Assembly: GCA_036925085.1 (NCBI GenBank)
Contig: JAUPFP010000120.1
Location: 139,501-203,500 of the forward strand
Reading direction: 5' to 3'
DNA: 64,000 nucleotides
DNA from: Brachycybe producta
Lineage: Eukaryota; Arthropoda; Diplopoda; Playtdesmida; Andrognathidae
The notes under the pieces were generated by a model. It had not been told where the DNA came from. It ran no database searches and saw nothing but the letters and a program-made list of their open reading frames with translations. A program made the position numbers and the translations under genes. Within the stretch, counting starts at the first letter, position 1; each line of letters begins with the position of its first letter. This document shows, piece by piece, positions 1 through 64,000 of the stretch.

Positions 1-224
1 CCTCCCCCCTGGAAAGTGGTTCATTACAATAGCTTATAAACCACCTTCAGAGACAAAACAAAATTTGCAAATTTTTAATAACAAGAAGTCCTGATTAATA
101 CATCATGAAAGTGAAGTTTTAGAATATGAGTGAATAACCAGTGTCACCCTTGTCACTACTTGTTATAAATTGTAGCAGCATGTTCTAATGTCTTTTATTC
201 CATTTTATTTTTACTCTAGTCGGT

Positions 225-495
225 AACCTTTCATAAATGATGAGAGCAAAATTCTAGTTTTATTTTGCTACTAAAATTATTTAACTATTTTATTACAATA
301 CTTCATTTTAAATGACATTTTGTGTGAATTTGCCTTGATCGACCGCTTGCGTTTTTTATAAGCACCTTACTATTGTTTGGGTTTTTTCGATCTGAAGAGC
401 GCAACACAAAGTTGACCATGTGAAAAAACCGGTTCATTTAAATTTAAGTAAATTCCGACATGCTTAAATGTTTTTGTTCTTGTTAATATATATAA
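225..495 (+). repeat. Degenerate copy of the ACTAG-head repeat family
   Basis: The block matches the copies at 55976 and, inverted, at 50594-50914. Shared stretches include the GAGAGCAAAATTCTAGTTTT-like start, the GTTGACCATG...AAAAACCGG block and an end running into a short ATATATA tract. The ACTAGT head is decayed here. No coding capacity. Confidence 0.5.
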
Positions 496-499
496 AATA

Positions 500-1490
500 A
501 TAATTTTACTATTTCTTTGACTTCATTTTTTTTATTTACCGGTATTTTAAAACTTTAATTTCAAGATGTATTACTATGTTCTTATATTAAAATTTACAAA
601 TTTTGTTGTATCTTGCTCATGATCCGACTGAAACGTAAACAAAGAAAATCCTTTTACATCAATACTTTCGTAATAAACTAGTAACTATAACTATATGTGC
701 TCTTGGTTTATGATATTGATCTTGTCATTTACAGAATGCTTCCAGAGTCCTTGATAAATATAAAAAATGGCCTTTTAATGCCCAAAAAGAGGATAATGAG
801 AACACTTTCTCAGTATTCCCTGATTTGGCAAAAACAACAGAAAAAACCAAACTGGCCAATCAACATGATTGACCAGTGGTCAAGAAAATATAGACAAATG
901 AAAACAAACTTTCAATAGAAAGTTTTGACCCCATAGACTTAATGCTGAGGCTTATCAAGACGATCTCTTTGTATTAAGGGGTGAGACTGGGAGAAAAAAA
1001 AGACCCAAGACCCAAGACAAGATATTGGCACTATCATCAGCTGATAGAACTAGGTCTACGCTAATTCCAGGTAAAATTAAACGAGCCAGGATCGCTCCTG
1101 GACTTATTTCAATAAAGTTAATAAACAAAATTTTAATCGTTTCATATTGTTTGTGTTGAGCATGTAAAATGTAATATATATCTACATTTTTTTTGTTATA
1201 AAAACCATGATTTTTTTATAAAAACCATGATTTTTTTTCCAACTTTACGTTAGCGGGCTCGGTGACGGATATAGACCGTCAAATACTCGTAGACTACGAG
1301 CTGCCTGTCTAGGTTCTAGCTATAAACCCAAAAAAAGAAAATTAAAAATTTGATATGTCCATCAATGCCAAAATAGTTTCAAATCATATTGCCTGGTATA
1401 AACCATTAAGTGTCATTGTTAAGGAATAATTGAGAAAACATATAAACCATTTCACGGTAACATAGTACGGTCTGTATTGTGGTTCGCATG
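500..1490. other. Intergenic, no supported gene
   Basis: AT-rich sequence. A 73-codon open frame at 697-918 has no recognisable domain, no splice context and frame breaks just downstream, so I do not call it. A short local duplication (ATGATTTTTTTATAAAAACC-like) lies near 1200-1230. Nothing else is evident. Confidence 0.5.
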
Positions 1491-1544
1491 GTTAGAACAT
1501 AAATGTATATGCTCTGTTAAAACTCAAACTATAACACAGACAGA

Positions 1545-1762
1545 CGATGCAATATAAAGTAAACTGTAAAGTGTACTCCAACAAGTAAATAACATTGAAA
1601 TAAATACACGTGTGTGTGTGTGTAAAACTTAAAATAATGACATCATTACAGTAAGAGAGACAATGAATGCATTGTGGACAAATGTAACATGACAAATACA
1701 TGTACTTTCTATTGCAAATATTTGTATCAATATCTCCAGAACACATTTTTTAAAGTATAAAA
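1545..1762 (+). promoter_or_regulatory. Promoter of peptide gene 1
   Basis: A TATA box (TATAAAA, 1756-1762) lies about 100 bp before the start codon. About 200 bp further up is a block containing AAAGTAAACTGTAAAGT that recurs in the same place before peptide gene 2 (near 9255). The leader also shares a TTCAACAG stretch with gene 2. A run of GT repeats lies at 1609-1622. Confidence 0.6.
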
Positions 1763-1862
1763 GGTGCCCTACACTGTGGAACTTTCAACAGAACAGTTCA
1801 AGCTATTTTCAAAACAACTTCATCTTCAAACAATAACTACGAAAAACTCTAAACATATAACA

Positions 1863-2517
1863 ATGGCACAATTCAAAGTGGTCCTCCTTTTTTTGGTTGC
1901 TGTTGCAGTCATGTATGTTGCTGCCGGCGGTCAGGTAACCTTTTTTTTAAATGATCCTCGTTAAAATTTGATTTGTAGAATGCTAAATTACTATGTGTAA
2001 CTGGGCTATTCTATTCAATATAATTATGTATGTCGTGGACTGCTTCATATTCCTTAATTATAGCAAATAGTCTAAGGAAGTTCACGATTTGAAAGACCAC
2101 ATTATGTTCTCACTTACTGTTACCAACTAACTTACATATTATGGAATGATTTTGTGGTCTTTCTTGTCATCATAATGTAAAAAATACCTGTTCCTAGTTG
2201 TTCTTTAAAATGTTTAGCACTAATTTCATGTATATTTTACATGCAAATGTTTTTAATAATTAGTTTAGTCGTTATCCAATACCCAGTATAAGAGTTTTCA
2301 AACAAAACTAAGATATGAAGACAATGTTGTAGATAATACACATTTAATATAAGAATAGCAAGCAAATCACTTAATAATTGAAATGAAACTATTTTCACAG
2401 GGTGGAGACGGTGGCCATGACAACGATCATGGAGACCATGGTAACTTCTTGAAAAAGTTTACGACTATTCCTAAAGAAATATGCAAATGCATTAGTGGTG
2501 CTTTTCACCATAATTAA
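1863..2517 (+). CDS. Secreted peptide precursor 1 (two exons)
   Basis: Exon 1 is 1863-1934 and exon 2 is 2401-2517, joined in phase 0 by a GT..AG intron; the product is 62 residues. Residues 1-20 form a signal peptide (M-A-Q-F then a Leu/Val-rich core). Residues 25-39 are Gly, Asp and His rich. Residues 40-62 form a short cationic segment with Cys52 and Cys54 and the end I-S-G-A-F-H-H-N. The ATG was chosen because an identical M-A-x-F start is used by peptide gene 2 and it follows the TATA box by about 100 bp. AATAAA follows at 2611. The C-terminal motif recurs in peptide genes 2 and 4. The protein is secreted; an antimicrobial or defence role is a guess from size, charge and His content. I recognise no named family. 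Confidence 0.75.
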
Positions 2518-5500
2518 TGTAAATTGGAGATTGTATTCTGCATTACATGTATTATATAATATCTAATTCTGATTGTATAGTTTGTAATGTCAACATTTTA
2601 ATGTATATTAAATAAAGTTACCAGAAAAAAGTACCACAAGCATTAAAATATATCTTTGTGTCAAAATTCACTTCATTTGGAACATTTTGAAGGTTTGATT
2701 TCTTCGATAAAGTTTCTGAGATAAAAGGTGGCAATGTTTTACTAAAGCATACTTGAGCATCAGTAAATGGTTAAGCTAGTAGGCCTATATGAACAGTGCC
2801 GGATAAACCCTGCGGAGGTCACTAAAGCAGTCGAAATTTAGGGGCTTCCCAACAAAACTTTAAACATTCACGGAACGTCAAATAAAAAAACGCTTGAATC
2901 AAGATGCTTGATGCCTTCATCGAGTACATCGAGCAGTAAATGAGCGGGGGAAAAGTCACAAAAATGGTTTAGATTTACATGCTACCATTTATTTTTTTGT
3001 TTTTCAAAAAAAAAAGCTAGAAAAAAAGAAACACTCCTGCTAAAAAAAAAACTTGAGTTAGAGCGAAACGGAATTCAGATTCTGATAGCTTGCAGTTAGT
3101 TGTACAAACAAACAAAAACCTGTGTTTGAAAGACTGGTAATTTGTTCACCAGAATAGCATTTTATTGCTCTCTGATCACCAATGTGACTAGCCGACAAGC
3201 GACTTAGAATACAAATCAATACAATTGTAAATTTGATATGAGAAAATTACAATACAGAACAATATAGAAAGAAAAGGAAGGCGGGAAAAAATGATGATGG
3301 GGTAAAAGGTTGTACTAATAGTAAAAAAAATCATGATTGCAAAAACAGACAAATACAGAACACTAGATAAAACAGCTTCTGGTTTACGTTTGCAGATTGG
3401 CTATGTTATGCTGGTGATTTCGAACTACAAGGACGGAGTTTTCGATACAAAAAATGTCACAAACGTCAGTAACCAGTTGTTTTGACAGTTTGTACGGTTC
3501 TATAGTCGCACTTTTACAGTCAACAACCGTGAAACAACAGCTTCTCCATCATTTTTAATATAAAAGGTTTTCTATTTTTGGCAATAGCTAGCTGGTGCCA
3601 ATTGAATTGCAACCTATGCATTCAATTCGTTTTTGAGCACAAAAAGAGGTGCTTAGGAATCGGAACTGCACACACGATGGCATCACTACGATCCTCAACG
3701 ATTATCAACTTTAACTTTTCCTATTCATCTGGCGAATAAATACATGATACATCATTTCATTTTTAACTACACAATATTCATCGTCAAAGCATTACCAATT
3801 CAGTCCTAAGGATGAATTTCACTTAAGTACAGATATGAGATTATTTGAATTTGAGTTTGAAAAATTACTCTACAAGCGGTCTATAAAGCCTAATGGCAGA
3901 TTGACGAAAATCCCATGGCAGCATGTGAAATTCCTTGTCAGACAGTCATAGATTAGTTCATGTCAAATGAGTTTCAAATAAAAAAATTTCTGCTACAGCA
4001 AAAAACACTACGAATTTATGCATCAATCCAATTCATTACACATTACTGTAAACTACGTTCAAGCAATGTATACCAATGTGGGCCTGTCGCCCGGGGCAAA
4101 GTCTAAATATGGCGACCCCCCCCCCCCCCCCACAGAAATAGTAATGATAATTTTTTTTTATTTTAAAGAAAATTCTCAGAAAGATTTAGAAAATTAGAAT
4201 TTTTGTCAGGGGTTATAAATAGATAATATAAAATTGCTAAAATATGATGTCAGAGACTAAAAAACGTCCCTAATCGTGGCGCCAGGGGCATGCGCCCCTT
4301 CGTCCTGTGAAGATGCTGTAAACTGAGCCGTGCACGACTGACATGAATACAGCACAACATTGTGAATGTACACTAGCCGACTAGCAGATATTTTTTTTTA
4401 ATTTGACAAGTTGTAAAAGTGAATTGTAATAAATGAAATCGTTGTAAAACAAAACCCTACTGTACTTTAAAAACTTAGCCTACATAAAAATGAACCAAAA
4501 AAAAAAAAAGATCAAAAGTTTGCATTTCATGATTAGGCTAGTTAGTACAAAATGCTTCTATTTATTTTTCTTATACAGTATGACGTAGAAAGAATAAATT
4601 ATTATTACCATACTAACTGAATCTTCCACTAAACAACTCAAATTTTATTTTCTGCTTATAAATGATACTTTGTTCTTAATTTTTTTTAAATGTCATAACC
4701 TGCTCCAGCATGGGCAGGTAGATTACACACATGAAGAGTAGTAGGTTGTTTACAGTACTTTGTCAGTCCAAGATAAAGGCAGTACAATAAATATAAACTT
4801 AAAAACATCATCTGATTCACAATTCAAGGCAAATACAGTATGTTGTTTGTTTCCATCTGTGCATTTAACATAAGTTTAGTTATTTCATTGGAAACATTGC
4901 ACACGTTTCTCTTTTAGTTGAGAATCGCAAAACACTTCACCACAAATAAGGCATTAATGCTTCCCCTTCATTTCTCTAAGTCCCAGCATTTTTTTCTTCC
5001 GATTATCGTTTCTTGCCTATGTTCAATTTACAGTTAACGTTATCACTTGCTCTAATGCATTTTGAAGTTTGTGAAATTTTTATAAATGCTTTTAATACTT
5101 TCCCAGCTTATCAATCAGGCTTCCAAAGCAAACTAAACAGAACTATCTATCAAAACTGTTGCTTGTTTTTTTTCTTCTTTACTGTGAAGTGTGAATCATC
5201 TAGAAAATGGCATACAGTATACCCATAGGGCTTACTTATTTACCTTTAAAAGTAGTAAAATATTCCTCTCAATGTAACATCTTCCAACAGCCAAAACGTA
5301 CCAACTTGCCCCAATATACAGTAGTTAATTTAACATCGAAGTCATTTTAAAGCTACTTAAAGTAAAGCTTTCAAACACTATGTATCAATAATAGAGCTTA
5401 AGATTGAACCTTTGTAACACCAAAGTATACGAACTTAAAAATTATACTCACAAGTTTTTTCTGTGTAAATAAAGAAAAGGTGCCTTTAAAAAAAGTTAGT

Positions 5501-8500
5501 CAAACTTGTGAAAATTAGTTTTTTGGACACAACTCTCACAAATCAATGACAAACATCTTGAAACTACACTAGTAAGAAGATGGTAAAACAAACTTAACCA
5601 TGTACTAACCAACCCATGTCTTCCATAAGTATTAACAGTTTAAAAAAAAAACTATACTAGACAGTAAATCAGAGTGTTTAATACTTTTTTGGTTCACATA
5701 GGGTACATTTTATAATAGGATATCGGTACATTACACGTGAACAGGTTTTTTTTTCAATCAGTAAGGCCAATTCTGTTGAGTTCTTTATGAGTCTAAAGTA
5801 TGACATAATGTATTTTGAGTTTAGTATGTATGTCTATAAGTTCAGCTTTTTATTCACCAATTTTTTTAGTTTATTAATACTTATTAAATTAAAATAAAAT
5901 ATTCAACAAAATTTCGAGACGGACTCATTAACTGAAGATATTAAAAACTGATATTAAAATATTTTTCAGTTTTCATCATTGGCATCTCAGGCAGTTAAAT
6001 GTCTTTGTAAATAGACAACAACAGTTGAACAAATACAAATAGATGAGACCTGGACATAAGTATATATATAACTATATTTTATAAAACTTACTTAGAAAAT
6101 ACTTTTAAAAAGTATTTTAAATAAACTACAAAATAGTTTCATGAAAATGTATTTAAATTAAAATACAAAATACAAATTTTTACTTTTATTTAAAATACAA
6201 AATATAAAATCCTTTCAAAAAAGTATTTAAAATACTAAAATATTTACTTCATCGTATTGTAACAATATAGAGCTCTTGTTATGGAGCTCAGGTTGTAGAC
6301 TCTCTTGACTAGAGCGGGTACCGCTTAAGAGTTTAACATAAGTTAGAAATTCGTGATTTTGAAATAGTTTTTAAAAATAGAACCACACTTACCAATTTTT
6401 TGTCATTTTATCAATCGATTAGCATATATTTAAGGTGCACATTGTACTTTGAAAACATAATATCAGATAACTTTAAATATGAAAAATTAACATATTGCCG
6501 CAACTGTGTATTTTAACATTTTTAACATTGGGTTTATGTGCTCAATATATAAACGATGCTAGCTCTCTTTGCCGAGATTTTTCGAAGTAATTTTATGATG
6601 TAGCCTCTTAAAATATTCAATCTACTTACAAATTCAAAATTAAATATGGAAGTCTATAAAATTTAATAATGGTGTATTATTGTGACATGACTGGAGTTGA
6701 CTAACTCTGTCAAGTTGCAGTCTCGTTTTGTCTCTTTTAGTTAGGAGAACTATAAAGTTGCAACAAGTAATTACTGAACGTTTAGTATTAAAACAAAGCA
6801 TAATATTGAAAAGAAAACATAATAAAGCATTTAATGCATATATCAGCACAATCATAAAAATACTCATCGTCTTTTTCTGTCTGATATCTCTGTGAACAAT
6901 GGCATATGCATAATATTCATTCAAGCTTATATGAAAGAGTGGTGCAGAAAGGGACACATTTAAATTTTGGCTACGAGCATGTAAATTAATCTAAAAATAA
7001 GTTAAATTTCAAAACCAATTTTATTTTGAATAGTTAATGACGAGTTTTTTGGCTGACATTTTTGGACATTATCAAAAGAATGCTTCGTGTTGTTTTTTTT
7101 TTCATGCAAACTTTCATCAACCATCATTTTTGCATATGCAGAGAAAATATGCCACTTACATTATTTACTTTCATTAATCTCAACAAAAAACTGTCCTATG
7201 TCTCGCAAGGCTACCTGTGAGTCATCTAAAAAAATTCGTTACAAAAAGTTAACCATTCCGATCTTTTTTTGTGTGTTGATCTATTGAACCACATTTACTG
7301 TAGGTTTATAGACCAACAACCTGGCAAGAAAAATGAATTGAGACTGTGGTCAGAAATAGGCTTCATGGGAGACCACACTCACTTCATTAAAAATGGACTT
7401 AAGCAAACAATGATACTAGTTTGATTTCTATCATTTCTTAATCAAGATGAAATAAGAATTAGGTTTGTCTTAATTTTTTCTTAGTGGTTGTTCATGCAAG
7501 TGGCTAAGCAAAAAGACTACTGAATTCCAGTTTGGCTTTGCATAAGCATCATTATGTTGCTTAATCATTGCCTATCTTTTATTGAATAAATACTGAATTT
7601 ATGAAGTTTTTTCTTAAAAATTTGCCCATCAAACTTTTCAGCAATATTTGAGAGCAAGATATTTTTCCCCACACTACGTTTGCTACTTTATTAACAGCTT
7701 ACTAGAAGTAAGCCGCCTGTCACTCTTTATGTACTTCATCTTACCTAAAAACTAAAATTTAGTAAGTTTATTAATGTAATATTTGTTTATGAGTATAGAA
7801 TACAATGATTTAATTTAATATGTACCTTATAGTAATGGGGCAAAAAAAGAACACCGGTGTCCTTTTTTTTGGCCCCATCATGTAGACACACTTTAGAAAA
7901 AAACGCCATCATATCATAGTATTTACAGAACACAATTAATTAATAATGGCTTGGAATATAATAAGAAAACACATAATTGATGACAAAGCTAAGAAAAACT
8001 GAGCATTCAATAAAGGATACTACAATTATATTTAAACTTCCAATAGAAGCAACAAATAAAGACAATGCAAACGATAGTCATCTATCACAAGGACAGTTTG
8101 CACAACACCAAAGGAAAGGCCACCAATGCTAGGTATACCTATACCTAGTATAGGTGTTTTCTTATCATAGTAATTACATTGAGTACAACACAAAGAAAGC
8201 TTCTTCGATGTATAAGAATGCCGCATTTATGGTTGTGCTTTTATTTCTATTCAAAACGTTTGCCCAAAGTTATTTTACCACAATTTTAAGATCAGATAAA
8301 GTTTATTAAATATAATAAAATTCTTTAAAATAACCACACACAAAATATTACCATGTGCTCATTTCAGATAGATATATCATCTTCGTTATGAACAAAAATA
8401 CATTAGCTAAAACTTGGATCAGCAATAACGTAAAACATAAAACCCTTTTTGAACCATGTTCCTTTCCTTTTGCCTAACTCTTCAAGACCTTAATAAACCT

Positions 8501-9230
8501 ATTGTATTCATTTATACATAATTCTTGCATAGTCTACACTGTACTTTAAATTGATGCATTCACTTTTACTTTATGCTTTCTTTCATTTGCTTTTACTTGT
8601 ACTTTTTATTTTCAAAATATTCCAATCTATATGCATGTATATGTCTCCTTTCTAAGGATACATTGAACAAAAAAAAATACTTGCACATGTTATTATTTAC
8701 ATGACACTTACAGGATTGCCACTACTGAATAACTTTTATAATTATGTGCCTGTTCAGAACAGCGATTCGAATTGTAAAATACAATGCAATAAATACATTA
8801 TGAATAGGCTAATTAACTGTCATAGGTTTATAATGGTTGCAATTTTTTGTTGTATTTACGAATGCTTCTATGATCAGGAGCTGATACTTTATTTTTTACA
8901 ATATTCGAAATAGAACAATTATAGTTTTATTTTTCCAAATGTAGAGAGACCCATTCAATGTAACTAGAAGACATGCATTTGTAGTGCACCTTATATTGTG
9001 TAAATAAATGTTTAAAAGTTATTTCAATGTCAAAAGTAATAATTGCAAACCGTTTGTTTGTGTGTTAGCTAGATATTGCTCTATAGGCCCATATAGCGAG
9101 GCCAAAAAATGTTAAATGTCATTGTAGAGTTTATCATTGCTGCTGCTGCAAAAAAAAAAAACACATTTTGCCACATGCCTCATGCCAATGTTTAACGCCC
9201 AAAAGACAAATACTTTATTACAAAACACAC
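2518..9230. other. Long intergenic stretch between peptide genes 1 and 2
   Basis: No gene can be supported in these 6.7 kb. About 250 bp after gene 1 (2690-2800) and a block near 3795-3860 resemble the downstream flank of gene 2 (10296-10450 and 10760-10850), so they are part of the duplicated unit. A C tract lies near 4118-4131. A 170-bp AAAATAC-rich repeat lies at 6084-6255, and a diverged repeat shared with 16590-17150 lies at 6320-6560. All open frames here are short and lack domains. Confidence 0.5.
6084..6255 (+). repeat. Dispersed AAAATAC-rich repeat, copy 1
   Basis: Near-identical to 62998-63152 in the same orientation. Both are built from AAAATAC and AAAGTATTTAAAATAC words and end in ATTTACTTCATC. 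The second copy is preceded by CCAGTGGTGGGGG, which resembles a hAT-type terminus. Confidence 0.7.
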
Positions 9231-9249
9231 TAATTTACAGACATGTACG

Positions 9250-9440
9250 AAATAAAGTAAACTGTAAAGTATACTTTAGTACGTAAGTCAACATGTACAT
9301 ATAAATGTTTCCAAAAAACTTAACAAACATTGTAACAAACATACTGGTAACAAATTCAACTTAACAAATATGTTTTATTTGTACTGTTTTCTGCTTAACG
9401 CATGGAAATATCCACGTCATTTAATCCTTCGTGTATAAAA
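9250..9440 (+). promoter_or_regulatory. Promoter of peptide gene 2
   Basis: A TATA box (TATAAAA, 9434-9440) is preceded by AATCCTTCGTG, which matches AATCCTTCTG before the TATA box of peptide gene 3. The AAAGTAAACTGTAAAGT block shared with gene 1 lies near 9255. The ATG is 111 bp after the TATA box. Confidence 0.6.
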
Positions 9441-9550
9441 GGTCCAAAACTCGGTAGAATTTTCAACAGTGCAGTTTGGATCTTTTGAAGACAGCTACAT
9501 CTACTAACAATAATAATAACCACTTCAAAAACTCCAACCATCATCTAACT

Positions 9551-10141
9551 ATGGCACGGTTCAATTTGGTCCTCTTATTGTTGGTTGTTGTTGCAGTCGT
9601 TTTTGTTATGGCCACCGATAAGGTAAAACATTTAAAAACAAAACTTAGGCCTTCTGCAATTTTAAAGTTGTAAAATTCAGAAACTTATTATATTATAAAA
9701 TAACAATTAATATAAATGCATAATTTCGCATCAAATTAATTTAAAAATAACTACTTGTATATTCATTCAAAGAAAACTTTTGATGTTCAAATCATGTTTT
9801 CTTAAAATCTTAAACCGCCATTTTGCTTAATTTTTACTAAGTCTCTCAAAATCAACATCTTTAATAAATTAACATAGATCTATGGTAATGTTAACATACA
9901 ATTTTACTTATGACTATGTTTGTTGATGTAATGTAACAAACTTAACTGAATGTAAATTAGCTCCTAATTAAAATGAAAATATTTTACACAGGGAGGAAAT
10001 CCACCCCTCCCAGGTGGAGGACATGAAGGAGGCAACCATAAAGACTGCGACCATGACGGCGGAATAGGAGGTGGCTTTGCGAAGTTTTTGAAAATCCCAA
10101 CAGAAATATGCAAATGTATTAGTGGTGCTTTTCACCATTAA
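9551..10141 (+). CDS. Secreted peptide precursor 2 (two exons)
   Basis: Exon 1 is 9551-9622 and exon 2 is 9992-10141, joined in phase 0; the product is 73 residues. The signal peptide is residues 1-21 (M-A-R-F then Leu/Val). A Gly/Pro/His/Asp-rich spacer with Cys43 covers residues 25-52. The C-terminal segment (53-73) has Cys64 and Cys66 and ends C-I-S-G-A-F-H-H, almost the same as peptide 1. Intron position and phase match gene 1, and flanks up to about 700 bp downstream are recognisably duplicated, so genes 1 and 2 are tandem paralogues. AATAAA lies at 10221. The spacer is longer and more Gly-rich than in peptide 1, while signal and tail are conserved, a pattern expected of processed secreted peptides. 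The function is unknown. Confidence 0.75.
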
Positions 10142-10249
10142 TAATTTGTGTTCTTAATAGTTTGTAATTCATTGTCTTATACATCTTTTGTAATTAAGCT
10201 GTGTTGCAATTGTAACTACAAATAAATTATAATGTGAATTCAAAACATT

Positions 10250-11228
10250 TCAACTTTGAGTACATCTTTCATTAGCTCTGAAGCCCTATTTCAGAGGGAT
10301 AAAATGTTATCATTAAGAACACGTAAACTGCTAAATGTAATATCATGAGAGTGAAAATATCATGAGATTGAACTGTAAATGCCATTGAAGATGAAACAAA
10401 TTTACTGAAGCATAGTTGAGCATCAATCAACTGCTGAGCTGGTAAATGAAACATGAATCTTCAAACTACAAAAAATCCGCTTTGCACTTCAGATAAAATT
10501 AGTTTTAACATACTATATACAACGTCAATGTGTTGCAGCCTTGATAAGGAAATTACTAGCAACTTATTGGCATTTTTATGCTCATCTTTTGGTTGACGAG
10601 AACCTTTGTGATCTAGTATTTTTTAGCAATAGCAAACTGAAACATACAATGGCTTCAGATACTCCAGCTCAACTTTCAATTTCAGTCAAAACACGAATAA
10701 AATGCCCTAGCTCAAAGTTGATAAGATTAAATGGCAAAAAAAAATGAGTGCAGGATCAGTGCACTAATCAGTCCTAAACATGCATTTCACTCAAGTACGA
10801 ATACAAGAGTAATCATACAATTTAAGAGATTTGGTTTTACTTCAAGACAAGTATTAGAATATAGCCAATTATTTTAATTTAACTATTCCTTCCAATCAGC
10901 TCAAAAGCCGCGTGGAAGGTGGGCGTAATTTTGATGTCACAGTCAATCAGCCAGCAGTATTCGTTCAGCATGCTGCTTATTAAACTATCTCAAAAATGTT
11001 TGTTAAGACGATTTAATTTGGAAAATGTACCCTTATTTTGAATATGGGACAATTATTTATGGTTGGTTGTAAAGTAATTCTTTCAGCATTGTATTAAGAA
11101 GTTAACCCTAGCCATTTTTACCTCAACTATGGCAAGTCCCATAGTTCTAAAATATATAATCATAAATCACATCAAATACAGCTGTCATTATCTCAATTGC
11201 AATTTGTTTCCTTTATAGAATATATTTA
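10250..11228. other. Downstream flank of peptide gene 2, no gene
   Basis: The first 600 bp resemble the flank of peptide gene 1 (shared TTGAGCATCA, CAGTCCTAA and TTTCAC-CAAGTAC words). The rest is unremarkable AT-rich sequence. Confidence 0.5.
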
Positions 11229-12396
11229 ACTAGTGGGGTAACCCGTCGTAAATGACGGGAGCAAAATTCACAGGCAATTGTGCCCAGCATTAGAATTTCT
11301 TTTCCTCCGCCCTTTTATGACGTCAGGCCAAGTAACAAACCAATTAGAAATTGATGACGTTCATAAAAGGTCGGAGCAAAAGAATTTCTAATGCTGGGCA
11401 CAATTGCCTGTGATAAATTCTAGTTAATTTTGCTACTATTATCCCCTCCCCTTTTTATATTTGAAAGAGAAAATGAGTTTGTTCCTTTTTTACTCCTTTC
11501 ATTTCAATTTCAGTCACCCCTACCACTTTTTTCCCCCTCCACGTTTCTCTCTCCCCCTCTACACTTTCCAACCTTTTCCTCTCCACGTTTCTCTCTCCCC
11601 CTCTACACTTTCCGACCTTTTCCTTCTCCAATTTAATATCATGAGGTTCTTGGATGGGAAGGGTGCAACATATAGTTGACCTTGAGAAAAAAGCGGTTCA
11701 TTTATTCATTTAAATTTATAGAAATTCTGACGTGTTTCAAGGTTTGTACAGCGTTATTACAGGTAGACACCCACACACGCACACAGACCTGGCTTAATAT
11801 ATATAATATATATATAATATATATATTATATATATATATATTAAGCCAGGTCTGTGTGTGTGTGTGTGTGTGTTTAACGCTGTACAAACCATGAAGCACG
11901 TCGGAATTTATATAATTTAAATGAATAAAATGAACCGCTTTTTTTCTCAAAGTCAACTATATGTTGCACACACCCCATCCAAGAACCCCATAATATTAAA
12001 TTGGAGAGGGGAAAACATTGGAAAGTGTAGAAAGGAGGGGGAGAAACGTAGAGGGAGAAAAAGTGGGAGGGGTGACTGAAATTGAAATGAAAGGAGTAAA
12101 AAAGGAACAAACGACGCGCATGCGCACACCAGAGAAAATGAAAAACTAATTTTCTCTTTCAAATATAAAAAGGGGAGGGGATAATAGTAGCAAAATTAAA
12201 CTACAGTTTATCAAGGGCAATTGTGCCCAGCATTAGAATTTCTTTTGCTCCGCCCTTTTATGAACGTCATCAATTTCTAATTGGGTTTGTTACTTGATCT
12301 GACGCCATAAAAGGGTGGAGGAAAAGAAATTTTAATGCTGGGCACAATTGCATGTGAATTTTGTTCCTGTTATTTATGACGGATTACCCCACTAGT
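11229..12396. mobile_element. Fold-back element of the ACTAG-head family (1168 bp)
   Basis: Both ends are ACTAGT followed by GGGGTAACCCGTC and a CCCGTC..GACGGG hairpin, in inverted orientation. Each arm (about 580 bp) contains an inner inverted repeat built on CACAATTGCC, TTTTATGACGTCA and CCAATTAG words, a pyrimidine-rich tract, an ACAGCGTTA motif and a CACACAGACCTGG end. The arms meet at (TA)n around 11805-11840. A perfect NRF1-type site is at 12115-12126. There is no transposase, so it is non-autonomous. A second composite of nearly the same size lies at 49425-50593. Confidence 0.75.
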
Positions 12397-12555
12397 ATAT
12401 ATATATTTAGTGGATTTTCAGAATGACCGATAGTAACAAGAAAATTGGTTCCAAGCTGAATCAAAATCTAACAATTTATTCCTGGCAACATTTAAATTAC
12501 TTAAAGATTCAAAACATGAAACAACAGTTTTATTTTAATGATTAATTATATTTAA

Positions 12556-14150
<1,595 letters not shown>

Positions 14151-14382
14151 AAAATTGTTTTGCGACAGGGGAAAGAAATAGGCTGTATTAATTTATTTTC
14201 TACATGTAAAATAAACATACTGTAGTTTTTTATATTTAAGTGATTTATGTTTTTATTGCCCTTCTAGAGAGGCAATTGGTGGTAATTAAAGAAAAAAAGT
14301 TTTATTTTCCTAATAGCAGGTATTAATTTAAATTAAATTAAATATAAAATTACCTGTTAATGCTAAGGTAATATAAATAAAC

Positions 14383-14845
14383 TAGTGGGGTAACCCGTCA
14401 TAAATGACGGGAGCATCTAGTTTCTTTTTGTGTGACTGTCCGGTTGTCATGAAGCAATTCGCCTTGACCACTTGTGTTTTTTATAAGCACTTTAATATTT
14501 TTATAGGTATGTGAAGACAGGGAGATACAGTCGTGTGCCCCGCCCCTTTATGACTGTCAGACCAAATATCAACCAATTGGAAATTGAAAAGAACGGGGCA
14601 TGTGACGTCAGACCAAATAACAACCAATTCAAAATTGAAAAGAACGGGGCATGTGACATCAGACGACATAACAAAATAATTAAAAGTTGCTGGCCCTCAT
14701 AAAAAGGCGGGGAAAACGACTGTATTTTACTGTCTTTACTTGCCTGTCCTTACTATTGTTTGGATTCTTGGATCGGGAGAGTGCAACATAAAGTTGACCA
14801 TGAGAAAAAAGCAGTTCATTTAAATTTCAATCTGATTAAGTTTTT
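14383..14845 (+). repeat. ACTAG-head repeat upstream of the first minisatellite
   Basis: A perfect head (ACTAGTGGGGTAACCCGTCA then the CCCGTCAT..ATGACGGG hairpin) is followed by three diverged copies of a roughly 60-bp block with GGGGCATGTGAC and AACCAATT (14535-14700) and the family GTTGACCATGAG block. It then passes directly into the TTGCCCTAAA minisatellite. Confidence 0.6.
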
Positions 14846-14849
14846 GTCC

Positions 14850-16065
14850 TAAAACAATTTACCCTAAAGAAACATTTGCCCTAAAGGGAGATATTGCCCT
14901 AAAGGGAGATATTGCCCTAAAGGGAGATATTGCCCTAAAGGGAGATATTGCCCTAAAGGGACATTTGCCCTAAAGGGACATTTGCCCTAAAGGGAGATAT
15001 TGCCCTAAAGGGAGATATTGCCCTAAAGGGAGATATTGCCCTAAAGGGAGATATTGCCCTAAAGGGAGATATTGCCCTAAAGGGAGATATTGCCCTAAAG
15101 GGAGATATTGCCCTAAAGGGAGATATTGCCCTAAAGGGACATTTGCCCTAAAGGGAGATATTGCCCTAAAGGGAGATATTGCCCTAAAGGGAGATATTGC
15201 CCTAAAGGGAGATATTGCCCTAAAGGGAGATATTGCCCTAAAGGGAGATATTGCCCTAAAGGGAGATATTGCCCTAAAGGGAGATATTGCCCTAAAGGGA
15301 GATATTGCCCTAAAGGGAGATATTGCCCTAAAGGGAGATATTGCCCTAAAGGGAGATATTGCCCTAAAGGGAGATATTGCCCTAAAGGGAGATATTGCCC
15401 TAAAGGGAGATATTGCCCTAAAGGGAGATATTGCCCTAAAGGGAGATATTGCCCTAAAGGGACATTTGCCCTAAAAAGACATTTGCCCTAAAAAGACATT
15501 TGCCCTAAAAAGACATTTGCCCTAAAGACATTTGCCCTAAAGACATTTGCCCTAAAGACATTTGCCCTAAAGACATTTGCCCTAAAGACATTTGCCCTAA
15601 AAAGACATTTGCCCTAAAAAGACATTTGCCCTAAAAAGACATTTGCCCTAAAAAGACATTTGCCCTAAAAAGACATTTGCCCTAAAAAGACATTTGCCCT
15701 AAAAAGACATTTGCCCTAAAGGGACATTTGCCCTAAAGAGACATTTGCCCTAAAGGGACATTTGCCCTAAAAAAACATTTGCCCTAAGGAGATGTTCCCC
15801 TAATGAGTAGTCTAAATATACAGTAATTGGTTTTAGGGCATATGTTCTTTGAGGGCAAATAGTTTTAGGGCAAATGTTTTTAAGGGCAAGTGGTTTTAGG
15901 GCAAGTTGTTTTAGAGCAAATGTTCTATTAGGGTAAATAGTTTTAGGGTAAATGGTTTTAGGGCAAGTGTTCCTTGAGGGCAAATAGTTTTAGGGCAAAT
16001 GGTTTTAGGGCAAATGTTCTATTAGGGTAAATGGTTTTAAGGAAAATGTTCCATTAGGGTTAATT
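14850..16065. repeat. Minisatellite 1, TTGCCCTAAAGGG type, changing orientation internally
   Basis: About 60 units. From roughly 14880 to 15470 the main unit is 18 bp (ATTGCCCTAAAGGGAGAT), interspersed with ATTTGCCCTAAAGGGAC variants. From 15470 to 15790 it becomes 15-17 bp (ATTTGCCCTAAAGAC or ..AAAAAGAC). After about 15830 the units are read as the reverse complement (TTTTAGGGCAAAT), so the array is itself inverted. Each unit contains CCCTAAAGGG, a near palindrome. Confidence 0.9.
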
Positions 16066-16069
16066 GTTT

Positions 16070-16515
16070 TTATGGCACAATTGCCTGTGATAAACTGTAG
16101 TTTAATTTTGCTACTATTATCCCCTCCACTTTTTTTATTTGAAATAGAAAATGTGTTTTTCATTTTCTCTGGTGTGCGCATGCGCGTCGTTTTTTTTTTT
16201 TTTTGTTTACTAATTTCATTTCAATTTCAGTCACCCCCTCCCACTTTTCCTCCCTCCACGTTTCTCTCTCGCCCCCCCCCCCCCCTTCTACACTTTCCAT
16301 CCAACCTTTCCCCCTCTCCAATTTAATATCATGGGGTTCTTGGATGGGAAGCGTGCAACATATAGTTGACCTTGAGAAAAAAAAAGCTGTTCATTTCTTC
16401 ATTTATTTAAATTTATATAAATTCCGATGTGCTTCAAATGGTTGTACAGCGTTATTTCAGACAGAAAGACAGACAGACAGACAGATACACAGATCTGGGA
16501 TATTATATATATAAT
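16070..16515 (+). repeat. Continuation of the ACTAG-family arm after minisatellite 1
   Basis: The sequence resumes with CACAATTGCCTGTGATAAA, the pyrimidine-rich tract, the GTTGACCTTGAG block and CAGACAGACAGACAG, matching the arm of the 11229 element. A perfect NRF1-type site is at 16175-16186. Minisatellite 1 therefore appears to sit inside an element. Confidence 0.6.
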
Positions 16516-17728
16516 CAACGATTGGCACACGTGCTGATTTTTTTATCTGTTTTTTAAACCTTTTAGGCATATTTAGGAATAATTTAATGGATGTGTTTTT
16601 CGTTACAAATTCGCAATTTTGAAATATTTTTTTAAAAAAAAAATGGAAGCACACTTTACACTTACAATTAGTACTCGGCTAGCATCCAAATAGGCCTATG
16701 GCAGAGGGACATAAAAGTCCACATGCAACATTAAGCATTGTCAAGCACATATATAAAAACAAAATGAATATAGATACAAATGTCAATCCCACAAAACAAA
16801 ATTATCCCCATTCACCACTGCCTCAGGAAGAGGCTTATATGGAAGAGGCTTATAACTCTAGGGAAAAAGACCAATAATATGAATCTGTCCTAGCAAAAAT
16901 CTCCCTAATTTTCTTAGAGTGGTCAGCCCTGCCCATGTATAGTGCTTTATGAATATTACTGGACTGTGGTTTAGGACAATCACCCCTTGTAATTTTTCCA
17001 CTTTCAGATTTAATGAATATCACTAAATAAACATAATATTTTAAAGTGAACATTGCACTTTGGAGAACTTTAAATACAAAAAAGGAACCAAAAGCCAACA
17101 CTGTGCATTTTAAAAATTAATATTTTTTCTTTAACATTGGGTCTATGGGCGTAATGGTAGCGCACTGTGTGGAGATTATTCAAAGTAATTTTAGGCTTAA
17201 GTTTTTTAAAACTAGGTGCCTATAAATAGAAAACACTTCAAGAATATTTTTAAATTTATATAAACGGCGTTTGAAAAAGTTGAAACAATTTCAGTTTTTC
17301 GGTTGTGCTTATGTTCAGGCAAATAGACAAATTCTATTTTCAATTGTTTTCGTGTATAAGGAAACCATGTCTAACCTTGCAGTTTTTAGATTGTTAAAAA
17401 AAACCAAGAAACATAGACCTTACGTTTGTTTAAAAAAATCATCACTCTGTATTTGAAGAGCTGTACTCTATCATGTATAACCAACATACAGTACATGTAT
17501 ATAAGTAAACAACCAACAGAAGTTTAACAATTACATTATGAGTACAAAACCGTGTAATGGGATTTTTCAAGTCAAAAGACGAGTTTTCTAAATTTGAAAA
17601 ACGCAAAATGGTATGATCATGTCAACAAAAAATAATTAAGCCTATCATATCAAATACACCAACCATTTTCTACAGTATACTGTTTCAACAAAGACTGACG
17701 ACATTTTTTAAAAAAATTATAAACGAAC
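16516..17728. other. Intergenic, no supported gene
   Basis: Part of 16590-17150 is a diverged copy of the repeat at 6320-6560 (shared CACACTT, ACATTG-ACTTTG and TTTAACATTGGGT words). No coding region is recognisable. Confidence 0.4.
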
Positions 17729-18028
17729 TAGTGGGGTAACCCGTCATAAATGACGGGAGCAAAATTCATAGGCAATTGTGCGCATGCGCGTCGTTTTTTC
17801 ATTTTTTTTTACTCAGGACTTTCATTTCAATTTCAGTTTCCCCCTTCCACTTTTCCCCCTCCCCGTTTCTCTCTCCCCCTACACTTTCCAACCTTTCCCT
17901 CCCTCTCCTATTTAATATCATGGTCATATAGTTGACCTTGAGAAAAAAAAGTGGTTCATTTATTCATTTAAATTTATATAAATTCCAACGTGCTTCAAGG
18001 TGTTTTGTGACACACACACAGACATGGC

Positions 18029-18095
<67 letters not shown>
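17729..18095 (+). repeat. ACTAG-head repeat, short copy with long (TA)n tail
   Basis: The head is ACTAGTGGGGTAACCCGTCA with its hairpin, then an NRF1-type site (17779-17790), the pyrimidine tract, the GTTGACCTTGAG block and a CACACAGACATGGCTTAATA end running into (TA)n (18030-18095). It abuts a further head-like sequence (CTAGCTGAGTTACCCGGCG). Confidence 0.7.
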
Positions 18096-18097
<2 letters not shown>

Positions 18098-20712
18098 TAG
18101 CTGAGTTACCCGGCGTTGCTCGGGGCAAAATATGAAGATACCCGATTGTCCTAAAAGTACATTTGCTCTAAAAATACTTGACCTAAAGGTACATTTCCTG
18201 TAAAAGAATGTTTGAAACTAAAACCATTTGTTCTAAACGGACATTTGCCCTAAACCATGTGCCCTAAACCATTTGCCCTAAAAGAATGTTTGAAACTAAA
18301 ACCATTTGTTCTAAAGGGACATTTGCTCGAAAAGGATGTTTGAAACAAACTATTTGCCTAAAAAGATGTTTGAAACTAAAATCATTTGCCGTAAAGGGAC
18401 ATTTACCCGAAAACCATTTGTCCTAGAGAGATTTGCCATAATAACACTTGCCCTAAAGGTACAGTTGCCCTAAATCATTTGCCTTAAAAGAATGTTTGAA
18501 ACTAAAACTGTTTACCGTAACGGTACATTTGCCCTAAAAGGCTGTTTGAAATTAAAACTATTTAGCCTAAAGGTACATTTGCCCTAAAAGGCTGTTTGAA
18601 ATTAAAACTATTTAGCCTAAAGGTACATTTGCCCTAAAAGATGGTCTTAAAACACTTGCCCTTAAACCGATTGTCCTAAAAATACATTTGCTCTAAAAAT
18701 ACTTGACCTAAAGGTACATTTCCTGTAAAAAAATGTTTGAAACTAAAACCATTTGCCGTAAAAGAATGAAACTAAAACCATTTGCCGTAAAAGAATGAAA
18801 CTAAAACCATTTGCCGTAAAAGAATGTTTGAAACTAAAACCATTTGCCATAAAAGAATGTTTGAAACTAAAACCATTTGCAGTAAAACCATATGCCCTAA
18901 AAGGATGTTTGAAACTAAAACCATATGCCCTAAAAGGATGTTTGAAACTAAAACCATTTGTAATATTTAAGGGACATTTGGCCAAAAAGCATTTGTAATA
19001 TTTAAGGGACATTTGACCAAAAAGCTTTTGTAATATTTAAGGGACATTTGACCAAAAACCATTTGCCCTAAAAATATGTTTTGAAGAAACCATTTGTTCT
19101 CAAGAGATGTTTGTCCTAAAGAGACATTTGCCCTAAAACACTTGTCCTAAAAAGGTCTTTGAAACTTAAACCATTTGCCCTAGTGGTACATTTGGCCTAA
19201 AACCATTTGCCCTAAAAGGATGTTTGAAATTAAAATTATTTGCCCTAAAAGATGGTTTGAAACTAAAACCATTTCTTCTAAAGGGACATTTGCCCCAAAA
19301 GGATGTTTGAAACAAACTAGTTGCCTAAAAGGATGTTTGAAACTAAAATCATTTGCCGTATAGGGACATTTACCCGAAAACCATTTGTCCTAGAGACATT
19401 TGCCATAAAAACACTTGCCCTAAAGGTACAGTTGCCCTAAATCATTTACCCTAAAAGAATGTTTGAAACTAAAACTGTTTGAAGTAAAGCTACATTTGCC
19501 CTAAAACCATTTGCCATAAAAGGCTGTTTGAAATTAAAACTATTTGGCCTAAAGGTACATTTGCCCTAAAACCATTTGCCATAAAAGGCTGTTTGAAATT
19601 AAAACTATTTGGCCTAAAGGTACATTTGCCCTAAAAGATGGTCTTAAAAACACTTGCCCTTAAACCGATTGTCCTAAAAGTACATTTGCTCTAAAAATAC
19701 TTGATCTAAAGGTACATTTCCTGTAAAAGAATGTTTGAAACTAAAACCATTTGCCGTAAAAAAATGTTTGAAACTAAAACCATTTGCTGTAAAAGAATGT
19801 TTGAAACTAAAACCATTTGCCGTAAAAGAAGCTTTGAAACTAAAACCATTTGCTCTAAAGGTAAATTTGCCCTAAAACCATTTGCTCTAAAGGTAAATTT
19901 GCCCTAAAACCATTTGCTCTAAAGGTAAATTTGCCCTAAAACCATTTGCTCTAAAGGTACATTTGCAATAAACAATTTGCCTTAAAGCGAAATTTGTTCT
20001 AAAATGATTTGCCCTAAAAATGTTTGAAAGTAAAACCATTTGCAGTAAAATCATATGCCCTAAAAGGATGTTTGAAACTAAAACCATATGCCCTAAAAGA
20101 ATGTTTGAAACTAAAACCATTTACTGTAAATGGACATTTGTCCTAAAACCATTTGAGCTAAAGGTACATTCGCCCTAAACCATTTGCCCTAAAAGAATGT
20201 TTGAAACTAAAAGCATTTGTAATATTTAAGGGACATTTGACCAAAAACCATTTGCCCTAAAAATGTTTGAAACAAACCATTTGTTTTCAAGGAACTTTTG
20301 CCCTAAAGGGACATTTGCCCTTAAAACACTTGTCTTAAAAGTTCTTTGAAACTGAAACCATTTGCCCTAGTGGTTCATTTGGCCTAAAACCATTTGGCCT
20401 AAAAGGATGTTTGAAATTAAAACCATTTGCCCTAAAAGATGGTTTGAAACTAAAACCGTTTGTTCTAAAGGGACATTTGCCCCAAATGGATGTTTGAAAC
20501 TAAAATCATTTGCCGTAAAGGGACATTTACCCGAAAACCATTTGTCCTAGAGACATTTGCCATAAAACCATTTGCCATAAAAGGCTGTTTGAAATTAAAA
20601 CTATTTGGCCTAAAGGTACATTTGCCCTAAACGATGGTTTGAAACTAAAACCATTTGCCCTAAAAGGATGTTTGAAACAAAAACAATGTGCTGTAAAGGT
20701 ACATTCGCCCTA
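18096..20712. repeat. Minisatellite 2, complex TTTGCCCTAAA array
   Basis: It begins with CTAG-CTGAGTTACCCGGCGTTGCTCGG, a head of the same style as the ACTAG families. It then holds 2.6 kb of ATTTGCCCTAAAA, ATGTTTGAAACTAAAACC and GGTACATTTGCC words. There is higher-order structure: the run ATTGTCCTAAAA..GTACATTTGCTC..TACTTGA recurs near 18146, 18670 and 19666, a period of roughly 0.5-1 kb. No coding content. Confidence 0.85.
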
Positions 20713-20738
20713 ATAGGTATAGAAGTTGATATACTGCA

Positions 20739-20752
20739 GCGCCATCTGGTGG
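20739..20752 (-). promoter_or_regulatory. CTCF-type consensus motif
   Basis: On the - strand the sequence is CCACCAGATGGCGC, which fits every position of the widely used CTCF core CCASYAGRKGGCRS. It lies at the boundary between minisatellite 2 and the inverted second-subfamily repeat, so it may be repeat-borne. Occupancy is unknown. Confidence 0.4.
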
Positions 20753-20759
20753 CGACCTA

Positions 20760-21400
20760 CAACAATGGGGATAGCATAAAAACCTTCTCCTTCACTCCCT
20801 CCCTCACTCCCTCCCTTTGTGCACGAATGTTCTTGAAAACTACACACTCTAGAATCGTGAAAATTAACCAGTATACACATCTTTAGATGGACTTTTTGGT
20901 ACGCTACATTAGAATTTTTAATTTTGTTCCGTTTACCTTATTTTTGTGAAAAATCATCAAATTTAAAAAAAACCCTGAACATATAAAAGTTGGTAGCCAG
21001 GAAAGCAGGCTTTATTGCATCACGTTTTTTTCAAAGAATAAATTAACCCACGTGGGTCATGATAAAGGTCACCTTTGATCTCGCAATTTACATTGGTAGC
21101 AAATTTGGTTATGTCTCATGACAGAGGTCCTTGGATCAAGTCCTGGCTGGGGTTTTTGTAAATTAATTTCTTCAATGCAAGGCAAGCTTTTACTAGGATC
21201 AAGAAAAGTATTTACTCCAAATGTATATCATGAAGGGTTCTCAATCTGAGATATTATACAGTGCGTAAATGTTTATAACGTTATAAATGTTTATAAAATT
21301 ATAACATAATGTAAATGTTTATAACATGCGAAATTTTTTATAACTTGGGCTATACTTCATGGATTTGCCTGAAATTTTCAACATTTTCATCCTATATTAT
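20760..21400 (-). repeat. Second subfamily, inverted copy with tRNA-like segment
   Basis: This is the reverse of the 13000-13460 and 13600-14110 blocks: CTCCCTCCCTCACTCCCTCC, ACACACTCTAGA, AACCCACGTGGGT and, on the + strand, GGATCAAGTCCTGGCTGGGG (a decayed B box). It is interrupted downstream by the Tc1-like element. Confidence 0.6.
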
Positions 21401-21410
21401 AAACGTTCTG

Positions 21411-22676
21411 TTAGGCAGAAATTTTTTTCAAAAAAACGTAAAAATTTAGAACATTAAAAACTGGAAAATTTCCGTTACAAAATAACATGCTGAACACAAC
21501 AGTAACATTAAGATTAATAAAGTGCATGACTGTCCTGATGTATTATAATATGTTTTCTACAAACTTTAAACAATATTTATCTGCAAATTTACAGAAACTC
21601 TCTCCCAAAGCAGCTAAAATGACACTTTTTTAGTTCTGTGGTTGTAGTATAATAATGGCAATCTGCTTAATCATTACATACAATGATGTCCCAAAAGATC
21701 TCTGTAGGATTTATGTCTGGGGGAAACGCCAGCCATTTGAGAGTGGTGATATTTTCGTTTTGTAACCATTCATTTCTTAGGTTACCAGAGCGAACTGGTG
21801 TATTTTCTTGCTCAAATACTAACACTAGGAAATCGACTTTGGTCAGTTAGTAAACACTCTCATAATGTTGTCTAATAATAAACATTATTTTTTTGGTTGA
21901 AATGAAGGCAAAGCTACTCATTGCAAGGGGCACTAAACACTTCACATATTGTTAGGCTCCCACCACCAAAATTTCTGAAGGGAAAAAATTCAATTGACAG
22001 TTTTCTTCTTCTTCATATTGGAAGGATGTGAGGAAAAAACCACAATATTATTCTAAACAAAATCTTGGCAGTGGGTGAGTCTAATGATAAGGAAAACATT
22101 TAGTGAATTTGGAACGAGCAGCTTAAGTTTTTGAAATGCATACCTTAGCATTTATTTGAACCAAAACATATACCATTGATCATCACACAATTTTAGGAGG
22201 GTATGTACTGCCATAAAACATCGACTCCCTAGCATTAGCTTATTATTCCAGCAAGAAAGTGCACCAGTTTGCTCCAGTAACCTAATGAAGGAATGGTTAT
22301 GAAACCAAAATATGACGACTCTCAAATAGTGGACGTGTTCCCCCAATTTAAATCCTATCGAGAACATTTGGAACATCGTCATACAGGATTATTAAGCAGA
22401 TTGCTATTATTATGATACATTAGCAGAGCTCAAAAGTGCCTTTTTTAGCAGTTTAGTTGCTTCAGGGCAAAATTTCTGTAAATTTTCTTGAAAGTTAAAG
22501 TTATGTAGACAAGAATCTTTTAAGTTATAAAACATCAGGACAGTCGTATACTTTATTAATTTTAATGTTACCGTTGTGTTCATTAGCGCATCTGTCTATT
22601 ATTATAAAATGGACATTTTCCAATTTTTTTTTAATTTTTACCTTTATAAGAAAAAATTTTCTGCCTAGCAGAAAAT
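21411..22676 (+). pseudogene. Decayed Tc1/mariner transposon with long inverted repeats
   Basis: Inverted repeats of about 290 bp bracket the unit (21411-21690 against 22385-22676): matching parts include CTG.TAGGCAGAAA, AACACAAC.GTAACATTA, ACTGTCCTGATGT and GCAATCTGCTTAAT. Between them the + strand at 22245-22380 reads, with stops, as F-Q-Q-x-x-A-P-V, K-E-W and P-x-L-N-P-I-E-N-I-W-N, the conserved end of a Tc1/mariner DDE/D transposase. The frame is broken by several stops (for example after K-E-W), so it is dead. An open frame on the opposite strand there is a shadow. Confidence 0.7.
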
Positions 22677-22819
22677 TTATAATAAAAGATTTTCTCTTTA
22701 TGTTGAAAATTTCACATGTAACTCGAGTTATAACCAATTTCTGAGGTGTTTCTATATAAATATGAAACGCACTGTATAAGGCTATCAGAGCCTTGCACTA
22801 TCACACCTGTCGAAGACAG

Positions 22820-23843
<1,024 letters not shown>

Positions 23844-24016
23844 AGTAGTATAGGAAAAGTCATTTCTGCACCACTTTTCTCCATAGACTACTATGGTGAC
23901 CTCATTTCGAGCTCCACATTCCAATCTCCCATAGACTCTCATTGAGTCATTTCTGCACCACCCGTTTTAAAGTCATTTTAATGCTTCATCAGAGAGAAAA
24001 AACTTTGACCCAGTTT
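23844..24016 (+). repeat. Left terminal inverted repeat of the Polinton
   Basis: Positions 23844-23961 are identical to the reverse complement of 41198-41315. After an indel-rich gap the similarity resumes (TAATGCTTCATCA, AACTTTGACCCAGTTTT) to about 24016. GTCATTTCTGCACCAC occurs twice within the repeat (23859-23874, 23946-23961), so each end has two copies 87 bp apart. A CCATAG..CTATGG inverted word lies between them. Confidence 0.95.
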
Positions 24017-24019
24017 TCA

Positions 24020-24600
24020 TAGAGGGAAAAAATAATAGTCAACAACATGTTTTTTTGTATTGCCTGTTGTTTTTAACTCATAATTTATTTCCTGCTTAAA
24101 TTCTATAAAGAGAAATAACACAAAGCAAGGTTACTTGACCACTTATTTTTATACAATTTATGATTATAAAAAACCTGTTTGTTTACACATTTTCTGTACT
24201 GTAGTTTTTATGTATTGAAGGTAAGTCATTTAATTCCATCAGCTGAAATATAATATTGTATTCTTGTCTACAGCACTTTTTCCTCACTTGTTTTTTCATG
24301 CCTCATAGAATAACAATGAGTCATTTCTATGGCATGGCAATCAATGTCAACCAGTTTTCATGCAGTGTTTCACAAAATACTTAATTATGTATTCTTTTCA
24401 TGAAAGGGAAAAAAGGATAGTCAAAAACACTTTTTGTATCTCCTGTTTTTAACTAATTTATTTCCTGCTTTTAAATAAATTCTATAGAGAAATAACAAAA
24501 CAAGGTTACTTGGCCACTTATTTTTTATACATTTCATGGCCATAAAAACTTGTTTATTTGTTTCAGTTTATATTATCATTGTAAGTTTTGTATGAAAATA
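24020..24600 (+). repeat. Subterminal direct duplication and leader region
   Basis: About 150 bp at 24030-24185 recurs at 24409-24565 (shared ATAGTCAA-AACA, TTTATTTCCTGCTT, TTCTATA-AGAGAAATAACA, CAAGGTTACTTG-CCACTTATTTTTATAC). No gene is seen. It may hold terminal replication or packaging sequences, by position only. Confidence 0.7.
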
Positions 24601-24878
24601 AAATGAGGAAACCTGATATGAATTTAAAATGAATGTTTAATGGCTTCTGTTTTTAGAGATGATGATTATCAATGTGTCTCAAACTTTTCATTATTATTTA
24701 AAGAAAAACCAGCTTCTTGTTTTGAAGTTTTAATCATATGTAGTCCAAGGTTGTTTTTTTTATTTTGTGATTAATTCGTGATTTTATATTGTATTTTGTT
24801 TTTTAAATTAATTTTAAAAACAGCCTTGGTATGTTATCTATTATTGAATTTTTTGGGGTTATGTGAAAAATGGTTTAC

Positions 24879-24885
24879 TATAAAA
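24879..24885 (+). promoter_or_regulatory. TATA box of the first rightward Polinton gene
   Basis: TATAAAA lies 48 bp before the ATG at 24933 in the context TTTACTATAAAAGAAACC. Confidence 0.6.
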
Positions 24886-24932
24886 GAAACCAATTTTCAC
24901 TTATTTACAACACATTCATCTTTTCTAAAAAT

Positions 24933-25443
24933 ATGGAAGCACCACAAATGAAGACAAAGGAAGAAAAGAAAAAAGGTAAATATATATTTTTAAAAATAAA
25001 CAATCATTTTTGTAATGTTTTTTTCTTATTTTTTTTTCTTTCTAGGTGAAGCAAAGATATTCATCAACGATGGCCACCAGCTGCCTACAATCAGTCAGCT
25101 AGAGGAAGCTGCTCAAGAAATGAGGCAACGGCTTGAGGACATCGAGGATTTCATTGAAGAAAGCGAGGAATCACATAAAATGGATGTTGATGATGGAGAA
25201 AAAGACATCAACGATATCAAAGACCCGGATGATGCGGATAAAGCCACCATTGATGGGATGAATCCTTTAGAACTTGATGGTGAGGATTGGGAGTTGGAGA
25301 CGTATTCGAAGGAGGAAATTGCAGCAATGGAGGAGGCTGCAAAAATGGCCGAAGTGGCCAAAAAAATAGCTCAGCAAGAGTGGAGGGAGAAAATTCGCCA
25401 ACAGGATAAGCTGTGGATAGCTTTTCACAATGCAAAAATTTAA
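24933..25443 (+). CDS. Acidic coiled-coil Polinton protein, unknown function (two exons)
   Basis: Exon 1 is 24933-24975 and exon 2 is 25046-25443 (intron GTAAAT..TTTCTAG), giving 146 residues. The first 14 residues are basic (M-E-A-P-Q-M-K-T-K-E-E-K-K-K). The rest is highly acidic with a likely helix at residues 30-55 (E-E-A-A-Q-E-M-R-Q-R-L-E-D), an Asp/Glu-rich middle and an Ala/Glu/Lys helix near the C-terminus. The splice was chosen because it preserves frame, supplies the only ATG close to the TATA box, and has good donor and acceptor sites. I recognise no family. By position it is the first rightward gene, so early expression is plausible. A role in DNA or protein binding would be a guess. 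Confidence 0.6.
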
Positions 25444-26074
25444 TCGTTTTTTTTATTTTGTGTAATGTTTTTAATATTTTTAGCTATTGTGTTTATTTTT
25501 TTATTTTTTTGTTTTGCTTTTAATTGGTGTTTTATGAATAAAATGTTTTAAAAGTTTTTTTGGTTTTGGTATTCTTTGTTATTTTTCTTTTAGTTCTTTT
25601 AAAGTTTTTAGACTTCAGGGTTTTAATTCTTTTTTTTCATTTTTAGTTTTTTAAAGTTTTTAAGTTTTTTTAGTTTTGTTAATAATTTTTTATTTTACTT
25701 TTAGCTATTTTAAAGTTTTTAGGTTTTATGTTTTTTAAATTGTTTTTTTTCATTTTTAGTTTTTTAAGTTTTTCAAGTTTTGTTTTTTAATTGGTTTTTA
25801 TGAATAAAATGTTTAAAAGTTTTTTGGTTTTGGTATTCTTTGTTATTTTTCTTTTAGTTCTTTTAAAGTTTTTAGACTTCAGGTTTTTAATTCTTTTTTC
25901 ATTTTTAGTTTTTTAGTTTTTCAAGTTTTGTTTTTTTAATTGGTTTTTATGAATAAAATGTTTAAAAGTTTTTTTTGGTTTTGGTATTCTTTGTTATTTT
26001 TCTTTTAGTTCTTTTAAAGTTTTTAGACTTCAGGTTTTTAATTCTTTTTTCATTTTTAGTTTTTAAAGTTTTTA

Positions 26075-26113
<39 letters not shown>

Positions 26114-26375
26114 TTTTGTTTTGTTTTGTTAATAATTTTTTATTTTACTTTTAGCTATTTTAAAGTTATTAGGTTTTATGTTTTTTAAATTGTTTTTTCA
26201 TTTTTAGTTTTTTAGTTTTTCAAGTTTTGTTTTTTAATTGGTTTTTATGAATAAAATGTTTAAAAGTTTTTTAAGTTTTGTTTTTTTTAATTGGTTTTAT
26301 GAATAAAATATTCAAAAGTTTTTTTGTAGTTTTTTTTTCACTGTTTAGTTTTTTGGTTTTTAAAAGTTTTTTAAA
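25444..26375 (+). repeat. T-rich tandem repeat carrying reiterated AATAAA signals
   Basis: Roughly 930 bp of TTTTTAGTTTTTAAAGTTTT-like sequence. A longer unit (TTGGTTTTTATGAATAAAATGTTTAAAAG then TTTTGGTATTCTTTG and TAGACTTCAGG) starts near 25523, 25792, 25940 and, shortened, 26238 and 26291. Each carries AATAAA. A pure T run of about 33 lies at 26080-26112. It lies just after the stop of the acidic protein gene, so several poly(A) sites are stacked there. Confidence 0.8.
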
Positions 26376-26399
26376 TACTTTATAAATAGTATGTGTTAC

Positions 26400-26986
26400 A
26401 AGAGCTAACTAAAGCTATTCATAAGATTGGCTATTTTACATTTTTTTTTGTTTCCATATTGATGCATTCTATAGCCTTGTTCTGTTTTCTATATTTTGTA
26501 TAACCTTGTTCTATTTTCTATATTTTGTATTGATGTCTTTCATAACCTTGAATTACTTCTTATTATTGGTGGTTTGTTTTTAATAGCTGAGTCTTCATTG
26601 GTCAATCTTTTTCATCAGGATAGCTAGTTGAGTATAAAAAGATTAAAATTTTATCATAGAATTCACATATCATCTTTTATTCTGAAAGCTTCACAGCAAA
26701 GACTGTCTATTGACATTTGGTCATCTTGCTTTTTACAAAAATCAACACTTCAGAAATTTTTTTACTGTGACTGCTGTTAAAATCAACACTCCACAACATT
26801 TTTTTAACTGTGACTACTGTTAAAATCAACACTTCAGAAATTTATTTGCTGTGGCTACTGTTCAAATCAACACAAATTCTTTCTTTTGTGCTGGTTGCTG
26901 TTATTTTTGCCATCTCTTCTATATTCTGTGTAAGACAGTGTTCGTCAAAACCTGATCATCTATAACATCAAAAACAACTTAACACA
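26400..26986 (+). promoter_or_regulatory. Promoter and leader of the PC4-like/polymerase unit
   Basis: A TATA box (TATAAAA, 26633-26639) is followed by a leader of about 320 nt. Within it a unit of about 42 bp beginning AAATCAACAC is repeated (starts at 26739, 26780, 26823 and, partial, 26864), each containing ACTGTGACTACTGTT or a variant. The first ATG after the array is 26987. Confidence 0.6.
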
Positions 26987-27607
26987 ATGCAGGATAATCA
27001 CGAGATCATTGGTGAGCATGGATTTTTTATCATAAAAGCCATATAGCTGATAATAGACATTTCACAAATCCTTTCTACTTTTCTACTATTTTTATTTGAT
27101 GGGGAATTTGCCTTTCTGATAGTTAAAACATACACATTTTCAAATTTCATAAAGTAGTCAATATCGCTTCTTAGAAAAAATTCTGAAAACATATTGATAG
27201 ACTTGACGGTAGAATCTGCAGTAACTGGCCGAAAAACAAAAAGGAAAACCGCACCAAAATCTGAAGTTGCAAAACGTCCAGCGAAGGCAATCGGCGAGGC
27301 GGGGCCATCTTCAGCTGTAGCGGAAGACACGATCAAAGAATGGTTTGGACGTCACCTCAGTAAATCGGAGGAAAAGAACACTTTACCAGATTTCAAAGTT
27401 CATGAAACTATCCCCGTCGAGGACAACTGGAAACTACGTATTCTCGAAAGTAATGAGAATTGGTTCATCGACATCCGTAAATATAGCATAGAAAATAAAT
27501 TTACTAAAGGGGCTTGTATTCCAGTTCATATTTACCCCCAGTTAATCACCAAACTTAATCAAGTTCCTACTGTTTTGGGTAAATTGGGATTTGATTTTGA
27601 AAAATGA
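26987..27607 (+). CDS. PC4-like Polinton protein with a SUMO-interacting-type motif (two exons)
   Basis: Exon 1 is 26987-27011 and exon 2 is 27201-27607; the GT..AG intron keeps the frame and gives 143 residues. The junction forms H-E-I-I-D-L-T-V-E-S, a textbook SUMO-interacting pattern (hydrophobic pair-D-L-T plus acidic tail) that exists only in the spliced product. Residues 19-40 are Lys/Arg-rich (K-T-K-R-K-T-A-P-K), like a nuclear signal. Residues 80-130 (W-K-L-R, then W-F-I-D-I-R-K-Y, then K-G-A-C-I-P-V and L-I-T-K-L) match the beta-strand and helix pattern of the PC4/p15 single-strand-DNA-binding domain. The stop overlaps the polymerase start as ATGA. A role as replication or transcription cofactor next to the polymerase is inference. 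The uninterrupted exon 2 frame has no ATG at its 5' end, which supports the splice. Confidence 0.65.
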
Positions 27608-30600
27608 GCTGTTTCATATGTGGGGATCCAGATAGCTCCATGGAGCATTTTCTCAATGCCCATGTTATTGGACCTATCAAAGAAAAATGTAATCTCTGCA
27701 ATTCACAATTTAATACTAAAACGGAATGGTTGGTCCATTTAAATAACACTCACGAAATATTTTTACCAGATTCTTTTATCGTACATAAAACGGGATTTGG
27801 GAGTGTATTAGTTACCTTAAAACACATGAATGGGAATAATATTCAGGATCCAAGGGACTATTTTCAACACGTCTATAATGATGTTACGAATTTGTTAGAG
27901 GGATGGTCTAATAAAATGAGATTTAAATTTCAATTATGTTTACGCATTCATTTTATGAAGCCAAAAATCATTTATGAAAACAATGAGTCAATAATGACTT
28001 ACGAAACCAATGATTCTTATTTTTGTAGTAATATGAAACTTATTATGCATCATTCAGAAATAAAACAGTACTTGCGAGAATGTGAAATGCAAATCTTAGG
28101 CGCAATAGAAGCTTTCATTAATAGAGGTTCGGGTTGGGTGATCGATTCCATCGAAGATGTAGAAATCAAAATTGGTAAATACAGACCGTATAAAGGGGGA
28201 TGTTCGGGAAAACTTCCCGTTTCATTAAAAAATAAGAAATCTATTTTAAATATCGCATCTAAAGATGCCAAATGTTTTTTATGGTGTATATTAGCTCATT
28301 TACATCCGGTCACGAGAGACAACCATCCAAATAGATTGAGCCACTATAAGAAATTAGAAGGTTCTCTGGATACATCCATGCTTGAATATCCCGTTGGTTT
28401 AAGCCAAATTTCAAAATTCGAAATTGCGAATAATCTCAAAATTAACGTTTTCGGTTACGATAAATTTGTGGTTCCTCTTCAGTTAAGCAATTCCAACTCA
28501 AATAGAGAAATAAATCTTCTTCTTCATGACAGGCACTACTTTCTCATTCGAAATATTGCTCGATTAATGGGACGTGATGGTTTAAACAAAAAATTTTTTT
28601 GCTTACGATGCTGCCAAGGGTTTAAAGTCGAAAGCGCTTTAGAAAGGCATCGTCCCATGTGTGAAGAGCATAAAACGGCCAAAATTCGGTTACCCAGCAA
28701 AGAGGATTGTGTTTTAAAGTTTAACGAGTTTCATAAAGCCTTGCGGTGCCCTTACGTAGCTTATTTTGATTTCGAAAGTCTCATCCAAAAAGTCAGTGGC
28801 CCAACTCAAAATCCGAGTACCTCCTATACCAAAACCATCCAAAAACACGAAGCTTGCTCGTATTCTTACGTTATCGTTGATTATCACGGTAAGGTTGTAG
28901 CTCACGAATGTAAAAGGTCCCAAGATCCTGCGTATGAGCTTGTCATGACGTTAAGAGACAAAGCCAGTGCATTGCTGAAATCAGCCCCAATAGAGCCTAT
29001 GATCATGACGAACGAAGATGAGGAAAATTTCCAGAAAACCACACACTGTTACGCTTGTCATACGGAGTTCAATGAGTTTATAACGGGCAAAGTAAGAGAT
29101 CATGACCACCATCTTCCGGGAAACAATTACAGGGGTGCAGCGTGCTTCAGTTGTAATGCAACCTTGCGTGACCGCTCTTACTTGCCATGTTTCGCTCATT
29201 GTTTACGTTCGTATGATGAGCATTTTATCGTTAAAGCCCTATCTAGGATTAAAACGGAAAAGCCCATTAACATTATTCCATTAAATATTGAGCGCTATAC
29301 GAGTTTCATCGTCGATGATCTCGTGTTTCTAGATAGTTTTCAATTCTTGTCCGCTCCACTCGCAACCCTCGCTCAAAATCTTTCTAAAGAGAAATTTAAT
29401 TGCGTTTCGTGGTTTTTCGAGGACCCTTCAAAAATTGATCTCATGACGCAAAAAGGACATTTTCCTTATGAATACTTGGACAGTCACTCAAAATTTGACG
29501 CAGTAGGCATTCCGGATAAAGCTTGTTTCAACAATACCCTGAATGAAGAAGTGATCTCTGATAAAGATTACGAGCACGTGAAAAAGGTATGGGAGACGTT
29601 CGGTTGTGAAACATTAGGCGATTACCACGATATTTACTTAAGAAGCGATTGTCTCATTTTGGCGGATGTTTTCGAAAATTTCCGAACTATTTCTTTTAAA
29701 AGTTTTGGACTAGATCCCGCGCATTATTTCACTTTGCCCATGTATGCATGGTCCGCCGCTTTGAAATACACAGAAGTTGAGTTGGAATTACTTACGGATT
29801 ATGATATGCACTTATTTATCGAAAAAGGTATTCGCGGAGGTGTTTCTGTTGCCAGCCACAGATACGCAAAAGCGAACAATCCCTATCTAAATGATTACGA
29901 TCCATCTAAGCCTAAATCTTATTTAGCCTATTGGGACTACAATTCCTTGTATGCTACGGCGATGTGCGAGCCCATGCCCATGAAAGATTTTTGTTGGTTA
30001 GATGAAAATGAGATCAAAACTTTTGACATCCATTCCATAAATCCAGATGACAAAGAGGGATACATATTAGAAGTGGATCTCGATTATCCCCTTGATTTAC
30101 ATTTTGATCATAGTGACTACCCTCTTTGTCCAGAAAGGCTCGATATTCACCTCGATATGCTATCTCCTTATGCTAAAGACCTTCTAAAAAAAGTAAAAGG
30201 AAAAGAACCCAAAAACTACAAGACGAAAAAACTCGCACCAAATCTTTATCATAAAAAACATTACGTGATTCATGTTAGAAATTTACAATGCTACTTAAAC
30301 CTGGGGATGAAATTAATCAAAATTCATCGTGTTCTTTCTTTTACCCAAGGTAAGTGGTTAAAGCCCTATATAGAATTTAACATTGCCATGCGTAAACTAG
30401 CAAAAGATGATTTCGAAAAAGACTTTTTCAAATTAATGAACAATGCCGTTTTCGGGAAAACGATGGAAAATCAAAGAAAAAAAATGAATGCCGAACTCGT
30501 TAATGAAAAAGAACGGTGTCTAAAATTACTCAGTCGCGCAAATTTAGACTCATTTCACATTATCGATAAGAATCTCACTGTTTTTAAAATGAAAAAATGG

Positions 30601-31203
30601 TCCATTTATTTTAACAAACCATTGTATACGGGTTTTACTGTGCTAGAAATATCGAAGTTGTTCATGTATGAATTTTATTATTATGTTCTGAAATCAAATT
30701 ATCCCGGAAATAGATTGAAATTGTTGTATACCGATACGGATAGTTTCATTATGCATATTCAAACGAAAGATTTGTACCATGACATGCAGCGTTACCAATA
30801 CCATTTGGATACGAGTGACTATCCAAAAAGTCACTTTCTGCACTCTCTTAAAAACAAAAAAGTTATGGGAAAATTTAAAGATGAAATGAATGGTGAACCT
30901 ATTTCGGAATTTGTGGCCCTAAAATCTAAAATGTATTCTATACTGTTAAATAGCCATAAGTATAAATGTAAAGCTAAAGGTATTAAGAAACAGATCGTTA
31001 AATCTCACTTCAATCATGATATGTACATTGAATCTTTGCATCAGTCTATTCCGAATAGGGTGATTCAACGGCAAATCATGTCTAAAATGCACGATATTTA
31101 CACTCTAGAAGTGAACAAAATCAGTCTTACCGCATTCGATGATAAACGTTATATTGAGAATGACGGAATTACTACCCTCGCTTATGGCTATTTTTCAATT
31201 TAA
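27604..31203 (+). CDS. polB: Protein-primed family B DNA polymerase
   Basis: 1199 residues, normal for Polinton polymerases. The N-terminus has zinc-finger-like Cys/His sets (C-F-I-C...H-F-L-N-A-H, C-N-L-C...H-L-N-N-T-H; residues 3-50) and another near 335-360. The 3'-5' exonuclease Exo I is Y-F-D-F-E-S (Asp389, Glu391). A Cys/His endonuclease-VII-like insert follows (C-Y-A-C at 482-485, D-H-D-H near 499, C-F-S-C-N). Exo III is near 674 (Y-H-D-I-Y-L-R-S-D). Polymerase motif A is W-D-Y-N-S-L-Y (Asp778), motif B is K-L-M-N-N-A-V-F-G (943-951) and motif C is Y-T-D-T-D-S (Asp1044, Asp1046). All catalytic residues are present. It replicates the element from protein-primed ends in the nucleus, as known for the family. 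The start overlaps the PC4-like stop (ATGA), implying translational coupling or leaky scanning. Confidence 0.97.
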   Translation: MSCFICGDPDSSMEHFLNAHVIGPIKEKCNLCNSQFNTKTEWLVHLNNTHEIFLPDSFIVHKTGFGSVLVTLKHMNGNNIQDPRDYFQHVYNDVTNLLEGWSNKMRFKFQLCLRIHFMKPKIIYENNESIMTYETNDSYFCSNMKLIMHHSEIKQYLRECEMQILGAIEAFINRGSGWVIDSIEDVEIKIGKYRPYKGGCSGKLPVSLKNKKSILNIASKDAKCFLWCILAHLHPVTRDNHPNRLSHYKKLEGSLDTSMLEYPVGLSQISKFEIANNLKINVFGYDKFVVPLQLSNSNSNREINLLLHDRHYFLIRNIARLMGRDGLNKKFFCLRCCQGFKVESALERHRPMCEEHKTAKIRLPSKEDCVLKFNEFHKALRCPYVAYFDFESLIQKVSGPTQNPSTSYTKTIQKHEACSYSYVIVDYHGKVVAHECKRSQDPAYELVMTLRDKASALLKSAPIEPMIMTNEDEENFQKTTHCYACHTEFNEFITGKVRDHDHHLPGNNYRGAACFSCNATLRDRSYLPCFAHCLRSYDEHFIVKALSRIKTEKPINIIPLNIERYTSFIVDDLVFLDSFQFLSAPLATLAQNLSKEKFNCVSWFFEDPSKIDLMTQKGHFPYEYLDSHSKFDAVGIPDKACFNNTLNEEVISDKDYEHVKKVWETFGCETLGDYHDIYLRSDCLILADVFENFRTISFKSFGLDPAHYFTLPMYAWSAALKYTEVELELLTDYDMHLFIEKGIRGGVSVASHRYAKANNPYLNDYDPSKPKSYLAYWDYNSLYATAMCEPMPMKDFCWLDENEIKTFDIHSINPDDKEGYILEVDLDYPLDLHFDHSDYPLCPERLDIHLDMLSPYAKDLLKKVKGKEPKNYKTKKLAPNLYHKKHYVIHVRNLQCYLNLGMKLIKIHRVLSFTQGKWLKPYIEFNIAMRKLAKDDFEKDFFKLMNNAVFGKTMENQRKKMNAELVNEKERCLKLLSRANLDSFHIIDKNLTVFKMKKWSIYFNKPLYTGFTVLEISKLFMYEFYYYVLKSNYPGNRLKLLYTDTDSFIMHIQTKDLYHDMQRYQYHLDTSDYPKSHFLHSLKNKKVMGKFKDEMNGEPISEFVALKSKMYSILLNSHKYKCKAKGIKKQIVKSHFNHDMYIESLHQSIPNRVIQRQIMSKMHDIYTLEVNKISLTAFDDKRYIENDGITTLAYGYFSI

Positions 31204-31251
31204 ACAAAATTTAGATAAAATCATTTGTTGTTCATTATAGAACCTACCATA

Positions 31252-31671
31252 ATGGTTAAGAGATTAAGCGATGCATGTGTCATCCCGAAGAAAATGAATA
31301 TGGGTGATGCCGGATATGATCTGTATTCTGCGGTGAACTGCACTATTAAACCTGGAGATAGAATGCTCTGTGCGACAGACTTATCCATGGCTATACCGTA
31401 TAATTCCTATGGAAGAATCGCACCAAGATCGGGCCCCGCGCTTCATTTTGGAATCGATGTTTTGGCCGGTGTCATTGATTCCAGCTACAGGGGAGCTATT
31501 AATGTTCTGTTAATAAATTTCGGAACCTATGATTTTTCTATTAAAAAAGGGGATAGAATTGCGCAAATCATTTTTGAAAAAATATACCCCGATGTGGAAT
31601 TTACAGAGTGCGATGTTGAACTCCCTCCAAGCACCCGTGGTGAGCTTGGGTTTGGCTCTACGGGAAAATAA
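31252..31671 (+). CDS. dut: dUTPase (trimeric type)
   Basis: 139 residues. All five motifs of trimeric dUTP pyrophosphatases are visible: motif 1 G-D-A-G-Y-D-L, motif 2 A-P-R-S-G, motif 3 G-V-I-D-S-S-Y-R-G, motif 4 G-D-R-I-A-Q-I and the C-terminal P-loop-like motif 5 R-G-E-L-G-F-G-S-T-G. It hydrolyses dUTP to dUMP and pyrophosphate, limiting uracil in DNA. The ATG at 31252 is the first in frame. A possible splice acceptor (TTCATTATAG) lies just before it, so the mRNA may be spliced from upstream. It lies 48 bp after the polymerase stop, on the same strand, and converges with the protease gene. It is not part of the usual Polinton core set, so it looks like an acquired accessory gene that would help replication in cells with low dUTPase. 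Confidence 0.95.
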   Translation: MVKRLSDACVIPKKMNMGDAGYDLYSAVNCTIKPGDRMLCATDLSMAIPYNSYGRIAPRSGPALHFGIDVLAGVIDSSYRGAINVLLINFGTYDFSIKKGDRIAQIIFEKIYPDVEFTECDVELPPSTRGELGFGSTGK

Positions 31672-31817
31672 GTATTTACTCGATGTAGTCCTATAAATGT
31701 TTATTCACGATTGTATACATCCCATAATGTTACATATACCCATTTTAATATATTTACTTTATATAAATAATATAATAATACATGTATTGAAAAGGTAAAG
31801 GGTAAATAAAAATGTAA
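31672..31817. terminator. Convergent 3' region between dUTPase and protease genes
   Basis: A 146-bp AT-rich gap. AATAAA on the + strand at about 31805 and TTTATT (AATAAA on the - strand) near 31699 can serve the two converging units, implying overlapping 3' ends. Confidence 0.5.
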
Positions 31818-32288
31818 TTAAAAAGCATACAGTGGTAAATATTTTTTTAGATTATAATTAATAAATGCGTGAACAATTTTATCATTTCGCAAATAATTAT
31901 GTCGATGAAACGTAGAAACGATACTTTTCATAGATACATTAGAACATCTTAAAATAGAATAAAAAATACAATATTGGCCACATACGGCCGTTCTCGAATG
32001 TTGGAGTCTACGTGCATTGTAAGTCCAGGAGAGACTGTTTCTCGTAATGAACTGATTTATCTCGTCCGTCATTGGCTTCATTCCGTAACTGTCAAAATAT
32101 TCAGCCATTCCATTATTGAAATAAATAGTGATCCAGTGAGATCCAGGCTCCGACCGCGCGTCCAGATTAACGATATAAAGTTTACGATTCACTCTAAAAG
32201 GAAGTTGGTCCCGTGCGAATACACCAGCAAACACAAAATGCGTGGCTGGATGATGAAATAATAAATATTCCAGTTGACTAGAATCCAT
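31818..32288 (-). CDS. Adenain-like cysteine protease
   Basis: 156 residues, slightly shorter than adenovirus protease. The catalytic set is in the expected order: His51 (G-S-H-W-I-T), Asp66 (Y-F-D-S-Y-G), the oxyanion Gln96 and the nucleophile Cys103 in A-V-C-G-Q-Y-C. The Gln-to-Cys spacing of seven is typical of C5/Ulp1-like proteases. In Polintons this enzyme is thought to mature capsid proteins. A matching cleavage site (M-T-G-G) occurs in the core protein of this element. It is the last gene of the leftward structural block. Its ATG follows the capsid stop by one base (TAA-A-ATG). Confidence 0.93.
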   Translation of the reverse strand: MDSSQLEYLLFHHPATHFVFAGVFARDQLPFRVNRKLYIVNLDARSEPGSHWITIYFNNGMAEYFDSYGMKPMTDEINQFITRNSLSWTYNARRLQHSRTAVCGQYCIFYSILRCSNVSMKSIVSTFHRHNYLRNDKIVHAFINYNLKKYLPLYAF

Positions 32289-32289
32289 T

Positions 32290-33615
32290 TTAATAATCTA
32301 TGATAACATTGCGATGATGATCCACTTCGATAATGGACTGGTAGATGGAATAAACGATGACATTCACCGTTGTGTTCAATGGATTTTTAAATTTCATATT
32401 GAGCCGTAAAGATCCGTTTTTACTCAAGTTGAAATGGGATCCTGATAGAGCACTTTGATCATTGGTGAGATCGAAGGCATAAAGAGAATAGCCGTTTTTA
32501 AATTCCTCGAACGTCACATCTACACCGTCTGTGCCATAATACTTGCGGCACGCAGAAAATAGCTGCTGATAAAGATGACCGTATTCTTTCGTACTGAAAT
32601 TTGGACTGAACTGTATCCCCGGAAACTGGGTACCATCTACCTGTAGCTCGAGAAAACTAAGGTCCTTGTAATGAAAATGAAAAGGATTCTTTTTTAAATT
32701 TCCAGCTCGTGCATCACTATCAACGAGTCCAATCATAACGAAACTCGGTAATATGCCATTACAAATGTTGATGTTAATATCGTGGCCGCCGCTAGGTTCA
32801 CTGAAAGAAGTGCATTTGATTCGGTTGATGGGATAAATAAAATTAGACTTCAACGACTGCTCAATATGCGTTTTAACGATAGATGGATTTGGTATCACTT
32901 TTCGTACATAGAGGGTAGCAGATCTAATATCCACTTTGTAATCATTTTTGTCACTATCTGGTTTCAGTAAACAAAAGGCATCTTTTTGACGAATTAATTT
33001 AATGGAGAGATCGAGCATATTAGGTAAGAGCCGCCCCTGATGAAATATATCTCCGTGAAGACGTCCGCACATATCCATAATAGCACTCGCTTTTGATCTT
33101 TCGAAGCGTTGCGCTAATCCATCTGCCGGATCGGCGGTGGATGGTTTACGATCTTTAAAGGCAGCGATGGTGTCTTTGTAGAACATCTCCAGAGATAAAT
33201 AAGGTTTATTCCCGGTGTTTTCGCTGCCTAGAAGGGTCGTTAAATAAGCTTTATATCCATAATCGTGATCAGTGGAACTAATAATCGTATGCCCGAGAGT
33301 AACCGTAATTTCACTAAAAAGTGAGTGAAAAAACCCATTTATAGGTGTGACTTCGCAAATAGCGTCCAATGGTTTTCCGTCCGCTTTTAAGATTCTTGCC
33401 TTCACATTCAGGTAAATATCAGAAGGATCTATGTATTCATCGGCATTTCCCATGATATTGAACTCTATCGTATTTTGGTCTTCGATACTGTTCACGGGAT
33501 GGTATTCCTTAATGCAGTCATCCCGATTACTCGTTTGCGTCGCGGGCACGGTAAAAATATCCAATTCACAACTCATCCCGGGCCCCGAGTCATGATGTAC
33601 GAGAAAGCCGCTCAT
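32290..33615 (-). CDS. Major capsid protein (double jelly-roll)
   Basis: 441 residues. The N-terminus has M-S-C-E-L-D-I-F-T-V-P-A-T-Q-T-S, followed by I-E-F-N-I-M-G, Y-I-D-P-S-D-I-Y-L and V-T-P-I-N-G-F-F-H-S-L-F-S. This order is the signature of Polinton and adintovirus-type major capsid proteins (in databases often labelled F54H12.2-like). The remainder is beta-rich, as expected for two stacked jelly-rolls. It would form the icosahedral shell as trimers. The start ATG lies two bases after the core-protein stop (TAA-AC-ATG). The frame is intact over its length. Confidence 0.93.
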   Translation of the reverse strand: MSGFLVHHDSGPGMSCELDIFTVPATQTSNRDDCIKEYHPVNSIEDQNTIEFNIMGNADEYIDPSDIYLNVKARILKADGKPLDAICEVTPINGFFHSLFSEITVTLGHTIISSTDHDYGYKAYLTTLLGSENTGNKPYLSLEMFYKDTIAAFKDRKPSTADPADGLAQRFERSKASAIMDMCGRLHGDIFHQGRLLPNMLDLSIKLIRQKDAFCLLKPDSDKNDYKVDIRSATLYVRKVIPNPSIVKTHIEQSLKSNFIYPINRIKCTSFSEPSGGHDININICNGILPSFVMIGLVDSDARAGNLKKNPFHFHYKDLSFLELQVDGTQFPGIQFSPNFSTKEYGHLYQQLFSACRKYYGTDGVDVTFEEFKNGYSLYAFDLTNDQSALSGSHFNLSKNGSLRLNMKFKNPLNTTVNVIVYSIYQSIIEVDHHRNVIIDY

Positions 33616-33617
33616 GT

Positions 33618-34094
33618 TTATAGGAGATTCACGAAATTGCTAGTTTTTCTTTTTTTACCCGAAGCTTTCTTTGCTGCGGTTTTCCTTTTCTTAGCGACTT
33701 TCTTCTTCGATGCTTTCCTTTTCACTGTACGCTTCGTACTGGCCACGGTTCTTCTATTTCCAGATGTTTTAGTCGTTTTCCGGCGCTTAGCTCCACCTGT
33801 CATTGTCTTCAAAAATTCATGCCCGGCTTCCGTTCCACGCCTTTTTAAGGCACTTTTGAAAGATTCCCCCGCTTCAATATCGGATACGACGTTAGTTCCA
33901 GACTTTAACAACTGCTTACTTGCTGAGAGGGCTCCTTTTTTCAAAAAAGGGATCACGAAACGATATAACGAAGAGAAAAATCCGTGTCCCCGCTGATATT
34001 GAGATCCCACGAAGACGGGTAAAGAGGATCCAATTTGTTTATGATAATTATAACACGGATCAGACGCTGATCCACAATAGTAAGGCACCCTCAT
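33618..34094 (-). CDS. Basic core/precursor protein with adenain-type cleavage site
   Basis: 158 residues from the ATG at 34094, chosen because it forms ATGA with the upstream stop; an in-frame ATG 18 bp earlier (34112) is also possible. Residues 30-60 hold a conserved Polinton pattern (S-Q-Y-Q-R-G-H-G-F-F then an amphipathic stretch ending P-F-L-K-K-G). M-T-G-G at 98-101 followed by A-K-R-R-K fits the adenovirus protease rule (M/I/L-x-G-G then cut). The last 57 residues are almost all Lys, Arg, Thr, Ser and Ala, like adenovirus pVII/pX or protamine, suited to condensing DNA. A membrane-active N-terminal part and a DNA-binding C-terminal part, separated by the protease, is the likely design. 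It sits between penton-like and capsid genes. Confidence 0.8.
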   Translation of the reverse strand: MRVPYYCGSASDPCYNYHKQIGSSLPVFVGSQYQRGHGFFSSLYRFVIPFLKKGALSASKQLLKSGTNVVSDIEAGESFKSALKRRGTEAGHEFLKTMTGGAKRRKTTKTSGNRRTVASTKRTVKRKASKKKVAKKRKTAAKKASGKKRKTSNFVNLL

Positions 34095-35458
34095 TTGTGA
34101 AAAATGGAACACGGACGAAAATGAACTGTGGCTATCACTACGTCTCCACTGGTAAATAAAATTTTACGTCCAAAGACATCGCTTATACGCACTTCGATAC
34201 TATGTATACTATCACGTGATACTCTTTTGTACTGTAGTTGATTGTAGATTTTGGTAACTCTCATTCCATCAGAATCCTGAAGATGAACGGGCCTCAATAA
34301 AGGTGAAAGTATATCCCCCACCGGCTGGTACTCGATGCAGTCGATATACACGAATAAGGAATGAATATCACGCTGAATATCCGAAAGAAAGTCGGCCACC
34401 TTAATAATGGGAAGTTCCGACGTATTGCTAAGATAGTCCTCTTGAAACCCGAGCATTCTTTGTATTTTTTCAGAGAATTGAATGCTTGAATTGGGCTGAA
34501 CGGTAACTTCTACACGTGACGTTGTATTCCGATATTTGAACCAAGGATTCTTTTCACTATTTAATCTCGGATTAGCGATATTGTCCATTCGTGTTTTGCT
34601 TTCTAACAATTGCTGATGATAATCTTTCATATTTTGTAGATCTTGTTTTGACTTGGCTAAATTTTCTTTTTTTTCATCATACGAGGACTTTAAAATATTG
34701 TAATTAAATTCATTCGCTTCTTTTTGTAAACGAACCGGATTGATGAGTTTATCTTTGGTATCTTTATCGTCAGTCTTCTTTTTTTGTTCGTCTTGTATTT
34801 TTTGTTGTAAGACATTAACGAGACGCTGAATGGCTTCATCCCGTTTTCCATCGGGTCCAGGTATGAGGCCTTTTTGATGTTGTAATTGATTTTCGAGCTC
34901 GTTTATTTTGTTTTGATATTCCATTTGACTGGTATTCTTATCCTTAACGAGATTCTGATAGTTGGTGCGTGATTCCTCGCACGTTTTGAACATGACATTC
35001 ACATTGTCCGCAGTTGTTTGCACCCTGGCTTCTTCTATTACCATATTTTCTTCCTCTTTGTCTATATTAGCTGTAGATTTGTCTATTTTTTTAATCAATT
35101 CATTTTTGCTCGATTGAATCGAGGGATGCCTCAAATGAAGGGGCCCGAAATATTCATCGATATGAGAGTTGATGGCATTCACGAGAAATCCGGGAGAATG
35201 ATACGCCCCGCTAGGAACGCTAATATTGATGCTTAGGCTCCGCTCCAGATCTCTGATAATAATTTCACCTTCCTTTTCATCTGCAATCTTTAACCAGGTA
35301 CGTGAAAAATGAATCTCAGCCAAGGCAACTTCGTAATCTCCAGTAATTTCGATGGGTTTTGGGAGTTTCACGGTGTAATTCGTTAAAGTGTTGTCCGGAT
35401 AATATTTCATACTGCTATTACTCGGCAGTGTCACGTAAAAGTCTTGAGACTCGGTCAT
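34091..35458 (-). CDS. Minor capsid (penton-like) protein with long coiled-coil insertion
   Basis: 455 residues. The N-terminal pattern F-Y-V-T-L-P-S-N-S-S, P-D-N-T-L-T-N-Y-T-V-K-L-P and Y-E-V-A-L-A-E-I is the usual start of the Polinton minor capsid/penton-like family. The C-terminal part (L-F-V-Y-I-D-C-I-E-Y-Q-P-V-G-D and S-I-E-V-R-I-S-D) is also conserved. Between them, about residues 115-300, lies a Lys/Glu/Gln-rich region with heptad character that looks like an inserted coiled coil. It lies between integrase and core genes, with ATGA overlaps at both sides. The jelly-roll assignment comes from family knowledge; surface projection or receptor function of the coil is only a possibility. 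Confidence 0.75.
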   Translation of the reverse strand: MTESQDFYVTLPSNSSMKYYPDNTLTNYTVKLPKPIEITGDYEVALAEIHFSRTWLKIADEKEGEIIIRDLERSLSINISVPSGAYHSPGFLVNAINSHIDEYFGPLHLRHPSIQSSKNELIKKIDKSTANIDKEEENMVIEEARVQTTADNVNVMFKTCEESRTNYQNLVKDKNTSQMEYQNKINELENQLQHQKGLIPGPDGKRDEAIQRLVNVLQQKIQDEQKKKTDDKDTKDKLINPVRLQKEANEFNYNILKSSYDEKKENLAKSKQDLQNMKDYHQQLLESKTRMDNIANPRLNSEKNPWFKYRNTTSRVEVTVQPNSSIQFSEKIQRMLGFQEDYLSNTSELPIIKVADFLSDIQRDIHSLFVYIDCIEYQPVGDILSPLLRPVHLQDSDGMRVTKIYNQLQYKRVSRDSIHSIEVRISDVFGRKILFTSGDVVIATVHFRPCSIFHK

Positions 35459-36519
35459 TTTTGTAGTTGTTTCAAATCTCCCGCTTTAATCCAACTGTTG
35501 TGTTTATCAGCGTATCCTTTCCACTTCACCAAAAGTTGCCGGTGCTGTCCTTTTCCTTTTTCAGCTACAACTTTTTCTACCCTCCAAAAATCGCTGTCTT
35601 TCTTGTCAATTTTTTGAAGTTCTTCCTCGTAAAACGTACCTTCTAATAGTTCTCCATCAATATCCACGAGACGGTATACCGAAGGTATTCGGTCGATACG
35701 CGCAGAGATGGTGAAAACTTCGTCCGACCAATTGGGTAAGTAACCTTTTTCGAAAGTTAGCTTCGTCTTGGAAATACGAACACGGTCACCTACTTTGAAC
35801 TTGGGCAATCTACTATTGGCTGATGGAAACAATCGTTTAAATACATCTTTTTCATTGGTAGATGAGACTTTCTCCGGAGCCATGCCAATGCTTCTATGAT
35901 ACGATGCATTGTATCCTTTCACCAGATGACTCAACTTATCAATGTACTGATAATTCCCTTTCGCTGTAAAATACCTCCACATGCGTGATTTCAAAGTTCT
36001 ATTAAAACGTTCGACAACGGCAGCTTTGACTTCGTTAAAAGTGGTATAAAATCCAATACCATTTTCTTTGAGAAAGGTCTGAAAGTTCTTATTCAGGAAT
36101 TCTTTACCCCTATCCGATTGAATTTTTCTCGGCTTCCTTCCATCTCGCAGAATAATTTTTGAAGCAGCGATCATTTCCTTTCCAGTTTTTTGTTTTAATG
36201 GTTGAACCCAAGCATGTTTTGAAAAAACATCGATACAAGTTAAAAGATAGTTGTAACCCTTATTCTCTTTTTTGTAAGACTGCATATCCACGAGATCCAT
36301 CTGCCATACATCGTCTATTTTACTGACCAATGTTCTATTTCTCGTAAATGTTCTTCTCACTGGTTTATGTAAAGTGTAGACATCTTGCGTTCGTAACCAG
36401 GCTTCAATTTCACCCCGAGTAAATTTCTTTCCAGTTGCCGCATGAAGGCGGTCCACACCTCCGAAAGACCCGCTGGAGGATGGATCATAATAAATTTTTT
36501 TGAGTTCTTTGTTTTTCAT
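35455..36519 (-). CDS. Retroviral-like integrase with chromodomain
   Basis: 354 residues from the ATG at 36519, chosen for its ATGA overlap with the preceding stop; an in-frame ATG 12 bp upstream exists. The catalytic triad is Asp75 (W-Q-M-D-L-V-D), Asp136 (Q-S-D-R-G-K-E-F) and Glu170 (A-V-V-E-R-F-N-R-T-L-K). After a small beta-rich segment with K-V-G-D-R-V-R-I there is a C-terminal chromodomain (F-W-R-V-E-K-V and L-V-K-W-K-G-Y..H-N-S-W-I). It inserts the element with 6-bp duplication, as seen at its ends. The chromodomain may steer insertion to modified chromatin. All key residues are intact. Confidence 0.95.
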   Translation of the reverse strand: MKNKELKKIYYDPSSSGSFGGVDRLHAATGKKFTRGEIEAWLRTQDVYTLHKPVRRTFTRNRTLVSKIDDVWQMDLVDMQSYKKENKGYNYLLTCIDVFSKHAWVQPLKQKTGKEMIAASKIILRDGRKPRKIQSDRGKEFLNKNFQTFLKENGIGFYTTFNEVKAAVVERFNRTLKSRMWRYFTAKGNYQYIDKLSHLVKGYNASYHRSIGMAPEKVSSTNEKDVFKRLFPSANSRLPKFKVGDRVRISKTKLTFEKGYLPNWSDEVFTISARIDRIPSVYRLVDIDGELLEGTFYEEELQKIDKKDSDFWRVEKVVAEKGKGQHRQLLVKWKGYADKHNSWIKAGDLKQLQK

Positions 36520-37118
36520 GATTCTTCCCATACGGGACGGTTAGATTCTTTGGTTTCTGGATGATAATCCCATCGCTTGTCGTTAGCTATGAGAGATCGA
36601 GGTACATTCATTTTTTTCAGCTCCGTGATAAATGGCTCCCATCCTGGGGGCTCGTATCTAGTTTTACTGATAACGAGATCTCTAGTAAGGTCCATAATAT
36701 TGGTATTCGGCACGACTTGACCATTTATCAGAAGCTGATGCGATGAATTCCAACTTAATGGCCCTCTACCATCTTTTATCAAATTGAGAAGACGACCGGC
36801 CTTCTTCTGTTGTGTCTTCGGCAGTTGGTTAACTATATCGCTGATACCTGATGATTGTTTTTCTTCAATGGGACTCGAAAAACCAGGGTCCTCTAATGTC
36901 ACTTTCGTTACCTCTTTGGGTCTGTTCTCATAAATGGATTTATACCGGTGTTGTAATTGTCCTAGAAGTAAAACCTTATTGTAGTTATCCAAGTTTTCTT
37001 CTTCTAAAATACGTTGAATGGCCTTTTCAATGTCTCTTAGAGTACGTTGAACGGGCGTTTTATTTTCTTGTCTTTCTCGATATTGAGCTTCCCAAGATTC
37101 AGCGGGGATGAGGATCAT
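36516..37118 (-). CDS. Conserved Polinton protein, unknown role
   Basis: 200 residues from the ATG at 37118, which forms ATGA with the upstream stop; the open frame extends 23 codons further up but those overlap the neighbour. It begins M-I-L-I-P-A-E-S-W. It has a helical, charged middle and a conserved C-terminal pattern (D-G-R-G-P-L-S-W-N, I-N-G-Q-V-V-P, N-I-M-D-L, P-P-G-W-E-P-F and L-K-K-M-N-V-P). I recall this pattern as common in animal Polintons and related viruses, always near the integrase, but no function is known to me. A virion or packaging role is a guess from its place between the membrane-active protein and integrase. Confidence 0.7.
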   Translation of the reverse strand: MILIPAESWEAQYRERQENKTPVQRTLRDIEKAIQRILEEENLDNYNKVLLLGQLQHRYKSIYENRPKEVTKVTLEDPGFSSPIEEKQSSGISDIVNQLPKTQQKKAGRLLNLIKDGRGPLSWNSSHQLLINGQVVPNTNIMDLTRDLVISKTRYEPPGWEPFITELKKMNVPRSLIANDKRWDYHPETKESNRPVWEES

Positions 37119-37474
37119 TTTCTCGGCCATGATGTTATTAAACCCGTTAACATCGACAATACGGGAGAAATTAACAGCGGAAGCCAACCCCCTTTTTGTT
37201 TGACGAGAAAGTTTTTCTTCGACTTTGGAGATGCTTTCGTAGTCACTAATTTATTCAGTACATGGCTATAGGGTCGTAACTTTCTTTTTTCACGTTCACT
37301 CAGTACAATGTTAGAGTTCCCAATATTATGCGCGCAATCACACAAACACTGAATAAAATCCAAGTTGGAGTTCTTTAGAAGTTCTTTTTGAAGTCGCGGA
37401 TTACTTTCCACAGCTACGTGTAATCTGTGAATGTTACGATCGAGACGTGAAGGAATTTTTTGACTTACTTTCAT
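37115..37474 (-). CDS. Small protein with hydrophobic C-terminal segment
   Basis: 119 residues. The N-terminal two thirds are basic and helical (L-S-E-R-E-K-R-K-L-R-P, then K-K-N-F-L-V-K-Q-K-G-G). The C-terminus is a hydrophobic stretch (L-P-L-L-I-S-P-V-L-S-M-L-T-G-L-I) ended by S-W-P-R-K. The layout, with K-Q-x-G-G before a hydrophobic helix, recurs in Polinton/adintovirus genomes and suggests a membrane-active virion protein, comparable in role to adenovirus pVI; that analogy is inference. Both ends overlap neighbours by ATGA (ATPase upstream, conserved protein downstream). Confidence 0.7.
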   Translation of the reverse strand: MKVSQKIPSRLDRNIHRLHVAVESNPRLQKELLKNSNLDFIQCLCDCAHNIGNSNIVLSEREKRKLRPYSHVLNKLVTTKASPKSKKNFLVKQKGGWLPLLISPVLSMLTGLITSWPRK

Positions 37475-38307
37475 CGTTGTTTAGGTAAAAATACAGCGGT
37501 ATACTCTCCCGGAAATATATTCGTTCTGAGCCTAGAATTGTCATCCGCATTCTGCGTGAGATCAATCATCAAGTAACTGTACGGATCACGAGTACTCTGG
37601 TTAAAGGCATCGATCATAAACTTGGTGTTACCAGGATACATCTGATGAGACAAATGAGCAATTTGAGATTTGTCACGAGGGTTTTTAAAAAGAACCAGAT
37701 AAGAGGCATTCAAAGAAATGGTGCGCTGATACGGGTTCTTGTCAAAAATATTTTGAGTAATAAATATAACACTTATATTTCTATGATGCGAATCACACGT
37801 AAAGAGCTGAGAAACACCCCTATCCACATCTTGAAACAGATCGTCGAGTACAATAAGCTGGTTTCTATCGCATCTTAGAGTCTTCATGTCAGGCATTCCT
37901 TTTAGAAATGTCGCTCGAGTCCCATAAAGTGAATACCAGTCTTGATATTGAGAATAGTACCACGTTACTCTTTCCGGTGGGGGTTTAATCATTCCCCTGG
38001 CATGATCCAAAATTTTCTTAACGAAGGTTGTTTTCCCGCAATTGCTGGGACCGGCAATAATCATCCTAAACGGTGCCTTCAATGGAATGAAGGAACCCTC
38101 TTTTTCCATGATCGATACGGAATGTTGCGGTAGTTGTATATTGGCAGGTGCTTCCGTTTTAGTAGAAATAGCGATGTTCGTTGTTTCGAGGATAAGCATA
38201 AGAGCCCCTATGCAGCCCATAACGATGTATTTTATACTCGGTTTCCTTTTTTGCGACATCACCGTTTCCTCTATCGTTAAGCGCGATATTTCATCTTGCT
38301 CTACCAT
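37471..38307 (-). CDS. Genome-packaging ATPase (FtsK/HerA, A32-like)
   Basis: 278 residues. Walker A is I-I-A-G-P-S-N-C-G-K-T-T (86-94) and Walker B is L-I-V-L-D-D (Asp155, Asp156), followed by S-V-I-F-I-T-Q-N. This is the order of A32-like viral packaging ATPases that drive DNA into capsids. Residues 1-66 form an unusual extension with a probable membrane segment (about 27-48) after a basic patch. The codons for S-I-K-Y inside it spell TATAAAATA on the coding strand, a good TATA box about 120 bp before Met67. A shorter protein from Met67 (ATG at 38109) is therefore an alternative and would still contain the full ATPase core. The stop forms ATGA with the next gene. Confidence 0.93.
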   Translation of the reverse strand: MVEQDEISRLTIEETVMSQKRKPSIKYIVMGCIGALMLILETTNIAISTKTEAPANIQLPQHSVSIMEKEGSFIPLKAPFRMIIAGPSNCGKTTFVKKILDHARGMIKPPPERVTWYYSQYQDWYSLYGTRATFLKGMPDMKTLRCDRNQLIVLDDLFQDVDRGVSQLFTCDSHHRNISVIFITQNIFDKNPYQRTISLNASYLVLFKNPRDKSQIAHLSHQMYPGNTKFMIDAFNQSTRDPYSYLMIDLTQNADDNSRLRTNIFPGEYTAVFLPKQR

Positions 38308-38351
38308 TTTAGCTTCAAGAATGTAACGAGAATGAGTACATAGCGTGATAT

Positions 38352-38720
38352 TTATTCAGTATTAGTACAAGCTTTGAAAATTTCACATCGCCACTCATAT
38401 TCTAACCAATGGTCGATCAGATACAAAATTCCTTGAATGATGACGCTTCTAATCGGTTTGGCATATTCGATCCAGCGGTTTAACACAAATAAGACATTCA
38501 CACTCTCGAATAAATCATTTATTTTTTTCCTTTCGTATTCCTCGGGATACATCGTACAAAAATGTGTCGGAACTTGACTTCCATCACCCGCTTTTAGGAG
38601 TTCGTCTTGATGAACACAGTCAGCACACGCTTTATTCCAACCTGGTAATTTTATCATGGTTTTTATCGCATCACGAGCTTGCGCGCGAATACCAGGAAAA
38701 TCCGTTGGCGTATACAACAT
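38352..38720 (-). CDS. Cys-containing Polinton accessory protein, unknown
   Basis: 122 residues. Near the middle is C-A-D-C followed by H-F-C, which could bind a metal (Cys48, Cys51 and a Cys/His pair about 20 residues later are approximate). The C-terminal half is helical (W-I-E-Y, W-L-E-Y-E-W). The ATG is directly preceded by TTTTACTCAG-A, a good splice acceptor. Its stop codon overlaps AATAAA (CTGAATAAATA), so its mRNA may end before the ATPase unit. I recognise no family. Confidence 0.6.
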   Translation of the reverse strand: MLYTPTDFPGIRAQARDAIKTMIKLPGWNKACADCVHQDELLKAGDGSQVPTHFCTMYPEEYERKKINDLFESVNVLFVLNRWIEYAKPIRSVIIQGILYLIDHWLEYEWRCEIFKACTNTE

Positions 38721-38749
38721 TCTGAGTAAAATAAATTGTACATATTAGC

Positions 38750-39310
38750 TTATTTCTGTTTTTGTACCCATAATCCAAAAATATAAGCCTCATTTTTTGC
38801 ACAATGTGCTATTCCATTTCTCCGTTTTTTATGACGACTACACGTATAGTCAACTTCTTGAGGGCCAAAGATTGTCAGTAAATTCTCATATTTCATACAA
38901 AGGCCTAGTTTCTCGAGGTTTATGCTAGGAATATTTAATTTCATTAATACATTTTTTTCCACAGTGCCCCCCTTATAAGCAAATAAGGCATTTGAATTTT
39001 TCTCAGAGGCATGCGTATACAAGCTACGTAAAACATTCAGAAATGTTGAAAATGTGATATCATCAATATCATTTCTATAAGAAAGACCATGAATATGTGC
39101 CGTCACGAATTGCATTGTTCTGACATCCTTTTCAGTAAACAGTCTATTTTGAGGAAGTCGAATAAACATATTATGCGGGTGTGGATCACCGATAGTATAG
39201 TATCCCAATTCCTTAATGTAAAAATCACTTCCAATTTGAAATCCATCACAATCAATAACGGTGGATATATTGCCGAAAATAGGCATTCTGGAAATTAATT
39301 TTTCATTCAT
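38750..39310 (-). CDS. DEDD-exonuclease-like accessory protein
   Basis: 186 residues if the first ATG is used; an acceptor (AATTTCCAG-A) just before Met9 (ATG at 39286) suggests a spliced start there. The pattern V-I-D-C-D-G-F, F-Y-I-K-E-L-G, H-I-H-G-L-S-Y, K-G-G-T-V-E-K and C-S-R-H...H-C-A-K-N-E-A resembles a family of RNase-H-fold, 3'-5' exonuclease-like proteins often carried by mobile elements and viruses of invertebrates. The catalytic set looks incomplete (D-x-D at the first motif and H-x-A-K at the last), so it may be non-catalytic. It is the first gene leftward from a divergent promoter shared with the RING gene. Confidence 0.6.
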   Translation of the reverse strand: MNEKLISRMPIFGNISTVIDCDGFQIGSDFYIKELGYYTIGDPHPHNMFIRLPQNRLFTEKDVRTMQFVTAHIHGLSYRNDIDDITFSTFLNVLRSLYTHASEKNSNALFAYKGGTVEKNVLMKLNIPSINLEKLGLCMKYENLLTIFGPQEVDYTCSRHKKRRNGIAHCAKNEAYIFGLWVQKQK

Positions 39311-39630
39311 AAGGCTGAATCAAACCGAGAAAAGAAAAAACATACCTAATGCCGTGAAATCCGAGGCTTCGGGTAATGAGTAGATCTTGCCATAGCGTAT
39401 ACGTTTCTCCAAGTACTTATACCCCTTAGCTTATTCCATTCTTGTTTCCAAGGGGTGTAAATAAATCTCAGCCTTGACAAAACAAGAATAAACGTGTTCA
39501 GACATGTTTAGGCTTGTTCAAACACGCCTTGATGTGGTCCAAAGGGTGTGTCTAAATCATGAACTTATGAACACATGTATAGGCATGATGACTCATCTGT
39601 CTAATCTGTCCTACTGAAATACTCCTGAGG
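39311..39630. promoter_or_regulatory. Divergent promoter region with a p53-type response element
   Basis: A 320-bp region lies between the leftward exonuclease-like gene and the rightward RING gene. Positions 39500-39519 read AGACATGTTTAGGCTTGTTC: two abutting half-sites that each fit RRRCWWGYYY exactly. An AP-1 word TGACTCA is near 39590. A TATA-like GTATAAG on the - strand lies near 39418. A donor-like TTAG-GTATGT on the - strand is at 39346/39345. Confidence 0.55.
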
Positions 39631-40246
39631 ATGTACCATGTCTGGTCCCCGTTAACACTATTTCTCATACCTAATGTTAATTTTTCGGAGCATGATAATT
39701 CCCGAGCCTATTGTCAAACCTTGGTTGGGCATGATGCAATTATGTCTTCTTATAATTCATGTATTCCATTTGTAGACATTGCATCTGATTCTGAAACGGA
39801 GCCTGAAACTGTCTCGAATGCCTCTACTAGAAGTGCTGCAGTTAATAGACATCCAATTGTCTATCTCGATGACTCCAGTAAGTAATTAGATTGGATGTAA
39901 AAAAATTTAAAAAAAAAATAATGAAATTGCAACTGCAGATGACACGACCGATAGTGAAATTCTCCTCCAGCTGATGGGAAATCCACCTGTAAGCCGAAAA
40001 GAAGAACTTCTGGAGAAACTACTACCCTACGATGATGAAGAAACGGCCACTATCAAATATTGTACTATTTGTTTAGTGAAGGGTGCACGGGTTGTATTTG
40101 ACCCTTGTAAGCATCAAGCTGCCTGTAAGGCATGTACAACAACGTTATTAGAAATGGAAAGTTTTTTATGCCCAGTGTGTAGAAACCCCATTTCAAATGT
40201 AATTGATGTTTACCAGCCCTTAACAGACTTATTGCCAATTCAATGA
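39631..40246 (+). CDS. RING finger protein (two exons), possible SUMO-directed E3
   Basis: Exon 1 is 39631-39877 and exon 2 is 39939-40246, joined across GTAAGT..CTGCAG in frame; the product is 184 residues. The C-terminal C3HC4 RING has C-T-I-C, then C-K-H, C-K-A-C and C-P-V-C-R, in the style of IAP-type RINGs; no BIR domain is present. The N-terminal half is acidic with two hydrophobic-acidic words, F-V-D-I-A-S-D-S-E-T-E and P-I-V-Y-L-D-D-S, that resemble SUMO-interacting motifs. This suggests a ubiquitin ligase acting on SUMOylated or apoptosis-related substrates. It lies next to, and converges with, the Bcl-2-like gene. The RING is clear; substrate ideas are inference. Confidence 0.75.
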
Positions 40247-40287
40247 ATATCATCTAAAATAAAACCTGAAGTTCTTTTATATATTGA

Positions 40288-40373
40288 ACACTTCTGCAAC
40301 AGACCTCTGCCTGCCTTGGGATACCAAGTTTGCTATCCCTAAGCAGGCAGAGGTCTGTGGAATGCAGAAGTGT
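40288..40373 (+). ncRNA. Pre-miRNA-sized hairpin in the RING/Bcl-2 3' region
   Basis: The arms pair 40288-40298 with 40363-40373 (11 bp), 40299-40314 with 40343-40358 (16 bp, perfect, with GGAA bulged on the 3' side) and 40318-40323 with 40334-40339 (6 bp) around a 10-nt loop. The length of 86 nt and the single bulge resemble a microRNA precursor. It lies between convergent genes, so it could also act in 3'-end formation or be double-stranded RNA. There is no evidence of expression. Confidence 0.45.
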
Positions 40374-40430
40374 CATGAGTTATTATAAAGAAATGAAACA
40401 ATACTGCAAAAAATTTCAGCATGTAACATT

Positions 40431-40907
40431 TTATTGCATTCGTATTAATAAATATAACAAAGTGCTAATCATCAGTAATTGCGGAACCACATGAATAACG
40501 TTACTCGGAGTGTTGTTAGGTGTTGCGTAGACATCCTGCATCGCAGCCCATGATCCATTATCTCGAAGCCACGATGCCGATGACTTGAACACGTATTCAC
40601 CAATATGCACTGCCGTTGCTTCCTCGAATCCGGATCTTGCCAGTTGGAGGACGAGTGCGTAAGTCACTATAATTTTACCGAATGATGGTAATCCTCGATA
40701 AATTTCGTCCAACAAGAAGGTTAATTCTTGGTTCAAATGTGACACAGTTTTTAAAGTTGTTGCTATGGATTCGAAAGCTTGAATATCCTTATTTCGAGCT
40801 TGTTCGGCGAGTTTGTAAATTGTTCGTGAAAAGTTGGAATTCACGGTTTCGTGCGATTGCTTGGCTATATGATACACATCAATGGCAATTTTAGTAGATT
40901 CCTGCAT
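40431..40907 (-). CDS. Bcl-2-like protein
   Basis: 158 residues from the first ATG (40907); the open frame continues 11 codons upstream without ATG. BH1-like L-P-S-F-G-K-I-I-V lies at 73-81, preceded by E-I-Y-R-G, and BH2-like W-L-R-D-N-G-S-W at 113-120 is followed by M-Q-D-V-Y. A hydrophobic C-terminal anchor spans about 137-156 (V-I-H-V-V-P-Q-L-L-M). Order, spacing and tail anchor match Bcl-2 family proteins, probably the multi-domain anti-apoptotic kind known from DNA viruses. BH3 and BH4 are not clear. On the - strand a TATATAG lies about 110 bp upstream (near 41020). Pairing with a RING gene suggests control of host-cell death by the element. Confidence 0.85.
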   Translation of the reverse strand: MQESTKIAIDVYHIAKQSHETVNSNFSRTIYKLAEQARNKDIQAFESIATTLKTVSHLNQELTFLLDEIYRGLPSFGKIIVTYALVLQLARSGFEEATAVHIGEYVFKSSASWLRDNGSWAAMQDVYATPNNTPSNVIHVVPQLLMISTLLYLLIRMQ

Positions 40908-41117
40908 GTTGAACACCTTATTTGTAAAAGCTAAGCACAACTAACATTAAAAAGTATAAAAGTGGTAGGCCTTCATATATATATATATGCATAGTATGAA
41001 TTAAAGCTTCTCACCTTCTATATACAAAACAACAAAGTCGTGAAAACAAGTTTCTTTATCATCACAGTAGGTGGTATCTAGAAGTTTTAAACTTCTTTCT
41101 CTGAGAAGCAAAAAAAA
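40908..41117. other. Promoter-like gap before the right terminal repeat
   Basis: Contains TATATAG on the - strand near 41020 serving the Bcl-2-like gene and a TATAAAA on the + strand near 40954 that points outward with no gene behind it. An (AT)n tract lies at 40977-40989. Confidence 0.4.
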
Positions 41118-41315
41118 ACTGGGTCAAAGTTTTTTTTTCTTATGATGAAGCATTATAACATAGCTATGTCTCTATAGCTTATAAACTGGTTGGCCTTGTG
41201 GTGCAGAAATGACTCAATGAGAGTCTATGGGAGATTGGAATGTGGAGCTCGAAATGAGGTCACCATAGTAGTCTATGGAGAAAAGTGGTGCAGAAATGAC
41301 TTTTCCTATACTACT
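41118..41315 (-). repeat. Right terminal inverted repeat of the Polinton
   Basis: Positions 41198-41315 are the exact reverse complement of 23844-23961. The inner part (41118-41165) again matches the left end after an indel-rich gap. It is followed by the target duplication AGCTCT (41316-41321). Confidence 0.95.
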
Positions 41316-41531
41316 AGCTCTATAAATTTTTTTTTAAAAAATAATGAATAGCAATCAATCATTTTCAAAAATAATGTATTTTGAATTTCTTCAAATGTAC
41401 ATGGCTGTCTTGTAAAAATAATTACAAAATTTAACTGCTTCTTTTCGTCTTAAATTGACCGATTTATTATGCTTTCATCTCAACTGCTATTCAATATTTT
41501 GTGCATTACATTTATTAAACCAACCAGTAAC

Positions 41532-41851
41532 CGAGGCGTAGCTAGGGGAGCAAGCGCCCCAAGCGCCGTTTCTGGGGGCGCCAAAATAGCAAAATAGGAT
41601 TCGATGTTATACAATTTTAATGTGGAAAATATACTCAGCAGCCACGTAAAAATTCAAACAAAAATTAGATTTCACCCAAAATATGGCAAACAAATACTAG
41701 CATCTAATATCGCTACCTTCATATCGCCATTTCGGATTCAGTGAACGTACTCACGCATTAGAATTTCTGTTACTAACATTGTTATTGTTGTTATGGAGGC
41801 GCCATATTTATACCTTGCCCATGGGCGCCAAAAAGTCTAGCTATGCCACTG
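41532..41851. mobile_element. hAT-type MITE, 320 bp, perfect 8-bp target duplication
   Basis: The left end CCGAGGCGTAGCTAGG and right end CTAGCTATGCCACTG form a slightly decayed inverted repeat of the CAGTGGCGTAGC type. The flanks ACCAGTAA (41524-41531) and ACCAGTAA (41852-41859) are identical. No coding capacity. Confidence 0.8.
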
Positions 41852-41869
41852 ACCAGTAAACGCAATAGC

Positions 41870-43030
41870 AAACTGTAAAAGCACAAAATAAAAAACATTC
41901 TTATTGATGCAAAAAGTAGTAAATTATTTTGCATATACCCAATACCCGAAAACACGTGCTTTTTATTTTATACTTATAAACAAATGCTTTTTTACTGTTC
42001 GTATGTTTGCCATTTGCTGTGTTTTGTGAATAAAACACAACAGTATATTTTATGCAAATGTGCACTTATAGACAATTGTTTGTGATCCTTCATAAAACCA
42101 CAGCAACTACTGAATGGAAATAAGAGCATGCATAGAACTACAAAGGGAAAGAAAAAAAAAACAGTGCACATGCAAATGCATATGAAGAGGCAAAGCAAAT
42201 AGTTGCGATAGTTGCACAGACAATGCAAGACTCCACTTTTGTCAACTGGCAAAAGTGGAGTCCTCTGTGCCAGGCCTGATAACGAAATACAGTAGGTGGT
42301 TCAGCAAAAAACTGAAATTACGTTTCCAAACGTTGATATATCATAAGTTTGCGTGAAAATCAAATTAACTATACTTAAAACAATAATTTCTATAGAAATT
42401 CCCATAATAAATTGTAATCAGAAGTGCAATGAAACTTTTTAAACAAAAGGTTTATTGTTTAAAATTACAGCAATATTTTTTTATGACGGTGCAGGTCTCC
42501 GTGGGCCACAGTGACACTTTCGAATAAATGAGGATCTGTTAGTCAATGTGTAACAAACAACTTCAAAGTCTTACTAAGGTACTATCACACTGACAACAAT
42601 TGCGAAGCATCCAAGGACACGCAGCAGCAAACCTTACTGTAAATACTCCCAAAATGATCGACGCAAAAGAGAACAGTAAATCCCTCTAAAAACACGTCAA
42701 CATTTGTTCATTTCGTGGGTATTGCCCAATGATCAAATTCGTAAAAAAAAAATAAATAAATAACCTATAGTAAATTTAATGTACAGTTTTGTCACTATCA
42801 TTGTGGAAAATATAAAGTATAGCATATAAATAATTTCAACATACTGTTAGTTCAGAACAGCATACAGGAGTACAATAAACAGTAATCAACAAACATTTCG
42901 AATTCAATTTCAACAAATAACATAGGCCTAGTCCATAAAAAATATTATTTAGCAACATGACGAATACAATTTATTTAACCTTTTTTTTGCAAATATTTGT
43001 GAAGAAATAATGTACAAATGAATAATCCTT
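41870..43030. other. Intergenic before peptide gene 3
   Basis: No gene supported. The last 120 bp contain words shared with the promoter of peptide gene 2. Confidence 0.5.
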
Positions 43031-43033
43031 CTG

Positions 43034-43040
43034 TATAAAA
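43034..43040 (+). promoter_or_regulatory. TATA box of peptide gene 3
   Basis: TATAAAA, 100 bp before the ATG, preceded by AATCCTTCTG as in peptide gene 2. Confidence 0.65.
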
Positions 43041-43139
43041 CAACTATACACAGTTGAATGTTCAAGAGAGAAGTTTAGGATCTTCTGAAGACCAACACAG
43101 TGTCATATTTTACTATTTTGAAAAACACAAAGCATAATA

Positions 43140-46100
43140 ATGAGCAAGTTTAAAATTCTCCTCGTTTTTTTAATTGCGGTTGCAGCCATATTTCCTGCAG
43201 AGGCCAGAAGTTTGGTAAAACAATATTTTTTTTCTTATATATAAAATTTCGTTTTATTTTCACATCTTATCAAGTTTCCTGCACTTTTTAACAAATTGAT
43301 AACTCACTAGAACTTGTCAATTGTCATGCGGTGACCGTCAGATACAAATATTACTTGTCATTTGCAAAAGAATTTCATGTATTTCTTAAGCAGCAGCTAT
43401 AAAAGTTTGGGTAATAGTTTAAAGGTTAGGCAAAATGAAACAATCATTTGTTGTAAACTGCATTGCAATGCCTCACAACAGCATTTGCAACATGCCCGTG
43501 ACTGGTGTTACAGGACTGAAAATGCAAATGAAAATAGTATTTTTTTTTTGCAAGCTTAATTCTGTTCTATTTATTTGGCAGACAGTAGACCGGAAAAAAA
43601 CAACAAAGTAAATAGAATAGAATTATTTAAATTAGATTAATAATATTTTCAGTTTCATTTTCAGTCTAGGTTTTCTACATTTGCTTGCGTTTTTGTCCTT
43701 TGGGGTTTTGCAACATCAGTAATGAATTACAGATCGCATAATAACAGTACAATTAAGTGTAATGAACAACACTGTGCAACAATTTAATGACAGACATGAC
43801 CGTGTTTTACCTTTGGTTTTATTGTCAAATAGGCTTAAACAATTATTGTTATTAAATTTTAAGAAGTTATCTATTGCACCATCTTTACACCCGAAAATTG
43901 TGTTTTTTTAGGGGTTCATCATTGCCTAAATATGCAATAAAACCAGAACCATTGTAGCCATTTGGCACAATATGCACAATGCCTAGGGCCGAAGTTGGAA
44001 TATATGGCGCATAAATCCAAAAAGAAATGTTATGAGGCTGAATGAGGGGGGGGGCCTCTAATATTAGGAGTGCCTACTGCCGATAAAGTTCTTAAAACAG
44101 CTGAATAAATTCAGGGAGGGATTCGGAATCACTTGTTTAATTTATTCAATTATTTTTGAAAATATATCGACTTTCATTTCGTTTTTGCACCCCCAAACCT
44201 CCTGCCCCCCCCGCAGTTGAGGGTCTTGTGGTTCCTTTGCTACGCCCCTGTTTATGTGTTGGTATGGAACTCCACTGGGGTGCATTGCCTATCTTAAGGC
44301 GTCGAAACTATTTTCCTCATTTCAGGTTCTTAATCTTTTTAAAATAAAATGGTTTTGCCTATTAGAGATGGTCATCGATAGTATCGACATATCGATATTT
44401 CAATGGCGATATTGATATTCGATATTGACCCAAAGATAGTGACCTCTTCGATATCACTATCTATGTCAATATCAATATTTAGCTTGCGAGGTCCCATCCT
44501 CATTGCCTATATATGAAATCGCACACCACATGTAAAACTCAGGAAGGGAATGACGTAGCAAGCTGAAAATAGTTGCATTAACTCGCAAATTCTGGAAAGA
44601 ATAACCTGTGCAAATTTCATGACGCCAGCCATCACCGTTCAAAAGCCTATGATGTGCAAAGAAATATCGACTTTGTTTTACATATAAGACTAGCTTTTAT
44701 ACCCGGCTTCGCCCGGGTTTTAAAATCGCAGATTAATTTTTCTGAAAAAGATCAAAGAATATTGGTGGTTATGGGGTTAGGTTAGGTTAGGTTACCTAAC
44801 CTAACCCAACCTAAGCTAATCTAAAACCATGTTCATCCCCTCTAAAACCATGTTCATTCACCTTAAACCCATGTTCATCCCCCTAGCACCATGTTCATCC
44901 CCCTAGCACCATGTTCATCCCCCTAGCACAATGTTCATCCCCCTAAAACTACGTTCATCCCCCTAAAACTACGTTCATCCCCCTAAACCCATGTTCATCC
45001 CCCTAAACCCATGTTCATCCCCCTAAACCCATGTTCATTCCCTAAACCCATGTTCATCCCCCTAAAACCAAGTTCATCACCCTAAATGCATGTTCATCTC
45101 TCTAAATCCCACGTTCATCCCCTAAAACCATGTTCATACCCATAAAACTACATGTATGTCCATCCCCCTAAACCCATGTTCATCCCCCCTAAACCCATGT
45201 TCACCTCCCCCTTTAAAGTACGTTCATCAATCTTTTATTTCTCTCTGTTCATCCTTTTAAATTCATAATATAGTGTTCATCCCGTTCATTCGTTCATCTT
45301 TTTATCCTGACCCGGCCATTGATAGTATCGACATATCGATATTTCGCGATGTCCATATTTGATACTGAGCCATCAATAGTGACCTCTTTGATATTGAGCC
45401 ATCGATAGTTACCTCTTCGATATCACTATCGATGTCAATATCGATATTTAGCTTGCTAGGTCCCATCCTCATTGCCTATATATGAAGACACGCACTACGT
45501 GTAAAACTCGGGTAGGGAATGACGTAGCGAGCTGAAAATAGTTGCATTAACTTGGAAATTCCAGAAAGAATAACCTGTGCAAATTTCATGATGCCAGCCC
45601 TCACCATTCAAAAGCCTATAGTGTGCAAAAAAATCTCGACTTTGTTTTACATATAAGATTGTGATTTAAATGGAATTATTTTCTTAGGCTAAAAACAATG
45701 ATGCTGCCAAAATGATAACCAAACGAGATGACTCCATTGGTGAGGTAAGAAAAATTGTAATTTTTCTAAAATGCATTTAAACAAATCAGGGAATTATCCA
45801 CATGTGGATTTTTAACTGTAATAGCTAGTACACACTGGATAATTTAAATGCATTTAAATAATCTGAAAATATTGAGTTAATGCTTAAATAGAATTATATA
45901 AACTATTTGACAAAATATTCATTTAGTATTTCAATTTAAAATATTAATATTAAAGTCAATTTCTATTTGGTTCATGTCCTTAACTGCATTCGGTATAATT
46001 CACCTAAACACATTTAATTTGAATTCATTTAAGTCATGTATGTACAAGGTATAACACAAAATTAAAACATGAAATTTGTAGTACACTTAAAAAGTTTTAA

Positions 46101-48529
46101 AGAAATGAAGGTTAAATAAAAATTAAATTGAAATAAAACCCAATTTGCTTGGGATGTTGGGTCATTTTCAAATAGTTATAAAATGTTTATTTTGAAAGAG
46201 ATTAACATGAAAGGTAGAGTAATTACGGTTTATTCCCAGCTATTCATATAAGCATGTTATATCCAGTACACACCTGATAATTTAAATGCATTTAAATAAT
46301 AAACGTGTTCTACAGAGCCCTCTGTGAAGGGCAAACAAACAATATGTCAAATTCAATTTATTCAGTTAATAATCTGAAAATATTGAGTTAATACTAAAGT
46401 ATAATATATAAACTATTAACGAAATATTGATTTAGTATTTCAATTTAAAATATTAGTAATAAAGTCAATTTTATTTGGTTCATGTCCTTAACTGGATTCC
46501 GTATAATTCAACTAAACACATTTAATTTTAATTCATTTAACTCATGTGTGTACAAGGTATTAGTAATCAAGATGCTATTTCAATTATACTTATTTTTTAT
46601 AGAGTGCAATCGGAGACGAGCAAGCGGGAGACGAGGAAGCGGGAGACGAGGAAGCGGGAGACGAGGAAGCGGGAGACGAGCAAGCGGGAGACGAGCAAGC
46701 GGGAGACGAGCAAGCGGGAGACGAGCAAGCGGGAGACGAGCAAGCGGGAGACGAGCAAGCGGGAGACGAGCAAGCGGGAGACGAGCAAGCGGGAGACGAG
46801 CAAGCGGGAGACGAGCAAGCGGGAGACGAGCAAGCGGGAGACGAGCAAGCGGGAGACGAGCAAGCGGGAGACGAGCAAGCGGGAGACGAGCAAGCGGGCG
46901 ACGAGGAAGCGGGCGACGAGGAAGCGGGCGACGAGGAAGCGGGCGACGAGGAAGCGGGCGACGAGGAAGCGGGCGACGAGGAAGCGGGCGACGAGGAAGC
47001 GGGCGACGAGGAAGCGGGCGACGAGGAAGCGGGCGACGAGGAAGCGGGCGACGAGGAAGCGGGCGACGAGGAAGCGGGCGACGAGGAAGCGGGCGACGAG
47101 CAAGCGGGCGACGAGCAAGCGGGCGACGAGCAAGCGGGCGACGAGCAAGCGGGAGACGAGCAAGCGGGAGACGAGCAAGCGGGAGACGAGCAAGCGGGAG
47201 ACGAGCAAGCGGGAGACGAGCAAGCGGGAGACGAGCAAGCGGGAGACGAGCAAGCGGGAGACGAGCAAGCGGGAGACGAGCAAGCGGGAGACGAGGAAGC
47301 GGGAGACGAGGAAGCGGGAGACGAGCAAGCGGGAGACGAGCAAGCGGGAGACGAGCAAGCGGGAGACGAGAGTCAAGAAACACAGGTGAGATACAATCAG
47401 GTACATGTTGTAGAACCAACAGAATTGGAAATAAAAAATTAAACTATCTCTTGATGGTGCTTCTGCTAAGTACCTTATAAAATGAGATACTGTGGAATTT
47501 TTTTACACATAAAATTAATATTAACAACTACTGAAATTCATTATTAAACATATTTTTATCCAACTTGGGAGAAGCATTTTTTGGAAAAGAAAAATCTAAA
47601 GTTAATTAGCTTTAAATTTTCTTCATTAAAAGATGCCAAAAATGAGTAAAAAGTAGCTTCAATAAATGGTATTCAACACAAACGATAATAATTGTGCACT
47701 AAAGCACAATAGGTCCAAGAACAAACGCCCCAGGTTTACTTATAAGGGTTGGGGTGGGAGTTATTATTGAAAGGCACATTTTAAGTCAAAAGTAGTGTTA
47801 AACTCATCAACATTTAGATGAAACTTTCTTTCAAAAGTTTATGAGTTTAGCACTACCTTTGACTTAGCCATTAGTAAGAATTCGACCAATAAATAGGATT
47901 TGGAAAAAGTGCAGACAAATACATTTATATTGCTGGAATAACAATAAGTATTGTCATGAATGGCAATGAACCTTGTCGATATTTCTTACGAGTAACTCCA
48001 AATTCTGCACTACGAAATTCATTATCATTATACTGATTGTGATTTCAGAGGGAAAATTCAAGGTGGATAAAAATAACGATTAAAACAGGTTTTGTTTATT
48101 TAAATCACATTTTTTAAAATTTCATTAAAGTTTTCTAAAAAATCACTTTTTTTATTAATTCACCTGTCAAGTACATTATTATAATAAATCTATTTCATAA
48201 AGAAGAAGAAGAAGGAGAAAGAAAAAATCACTTAAAATATGGTTTAATTTGACAAAATTAAAAAAAAAATCACTTAATTTTATGGTGTTGCCCATTTTGT
48301 TCATTAAATTGTGATTTAACTCAACGATTTTAATAAAAAACAAATCAACAGATTTATATCGCGATTTAAATCAGTGATCAATTTTGATTTAAATTAATCC
48401 ACCCTGCCATAATCTGCTCACATTATTAATAAATTATGCGTAACTTACAATCTAATTTTAATTCAAATTTCATTTCTGTAGGGTGAAGGTGAAGATACTG
48501 GAAACTCGAAAAAGAACAAGATGTTCAGA

Positions 48530-48561
<32 letters not shown>

Positions 48562-48643
48562 CCTCGTGACGAGATTGGTCTATGCCTTATTAAAACTATT
48601 AAAAAGCATTCTTCGTGTTCCTCTGCACCTCGTGCACGTGTAA
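43140..48643 (+). CDS. Secreted repeat protein with (Q/E)AGDE array, poly-His and cationic tail (four exons)
   Basis: Exons are 43140-43214, 45688-45744, 46603-47385 and 48482-48643, all phase 0 with GT..AG sites; 358 residues. Residues 1-22 are a signal peptide ending near P-A-E-A. Exon 2 contains I-T-K-R-D-D, a dibasic site. Exon 3 holds 50 perfect 15-bp units (residues 51-300), each Q-A-G-D-E or E-A-G-D-E, adding well over 100 negative charges. Exon 4 has an acidic G-E-G-E-D, then K-K-N-K, 11 consecutive His (322-332) and a hydrophobic/basic helix-like tail ([10 protein letters not shown] within it). The frame is fixed by splice phase; the longer Arg-rich or Leu-rich frames of the repeat are shadows. 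AATAAA is at 48691. The layout resembles an antimicrobial peptide precursor with an acidic neutralising prodomain. No named family is recognised. Confidence 0.72.
44366..45660 (+). repeat. Two 320-350 bp direct repeats flanking a minisatellite in intron 1
   Basis: 44366-44685 and 45312-45660 are clear copies (ATCGATAGTATCGACATATC, GATATCACTATC, GGTCCCATCCTCATTGCC, TCGACTTTGTTTTACATATAAGA). Between them a head-like ACTAG-CTTTTATACCCGGCTTCG hairpin (44686) leads to the ATGTTCATCCCC array. This could be an element inserted in a duplicated segment or a tandem duplication. No retroviral genes are present. Confidence 0.7.
44822..45225 (+). repeat. Minisatellite, CCATGTTCATCCCCCTAAA type
   Basis: About 20 units of 18-20 bp with variants CTAGCACC, CTAAAACTA and CTAAACC. 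It is preceded by an inverted GGTTA/TAACC cluster (44776-44815) and by an ACTAG-style head hairpin, the same order as at minisatellites 1 and 2. Confidence 0.85.
45822..46558 (+). repeat. Tandem duplication inside intron 2 of peptide gene 3
   Basis: 45822-46054 and 46262-46558 share AATTTAAATGCATTTAAATAAT, TCTGAAAATATTGAGTTAAT, TTGGTTCATGTCCTTAACTG and GTACAAGGTAT blocks at about 450-bp offset. Non-coding. Confidence 0.75.
46621..47370 (+). repeat. Coding minisatellite: 50 units of 15 bp
   Basis: Only two sites vary: the first base (CAA or GAA, Gln or Glu) and the ninth (GGA or GGC, silent). First-codon blocks run Q1, E3, Q15, E13, Q13, E2, Q3. GGC units form one continuous block (46891-47145) spanning three Q, 13 E... 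see the parent gene. Otherwise the copies are identical, so expansion or homogenisation is recent. Confidence 0.95.
48068..48407. mobile_element. Fold-back/MITE-like repeat with GGTGGAT termini in intron 3
   Basis: The left end is AAGGTGGATAAAAATAA and the right end TTTAAATTAATCCACCCTG. The inside is rich in TGATTTAAATCA-type words. This resembles a widespread hAT-type MITE sequence. The target duplication is not clear. Confidence 0.5.
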
Positions 48644-48759
48644 TTGCAAGTTATTTAATGAATTAAATCAAGTGAAGTACAGTTTATTCTAATAAATGTA
48701 TTTTGCTGTTGTTTAATTAATATAACAAATGATAGTAGTCATTGTCACGTTAATTTTTA

Positions 48760-49424
48760 GAAAAAAATTAGATAAGGTCTGACTTCAAATTTTTTCATTT
48801 TGAATTCAAAGGTGTATCTTTCTGTGTCTCCTATGAATCGACTGTATGCCATTGGATGTAAAATTATTATGTAGATCTAAGTATGTCTGCACTTTCCTTA
48901 CCTCTTCCACTTGGCCATCGGCTAAAGGATCACATTAGTTAGACTTCTGATTAGTTTTGAGCTATCAATACAGTATAACACACGGTCTGCAGACACAAAT
49001 ACGATCACAGTCTTCCACAAAGTTTGTCACTAAACTACTGTGGTTTGCTGTTTGATGTGAAGGAAAAATTTCGTATGATTCTTCCTATTTGCTCCATGTG
49101 GCCAACTGACGACTGCTACGTTATCGCCCATTTTCCCAATGCATTTGCAACTTAGATGCCATCATTTGCATAATTATATTTTTATGAAGCAAGACCGTAA
49201 ATATAAGTTTAGTGGGTTACAATGATGATCCAGACTATGGCTATTCTTCAACGCAGCACAAACTACAAATACAAGAGTAACGATACTAAAGCGTCAAAAT
49301 TTACAATAAAAATGTCTTAAGTTCTTTGAACATTGTAACATGTGTTACAATTGCAAAATGTATTTAAGTAAATTTTCCACACCATTTTTGGCATCACATA
49401 GGCATAACATTACAATGTACATAT
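48760..49424. other. Intergenic, no supported gene
   Basis: No domain or repeat recognised. Confidence 0.4.
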
Positions 49425-50593
49425 ACTAGTGGGGTAACCCGTCATAAATGACGGGAGCAAAATTCACAGGTAATTGTGCCCTGCATTAGAATTTCTTTTC
49501 CTCTGCCCTTTTATGACGTCAGACCAAGTAACAAACCAATTAGAAATTGATGATGTGCATAAAAGGGCTGAGCAAAAGAAATTCTAATGCTGGGCACAAT
49601 TGCCTGTAATAAATTTTAGTTTAATTTTGCTACTATTATCCCCTCCCCTTTTTATATTTGAAAGAGAAAATGAGTGTGCGCACGCGCGTCGTTTGTTCTT
49701 TTTTTACTCCTTTCATTTCAATTTCAGTTTCCCAATCCCCCTTTCCCCTTTCCACGTTTCTCTCTCTCACCCCTCTACACTTTCCAACCTTTTCCCCTCC
49801 ACGGTTCTCTCTCTCTCTCCCTACACTTTCCAACCTTTTCCCCTCTCAAATTTAATATCATAGAGTTCTTGGATGGGAGTGTGCAACATATAGTTGACCT
49901 TGAGAAAAAAAGCTGTTCATTTCTTCATTTAAATTTAAATTTATATAAATTCCGACGTGCTTCAAGATTTTTGTCTTTGTTTGTACAGCGTTAGGTCAGA
50001 CAGACAGAAAGACGGGCCTTAATATATATATAATACATACATATTAAGCCCCGCCTGTCTTTCCCTGGTTAGTAACGCTGTGCAATCAAGGAAAAAAACA
50101 AGTAAGCACATCGGAATTTATATAAATTTAAATAAATGAACCGCTTTTTTAAGGTCAACATTACGTTGCGTTCTCCCCATCCAAGAAACCCACGATATTA
50201 AGTTGGAGGGGGGGGGAAAGGTTGGAAAGAGTAGAGGGGGGAAAAAACGTAGAGGGGAAAAGGAGGAGGGGGAACTGAAATTGAAATAAAAAAGTAAAAA
50301 AGGAACAAACCACGCGCATGCGCACACCAAAGGAAATGAAAAACTCATTTTCTCTTTCAAATATAAAAAGGGGAGGGGATAATAGTAGCAAAATCAAACT
50401 AGAATTTATCACGAGCAATTGTGCCCAGCATTAGAATTTCTTTTGCTCAGCCCCTTTATGAACGTCATAAATTTCTAATTGGTTTGTTACTTGGTTTGAC
50501 GTCATAAAAGGGCGGAGGAAAAGAAATTCTAATGCAGGGCACAATTGCCTGTGAATTTGGCTCCCGTCATTTATGATGGGTTACCCCACTAGT
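49425..50593. mobile_element. Fold-back element of the ACTAG-head family (1169 bp)
   Basis: ACTAGT termini with GGGGTAACCCGTCAT heads in inverted orientation. The arms meet at TTAATATATATATAATACATACATATTAA (in two parts, 50019-50047). Same inner order as the 11229-12396 copy and one base longer. Perfect NRF1-type sites lie at 49677-49688 and 50313-50324. No coding capacity. Confidence 0.8.
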
Positions 50594-50914
50594 TTTATAT
50601 ATATATTAAGCTTTGTCTGTCTGTGTATAACACTGTACAAACAAGGACAAAAACGTTTAAGCATGTCGAAATTTAAATTTGAATCAACCGGGTTTTTTCC
50701 CATGGTCAACTTTATGTTGCGCTCACCCGATCCAAGAACCCAAACAATAGTAAGGTGCTTATAAAAAAATGCAAGCGGTCAAAGCAAATCACGTAATTGA
50801 AGTATTTGAATAAAATAAAGTATTTGAATAAAATAGTTAAACAATTGTACAGTAATAGCAAAACTAAACTAAAATTGTGTTCCTATCATTTAGGACGAAC
50901 TACCCCACTAGTTA
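50594..50914 (-). repeat. Half-element of the ACTAG-head family
   Basis: Inverted copy abutting the 49425 element: starts at TATATATATTAAGC, contains the CATGGTCAACTTTATGTTGCGC block and ends with GAACTACCCCACTAGT. Same subfamily as 225-495 and 55976-56225. Confidence 0.7.
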
Positions 50915-52920
50915 TTAAATATTTATTAAAAGTTACAAATTTAAAATTGAAACAGAATATCACGAAAAATTAAAACTTTTAATTGTTCGTGATGTTAGTG
51001 TAATTTTGAAGTGTGATGACGGTCAATTTCAAATGAGGAGCAGCGAAGAAGGCACCGAGGGAGGCCATTCAAATATTTCGTATCAGGTGCATACCAACAG
51101 CCCGTTACGAAGACATCGATCACATCATACTTCTGCGTGCATACATTCACCAATTGGGAACCCCGATCTCCAATAAGTCAGTGGCACCACTGAATAGAGA
51201 GATGTGCAATCTATTCTATGGTGAGGTGGTGGTGCCTATGGAAGATCACACTCTAACTTCAACTTTCATATAATATTAAATATTAAATTAGTAATAATAA
51301 AAAACAGTGTGGCACTCAGGGTCGCCACAAGGTGATGATAATGGTGATCCAGGTACCACCGAATTTGCAACAATCGGCGGTTTTTTTTAGTGAGGAGTTA
51401 AAACTAATTTTACCAAAGTTCTTATCAGTTTTTTTAGGTTAGGATTCGAAAGATTCGAAAAACGAAAAAAGCGTAAACATTCGAGTTTTCGAATCTCTAA
51501 TATTTTTCAAGATTTGCTGGATTCGAGGATTCGAATCCCTAGTTTTAAGTCTTGAATTTGATTATTGTTGAAGATTTCTGACACATCATCAACAGAAGAG
51601 AACATTGTTCTGTACACGGCTCTCAAACAATGACAAAAAAAAAGTAAAACAGATGAGATTAAGATTTGGGATACATTCAAGTAGAGATAGTAAATTAGAA
51701 TTTCACACTATTTTATCAAATAATTGAAAAATGATTGTGTGAAATGATTTTAGTACTTTCGAATGAGTTCATCTCTTCATGAGCTTGTAAAAAACGACAA
51801 TTAAAAACAAAATACGAGATAGACCTTACTCTCTGTTAATTATGCATTTCTTGAATTGATTGCTGATAATAGTAAGGTCTCTATGGAATCAAAAATCTCC
51901 TTTGCAATGGATTCATAATTTGCATAGGAAGAAACTGTGATTGTGGCGACAAAATTACCGAAGAGTAATTTCTGACACTCTGTATAACCATACTGGTAGA
52001 ACACCCCATAAAAATTCCCTCTTGCCAGAATGGCACCCCATGGAGCACAGATGTCCAGAGACTTGGGTGGCCCGAATTCCAAGCCAATTCGAGGAACCAA
52101 GATGAACCGTGAGAAAATAGAAAAGAGTCCTAAAATGCCTTTACTTAAAAGGTAATATTCTCAGCCCGGGGTGATGATTGGCCCAGTTGATCATTCATTG
52201 AGCCCTGAGATGACAGTCGCCCCTCCCTTGAGACAGAACGAAGGTACCATGCGAGTTATGTTTGAGGACAGTTCGATCAGAGATTTCGAAGAGATGAAAG
52301 TTCCGAATAGAGATTTGAAGAGTAAACATAGACTGTTTTTCTAGAGGATTCAGAGAGTAATTCTGAACTTAAAGAGTGAATGTAATATTCAATAAGAGTT
52401 TAAGAGTAAATTGTATCTTCAATTTAAAGGATTATAACCATGTAATAGTACAAAGTTGTGTTTTATAAAGAGAACTTTTATACATCATAAAATGGTTGTG
52501 TCAGTTATTTTCCAACAGTGAAAATACCAGGAAGAGACTTTAGCCCACTACTTCAGTACCAGCAGAGGCCCTCAGAATCCTTCTGAGTACCTCTGGTTGG
52601 CACCTTCAGACCAGGCTAAAGAGGGCTAGTATCGTTCAAGTTGTTAAGTATCTATACCAAAGATTCCCTAGTCGAGACTGAGTATGTTCCTGCTCGAGAG
52701 CGTGAGGAGGGCAACGTTCGGCCCTGGCTAAACAGAGAGGTATTTTTGTGGGCCTTTAAAACGGCCGTATTTGAGAGACTGAGTGATCGGTAAATTGCCT
52801 TAACTTTAAGAATGTCGCGTTTGGTTAAATTAGTGCTGGTTCAGAGCCAGCACCATCATAGGGTGGTGGTGTTAAAGGGCCAGCCTCTTCACAAATTATT
52901 GTTGTGTACACTTTAAACAG
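50915..52920. other. Possible decayed retroelement or gene fragments
   Basis: On the + strand 51085-51270 reads openly with Y-E-D-I-D-H-I-I-L-L-R and N-R-E-M-C-N-L-F-Y-G, which looks protein-like but is unassigned. On the - strand 51840-52100 has an 86-codon frame (W-G-A-I-L-A-R-G-N-F-Y), also unassigned. The stretch 52300-52560 with repeated AAGAGT words resembles a leader or LTR remnant. None is firm. Confidence 0.3.
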
Positions 52921-52922
52921 AA

Positions 52923-54592
52923 TTATTTTTTTTCATGCAAGTATGTAAATTCTGCTGCACTAACAGAAGCAAAAACTTCTGACTTTACTTTTGCCTGTAA
53001 AAGGGGTGGCAATGTTTTCACTGTTTGTGCCATTGCTGAAAAAAACTGTACAATATTGTTAGATTCTTCTTCTTCACCATGAAGCTTAGCTGTTTTTTCA
53101 CTCTTTTTCTGCAAATAATCTCTGAGAACAGCATCTAGGCCTTCATATGGTGTACTTTTGGACACATGTTTTCTCTTTCTTACAGGTGGTGTAATAGTAC
53201 TTGTTGATTCAGACTGCATGCAATCATTATTGTCTGAAGTCTCTTTCTTTAATTCCCCCTCAGTGTTGCAGTCTTCTTCATAACATGCATCCTCGAGGCC
53301 GGCATTGTCAAGACTGTTTGTAGTTCTACCAGGAGTCCCACCATAAGTCACAAAGGAAATATTTCAAATGATTAAACCAAAACTAAAACCAGTCCTCACT
53401 TAAACAACTTACCCTCTTTCACGAATGAAACTATGTAAAAAACTCATTTCATCTTCAAAACGCCATTTTTTATAGTTTGTAGCAGCTTGTCCTGATTTAG
53501 TTTTTTTCTTTTTTTGTGCTCTTCTGTAACTGGATCGCAGGGTATTCCATTTATTTTTGCAAATATTACCTGCAACGTACATTATGTATAATTTTGCAAC
53601 GTACAACAATTTTTTTTTATTTTTTTGGCTACTGAGGACTCAAATGAAAAGCATAAGCTTCTGAGTTTCACCTATAAAATTTGCCCTGCGAGCGTGCAAG
53701 AAATAATCATTGGAACATGCAAAAGTACAGTATATCGACACACTTGCTCGTTCTGTAATGCTCCAAAAACCACTGAGTTATAGGAAGAAAAATCAGCTGC
53801 AATTCAGAATATAGGATTTTCCAAACTGCCCATGAGAAAAGATGGAAAGCACGTCACCATTCAAGCTCCAGCATGCAGTGCAGTGGCGTAGGGAGGGGGG
53901 GGGGGGGTTATTCGGAAAAATTTTTTTCCCAAAAAAACATTTTTTCCCCCTCAGCAATTACCGACATACAGACAATAATGTGATCTTAGTGATCTTTAGA
54001 TAGGGGTGCAAGTGTAAGAATTAGTAACCAATTATTTACATAGTTAGGTTCAGCAATGCTGTTTTAGAATGTTACCAAATTGCTGCTGAGAAAGGTAAGC
54101 AGGCAATTGAAATCGGGACGAACAGAAGTTGGCTCTGCCCTATTTATGACGTCCGGCAACTTCTAAATGGTGTGTTGTGTGGTTCGACGTTGAAAAGGGC
54201 GGAGATTGTGACGGCAGACTACATAACCAACCAATTGGGAAGTTGCGTTCATCATAAAAAGGGCGGAGTCAACTTCTGTTCACCCTGTTTTCTAATTGCC
54301 TGTGAAAGGGGAGGGGTTAAAAATTTAACCCCCCCCGCCCCCCATAACCCAAGGCTGCCTACGCCACTGATGTAGTGGATCTTTGTATTTCAATTGTAAA
54401 AAAAACCTGTTCAAATGTTTAAGATAGATACTTACTTGGAACATTTAGGTGTTCACTTATTTCAGCCCAAATATTGTCTCTTCTGTGGTTATCACTATAA
54501 TCCTTGTGTTCTAAATCATACAATTCTCGGTAATTACTCACTAATAAAATCAGTTCTTCTTCATCTACTGTTTTCCTTCTAATTCCAGCCAT
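52923..54592 (-). CDS. MADF-BESS domain DNA-binding protein (three exons)
   Basis: Exons on the - strand are 54592-54436, 53569-53413 and 53325-52923. Phases join cleanly (239 codons including stop, 238 residues). The MADF domain spans exons 1-2: D-E-E-E-L-I-L-L-V, Y-R-E-L-Y-D, W-A-E-I-S-E-H-L, then C-K-N-K-W-N-T-L-R-S-S-Y-R-R and Y-K-K-W-R-F-E-D-E-M-S-F-L. After an acidic linker and K-R-K (residues about 150-160), the C-terminus has a BESS-like motif (F-F-S-A-M-A-Q-T-V-K-T-L-P-P-L, then K-S-E-V-F). Such proteins bind DNA by MADF and dimerise by BESS (Adf-1 type). It may be a host transcription factor or derive from the accessory gene of a PIF/Harbinger transposon. Intron 1 contains a hAT MITE, so the gene has tolerated insertion. 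Confidence 0.8.
53881..54369. mobile_element. hAT-type MITE, 489 bp, in the MADF-BESS intron
   Basis: The termini CAGTGGCGTAGG and CCTACGCCACTG are exact inverted repeats. The flanks ATGCAGTG (53873-53880) and ATGTAGTG (54370-54377) match at 7 of 8. The inside contains G and C tracts and an inner AACTTCTGTTC/GAACAGAAGTT inverted pair. Confidence 0.85.
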
Positions 54593-54886
54593 AATAAAAA
54601 GCTTACAAAGAGCTTGCTGCCACACAGAACGCAAATGTCGTAGAGAGTTAGATTTATTTAACTACAACAATTTTCTAATATTTTCTTTACAAGACTGAAT
54701 GAATGAATGACGTCCACACATGCCACGGAGGCCCTCCTGTCATGCAGAATAATACAAAAAGGGGAAAGAATTCTCCAGGATGCATTTTGAAATCTGCTTG
54801 AGGCTGCCTGAAGGTGAATTTAGGTCATTTGGATATAGGTTCATTGAAACGTCTAGTAATTCTATGGAAACCTGTTATGATAGTGA

Positions 54887-54959
54887 ATGTATGTGCGTGA
54901 ATGAAGCGTGTAGCTTAGACTTTAAGTCTAAGCTACACGCTTCATTCCTGCACGTACAT
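54887..54959. repeat. Near-perfect palindrome, 23-bp arms, 1-nt spacer
   Basis: 54900-54922 is the exact reverse complement of 54924-54946. With a few mismatches, pairing extends to 54887-54959. It is able to form a cruciform or RNA hairpin. Confidence 0.9.
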
Positions 54960-55300
54960 AAAGATGTGAAGGTCTCATGAGACGCCATCTTCGTCACCAT
55001 ATTTCTTCAGGGCTAGTTAAACTACCACTTTCCACTTACCCTATAACAGGGTTACAGGGGTACAAACAATGGAAAGAAGTGAACATTATAGATGCTAAGC
55101 TCTTTATTAAGATTATCTTACTTTATAAATGCTTACAACATTCTATCGTAACAAAAGAACAGAAGTCTGAATAAGAAATAAAACAAAACATATTAAAATA
55201 AAATAAATGGTAAAACATTAGGATAGATTTTAATATAAAAAAATACTCCTTTTGGGTGTTTCACATTAAACGAGTAGGCCTATATTCAATTCAAATCAGT

Positions 55301-55372
55301 ACCGGTACACTTGCAATCACTGCAATCAATTCGAGATCTCGAATTGATTGCAGTGATTGCAAGTGTACCGGT
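55301..55372. repeat. Perfect 72-bp palindrome, no spacer
   Basis: Both 36-bp arms are exact reverse complements, centred on AGATCT at 55336/55337. The outermost word is ACCGGTACACTTGC. No gene lies close. Confidence 0.95.
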
Positions 55373-55975
55373 CATCTGGTCATCGAGTCATCTGGTAAGG
55401 GGAATAATTCTCAATAACAAAAGGGCTGTTATTTATCAAAAGTTATGACAATAGTCAAATTAAAATATTGTTATAGTCAAAATACATGTTACTGGACGTT
55501 TCTGTTTCTAATTCAATTCAATTCGAAACACCTGCAATCAGCCTGAGAGCCATGTGGCAGGTGGGGGATGGGATTGAAGTGAGTCAATACAACGGTTGTG
55601 GTTCACTACAGCTACCAAAGCTCAGAACAGCTACCAAGGAAGAACGCCTACTTGGGTCACTACAGCTACAAGGGTCATTAGACTCATTACAGCTACCAAA
55701 AAAAAATATAAGCCTTTTCCCCGCCTAACACCTAACCTAATGAAACCTAATCTAGCCTAAAACTAACCTTAGCGACTCAGGTAGCGTAGTAACCGTAATG
55801 ACAGATAAAAAGGTCTATATAGTTGTATAGTGGCGCAAACTCTCTAAATATTTATATTTTTGGGAGCTGTAATGACACTGGTAGCTGTAATGAGCCAGTC
55901 CCAATGCAACCATTGTCTATAGCTGTTGGGAATTAATAACGTACAGTGTGTCGCCATGATGTTTAATATTTTATT

Positions 55976-56225
55976 ACTAGTGGGGTAACCCATCATAAAT
56001 GACGGGAGCAAAATTCTAGTTTAATTTTGCTACTAAAATTATTTAACTATTTTATTCAAATACTTCATAAACACCTTACTATTGTTCAGGTTTTTTGATA
56101 GGAATGCGCAACATAAAAGCTGAAAATGAGAAAAAAACGGTTCATATAAATTTAAATAAATTCCGATGTGTTTAAATGTTTTTGTCCTTGTTTGTACATC
56201 GTTATACACAGACATACAGACAAAA
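55976..56225 (+). repeat. ACTAG-head repeat, half-element
   Basis: ACTAGTGGGGTAACCCATCA head with hairpin, then the AAAATTCTAGTTTAATTTTG block and an end at CACAGACATACAGACAAAAC. Same subfamily as 225-495. Confidence 0.7.
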
Positions 56226-56699
56226 CTTAATGCATATGAAATGGTTGCCACATAATTTAATCACTACAGGAAGTAATCGTACTCATTTGTTCAGTTGCAC
56301 ATGGTGTTTTATAATAGGCTTGTGTTTCAGGTTGCCTGTCAAGTTTATCGCAAAAAGTAAGATAGAGCTCTATCATTTGTATTTCTACACGTAAAATCTT
56401 GCATTTCTTTTTATGAGTTTATAATTATTTAAGAGTTGATTTTTAAGTTTATTTTCCTATAACTATACATTTATTATATTTTCAGTATGGGTTACTCCTA
56501 GTCCCCAAAAAACATTGTTGGGAAAAGAGCAACCACAATACAAAAAGAAAGTGAAAATTTATTTGCATTTATTGTATATTATTCATTTGTATAATATTTG
56601 TGAAATTTGCTAAACATTTGAAAAGACAGCCACACACATTTAACTAATCTAGAACAAGACGACACCTTGAACGTTTCCTAGCTGCAGAAAACACTGCAT

Positions 56700-57590
56700 A
56701 AAGGCGTATTCACACTAGGCATGGTTTACAAGCCGCTGGTTGCTGCTGGCTATTAGCAGCAACAGCAAGCAGCTGCTGCTTTGGGTTCACACTTGCCCAG
56801 TCACTGCTGGTATTAGCAGTACAAGTCATCCAATCACCGTCTTGCAAAAACACAAACTCTAACAACAACCAACCCAAGCAGTGGAGTTTCGACTACCACT
56901 AGTGTCACTACTAGCAACAAAAACTTCACACTAGATGGCAGCAGCAGGAAGGGAGTCACATGACCAGCTGGTAGCTGCTAAAGTTGGACATGTCCAACTT
57001 CACCAGCCGCTGTTAAAATCACTAGCCTGCTGGAGAAAGCAGCTGCTAGTAGCAGTTCACACTATGCTGCTAGAGGGCTACAACCAGCCAGCAGCAACCA
57101 GCAGCAAGTAAACCACCCTAGTGTGAATGCACCATAATAGTTAACATCTATAAGCGGCAGTCACACTAGGCTGGTTTACAAGCCGCTGGTTGCTGCTGGC
57201 TATTAGCAGCAACAGCAAGCAGCAGCTGCTTTGGGTTCACACTTGTCCAGTCACTGCTGGTATTAGCAGTGCAAGTCATCCAATCACCGTCTTGCAAAAA
57301 CACAAACTAACAACAACCAACCCAAGCAGTGGCGTTTCAACTACCACTAGTGCCACTACTAGCAACAAAAAGTTCACACTAGATGGCAGCAGCAGGAAGG
57401 GAGTCACATGACCAGCTGGTAGCTGCTAAAGTTGGACATGTCCAACTTCACCAGCTGCTGTTAAAATCACTAGCCCGCTGGAGAAAGCAGCTGCTGGTAG
57501 CAGTTCAGACTATGCTGCTAGAGAGCTACAACCAGCCAGCAGCAACCAGCGGCTGGGAAACCAGCCTAGTGTGACTGCGGCATTACGAAA
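56700..57590 (+). mobile_element. Two tandem copies of a 430-440 bp MITE
   Basis: 56700-57135 and 57155-57590 are near-identical direct copies. Each has inverted ends (ATTCACACTAGG..TGGTTTACAAGCCGCTGG against CCAGC..TAAACCA..CCTAGTGTGA) and a CAGCAG/CTGCTG-rich inside with a TTGGACATGTCCAA palindrome. The open frames in them do not look coding. Confidence 0.8.
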
Positions 57591-57599
57591 AGAATCTAC

Positions 57600-58950
57600 A
57601 TATAGGCCTACGTCATAGGTATAAAATAGATGTGTTCCATTTGGGAGTTGGGGAGGTTCGAGGTGAAGGCTAGCAGTTACATGAAGGTACAAAAATAAAC
57701 AAACGAGAGATTAAATAGCACTTTAGCATATAGATTTGGAGCAGAATTTAGCACAAAAAAGAATTTACAAATGATAAAGAATGGATTTAAATTGAAATAG
57801 TTGATTTTAACACTTAAGATAAATTAGCAGTGTTTCCATCTCACTAGTCCATTTGTAAATTATTTTTGAGTTCTGTCCCGCTTCTGTAATCTGCTACACA
57901 ATATTATTCATTTGATTTTTGCTATTTAACCGTTTATTTGTTTATACTTTTTTTGCTACCTCTACGTCATTGCTAACACCTCACTTCCAACCCTAGGCGT
58001 CATCCCAGTCAGAATCGTTCCACAAAAAAAAATCGTTCAAGCTGGATGCAGCCATAAAATGTCTGGCTAAGACTTATATTTATTATATTTTGCCTTGGGC
58101 GCAAACGTAGCTAGTTATGGCTCTGTATTTCTATATTGACTCTACGTTTATATTAGCAGAAAATATCCAGGTATTTCAGGTTAGCACCATTTTAAATTAT
58201 AACAAACTTTCTGAGAAAAAATGAAACATGGAACAAACGCCAAACCGAATAAGCGCCAAGCACCAAATTTTTGGGGTTTATTCAGTTTGGCACTTCTTCA
58301 ATTTGGCCCTTAGTCAGTCGCCCCATCGCATATGTAAATTAGCTATTTGAAATTTTTTTTATCAAAGTCAATGAAAAAAAAAATTTGTAAACTACATGTA
58401 TGTGTAGAAACATGGCTAACCAAACAAATGTGTCATTGTGCAAAAATACCGCGTACTTGCAACATACTACTTCTGGACCAGGCAAACAGTGAAACAAACA
58501 ATAATAAACATTTTGAAACTTATGTACAATATAAAATTTACTTTATTATGAACATAAGTATGTTGCAGGTATACATTATATGTAGTTTGACAACTGTAGC
58601 ATGTGTAAATAACTGCTCTAAATGTTCTAAAAAATAAGAACCTAGGCCCTGTGCGTTTGACTGTGGCCAAACAAATGATGTGTCGTCCATTGCCACTGTA
58701 TCATCACATGCCCAATGAAACAAACAATAAAATGCAAACAATTTAAAAGTAATACAGACTATAAAATTTACTTTTGTATATTAAACAACAAATAAATTAC
58801 ACACTTGGTAAAAACTAAACATGCGGTATAGTTGTTGTCGAAGTTACTCTTACAAAATAGATGCGGAATTGCGACGTTGTAAAATACACTGTACACTTTT
58901 TGTTAACATAAAAATGCATAAAAAAAACGAACCACAGTAACATTTTCAAC
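57600..58950. other. Intergenic, no supported gene
   Basis: AT-rich. Two diverged copies of an AAACAAACAATAA-TAAA..TATAAAATTTACTTT block lie at 58485-58555 and 58715-58775. No gene. Confidence 0.4.
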
Positions 58951-59016
58951 TATATAGTCTGAGTGTCTAGAGGTTTAATACTGTAGCCGTAATATTGTAA
59001 AACTACAAGCAGCATA

Positions 59017-62000
59017 ATGAATTATTTCAAAGAGGCCCTCGTTTTTCTGATTATTGTTGCGGTCACCACCTCTGCTGCTAAGTTCGAAAGCTTGGTAAAT
59101 ATTAAAAAAATGGCAACTGTGTCAATTCAAGTTCTGGAAATTAACATAATTACCAATATTTTCAAAATTAAAAAAAAAAATGAGTAATGTTTATTGAAAA
59201 ATTTAAAATATCGTCTGCTTACTGTTGGGTGATTTTCAAACTGAAATAAAAAGCTTATTTTAAAAGATGCCAACAATGAAATACAGATGTGCTTGTGATT
59301 GAGATACCCATTTAGTTTCTAAAACATATTCACAAGTTAATATTAATTTCGTTCCTGAAAGCTAGAATAACCAAGAGTTCAAGGCGCGTTTACAAATTTA
59401 AGAGCAATTTGATTTAATTTTGTTGATCATGCACACGAGTATTGGGCCTACATAACTACTGAGTTAATATATGTACTGTAACACACAAAATGAAGTTATC
59501 TAATCCATTACCAGTTAGGCAGGGCATGCCACTCTAATTTTGATGAAAATTAAATTGTGTGTAGACCCGTATTTTTTATTTTGCCAGATCGGACCCAAAA
59601 ATGCATTTTTCTGGAAAATTTTAAAATTCAATATCTCGTAAATTGTAAAACAGATTTGTATACTATTTTCAGGATATCATCTACATATTATGTAAGAAAT
59701 TTTTTTTCAAATTTATAAATAAATATAAAACAATAATGACTATATAGCATGTTAGTATATAAAATGTAGATATTACTCTGAAAATTTCATACAAATCAGT
59801 CTTACGATTTACAAGATATTGAATTTTAAAATTTTCCAGAAAAATGCATTTTTGCGTCCGATACCCAAACTTTGGGAATTTTTTTCTCAATAATTAATAG
59901 TCATATGGCAAAATAAAAAAATACTGGTGTAATTATTTTGTAATCGCTACACACAAATTTAACTTTCATCAAAATTGGTGACTATGAGTGGCAGGCGCTA
60001 CCTGACCTGATTGGGTCAGTTGTAATTCAAATAGATCTAATTGTTTTTCTTTCCATTAGAACAAGGATGAGAGCAAAAGCATAACTAAACGAGATGACAA
60101 CGGTATTGTGGTAAGAAATGTATGAAAGGAACAGTAATGCATAGTCATATTTTTCAGAGAATCGCATGAGCAAGAAGGATGTGTGAAAATTACACTAAAA
60201 ACAGTTGCCCTACAGACAGTTGTGCTAAAGCCATTTTCCCTAAAGACATTTGCCATAAAGCCACTTGCCCTGAAGGGACACTTTTTATAAAACCATTTAG
60301 CCCCCCGCCCAGATATCAAATATTTAATTAGCCCTCACAGACCAGAAACCTGGTTGTGCCACTGAAATAAGGTATTACCATACAGGTATTAGTTTTTAAG
60401 ACAATTTCAATTATTGATTAAAAGTCGTTTGATAACGCTTGGTACAAGAGACAGTGGCATCACTAGGGTTGGTGTCACCCAGTGCAGTCACTCAAGGTGT
60501 CACCCCTACATATTTTTTCCACGCACCTCCTCCGAGTCCTCCTGCACCAGGTCAAACAGATCCTTAGTAATGTGGGTAAATGTAGGCCCTAAATTTACAA
60601 AAGACATAAAAATTAAACAATAGAATTCAAAGTAAAAGCGTTTAAAAACTACATCAAAATTATGTTAATGTTTTTTTTTTAATTTTAACATTAAAAATAT
60701 TAAACTGTACAGCATGAGAACAGCGTGTGTACATCCCTGTGATTGGTGTCACCCAGTTGTAAGCTTTTGACATCGACTCTATTATTTTACCAAATTGTAG
60801 ATGATGATTTCTATAGCTCGTGCTTCTCTGCATCGCGCGGTGCCCGCACGGAGAAGTTCAAGCTAAAGAAAGTCGGATGGAGATCGATTACGATTATCCT
60901 CTTGCATGGGGGTGAAATCTATGCAGAGGCCATCTTTCTCTCCCTTGGTCGATGCTGATATGCATCTTCCTTTGTTACCCAATTGAAGATGCTGTAGCTG
61001 CTCCAGGATCGTATGTCTCCTTGCCCTATGGTGTCTCCAGCCTATTAGTATTCTAAACACATTTATTCATCCTTATACTGAAACGCCAAGTTTACAAGGA
61101 TGAATTGTTTCATTAAAGGTGCGTCCTCTTGCCGATGATGTGGTACGGATAAGAAGCGACGTAATACAAACAAGTTGAGCAAAAGTAAGGACGACAAACA
61201 AAGAGGAACATGGTCCTTTTATACCTTAGACCTGTGTACACCTACGAGGTGCAACCAGGTCCAAGTGACCATGGTCCTAAATGTATTAATCCGCCACTTG
61301 GGTATGAGTCAGAAGTGTGAGCCAGAGAAGGGTGGGGGACGAGCAAGAGTTGTTTACCCCCCAGACTATGGTTTTGTCGGGATTGCAAGTTACCGGGTGT
61401 TACACAGCGCAATCTGCAACCCCCCCCCCTCCGCCCTGCATCTCCCTAGTGATGCTACTGACAAGAGAAATTATTTAAAGCATATCAAATAGGTTTCGAA
61501 CAAATTACTATTGACTATTAACTAACTATCTGTGTTTGTGCTGTAAATTGTAATTTTAATACAATTGGTATCTTCATAGGGTGATGTCGATGGGGATATA
61601 TTATCAGAAGCCGCCGGTGGTGACGAAATTAAACCAGAACATACCAAACCAATAATGCACGGATCAAAGCAAGACGACTTCTTTCATAAAGGAAAATCAT
61701 CGTCAAAACACGTCATTGATTTTGAAAGCAAACTAAAGCAATTCTTAGAAAATCTAATTCAACCAAAACATATCTCAAAGATGCTAAATGAAATAATGGA
61801 CATAATAGAAAAAGTAAAAAAACATAAACAGGCGTTTCATGATAAGGCAAACGAACTAAAGAACAAATGGCACAAACAAACCCCCCAAAAGGAGGTTGAT
61901 GTAAATATACATTTACCAGAAGAGCATGTAGAAAGCATGTTTGGCAAAGTGAAGAATATGTTCTCTTTGCCAATGAATATAAAGGAATGTATCAGTGGTG

Positions 62001-62017
62001 CTCTGCACCATAAGTGA
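59017..62017 (+). CDS. Secreted peptide precursor 4 (three exons)
   Basis: Exons are 59017-59094, 60060-60110 and 61580-62017, all phase 0 with GT..AG sites; 188 residues. The signal peptide is residues 1-21 (V-F-L-I-I-V-A-V core). Exon 2 has I-T-K-R-D-D (dibasic site, Lys36-Arg37), matching exon 2 of peptide gene 3. Exon 3 starts acidic (G-D-V-D-G-D), then is Lys/His-rich and helical (K-L-K-Q-F-L-E-N-L-I, I-I-E-K-V-K-K-H-K) and ends M-F-G-K-V-K then I-K-E-C-I-S-G-A-L-H-H-K, homologous to the tails of peptides 1 and 2 (single Cys180). It thus links the two halves of the family. TATATAG lies at 58951-58957, 66 bp upstream. AATAAA is at 62031. Introns are filled with MITEs. Likely secreted and processed at K-R; the function is unknown. 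Confidence 0.75.
59513..60006. mobile_element. Fold-back MITE in intron 1 of peptide gene 4
   Basis: The outer arms GGTTA/TAGGCAGGGCATGCCACTC and GAGTGGCAGGCGCTACCTGACC are inverted. The inner arms AAATGCATTTTTCTGGAAAATTT and AAATTTTCCAG..AAATGCATTTTTG (given in parts) are also inverted, so nearly the whole 490 bp can fold back. No coding capacity. Confidence 0.7.
60190..60300. repeat. Short TTGCCCTAAAG-type minisatellite fragment
   Basis: About seven decayed units (AGTTGCCCTA, CATTTTCCCTAAAGA, ATTTGCCATAAAG, ACTTGCCCTGAAGGGAC) of the same family as the large arrays at 14850 and 18130, inside intron 2 of peptide gene 4. Confidence 0.7.
60452..61460. mobile_element. hAT-type non-autonomous element, 1009 bp, perfect 8-bp target duplication
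   Basis: The ends CAGTGGCATCACTAGGG and CCCTAGTGATGCTACTG are inverted repeats with one mismatch. The flanks ACAAGAGA (60444-60451) and ACAAGAGA (61461-61468) are identical. The inside has a C tract near 61418 and no recognisable transposase. It lies in intron 2 of peptide gene 4. Confidence 0.88.
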
Positions 62018-62118
62018 TTGTCTGATATGGAATAAATGCGTGATTTAATTAGGATTTTCAAACATATTTTAAGAAGTTATTTAAAGTTGAAAACAACAAT
62101 GATACAAATACATCATTA

Positions 62119-62177
62119 GCAATTTTTAATGGGTGTATCTGCATATTATGCAGATACACCCATTAAAACTTGCTATA
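62119..62177. repeat. Near-perfect palindrome after peptide gene 4
   Basis: 29-bp arms with one mismatch and a 1-nt spacer (TAATGGGTGTATCTGCATA and its complement are the exact inner part). It starts about 85 bp after the AATAAA of the gene. Confidence 0.9.
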
Positions 62178-62299
62178 ATGATAATTGCAAATTGAGTTGA
62201 ATGATAAATTAAATTGTTGCAATTAATATACAATTACTTCTTTGTTCATTATTGTCAATGTTGTATTCATCTCGTTTTAATAAAACATACTTTAGCTTC

Positions 62300-62985
62300 A
62301 TACTATAGTTTGGAGAAACCGCGATTTTCGAAAACAGCTTTTTTCGGGTTTCATTTTTGAAAATTGCGCGTAACTGCGGTTTTTCGGTTTTGTATTTTTT
62401 TATTAAATTTTAAATTTTTTGATAAAAACAAGTTTTTTTTTATTTTTTTAAGTAGTTATAATTTTTGTAGATAAGAAACTTTTAGACAAACAAGAGCATT
62501 TACTGATTTATCAGATAATCATGAACGAAGTTTTGTACAAAAATTACTACTTAACAAAAATGTCCTTTCAGCATATCCTACCTTGGCTGGAAGAGTGGCA
62601 CAAAGCAAAAGAAACCGCTTTTTTGGAGAAAATTAGTTTAAAGTTGCATTTTTTCTATCTCAATCTATTGTATAGGCGCCAAAAACCCGATACTGTGAAT
62701 ATTAAAAACGGTATTTGCACTTCAGACGCTCAGCAAAGTAAGCCATGAATCTTCTTTTAACTTTTTGAGTTGTGCCCCGCTTCCAACCGAGGTGTGATAT
62801 GTTGAAGTTAGTTTTACAGTACGGTAGAAAGTGCTGCATAATGATGACCAAGATTCTTCGTCTTTTAGCACGTTTTTTTAAACATTGCAAATTCCTGTTT
62901 TGGTAATAGTGATTGATTTTGATTTATTTTGAATAAAACAGAAAACCGCGGTTTTTGGTTTCTAGTAAACCAAAATTCCAATCTC
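62300..62985. repeat. Possible fold-back repeat with AACCGCG ends
   Basis: AGAAACCGCGATTTTCG near 62314 and AAACCGCGGTTTTTGGTTTCT near 62943 (the second in part inverted), with GCGGTTTTTCGGTTTT between. Boundaries are not clear. Confidence 0.35.
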
Positions 62986-62997
62986 TACTTCCAGTGG

Positions 62998-63152
62998 TGG
63001 GGGAAAATACTTTTAAAAAGTATTTTAAATAAAATACAAAATAGTTTCATGAAAATGTATTTAAATTAAAATACAAAATACACATTTTTACTTTTATTTA
63101 AAATACAAAATAATTTCAAAAAAGTATTTAAAATACGAAAATATTTACTTCA
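62998..63152 (+). repeat. Dispersed AAAATAC-rich repeat, copy 2
   Basis: See the copy at 6084-6255. The remaining sequence to 64000 shows no supported gene. Confidence 0.7.
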
Positions 63153-64000
63153 TCTTGGGTAGTAATAACTGTTCAATGGAATACACTACAATTGAAAACA
63201 CAATCCCGAATTAACCTGTCAATGAGGGGTACTACAGCTAGTAGAAGATAAAAAGAAACGAAGGAGAGATGACACTTAAAAGAGCTCAAACAATATAACA
63301 TCCGGCTACAAAATAAACATATTATGTCACAAATGCTAACATGCGGCACTCCAGAAGTTATACAGTAATATTGAGACAACACAAACAACTTGGAACTGTT
63401 GTCTACTAGTTAGGAATAATGATACTCCCTGTTATTAAATGGTGCTAACTTGCTAATTATCTGTTTGTGTGCTTTACCAAATCAAACACCTTTGGAAAGA
63501 CCAAAAAATTAAATCAAATTCAACTGGTCATCCAGGTTTGACTTAAATGTCTTGTAGCAATAGTGCCAAATGAGTGTCGCATGCCTTACCTTTTGTTGAC
63601 CCATGTAATTAGTTTATGAATAAATGCTTCATTCTGAAGGAATAGATTAAATGTTCAAGAGATTGGCAAACTAAAAAGCTCTGCCCTGTAAGCAGATTTA
63701 TAAATTGCACAAATATTTACCAGTTTAAAAAATTCTGGCAATACATCATTTATTTACAGATGTCTGAAAGATTATATAAAATACCCTAACAGTCCGAATA
63801 AAACGTGATGTTTCTTGATCAACTCTTTTTTATACAAGAAAGACCCGTGTTATATTCGAAGACTATGGACATATGTTTCACTTTTTTTGTTGAAATACTT
63901 GATGGGCTACACTAAATTCAAGACCACGTTATATTCGTGCTAATAGTTAATCTGCTTTTTTAGATAATTTCTTCAATAACATAAGTGAAAAATTATCTGG

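Follow-up and report, generated by a model that had tools for sequence, protein, structure and literature searches.

Stop-start proximity is retained across the virion gene block of a Polinton from Brachycybe producta

How does a DNA element in an animal nucleus express a run of genes whose stop and start codons meet as they do in a bacterial operon? To our knowledge, more than one or two proteins are seldom made from a eukaryotic mRNA. The question is raised by a window of 64,000 nucleotides of Brachycybe producta DNA (contig JAUPFP010000120.1, positions 139,501 to 203,500), for which a sequence-only reading had described a chain of ATGA overlaps between structural genes and proposed polycistronic mRNA with termination-reinitiation.

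The Polinton and its genes

The window holds a Polinton of 17,472 bp, bounded by a 6-bp target-site duplication and by inverted ends whose terminal arms (126 nt) are 98% complementary (Table 1). As in Polintons/Mavericks and adintoviruses, a chromodomain integrase and putative packaging ATPase, adenain-like protease and polymerase genes are combined with inverted ends and a 6-bp duplication. The names penton-like, core-like and capsid-like are those of the sequence-only reading; homolog families were detected for the penton-like and capsid-like ORFs, yet neither had a Pfam or PDB match to identify it as a jelly-roll protein. The protease ORF matched Peptidase_C5 with an E of 0.0082, under the cut-off of that profile. 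No Pfam match to DNA_pol_B was obtained for the polymerase-like ORF at E 0.01, but it is 23% identical (E 5e-13) to an ORF in lineage L011 that itself matches DNA_pol_B_2. Scans of IMG/VR returned no relatives, and an Rfam scan of the window returned nothing.

Table 1. Coordinates of the Polinton, its open reading frames and their junctions within the window
Feature	Position	Strand	Remarks
Polinton	23844..41315	.	ends AGTAGTATAGG / CCTATACTACT; AGCTCT duplicated on either side
Packaging-ATPase-like ORF	37471..38307	-	278 aa; Pfam Pox_A32, 25.9 bits vs cut-off 22.8
p119 ORF	37115..37474	-	119 aa
p204 ORF	36516..37130	-	204 aa
Integrase with chromodomain	35455..36531	-	358 aa; Pfam rve 2.1e-15, Chromo 6.3e-08
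Penton-like ORF	34091..35458	-	455 aa; without Pfam confirmation
Core-like basic ORF	33618..34094	-	158 aa
Capsid-like ORF	32290..33615	-	441 aa; start 2 nt past core stop
Adenain-like protease ORF	31818..32288	-	156 aa; start 1 nt past capsid stop
DNA-polymerase-like ORF	27604..31203	+	1199 aa; likeness to L011 ORF
PC4-like gene	26987..27607	+	putative exons 26987-27011 and 27201-27607, putative intron 27012-27200
ATPase>p119 ATGA	37471..37474	-	-4 in 8/10 lineages
p119>p204 overlap, 16 nt	37115..37130	-	from conserved MAEKM start at 37130
p204>integrase overlap	36516..36531	-	ATG at -16 (36531) and at -4 (ATGA 36516-36519)
Integrase>penton-like ATGA	35455..35458	-	junction comparison
Penton-like>core-like ATGA	34091..34094	-	junction comparison
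PC4-like>polymerase ATGA	27604..27607	+	-4 in 4/4 families
Loose gap p122>ATPase, 44 nt	38308..38351	-	AATAAA across p122 stop in A, B, C
Loose gap p186>p122, 29 nt	38721..38749	-	T-rich-CAG directly ahead of ATG

The packaging-ATPase-like ORF stands at the head of the tight block. Around 24% of the Polinton lies outside named ORFs, and the block is therefore tighter than the element requires. The three upstream genes tend to have a T-rich-AG lead-in in place of a tight junction, with spacings of 29-44 nt: in families A, B and C, the p186>p122 gap is 29, 32 and 35 nt and the p122>ATPase gap 44, 39 and 41 nt. On the other strand, the PC4-like ORF begins only at a TTG in the ORF list; its start is probably in an upstream exon. 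The gene looks spliced and would therefore give rise to a capped nuclear mRNA.

Junctions in the window and among relatives

Gaps are given as negative values for overlaps (-4 being ATGA, where the ATG overlaps the TGA) and as positive values for spacers. All six ATGA strings described earlier are present, five on the minus strand in the block and one on the plus strand between the PC4-like and polymerase genes, and the TAA-AC-ATG at core>capsid and TAA-A-ATG at capsid>protease are as had been claimed. The assignment is unambiguous at ATPase>p119, integrase>penton, penton>core and PC4-like>polymerase. At p119>p204, an in-frame ATG at 37130, 12 nt upstream of the ATGA start, corrects what had been taken for a 200-aa protein to 204 aa with a conserved N terminus (read by eye as MAEKM in A-C and as MAQKM in L001), and the ATGA at 37115-37118 probably encodes an internal Met. 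At p204>integrase there is a second ATG at -16, found in A, in the C copies L038-L040 and L042, in the D copy L046 and in L001, which is without an ATG at -4. By eye, an A stands at -3 of the -4 ATG in A and C but not at -3 of the -16 ATG; either may be the start. The upstream alternative ATGs at both junctions are retained in relatives.

Junctions were then compared for the window family, three diverged families from the same genome (28 same-genome gaps, entered by hand) and six foreign lineages. In these ten lineages, which are not independent (L008-L011 all come from one MAG), 65 of 72 junctions fall within -25 to +10 nt; -4 accounts for 18 junctions and -8 for 10. All 28 block junctions of the four same-genome families are within this range, nine of them exactly at -4. 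Counting L001 with these families, the overlap type differs at six of the seven junctions, although at p204>integrase the shift is 1 nt only. Among near-identical copies (n = 20), the junction letters agree in 19 at penton>core and in all 20 at core>capsid and capsid>protease. Tight spacing extends to small extra ORFs in the integrase-penton interval (gaps of -1/-8 in L008, -8/+1/-4 in L009 and -4/-11/+2 in L011), and L011 has 11 junctions in succession, from polymerase to protease, at -38 to +2. Against this trend, the gaps at four junctions of the foreign lineage L002 run from +37 to +121. Capsids are 27-46% identical to those of foreign lineages.

This comparison indicates that the retained feature is stop-start proximity rather than ATGA; ATPase>p119 and PC4>polymerase are the two junctions at which ATGA itself is kept. 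Elsewhere the overlap type drifts across lineages, and we reject ATGA as the retained signal at those junctions. A protein-only test of ATGA, based on the second residues of homologs, was put aside once the DNA of relatives had been obtained; 22 of the 120 integrases listed, 17 of 23 pentons and 24 of 57 capsids beginning with Met had compatible residues, and the closest integrase homologs among those listed (P0085-P0088) start with MGG, MAR, MER and MAR, all incompatible with ATGA.

Signals around the starts and rival explanations

The tight starts have a good eukaryotic context, with an A at -3 in 28 of 33 compared to 34% of 740 internal ATGs. UGGGA, the core of the calicivirus termination-reinitiation element TURBS, was not in excess upstream of the starts (3 of 33 stretches vs 5.4% background), and simple folding, without pseudoknots, gave z-scores of about zero. 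Synonymous conservation over the last 20 codons was raised at only one block end preceding a tight start, that of penton, ahead of core (z = 3.1); other values were 0.5 for ATPase, 0.0 for p119 and p204, -0.1 for integrase, -0.7 for core and -2.0 for capsid, and none was seen ahead of the p119, p204, integrase, penton and protease starts. It was also raised at the ends of p186 (2.6) and protease (2.9), neither of which precedes a tight start. AATAAA was not depleted in the block ORFs (observed/expected 4/4.7, 6/7.2, 10/9.9 and 4/2.7 in A, B, C and E). Retention of distance while the overlap type drifts, the start context, the ATGs found shortly upstream of the p204 and protease starts, and the apparently spliced PC4-like gene with polymerase joined to it at ATGA in 4 of 4 families count for termination-reinitiation; the lack of UGGGA excess, fold, synonymous conservation before most starts and AATAAA depletion counts against it.

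Coupled translation has a strong rival in internal capped transcripts. Nested, 3'-co-terminal capped mRNAs are the mode of virophages and other compact DNA viruses, and compaction of this kind, in which a promoter lies inside the preceding gene, each ORF is first on its own mRNA and short overlaps mark a packing limit, is a serious if less than even possibility. Such mRNAs would permit abundant capsid, and the conserved penton end ahead of core is in line with them. So is the scarcity of off-frame ATGs in the 150 nt upstream of penton (5 found, 9.7 expected) and of core (5 found, 10.0 expected). In most families, 120 nt or more ahead of both penton and capsid are without an ATG, a condition that internal capped transcripts would require; the capsid lead has none within 150 nt in A-D and its nearest at 141 in E. 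This last feature was considered as a scanning signature and rejected, being accounted for by amino-acid composition (1 vs 1.0 expected). The nearest ATG upstream of the protease start is at 21, 67, 13, 12 and 8 nt in A-E; it is in frame in D, and in A it opens a short ORF with its stop ahead of the start. Scanning ribosomes would be trapped by the ATGs at 8-21 nt (A, C, D and E) if 5' ends were not extremely close. The nearest ATG upstream of p204 is at 23, 37 and 38 nt in A-C. Also against nested mRNAs are the starts listed above as lacking synonymous conservation, and packing pressure fits poorly with the spacers kept by p186, p122 and ATPase and with the quarter or so of the element that is non-ORF. 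Mavirus-like virophage elements (EMALEs), compact and integrated like the Polinton, are reported to have intergenic regions of 5-10% of the element and promoter motifs upstream of ORFs (PMC8547959), a further point for nested mRNAs; the Polinton was scanned for TATA-like words only.

Splicing of a leader to each ORF, in cis from an element end or in trans, is unlikely. The PC4-like gene appears spliced, donor-like sites lie near both ends of the window element (24221, 9/9; 41014, 8/9), and a crude 3'-splice-site score of at least 0.9 was reached at 5 of 10 loose starts compared to 8.9% of 964 other ATGs. The same score was reached at only 2 of 33 tight starts, so that by this measure acceptors do not precede every ORF. 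No 8/9 donor was present in the right-end stretches of B and C (L062, L063), which exclude the last few hundred bases before the C p186 (L040), and the cis leader from the element ends was rejected on this lack of conservation. Finally, that a few ATGAs were picked out by chance or annotation among many ORF borders is already contradicted by the cross-lineage comparison and hardly credible: an in-frame ATG lies 12 nt upstream at two of the five block ATGAs and the listed integrases are mostly ATGA-incompatible, but the alternative starts are tight too, as are most junctions across the ten lineages, and ATPase>p119 is at -4 in 8 of the ten.

Known systems and a proposed mode of expression

A preprint on adintovirus-related elements uses the term "virion protein operons" (PMC11071296), and the Polinton and adintovirus literature, as far as covered, describes no conserved stop-start chain or coupled translation. 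The operon-like label is fair: spacing is retained across large sequence distance and resembles that of the tectivirus phage L17, in which 21 of 25 gaps are within -25 to +10. In L17, -1 is commoner (5/25) and -4 rarer (2/25), and transcription and translation are bacterial. Tectiviruses (PRD1/L17) belong to the double-jelly-roll lineage and are thought to be kin to Polintons.

The calicivirus VP1/VP2 junction also joins an overlapping stop/start site, with frames overlapping by 1-8 nt, to eukaryotic ribosomes (PMC4090194). It differs in being a single junction of an RNA virus with a TURBS of 40-80 nt, whereas the Polinton is DNA with at least seven junctions; these share the start a few nt from the upstream stop, but an 18S-complementary motif 40-80 nt upstream was not found in the form of UGGGA. 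In the victorivirus HvV190S, coupled reinitiation does not rely on TURBS (PMC4090194), as would be the case for the Polinton; an upstream pseudoknot is used there, and the Polinton junctions showed no conserved fold by simple, pseudoknot-free folding.

Polycistronic mRNA with termination-reinitiation, as first proposed, remains the best single reading given the kept distance and start context, although no UGGGA excess or fold accompanies them. We tentatively favor, at somewhat short of an even chance, co-expression of the block on multi-ORF mRNAs with reinitiation at some or all junctions, probably with additional internal 5' ends. ATPase through protease, eight ORFs in all, would form one co-expressed unit on host-made nuclear mRNAs, each carrying several ORFs. 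A ribosome finishing one ORF would restart at the next ATG, relying on its distance of about 25 nt or less from the stop and on the A at -3; the overlap type would be free to drift and the distance not free to grow. The polymerase would be made through the same coupling from a spliced PC4-like/polymerase mRNA, and p186, p122 and, at the block head, ATPase would each have a separate mRNA 5' end. Given that capsid comes seventh among the ORFs, coupling is probably supplemented by further internal 5' ends, the likeliest places being ahead of penton, core or capsid. By serial reinitiation, capsid would be starved, which counts against that route. The bolder version, in which the virion genes of animal Polintons lie on true eukaryotic operons with seven to eleven junctions in series, translated by TURBS-free reinitiation that depends on distance and start context, the arrangement being kept despite divergence of most of the protein sequence, is doubtful.

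For nearly every particle gene, the start lies no more than about 25 bases from the stop before it, even in relatives whose capsids are so little alike. This bacteria-like layout, seen in distant relatives, hints at several proteins made in turn from one mRNA, and how Polintons express their virion genes becomes a testable question. For annotation, both the first ATG and the proximity of the preceding stop should be weighed in placing Polinton gene starts. If serial reinitiation holds, Polintons would offer a natural system for studying it in a nuclear DNA element.

Junction spacing in the window and related elements

In the structural block of the Polinton in the window, eight minus-strand ORFs follow one another in the order ATPase, p119, p204, integrase, penton-like, core-like, capsid-like and protease (p119 and p204 are named by length in aa). 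The names penton, core and capsid are those of the sequence-only reading; Pfam backs integrase, ATPase and dUTPase, and the protease match is under its cut-off. That reading had placed an ATGA overlap (gap of -4 nt) at each junction from ATPase to core; all of these strings are present, but two of the junctions also have an in-frame ATG 12 nt upstream. The upstream p204 start is kept (by-eye translation, MAEKM in families A, B and C, MAQKM in the foreign locus L001), and for integrase both the -16 and the -4 ATG are possible starts. On the plus strand, ATGA joins the end of the PC4-like ORF to the polymerase. This ORF lacks its own ATG and fits a putative two-exon gene with a 189-nt phase-1 intron, and its counterparts in families C and D, by eye, likewise fit a two-exon gene.

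Features of the Polinton, its relatives and the host genome (window positions unless a locus or contig is named)
Feature	Position	Strand	Remark
Polinton	23844-41315		17,472 bp; inverted ends; duplication AGCTCT flanks both sides
Structural block	38307 to 31818	-	ATPase to protease
Donor-like site	24221	+	AAGGTAAGT; 378 nt inside its end
Donor-like site	41014	-	AAGGTGAGA; 302 nt inside its end
Acidic ORF, then repeats	25015-26300	+	left part; 142 aa; degenerate tandem repeats 25469-26300
Penton-like ORF	34091-35458	-	455 aa; 255-308 aa in 21/23 listed homologs
RING-finger ORF	39974-40246	+	zf-C3HC4_3, 4.9e-12; strand opposite its neighbours
First right-end ORF	40431-40907	-	weakly Bcl-2-like, E 0.0012, under its cut-off
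Bcl-2-like ORFs, family B	L062:1960-2286, 2437-2757		apparently two tandem copies
Second penton-like ORF	L001:6444-7703		419 aa; after protease, 50 nt beyond its stop
COX1-like copies	G000:C1:12697416-12698753, C17:4027703-4029047		nuclear-size contigs; probably mitochondrial insertions

The extra length of the penton-like protein looks like a coiled-coil insertion.

We fetched 20 structural-block pieces from the same genome (assembly G000, 295 Mb in 442 contigs) and obtained 14 foreign loci (L001-L014), contigs with a related integrase in bacterial MAGs (Limnohabitans, Nomurabacteria, Ignavibacteria, tubeworm and mussel symbionts, and others), where the Polinton genes are probably eukaryotic contamination. 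Readable copies gave four same-genome families: A, the window copy; B (L035, L036; capsid identity to A 78 and 77%); C (L037-L042, plus L048 assigned by junctions; about 71%); and D (L043, L044, L046; 70, 68 and 67%). The foreign lineages tallied were L001, L002, L008, L009, L010 and L011 (46, 34, 27, none read, 28 and 27%).

Junction gaps in nt (negative, overlap; positive, spacer) and counts of off-frame ATGs over the 150 nt preceding each start (observed/expected)
Junction	A	B	C	D	L001	ATGs
ATPase>p119	-4	-4	-4	-4	-4	8/5.9
p119>p204	-16 (or -4)	+1	-1	+5	+4	2/3.3
p204>integrase	-16 (or -4)	-17	-16	-16	-16	15/12.5
integrase>penton	-4	-8	-14	-14	-17	5/9.7
penton>core	-4	+2	-4	-4	+6	5/10.0
core>capsid	+2	-4	+3	+2	+1	1/1.0
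capsid>protease	+1	+5	+2	+1	+8	13/11.0

Across these ten lineages, which are not independent (L008-L011 share one MAG), 65 of 72 junctions fell inside -25..+10, with gaps of exactly -4 at 18/72 and -8 at 10/72; proximity is thus kept in other Polintons, but the type of overlap is not. Of the seven outside, L002 contributed four (+37, +121, +63, +40); the others came singly from L008 (+54), L010 (+34) and L011 (-38). The ATPase>p119 gap was also -4 in L009, L010 and L011, and +37 in L002 and +57 in L003 (the second ORF of L002, L003, L009 and L010 being named p119-like by place and size only); the broken L013 (+56) was left out of the count. The integrase>penton stretch is long in L008, L009 and L011; there, small ORFs (one or two per locus) bearing hydrophobic segments are chained likewise; in L002 a small ORF lies +40 after integrase and -17 to penton. 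The short loci L004-L007 have integrase>penton gaps of -8, -4, -17 and -4, with looser junctions elsewhere in them (e.g. +44 and +57 in L005), and L011 has 11 junctions in a row at -38..+2, from polymerase to protease. A tectivirus has a comparable spread (21/25 within -25..+10). No conserved stop-start chain in Polintons was described in the literature surveyed, and novelty is provisional.

Recent copies and loosely spaced starts

The capsid query gave 108 matches in G000; the best 20 listed all span the full length, with a reported identity of 100%, and family A has therefore been recently active. Many of these 108 matches in 295 Mb are near-identical and full length and occur alongside diverged families; judged from these sequences, several families have been recently and repeatedly active in this genome. 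By eye, the mitochondrial contig of G000, which translates under the invertebrate code, has an arthropod look.

Upstream, families A, B and C all keep gaps of 29-44 nt between p186, p122 and ATPase, and named ORFs leave about 24% of the element uncovered, so the tight spacing is not just packing. The loose starts are of a different kind. An AG was found at most 12 nt before the ATG at 10/10 of them, and a crude acceptor score of at least 0.9 at 5/10; that score was reached at 2/33 tight starts and by 8.9% of 964 ATGs elsewhere. In all of A, B and C, AATAAA spans the stop codon of p122. These features of loose starts would suit splice acceptors or transcription starts. The two donor-like sites, whose surroundings are similar, are possible leader exons; no donor of 8/9 strength was found in the scanned right-end stretches of families B and C.

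Possible coupled translation and internal 5´ ends

Published work describes several systems: in caliciviruses the capsid frames share 1-8 nt, with reinitiation via a 40-80 nt TURBS, a victorivirus uses a pseudoknot for reinitiation (both PMC4090194), a preprint on adintovirus-related elements speaks of 'virion protein operons' (PMC11071296), and virophage elements have promoter motifs upstream of ORFs (PMC8547959).

The block is likely co-expressed under a distance rule. Coupled translation at the junctions would best account for a distance kept without conserved sequence, and for extra genes joining at the same spacing. An A at -3 was present at 28/33 tight and 8/10 loose starts, compared with 34% of 740 internal ATGs. 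Upstream of tight starts, UGGGA occurred at 3/33 and folding z-scores scattered about zero, and AATAAA frequency in the block ORFs matches expectation. Over the final 20 codons of each ORF, synonymous z (family pairs pooled, not independent) lay between -2.0 and 0.5 for ATPase, p119, p204, integrase, core and capsid; penton reached 3.1. The closest ATG upstream of the protease start lies 21, 67, 13, 12 and 8 nt away in A, B, C, D and E (a further family compared). Only those in C and E are plain scanning obstacles, since that in D is in frame and that in A opens a four-codon frame ending before the start (by eye).

Nested capped mRNAs, in turn, would best account for how the seventh ORF could yield an abundant product and for the scarcity of ATGs in the leads to penton and core. 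Chance as the origin of the chain is very unlikely on these data.

A mixture of internal 5´ ends and coupling fits the observations and is the likeliest reading: internal 5´ ends would precede the abundant virion proteins, and coupling would act at junctions like ATPase>p119, PC4>polymerase and capsid>protease.
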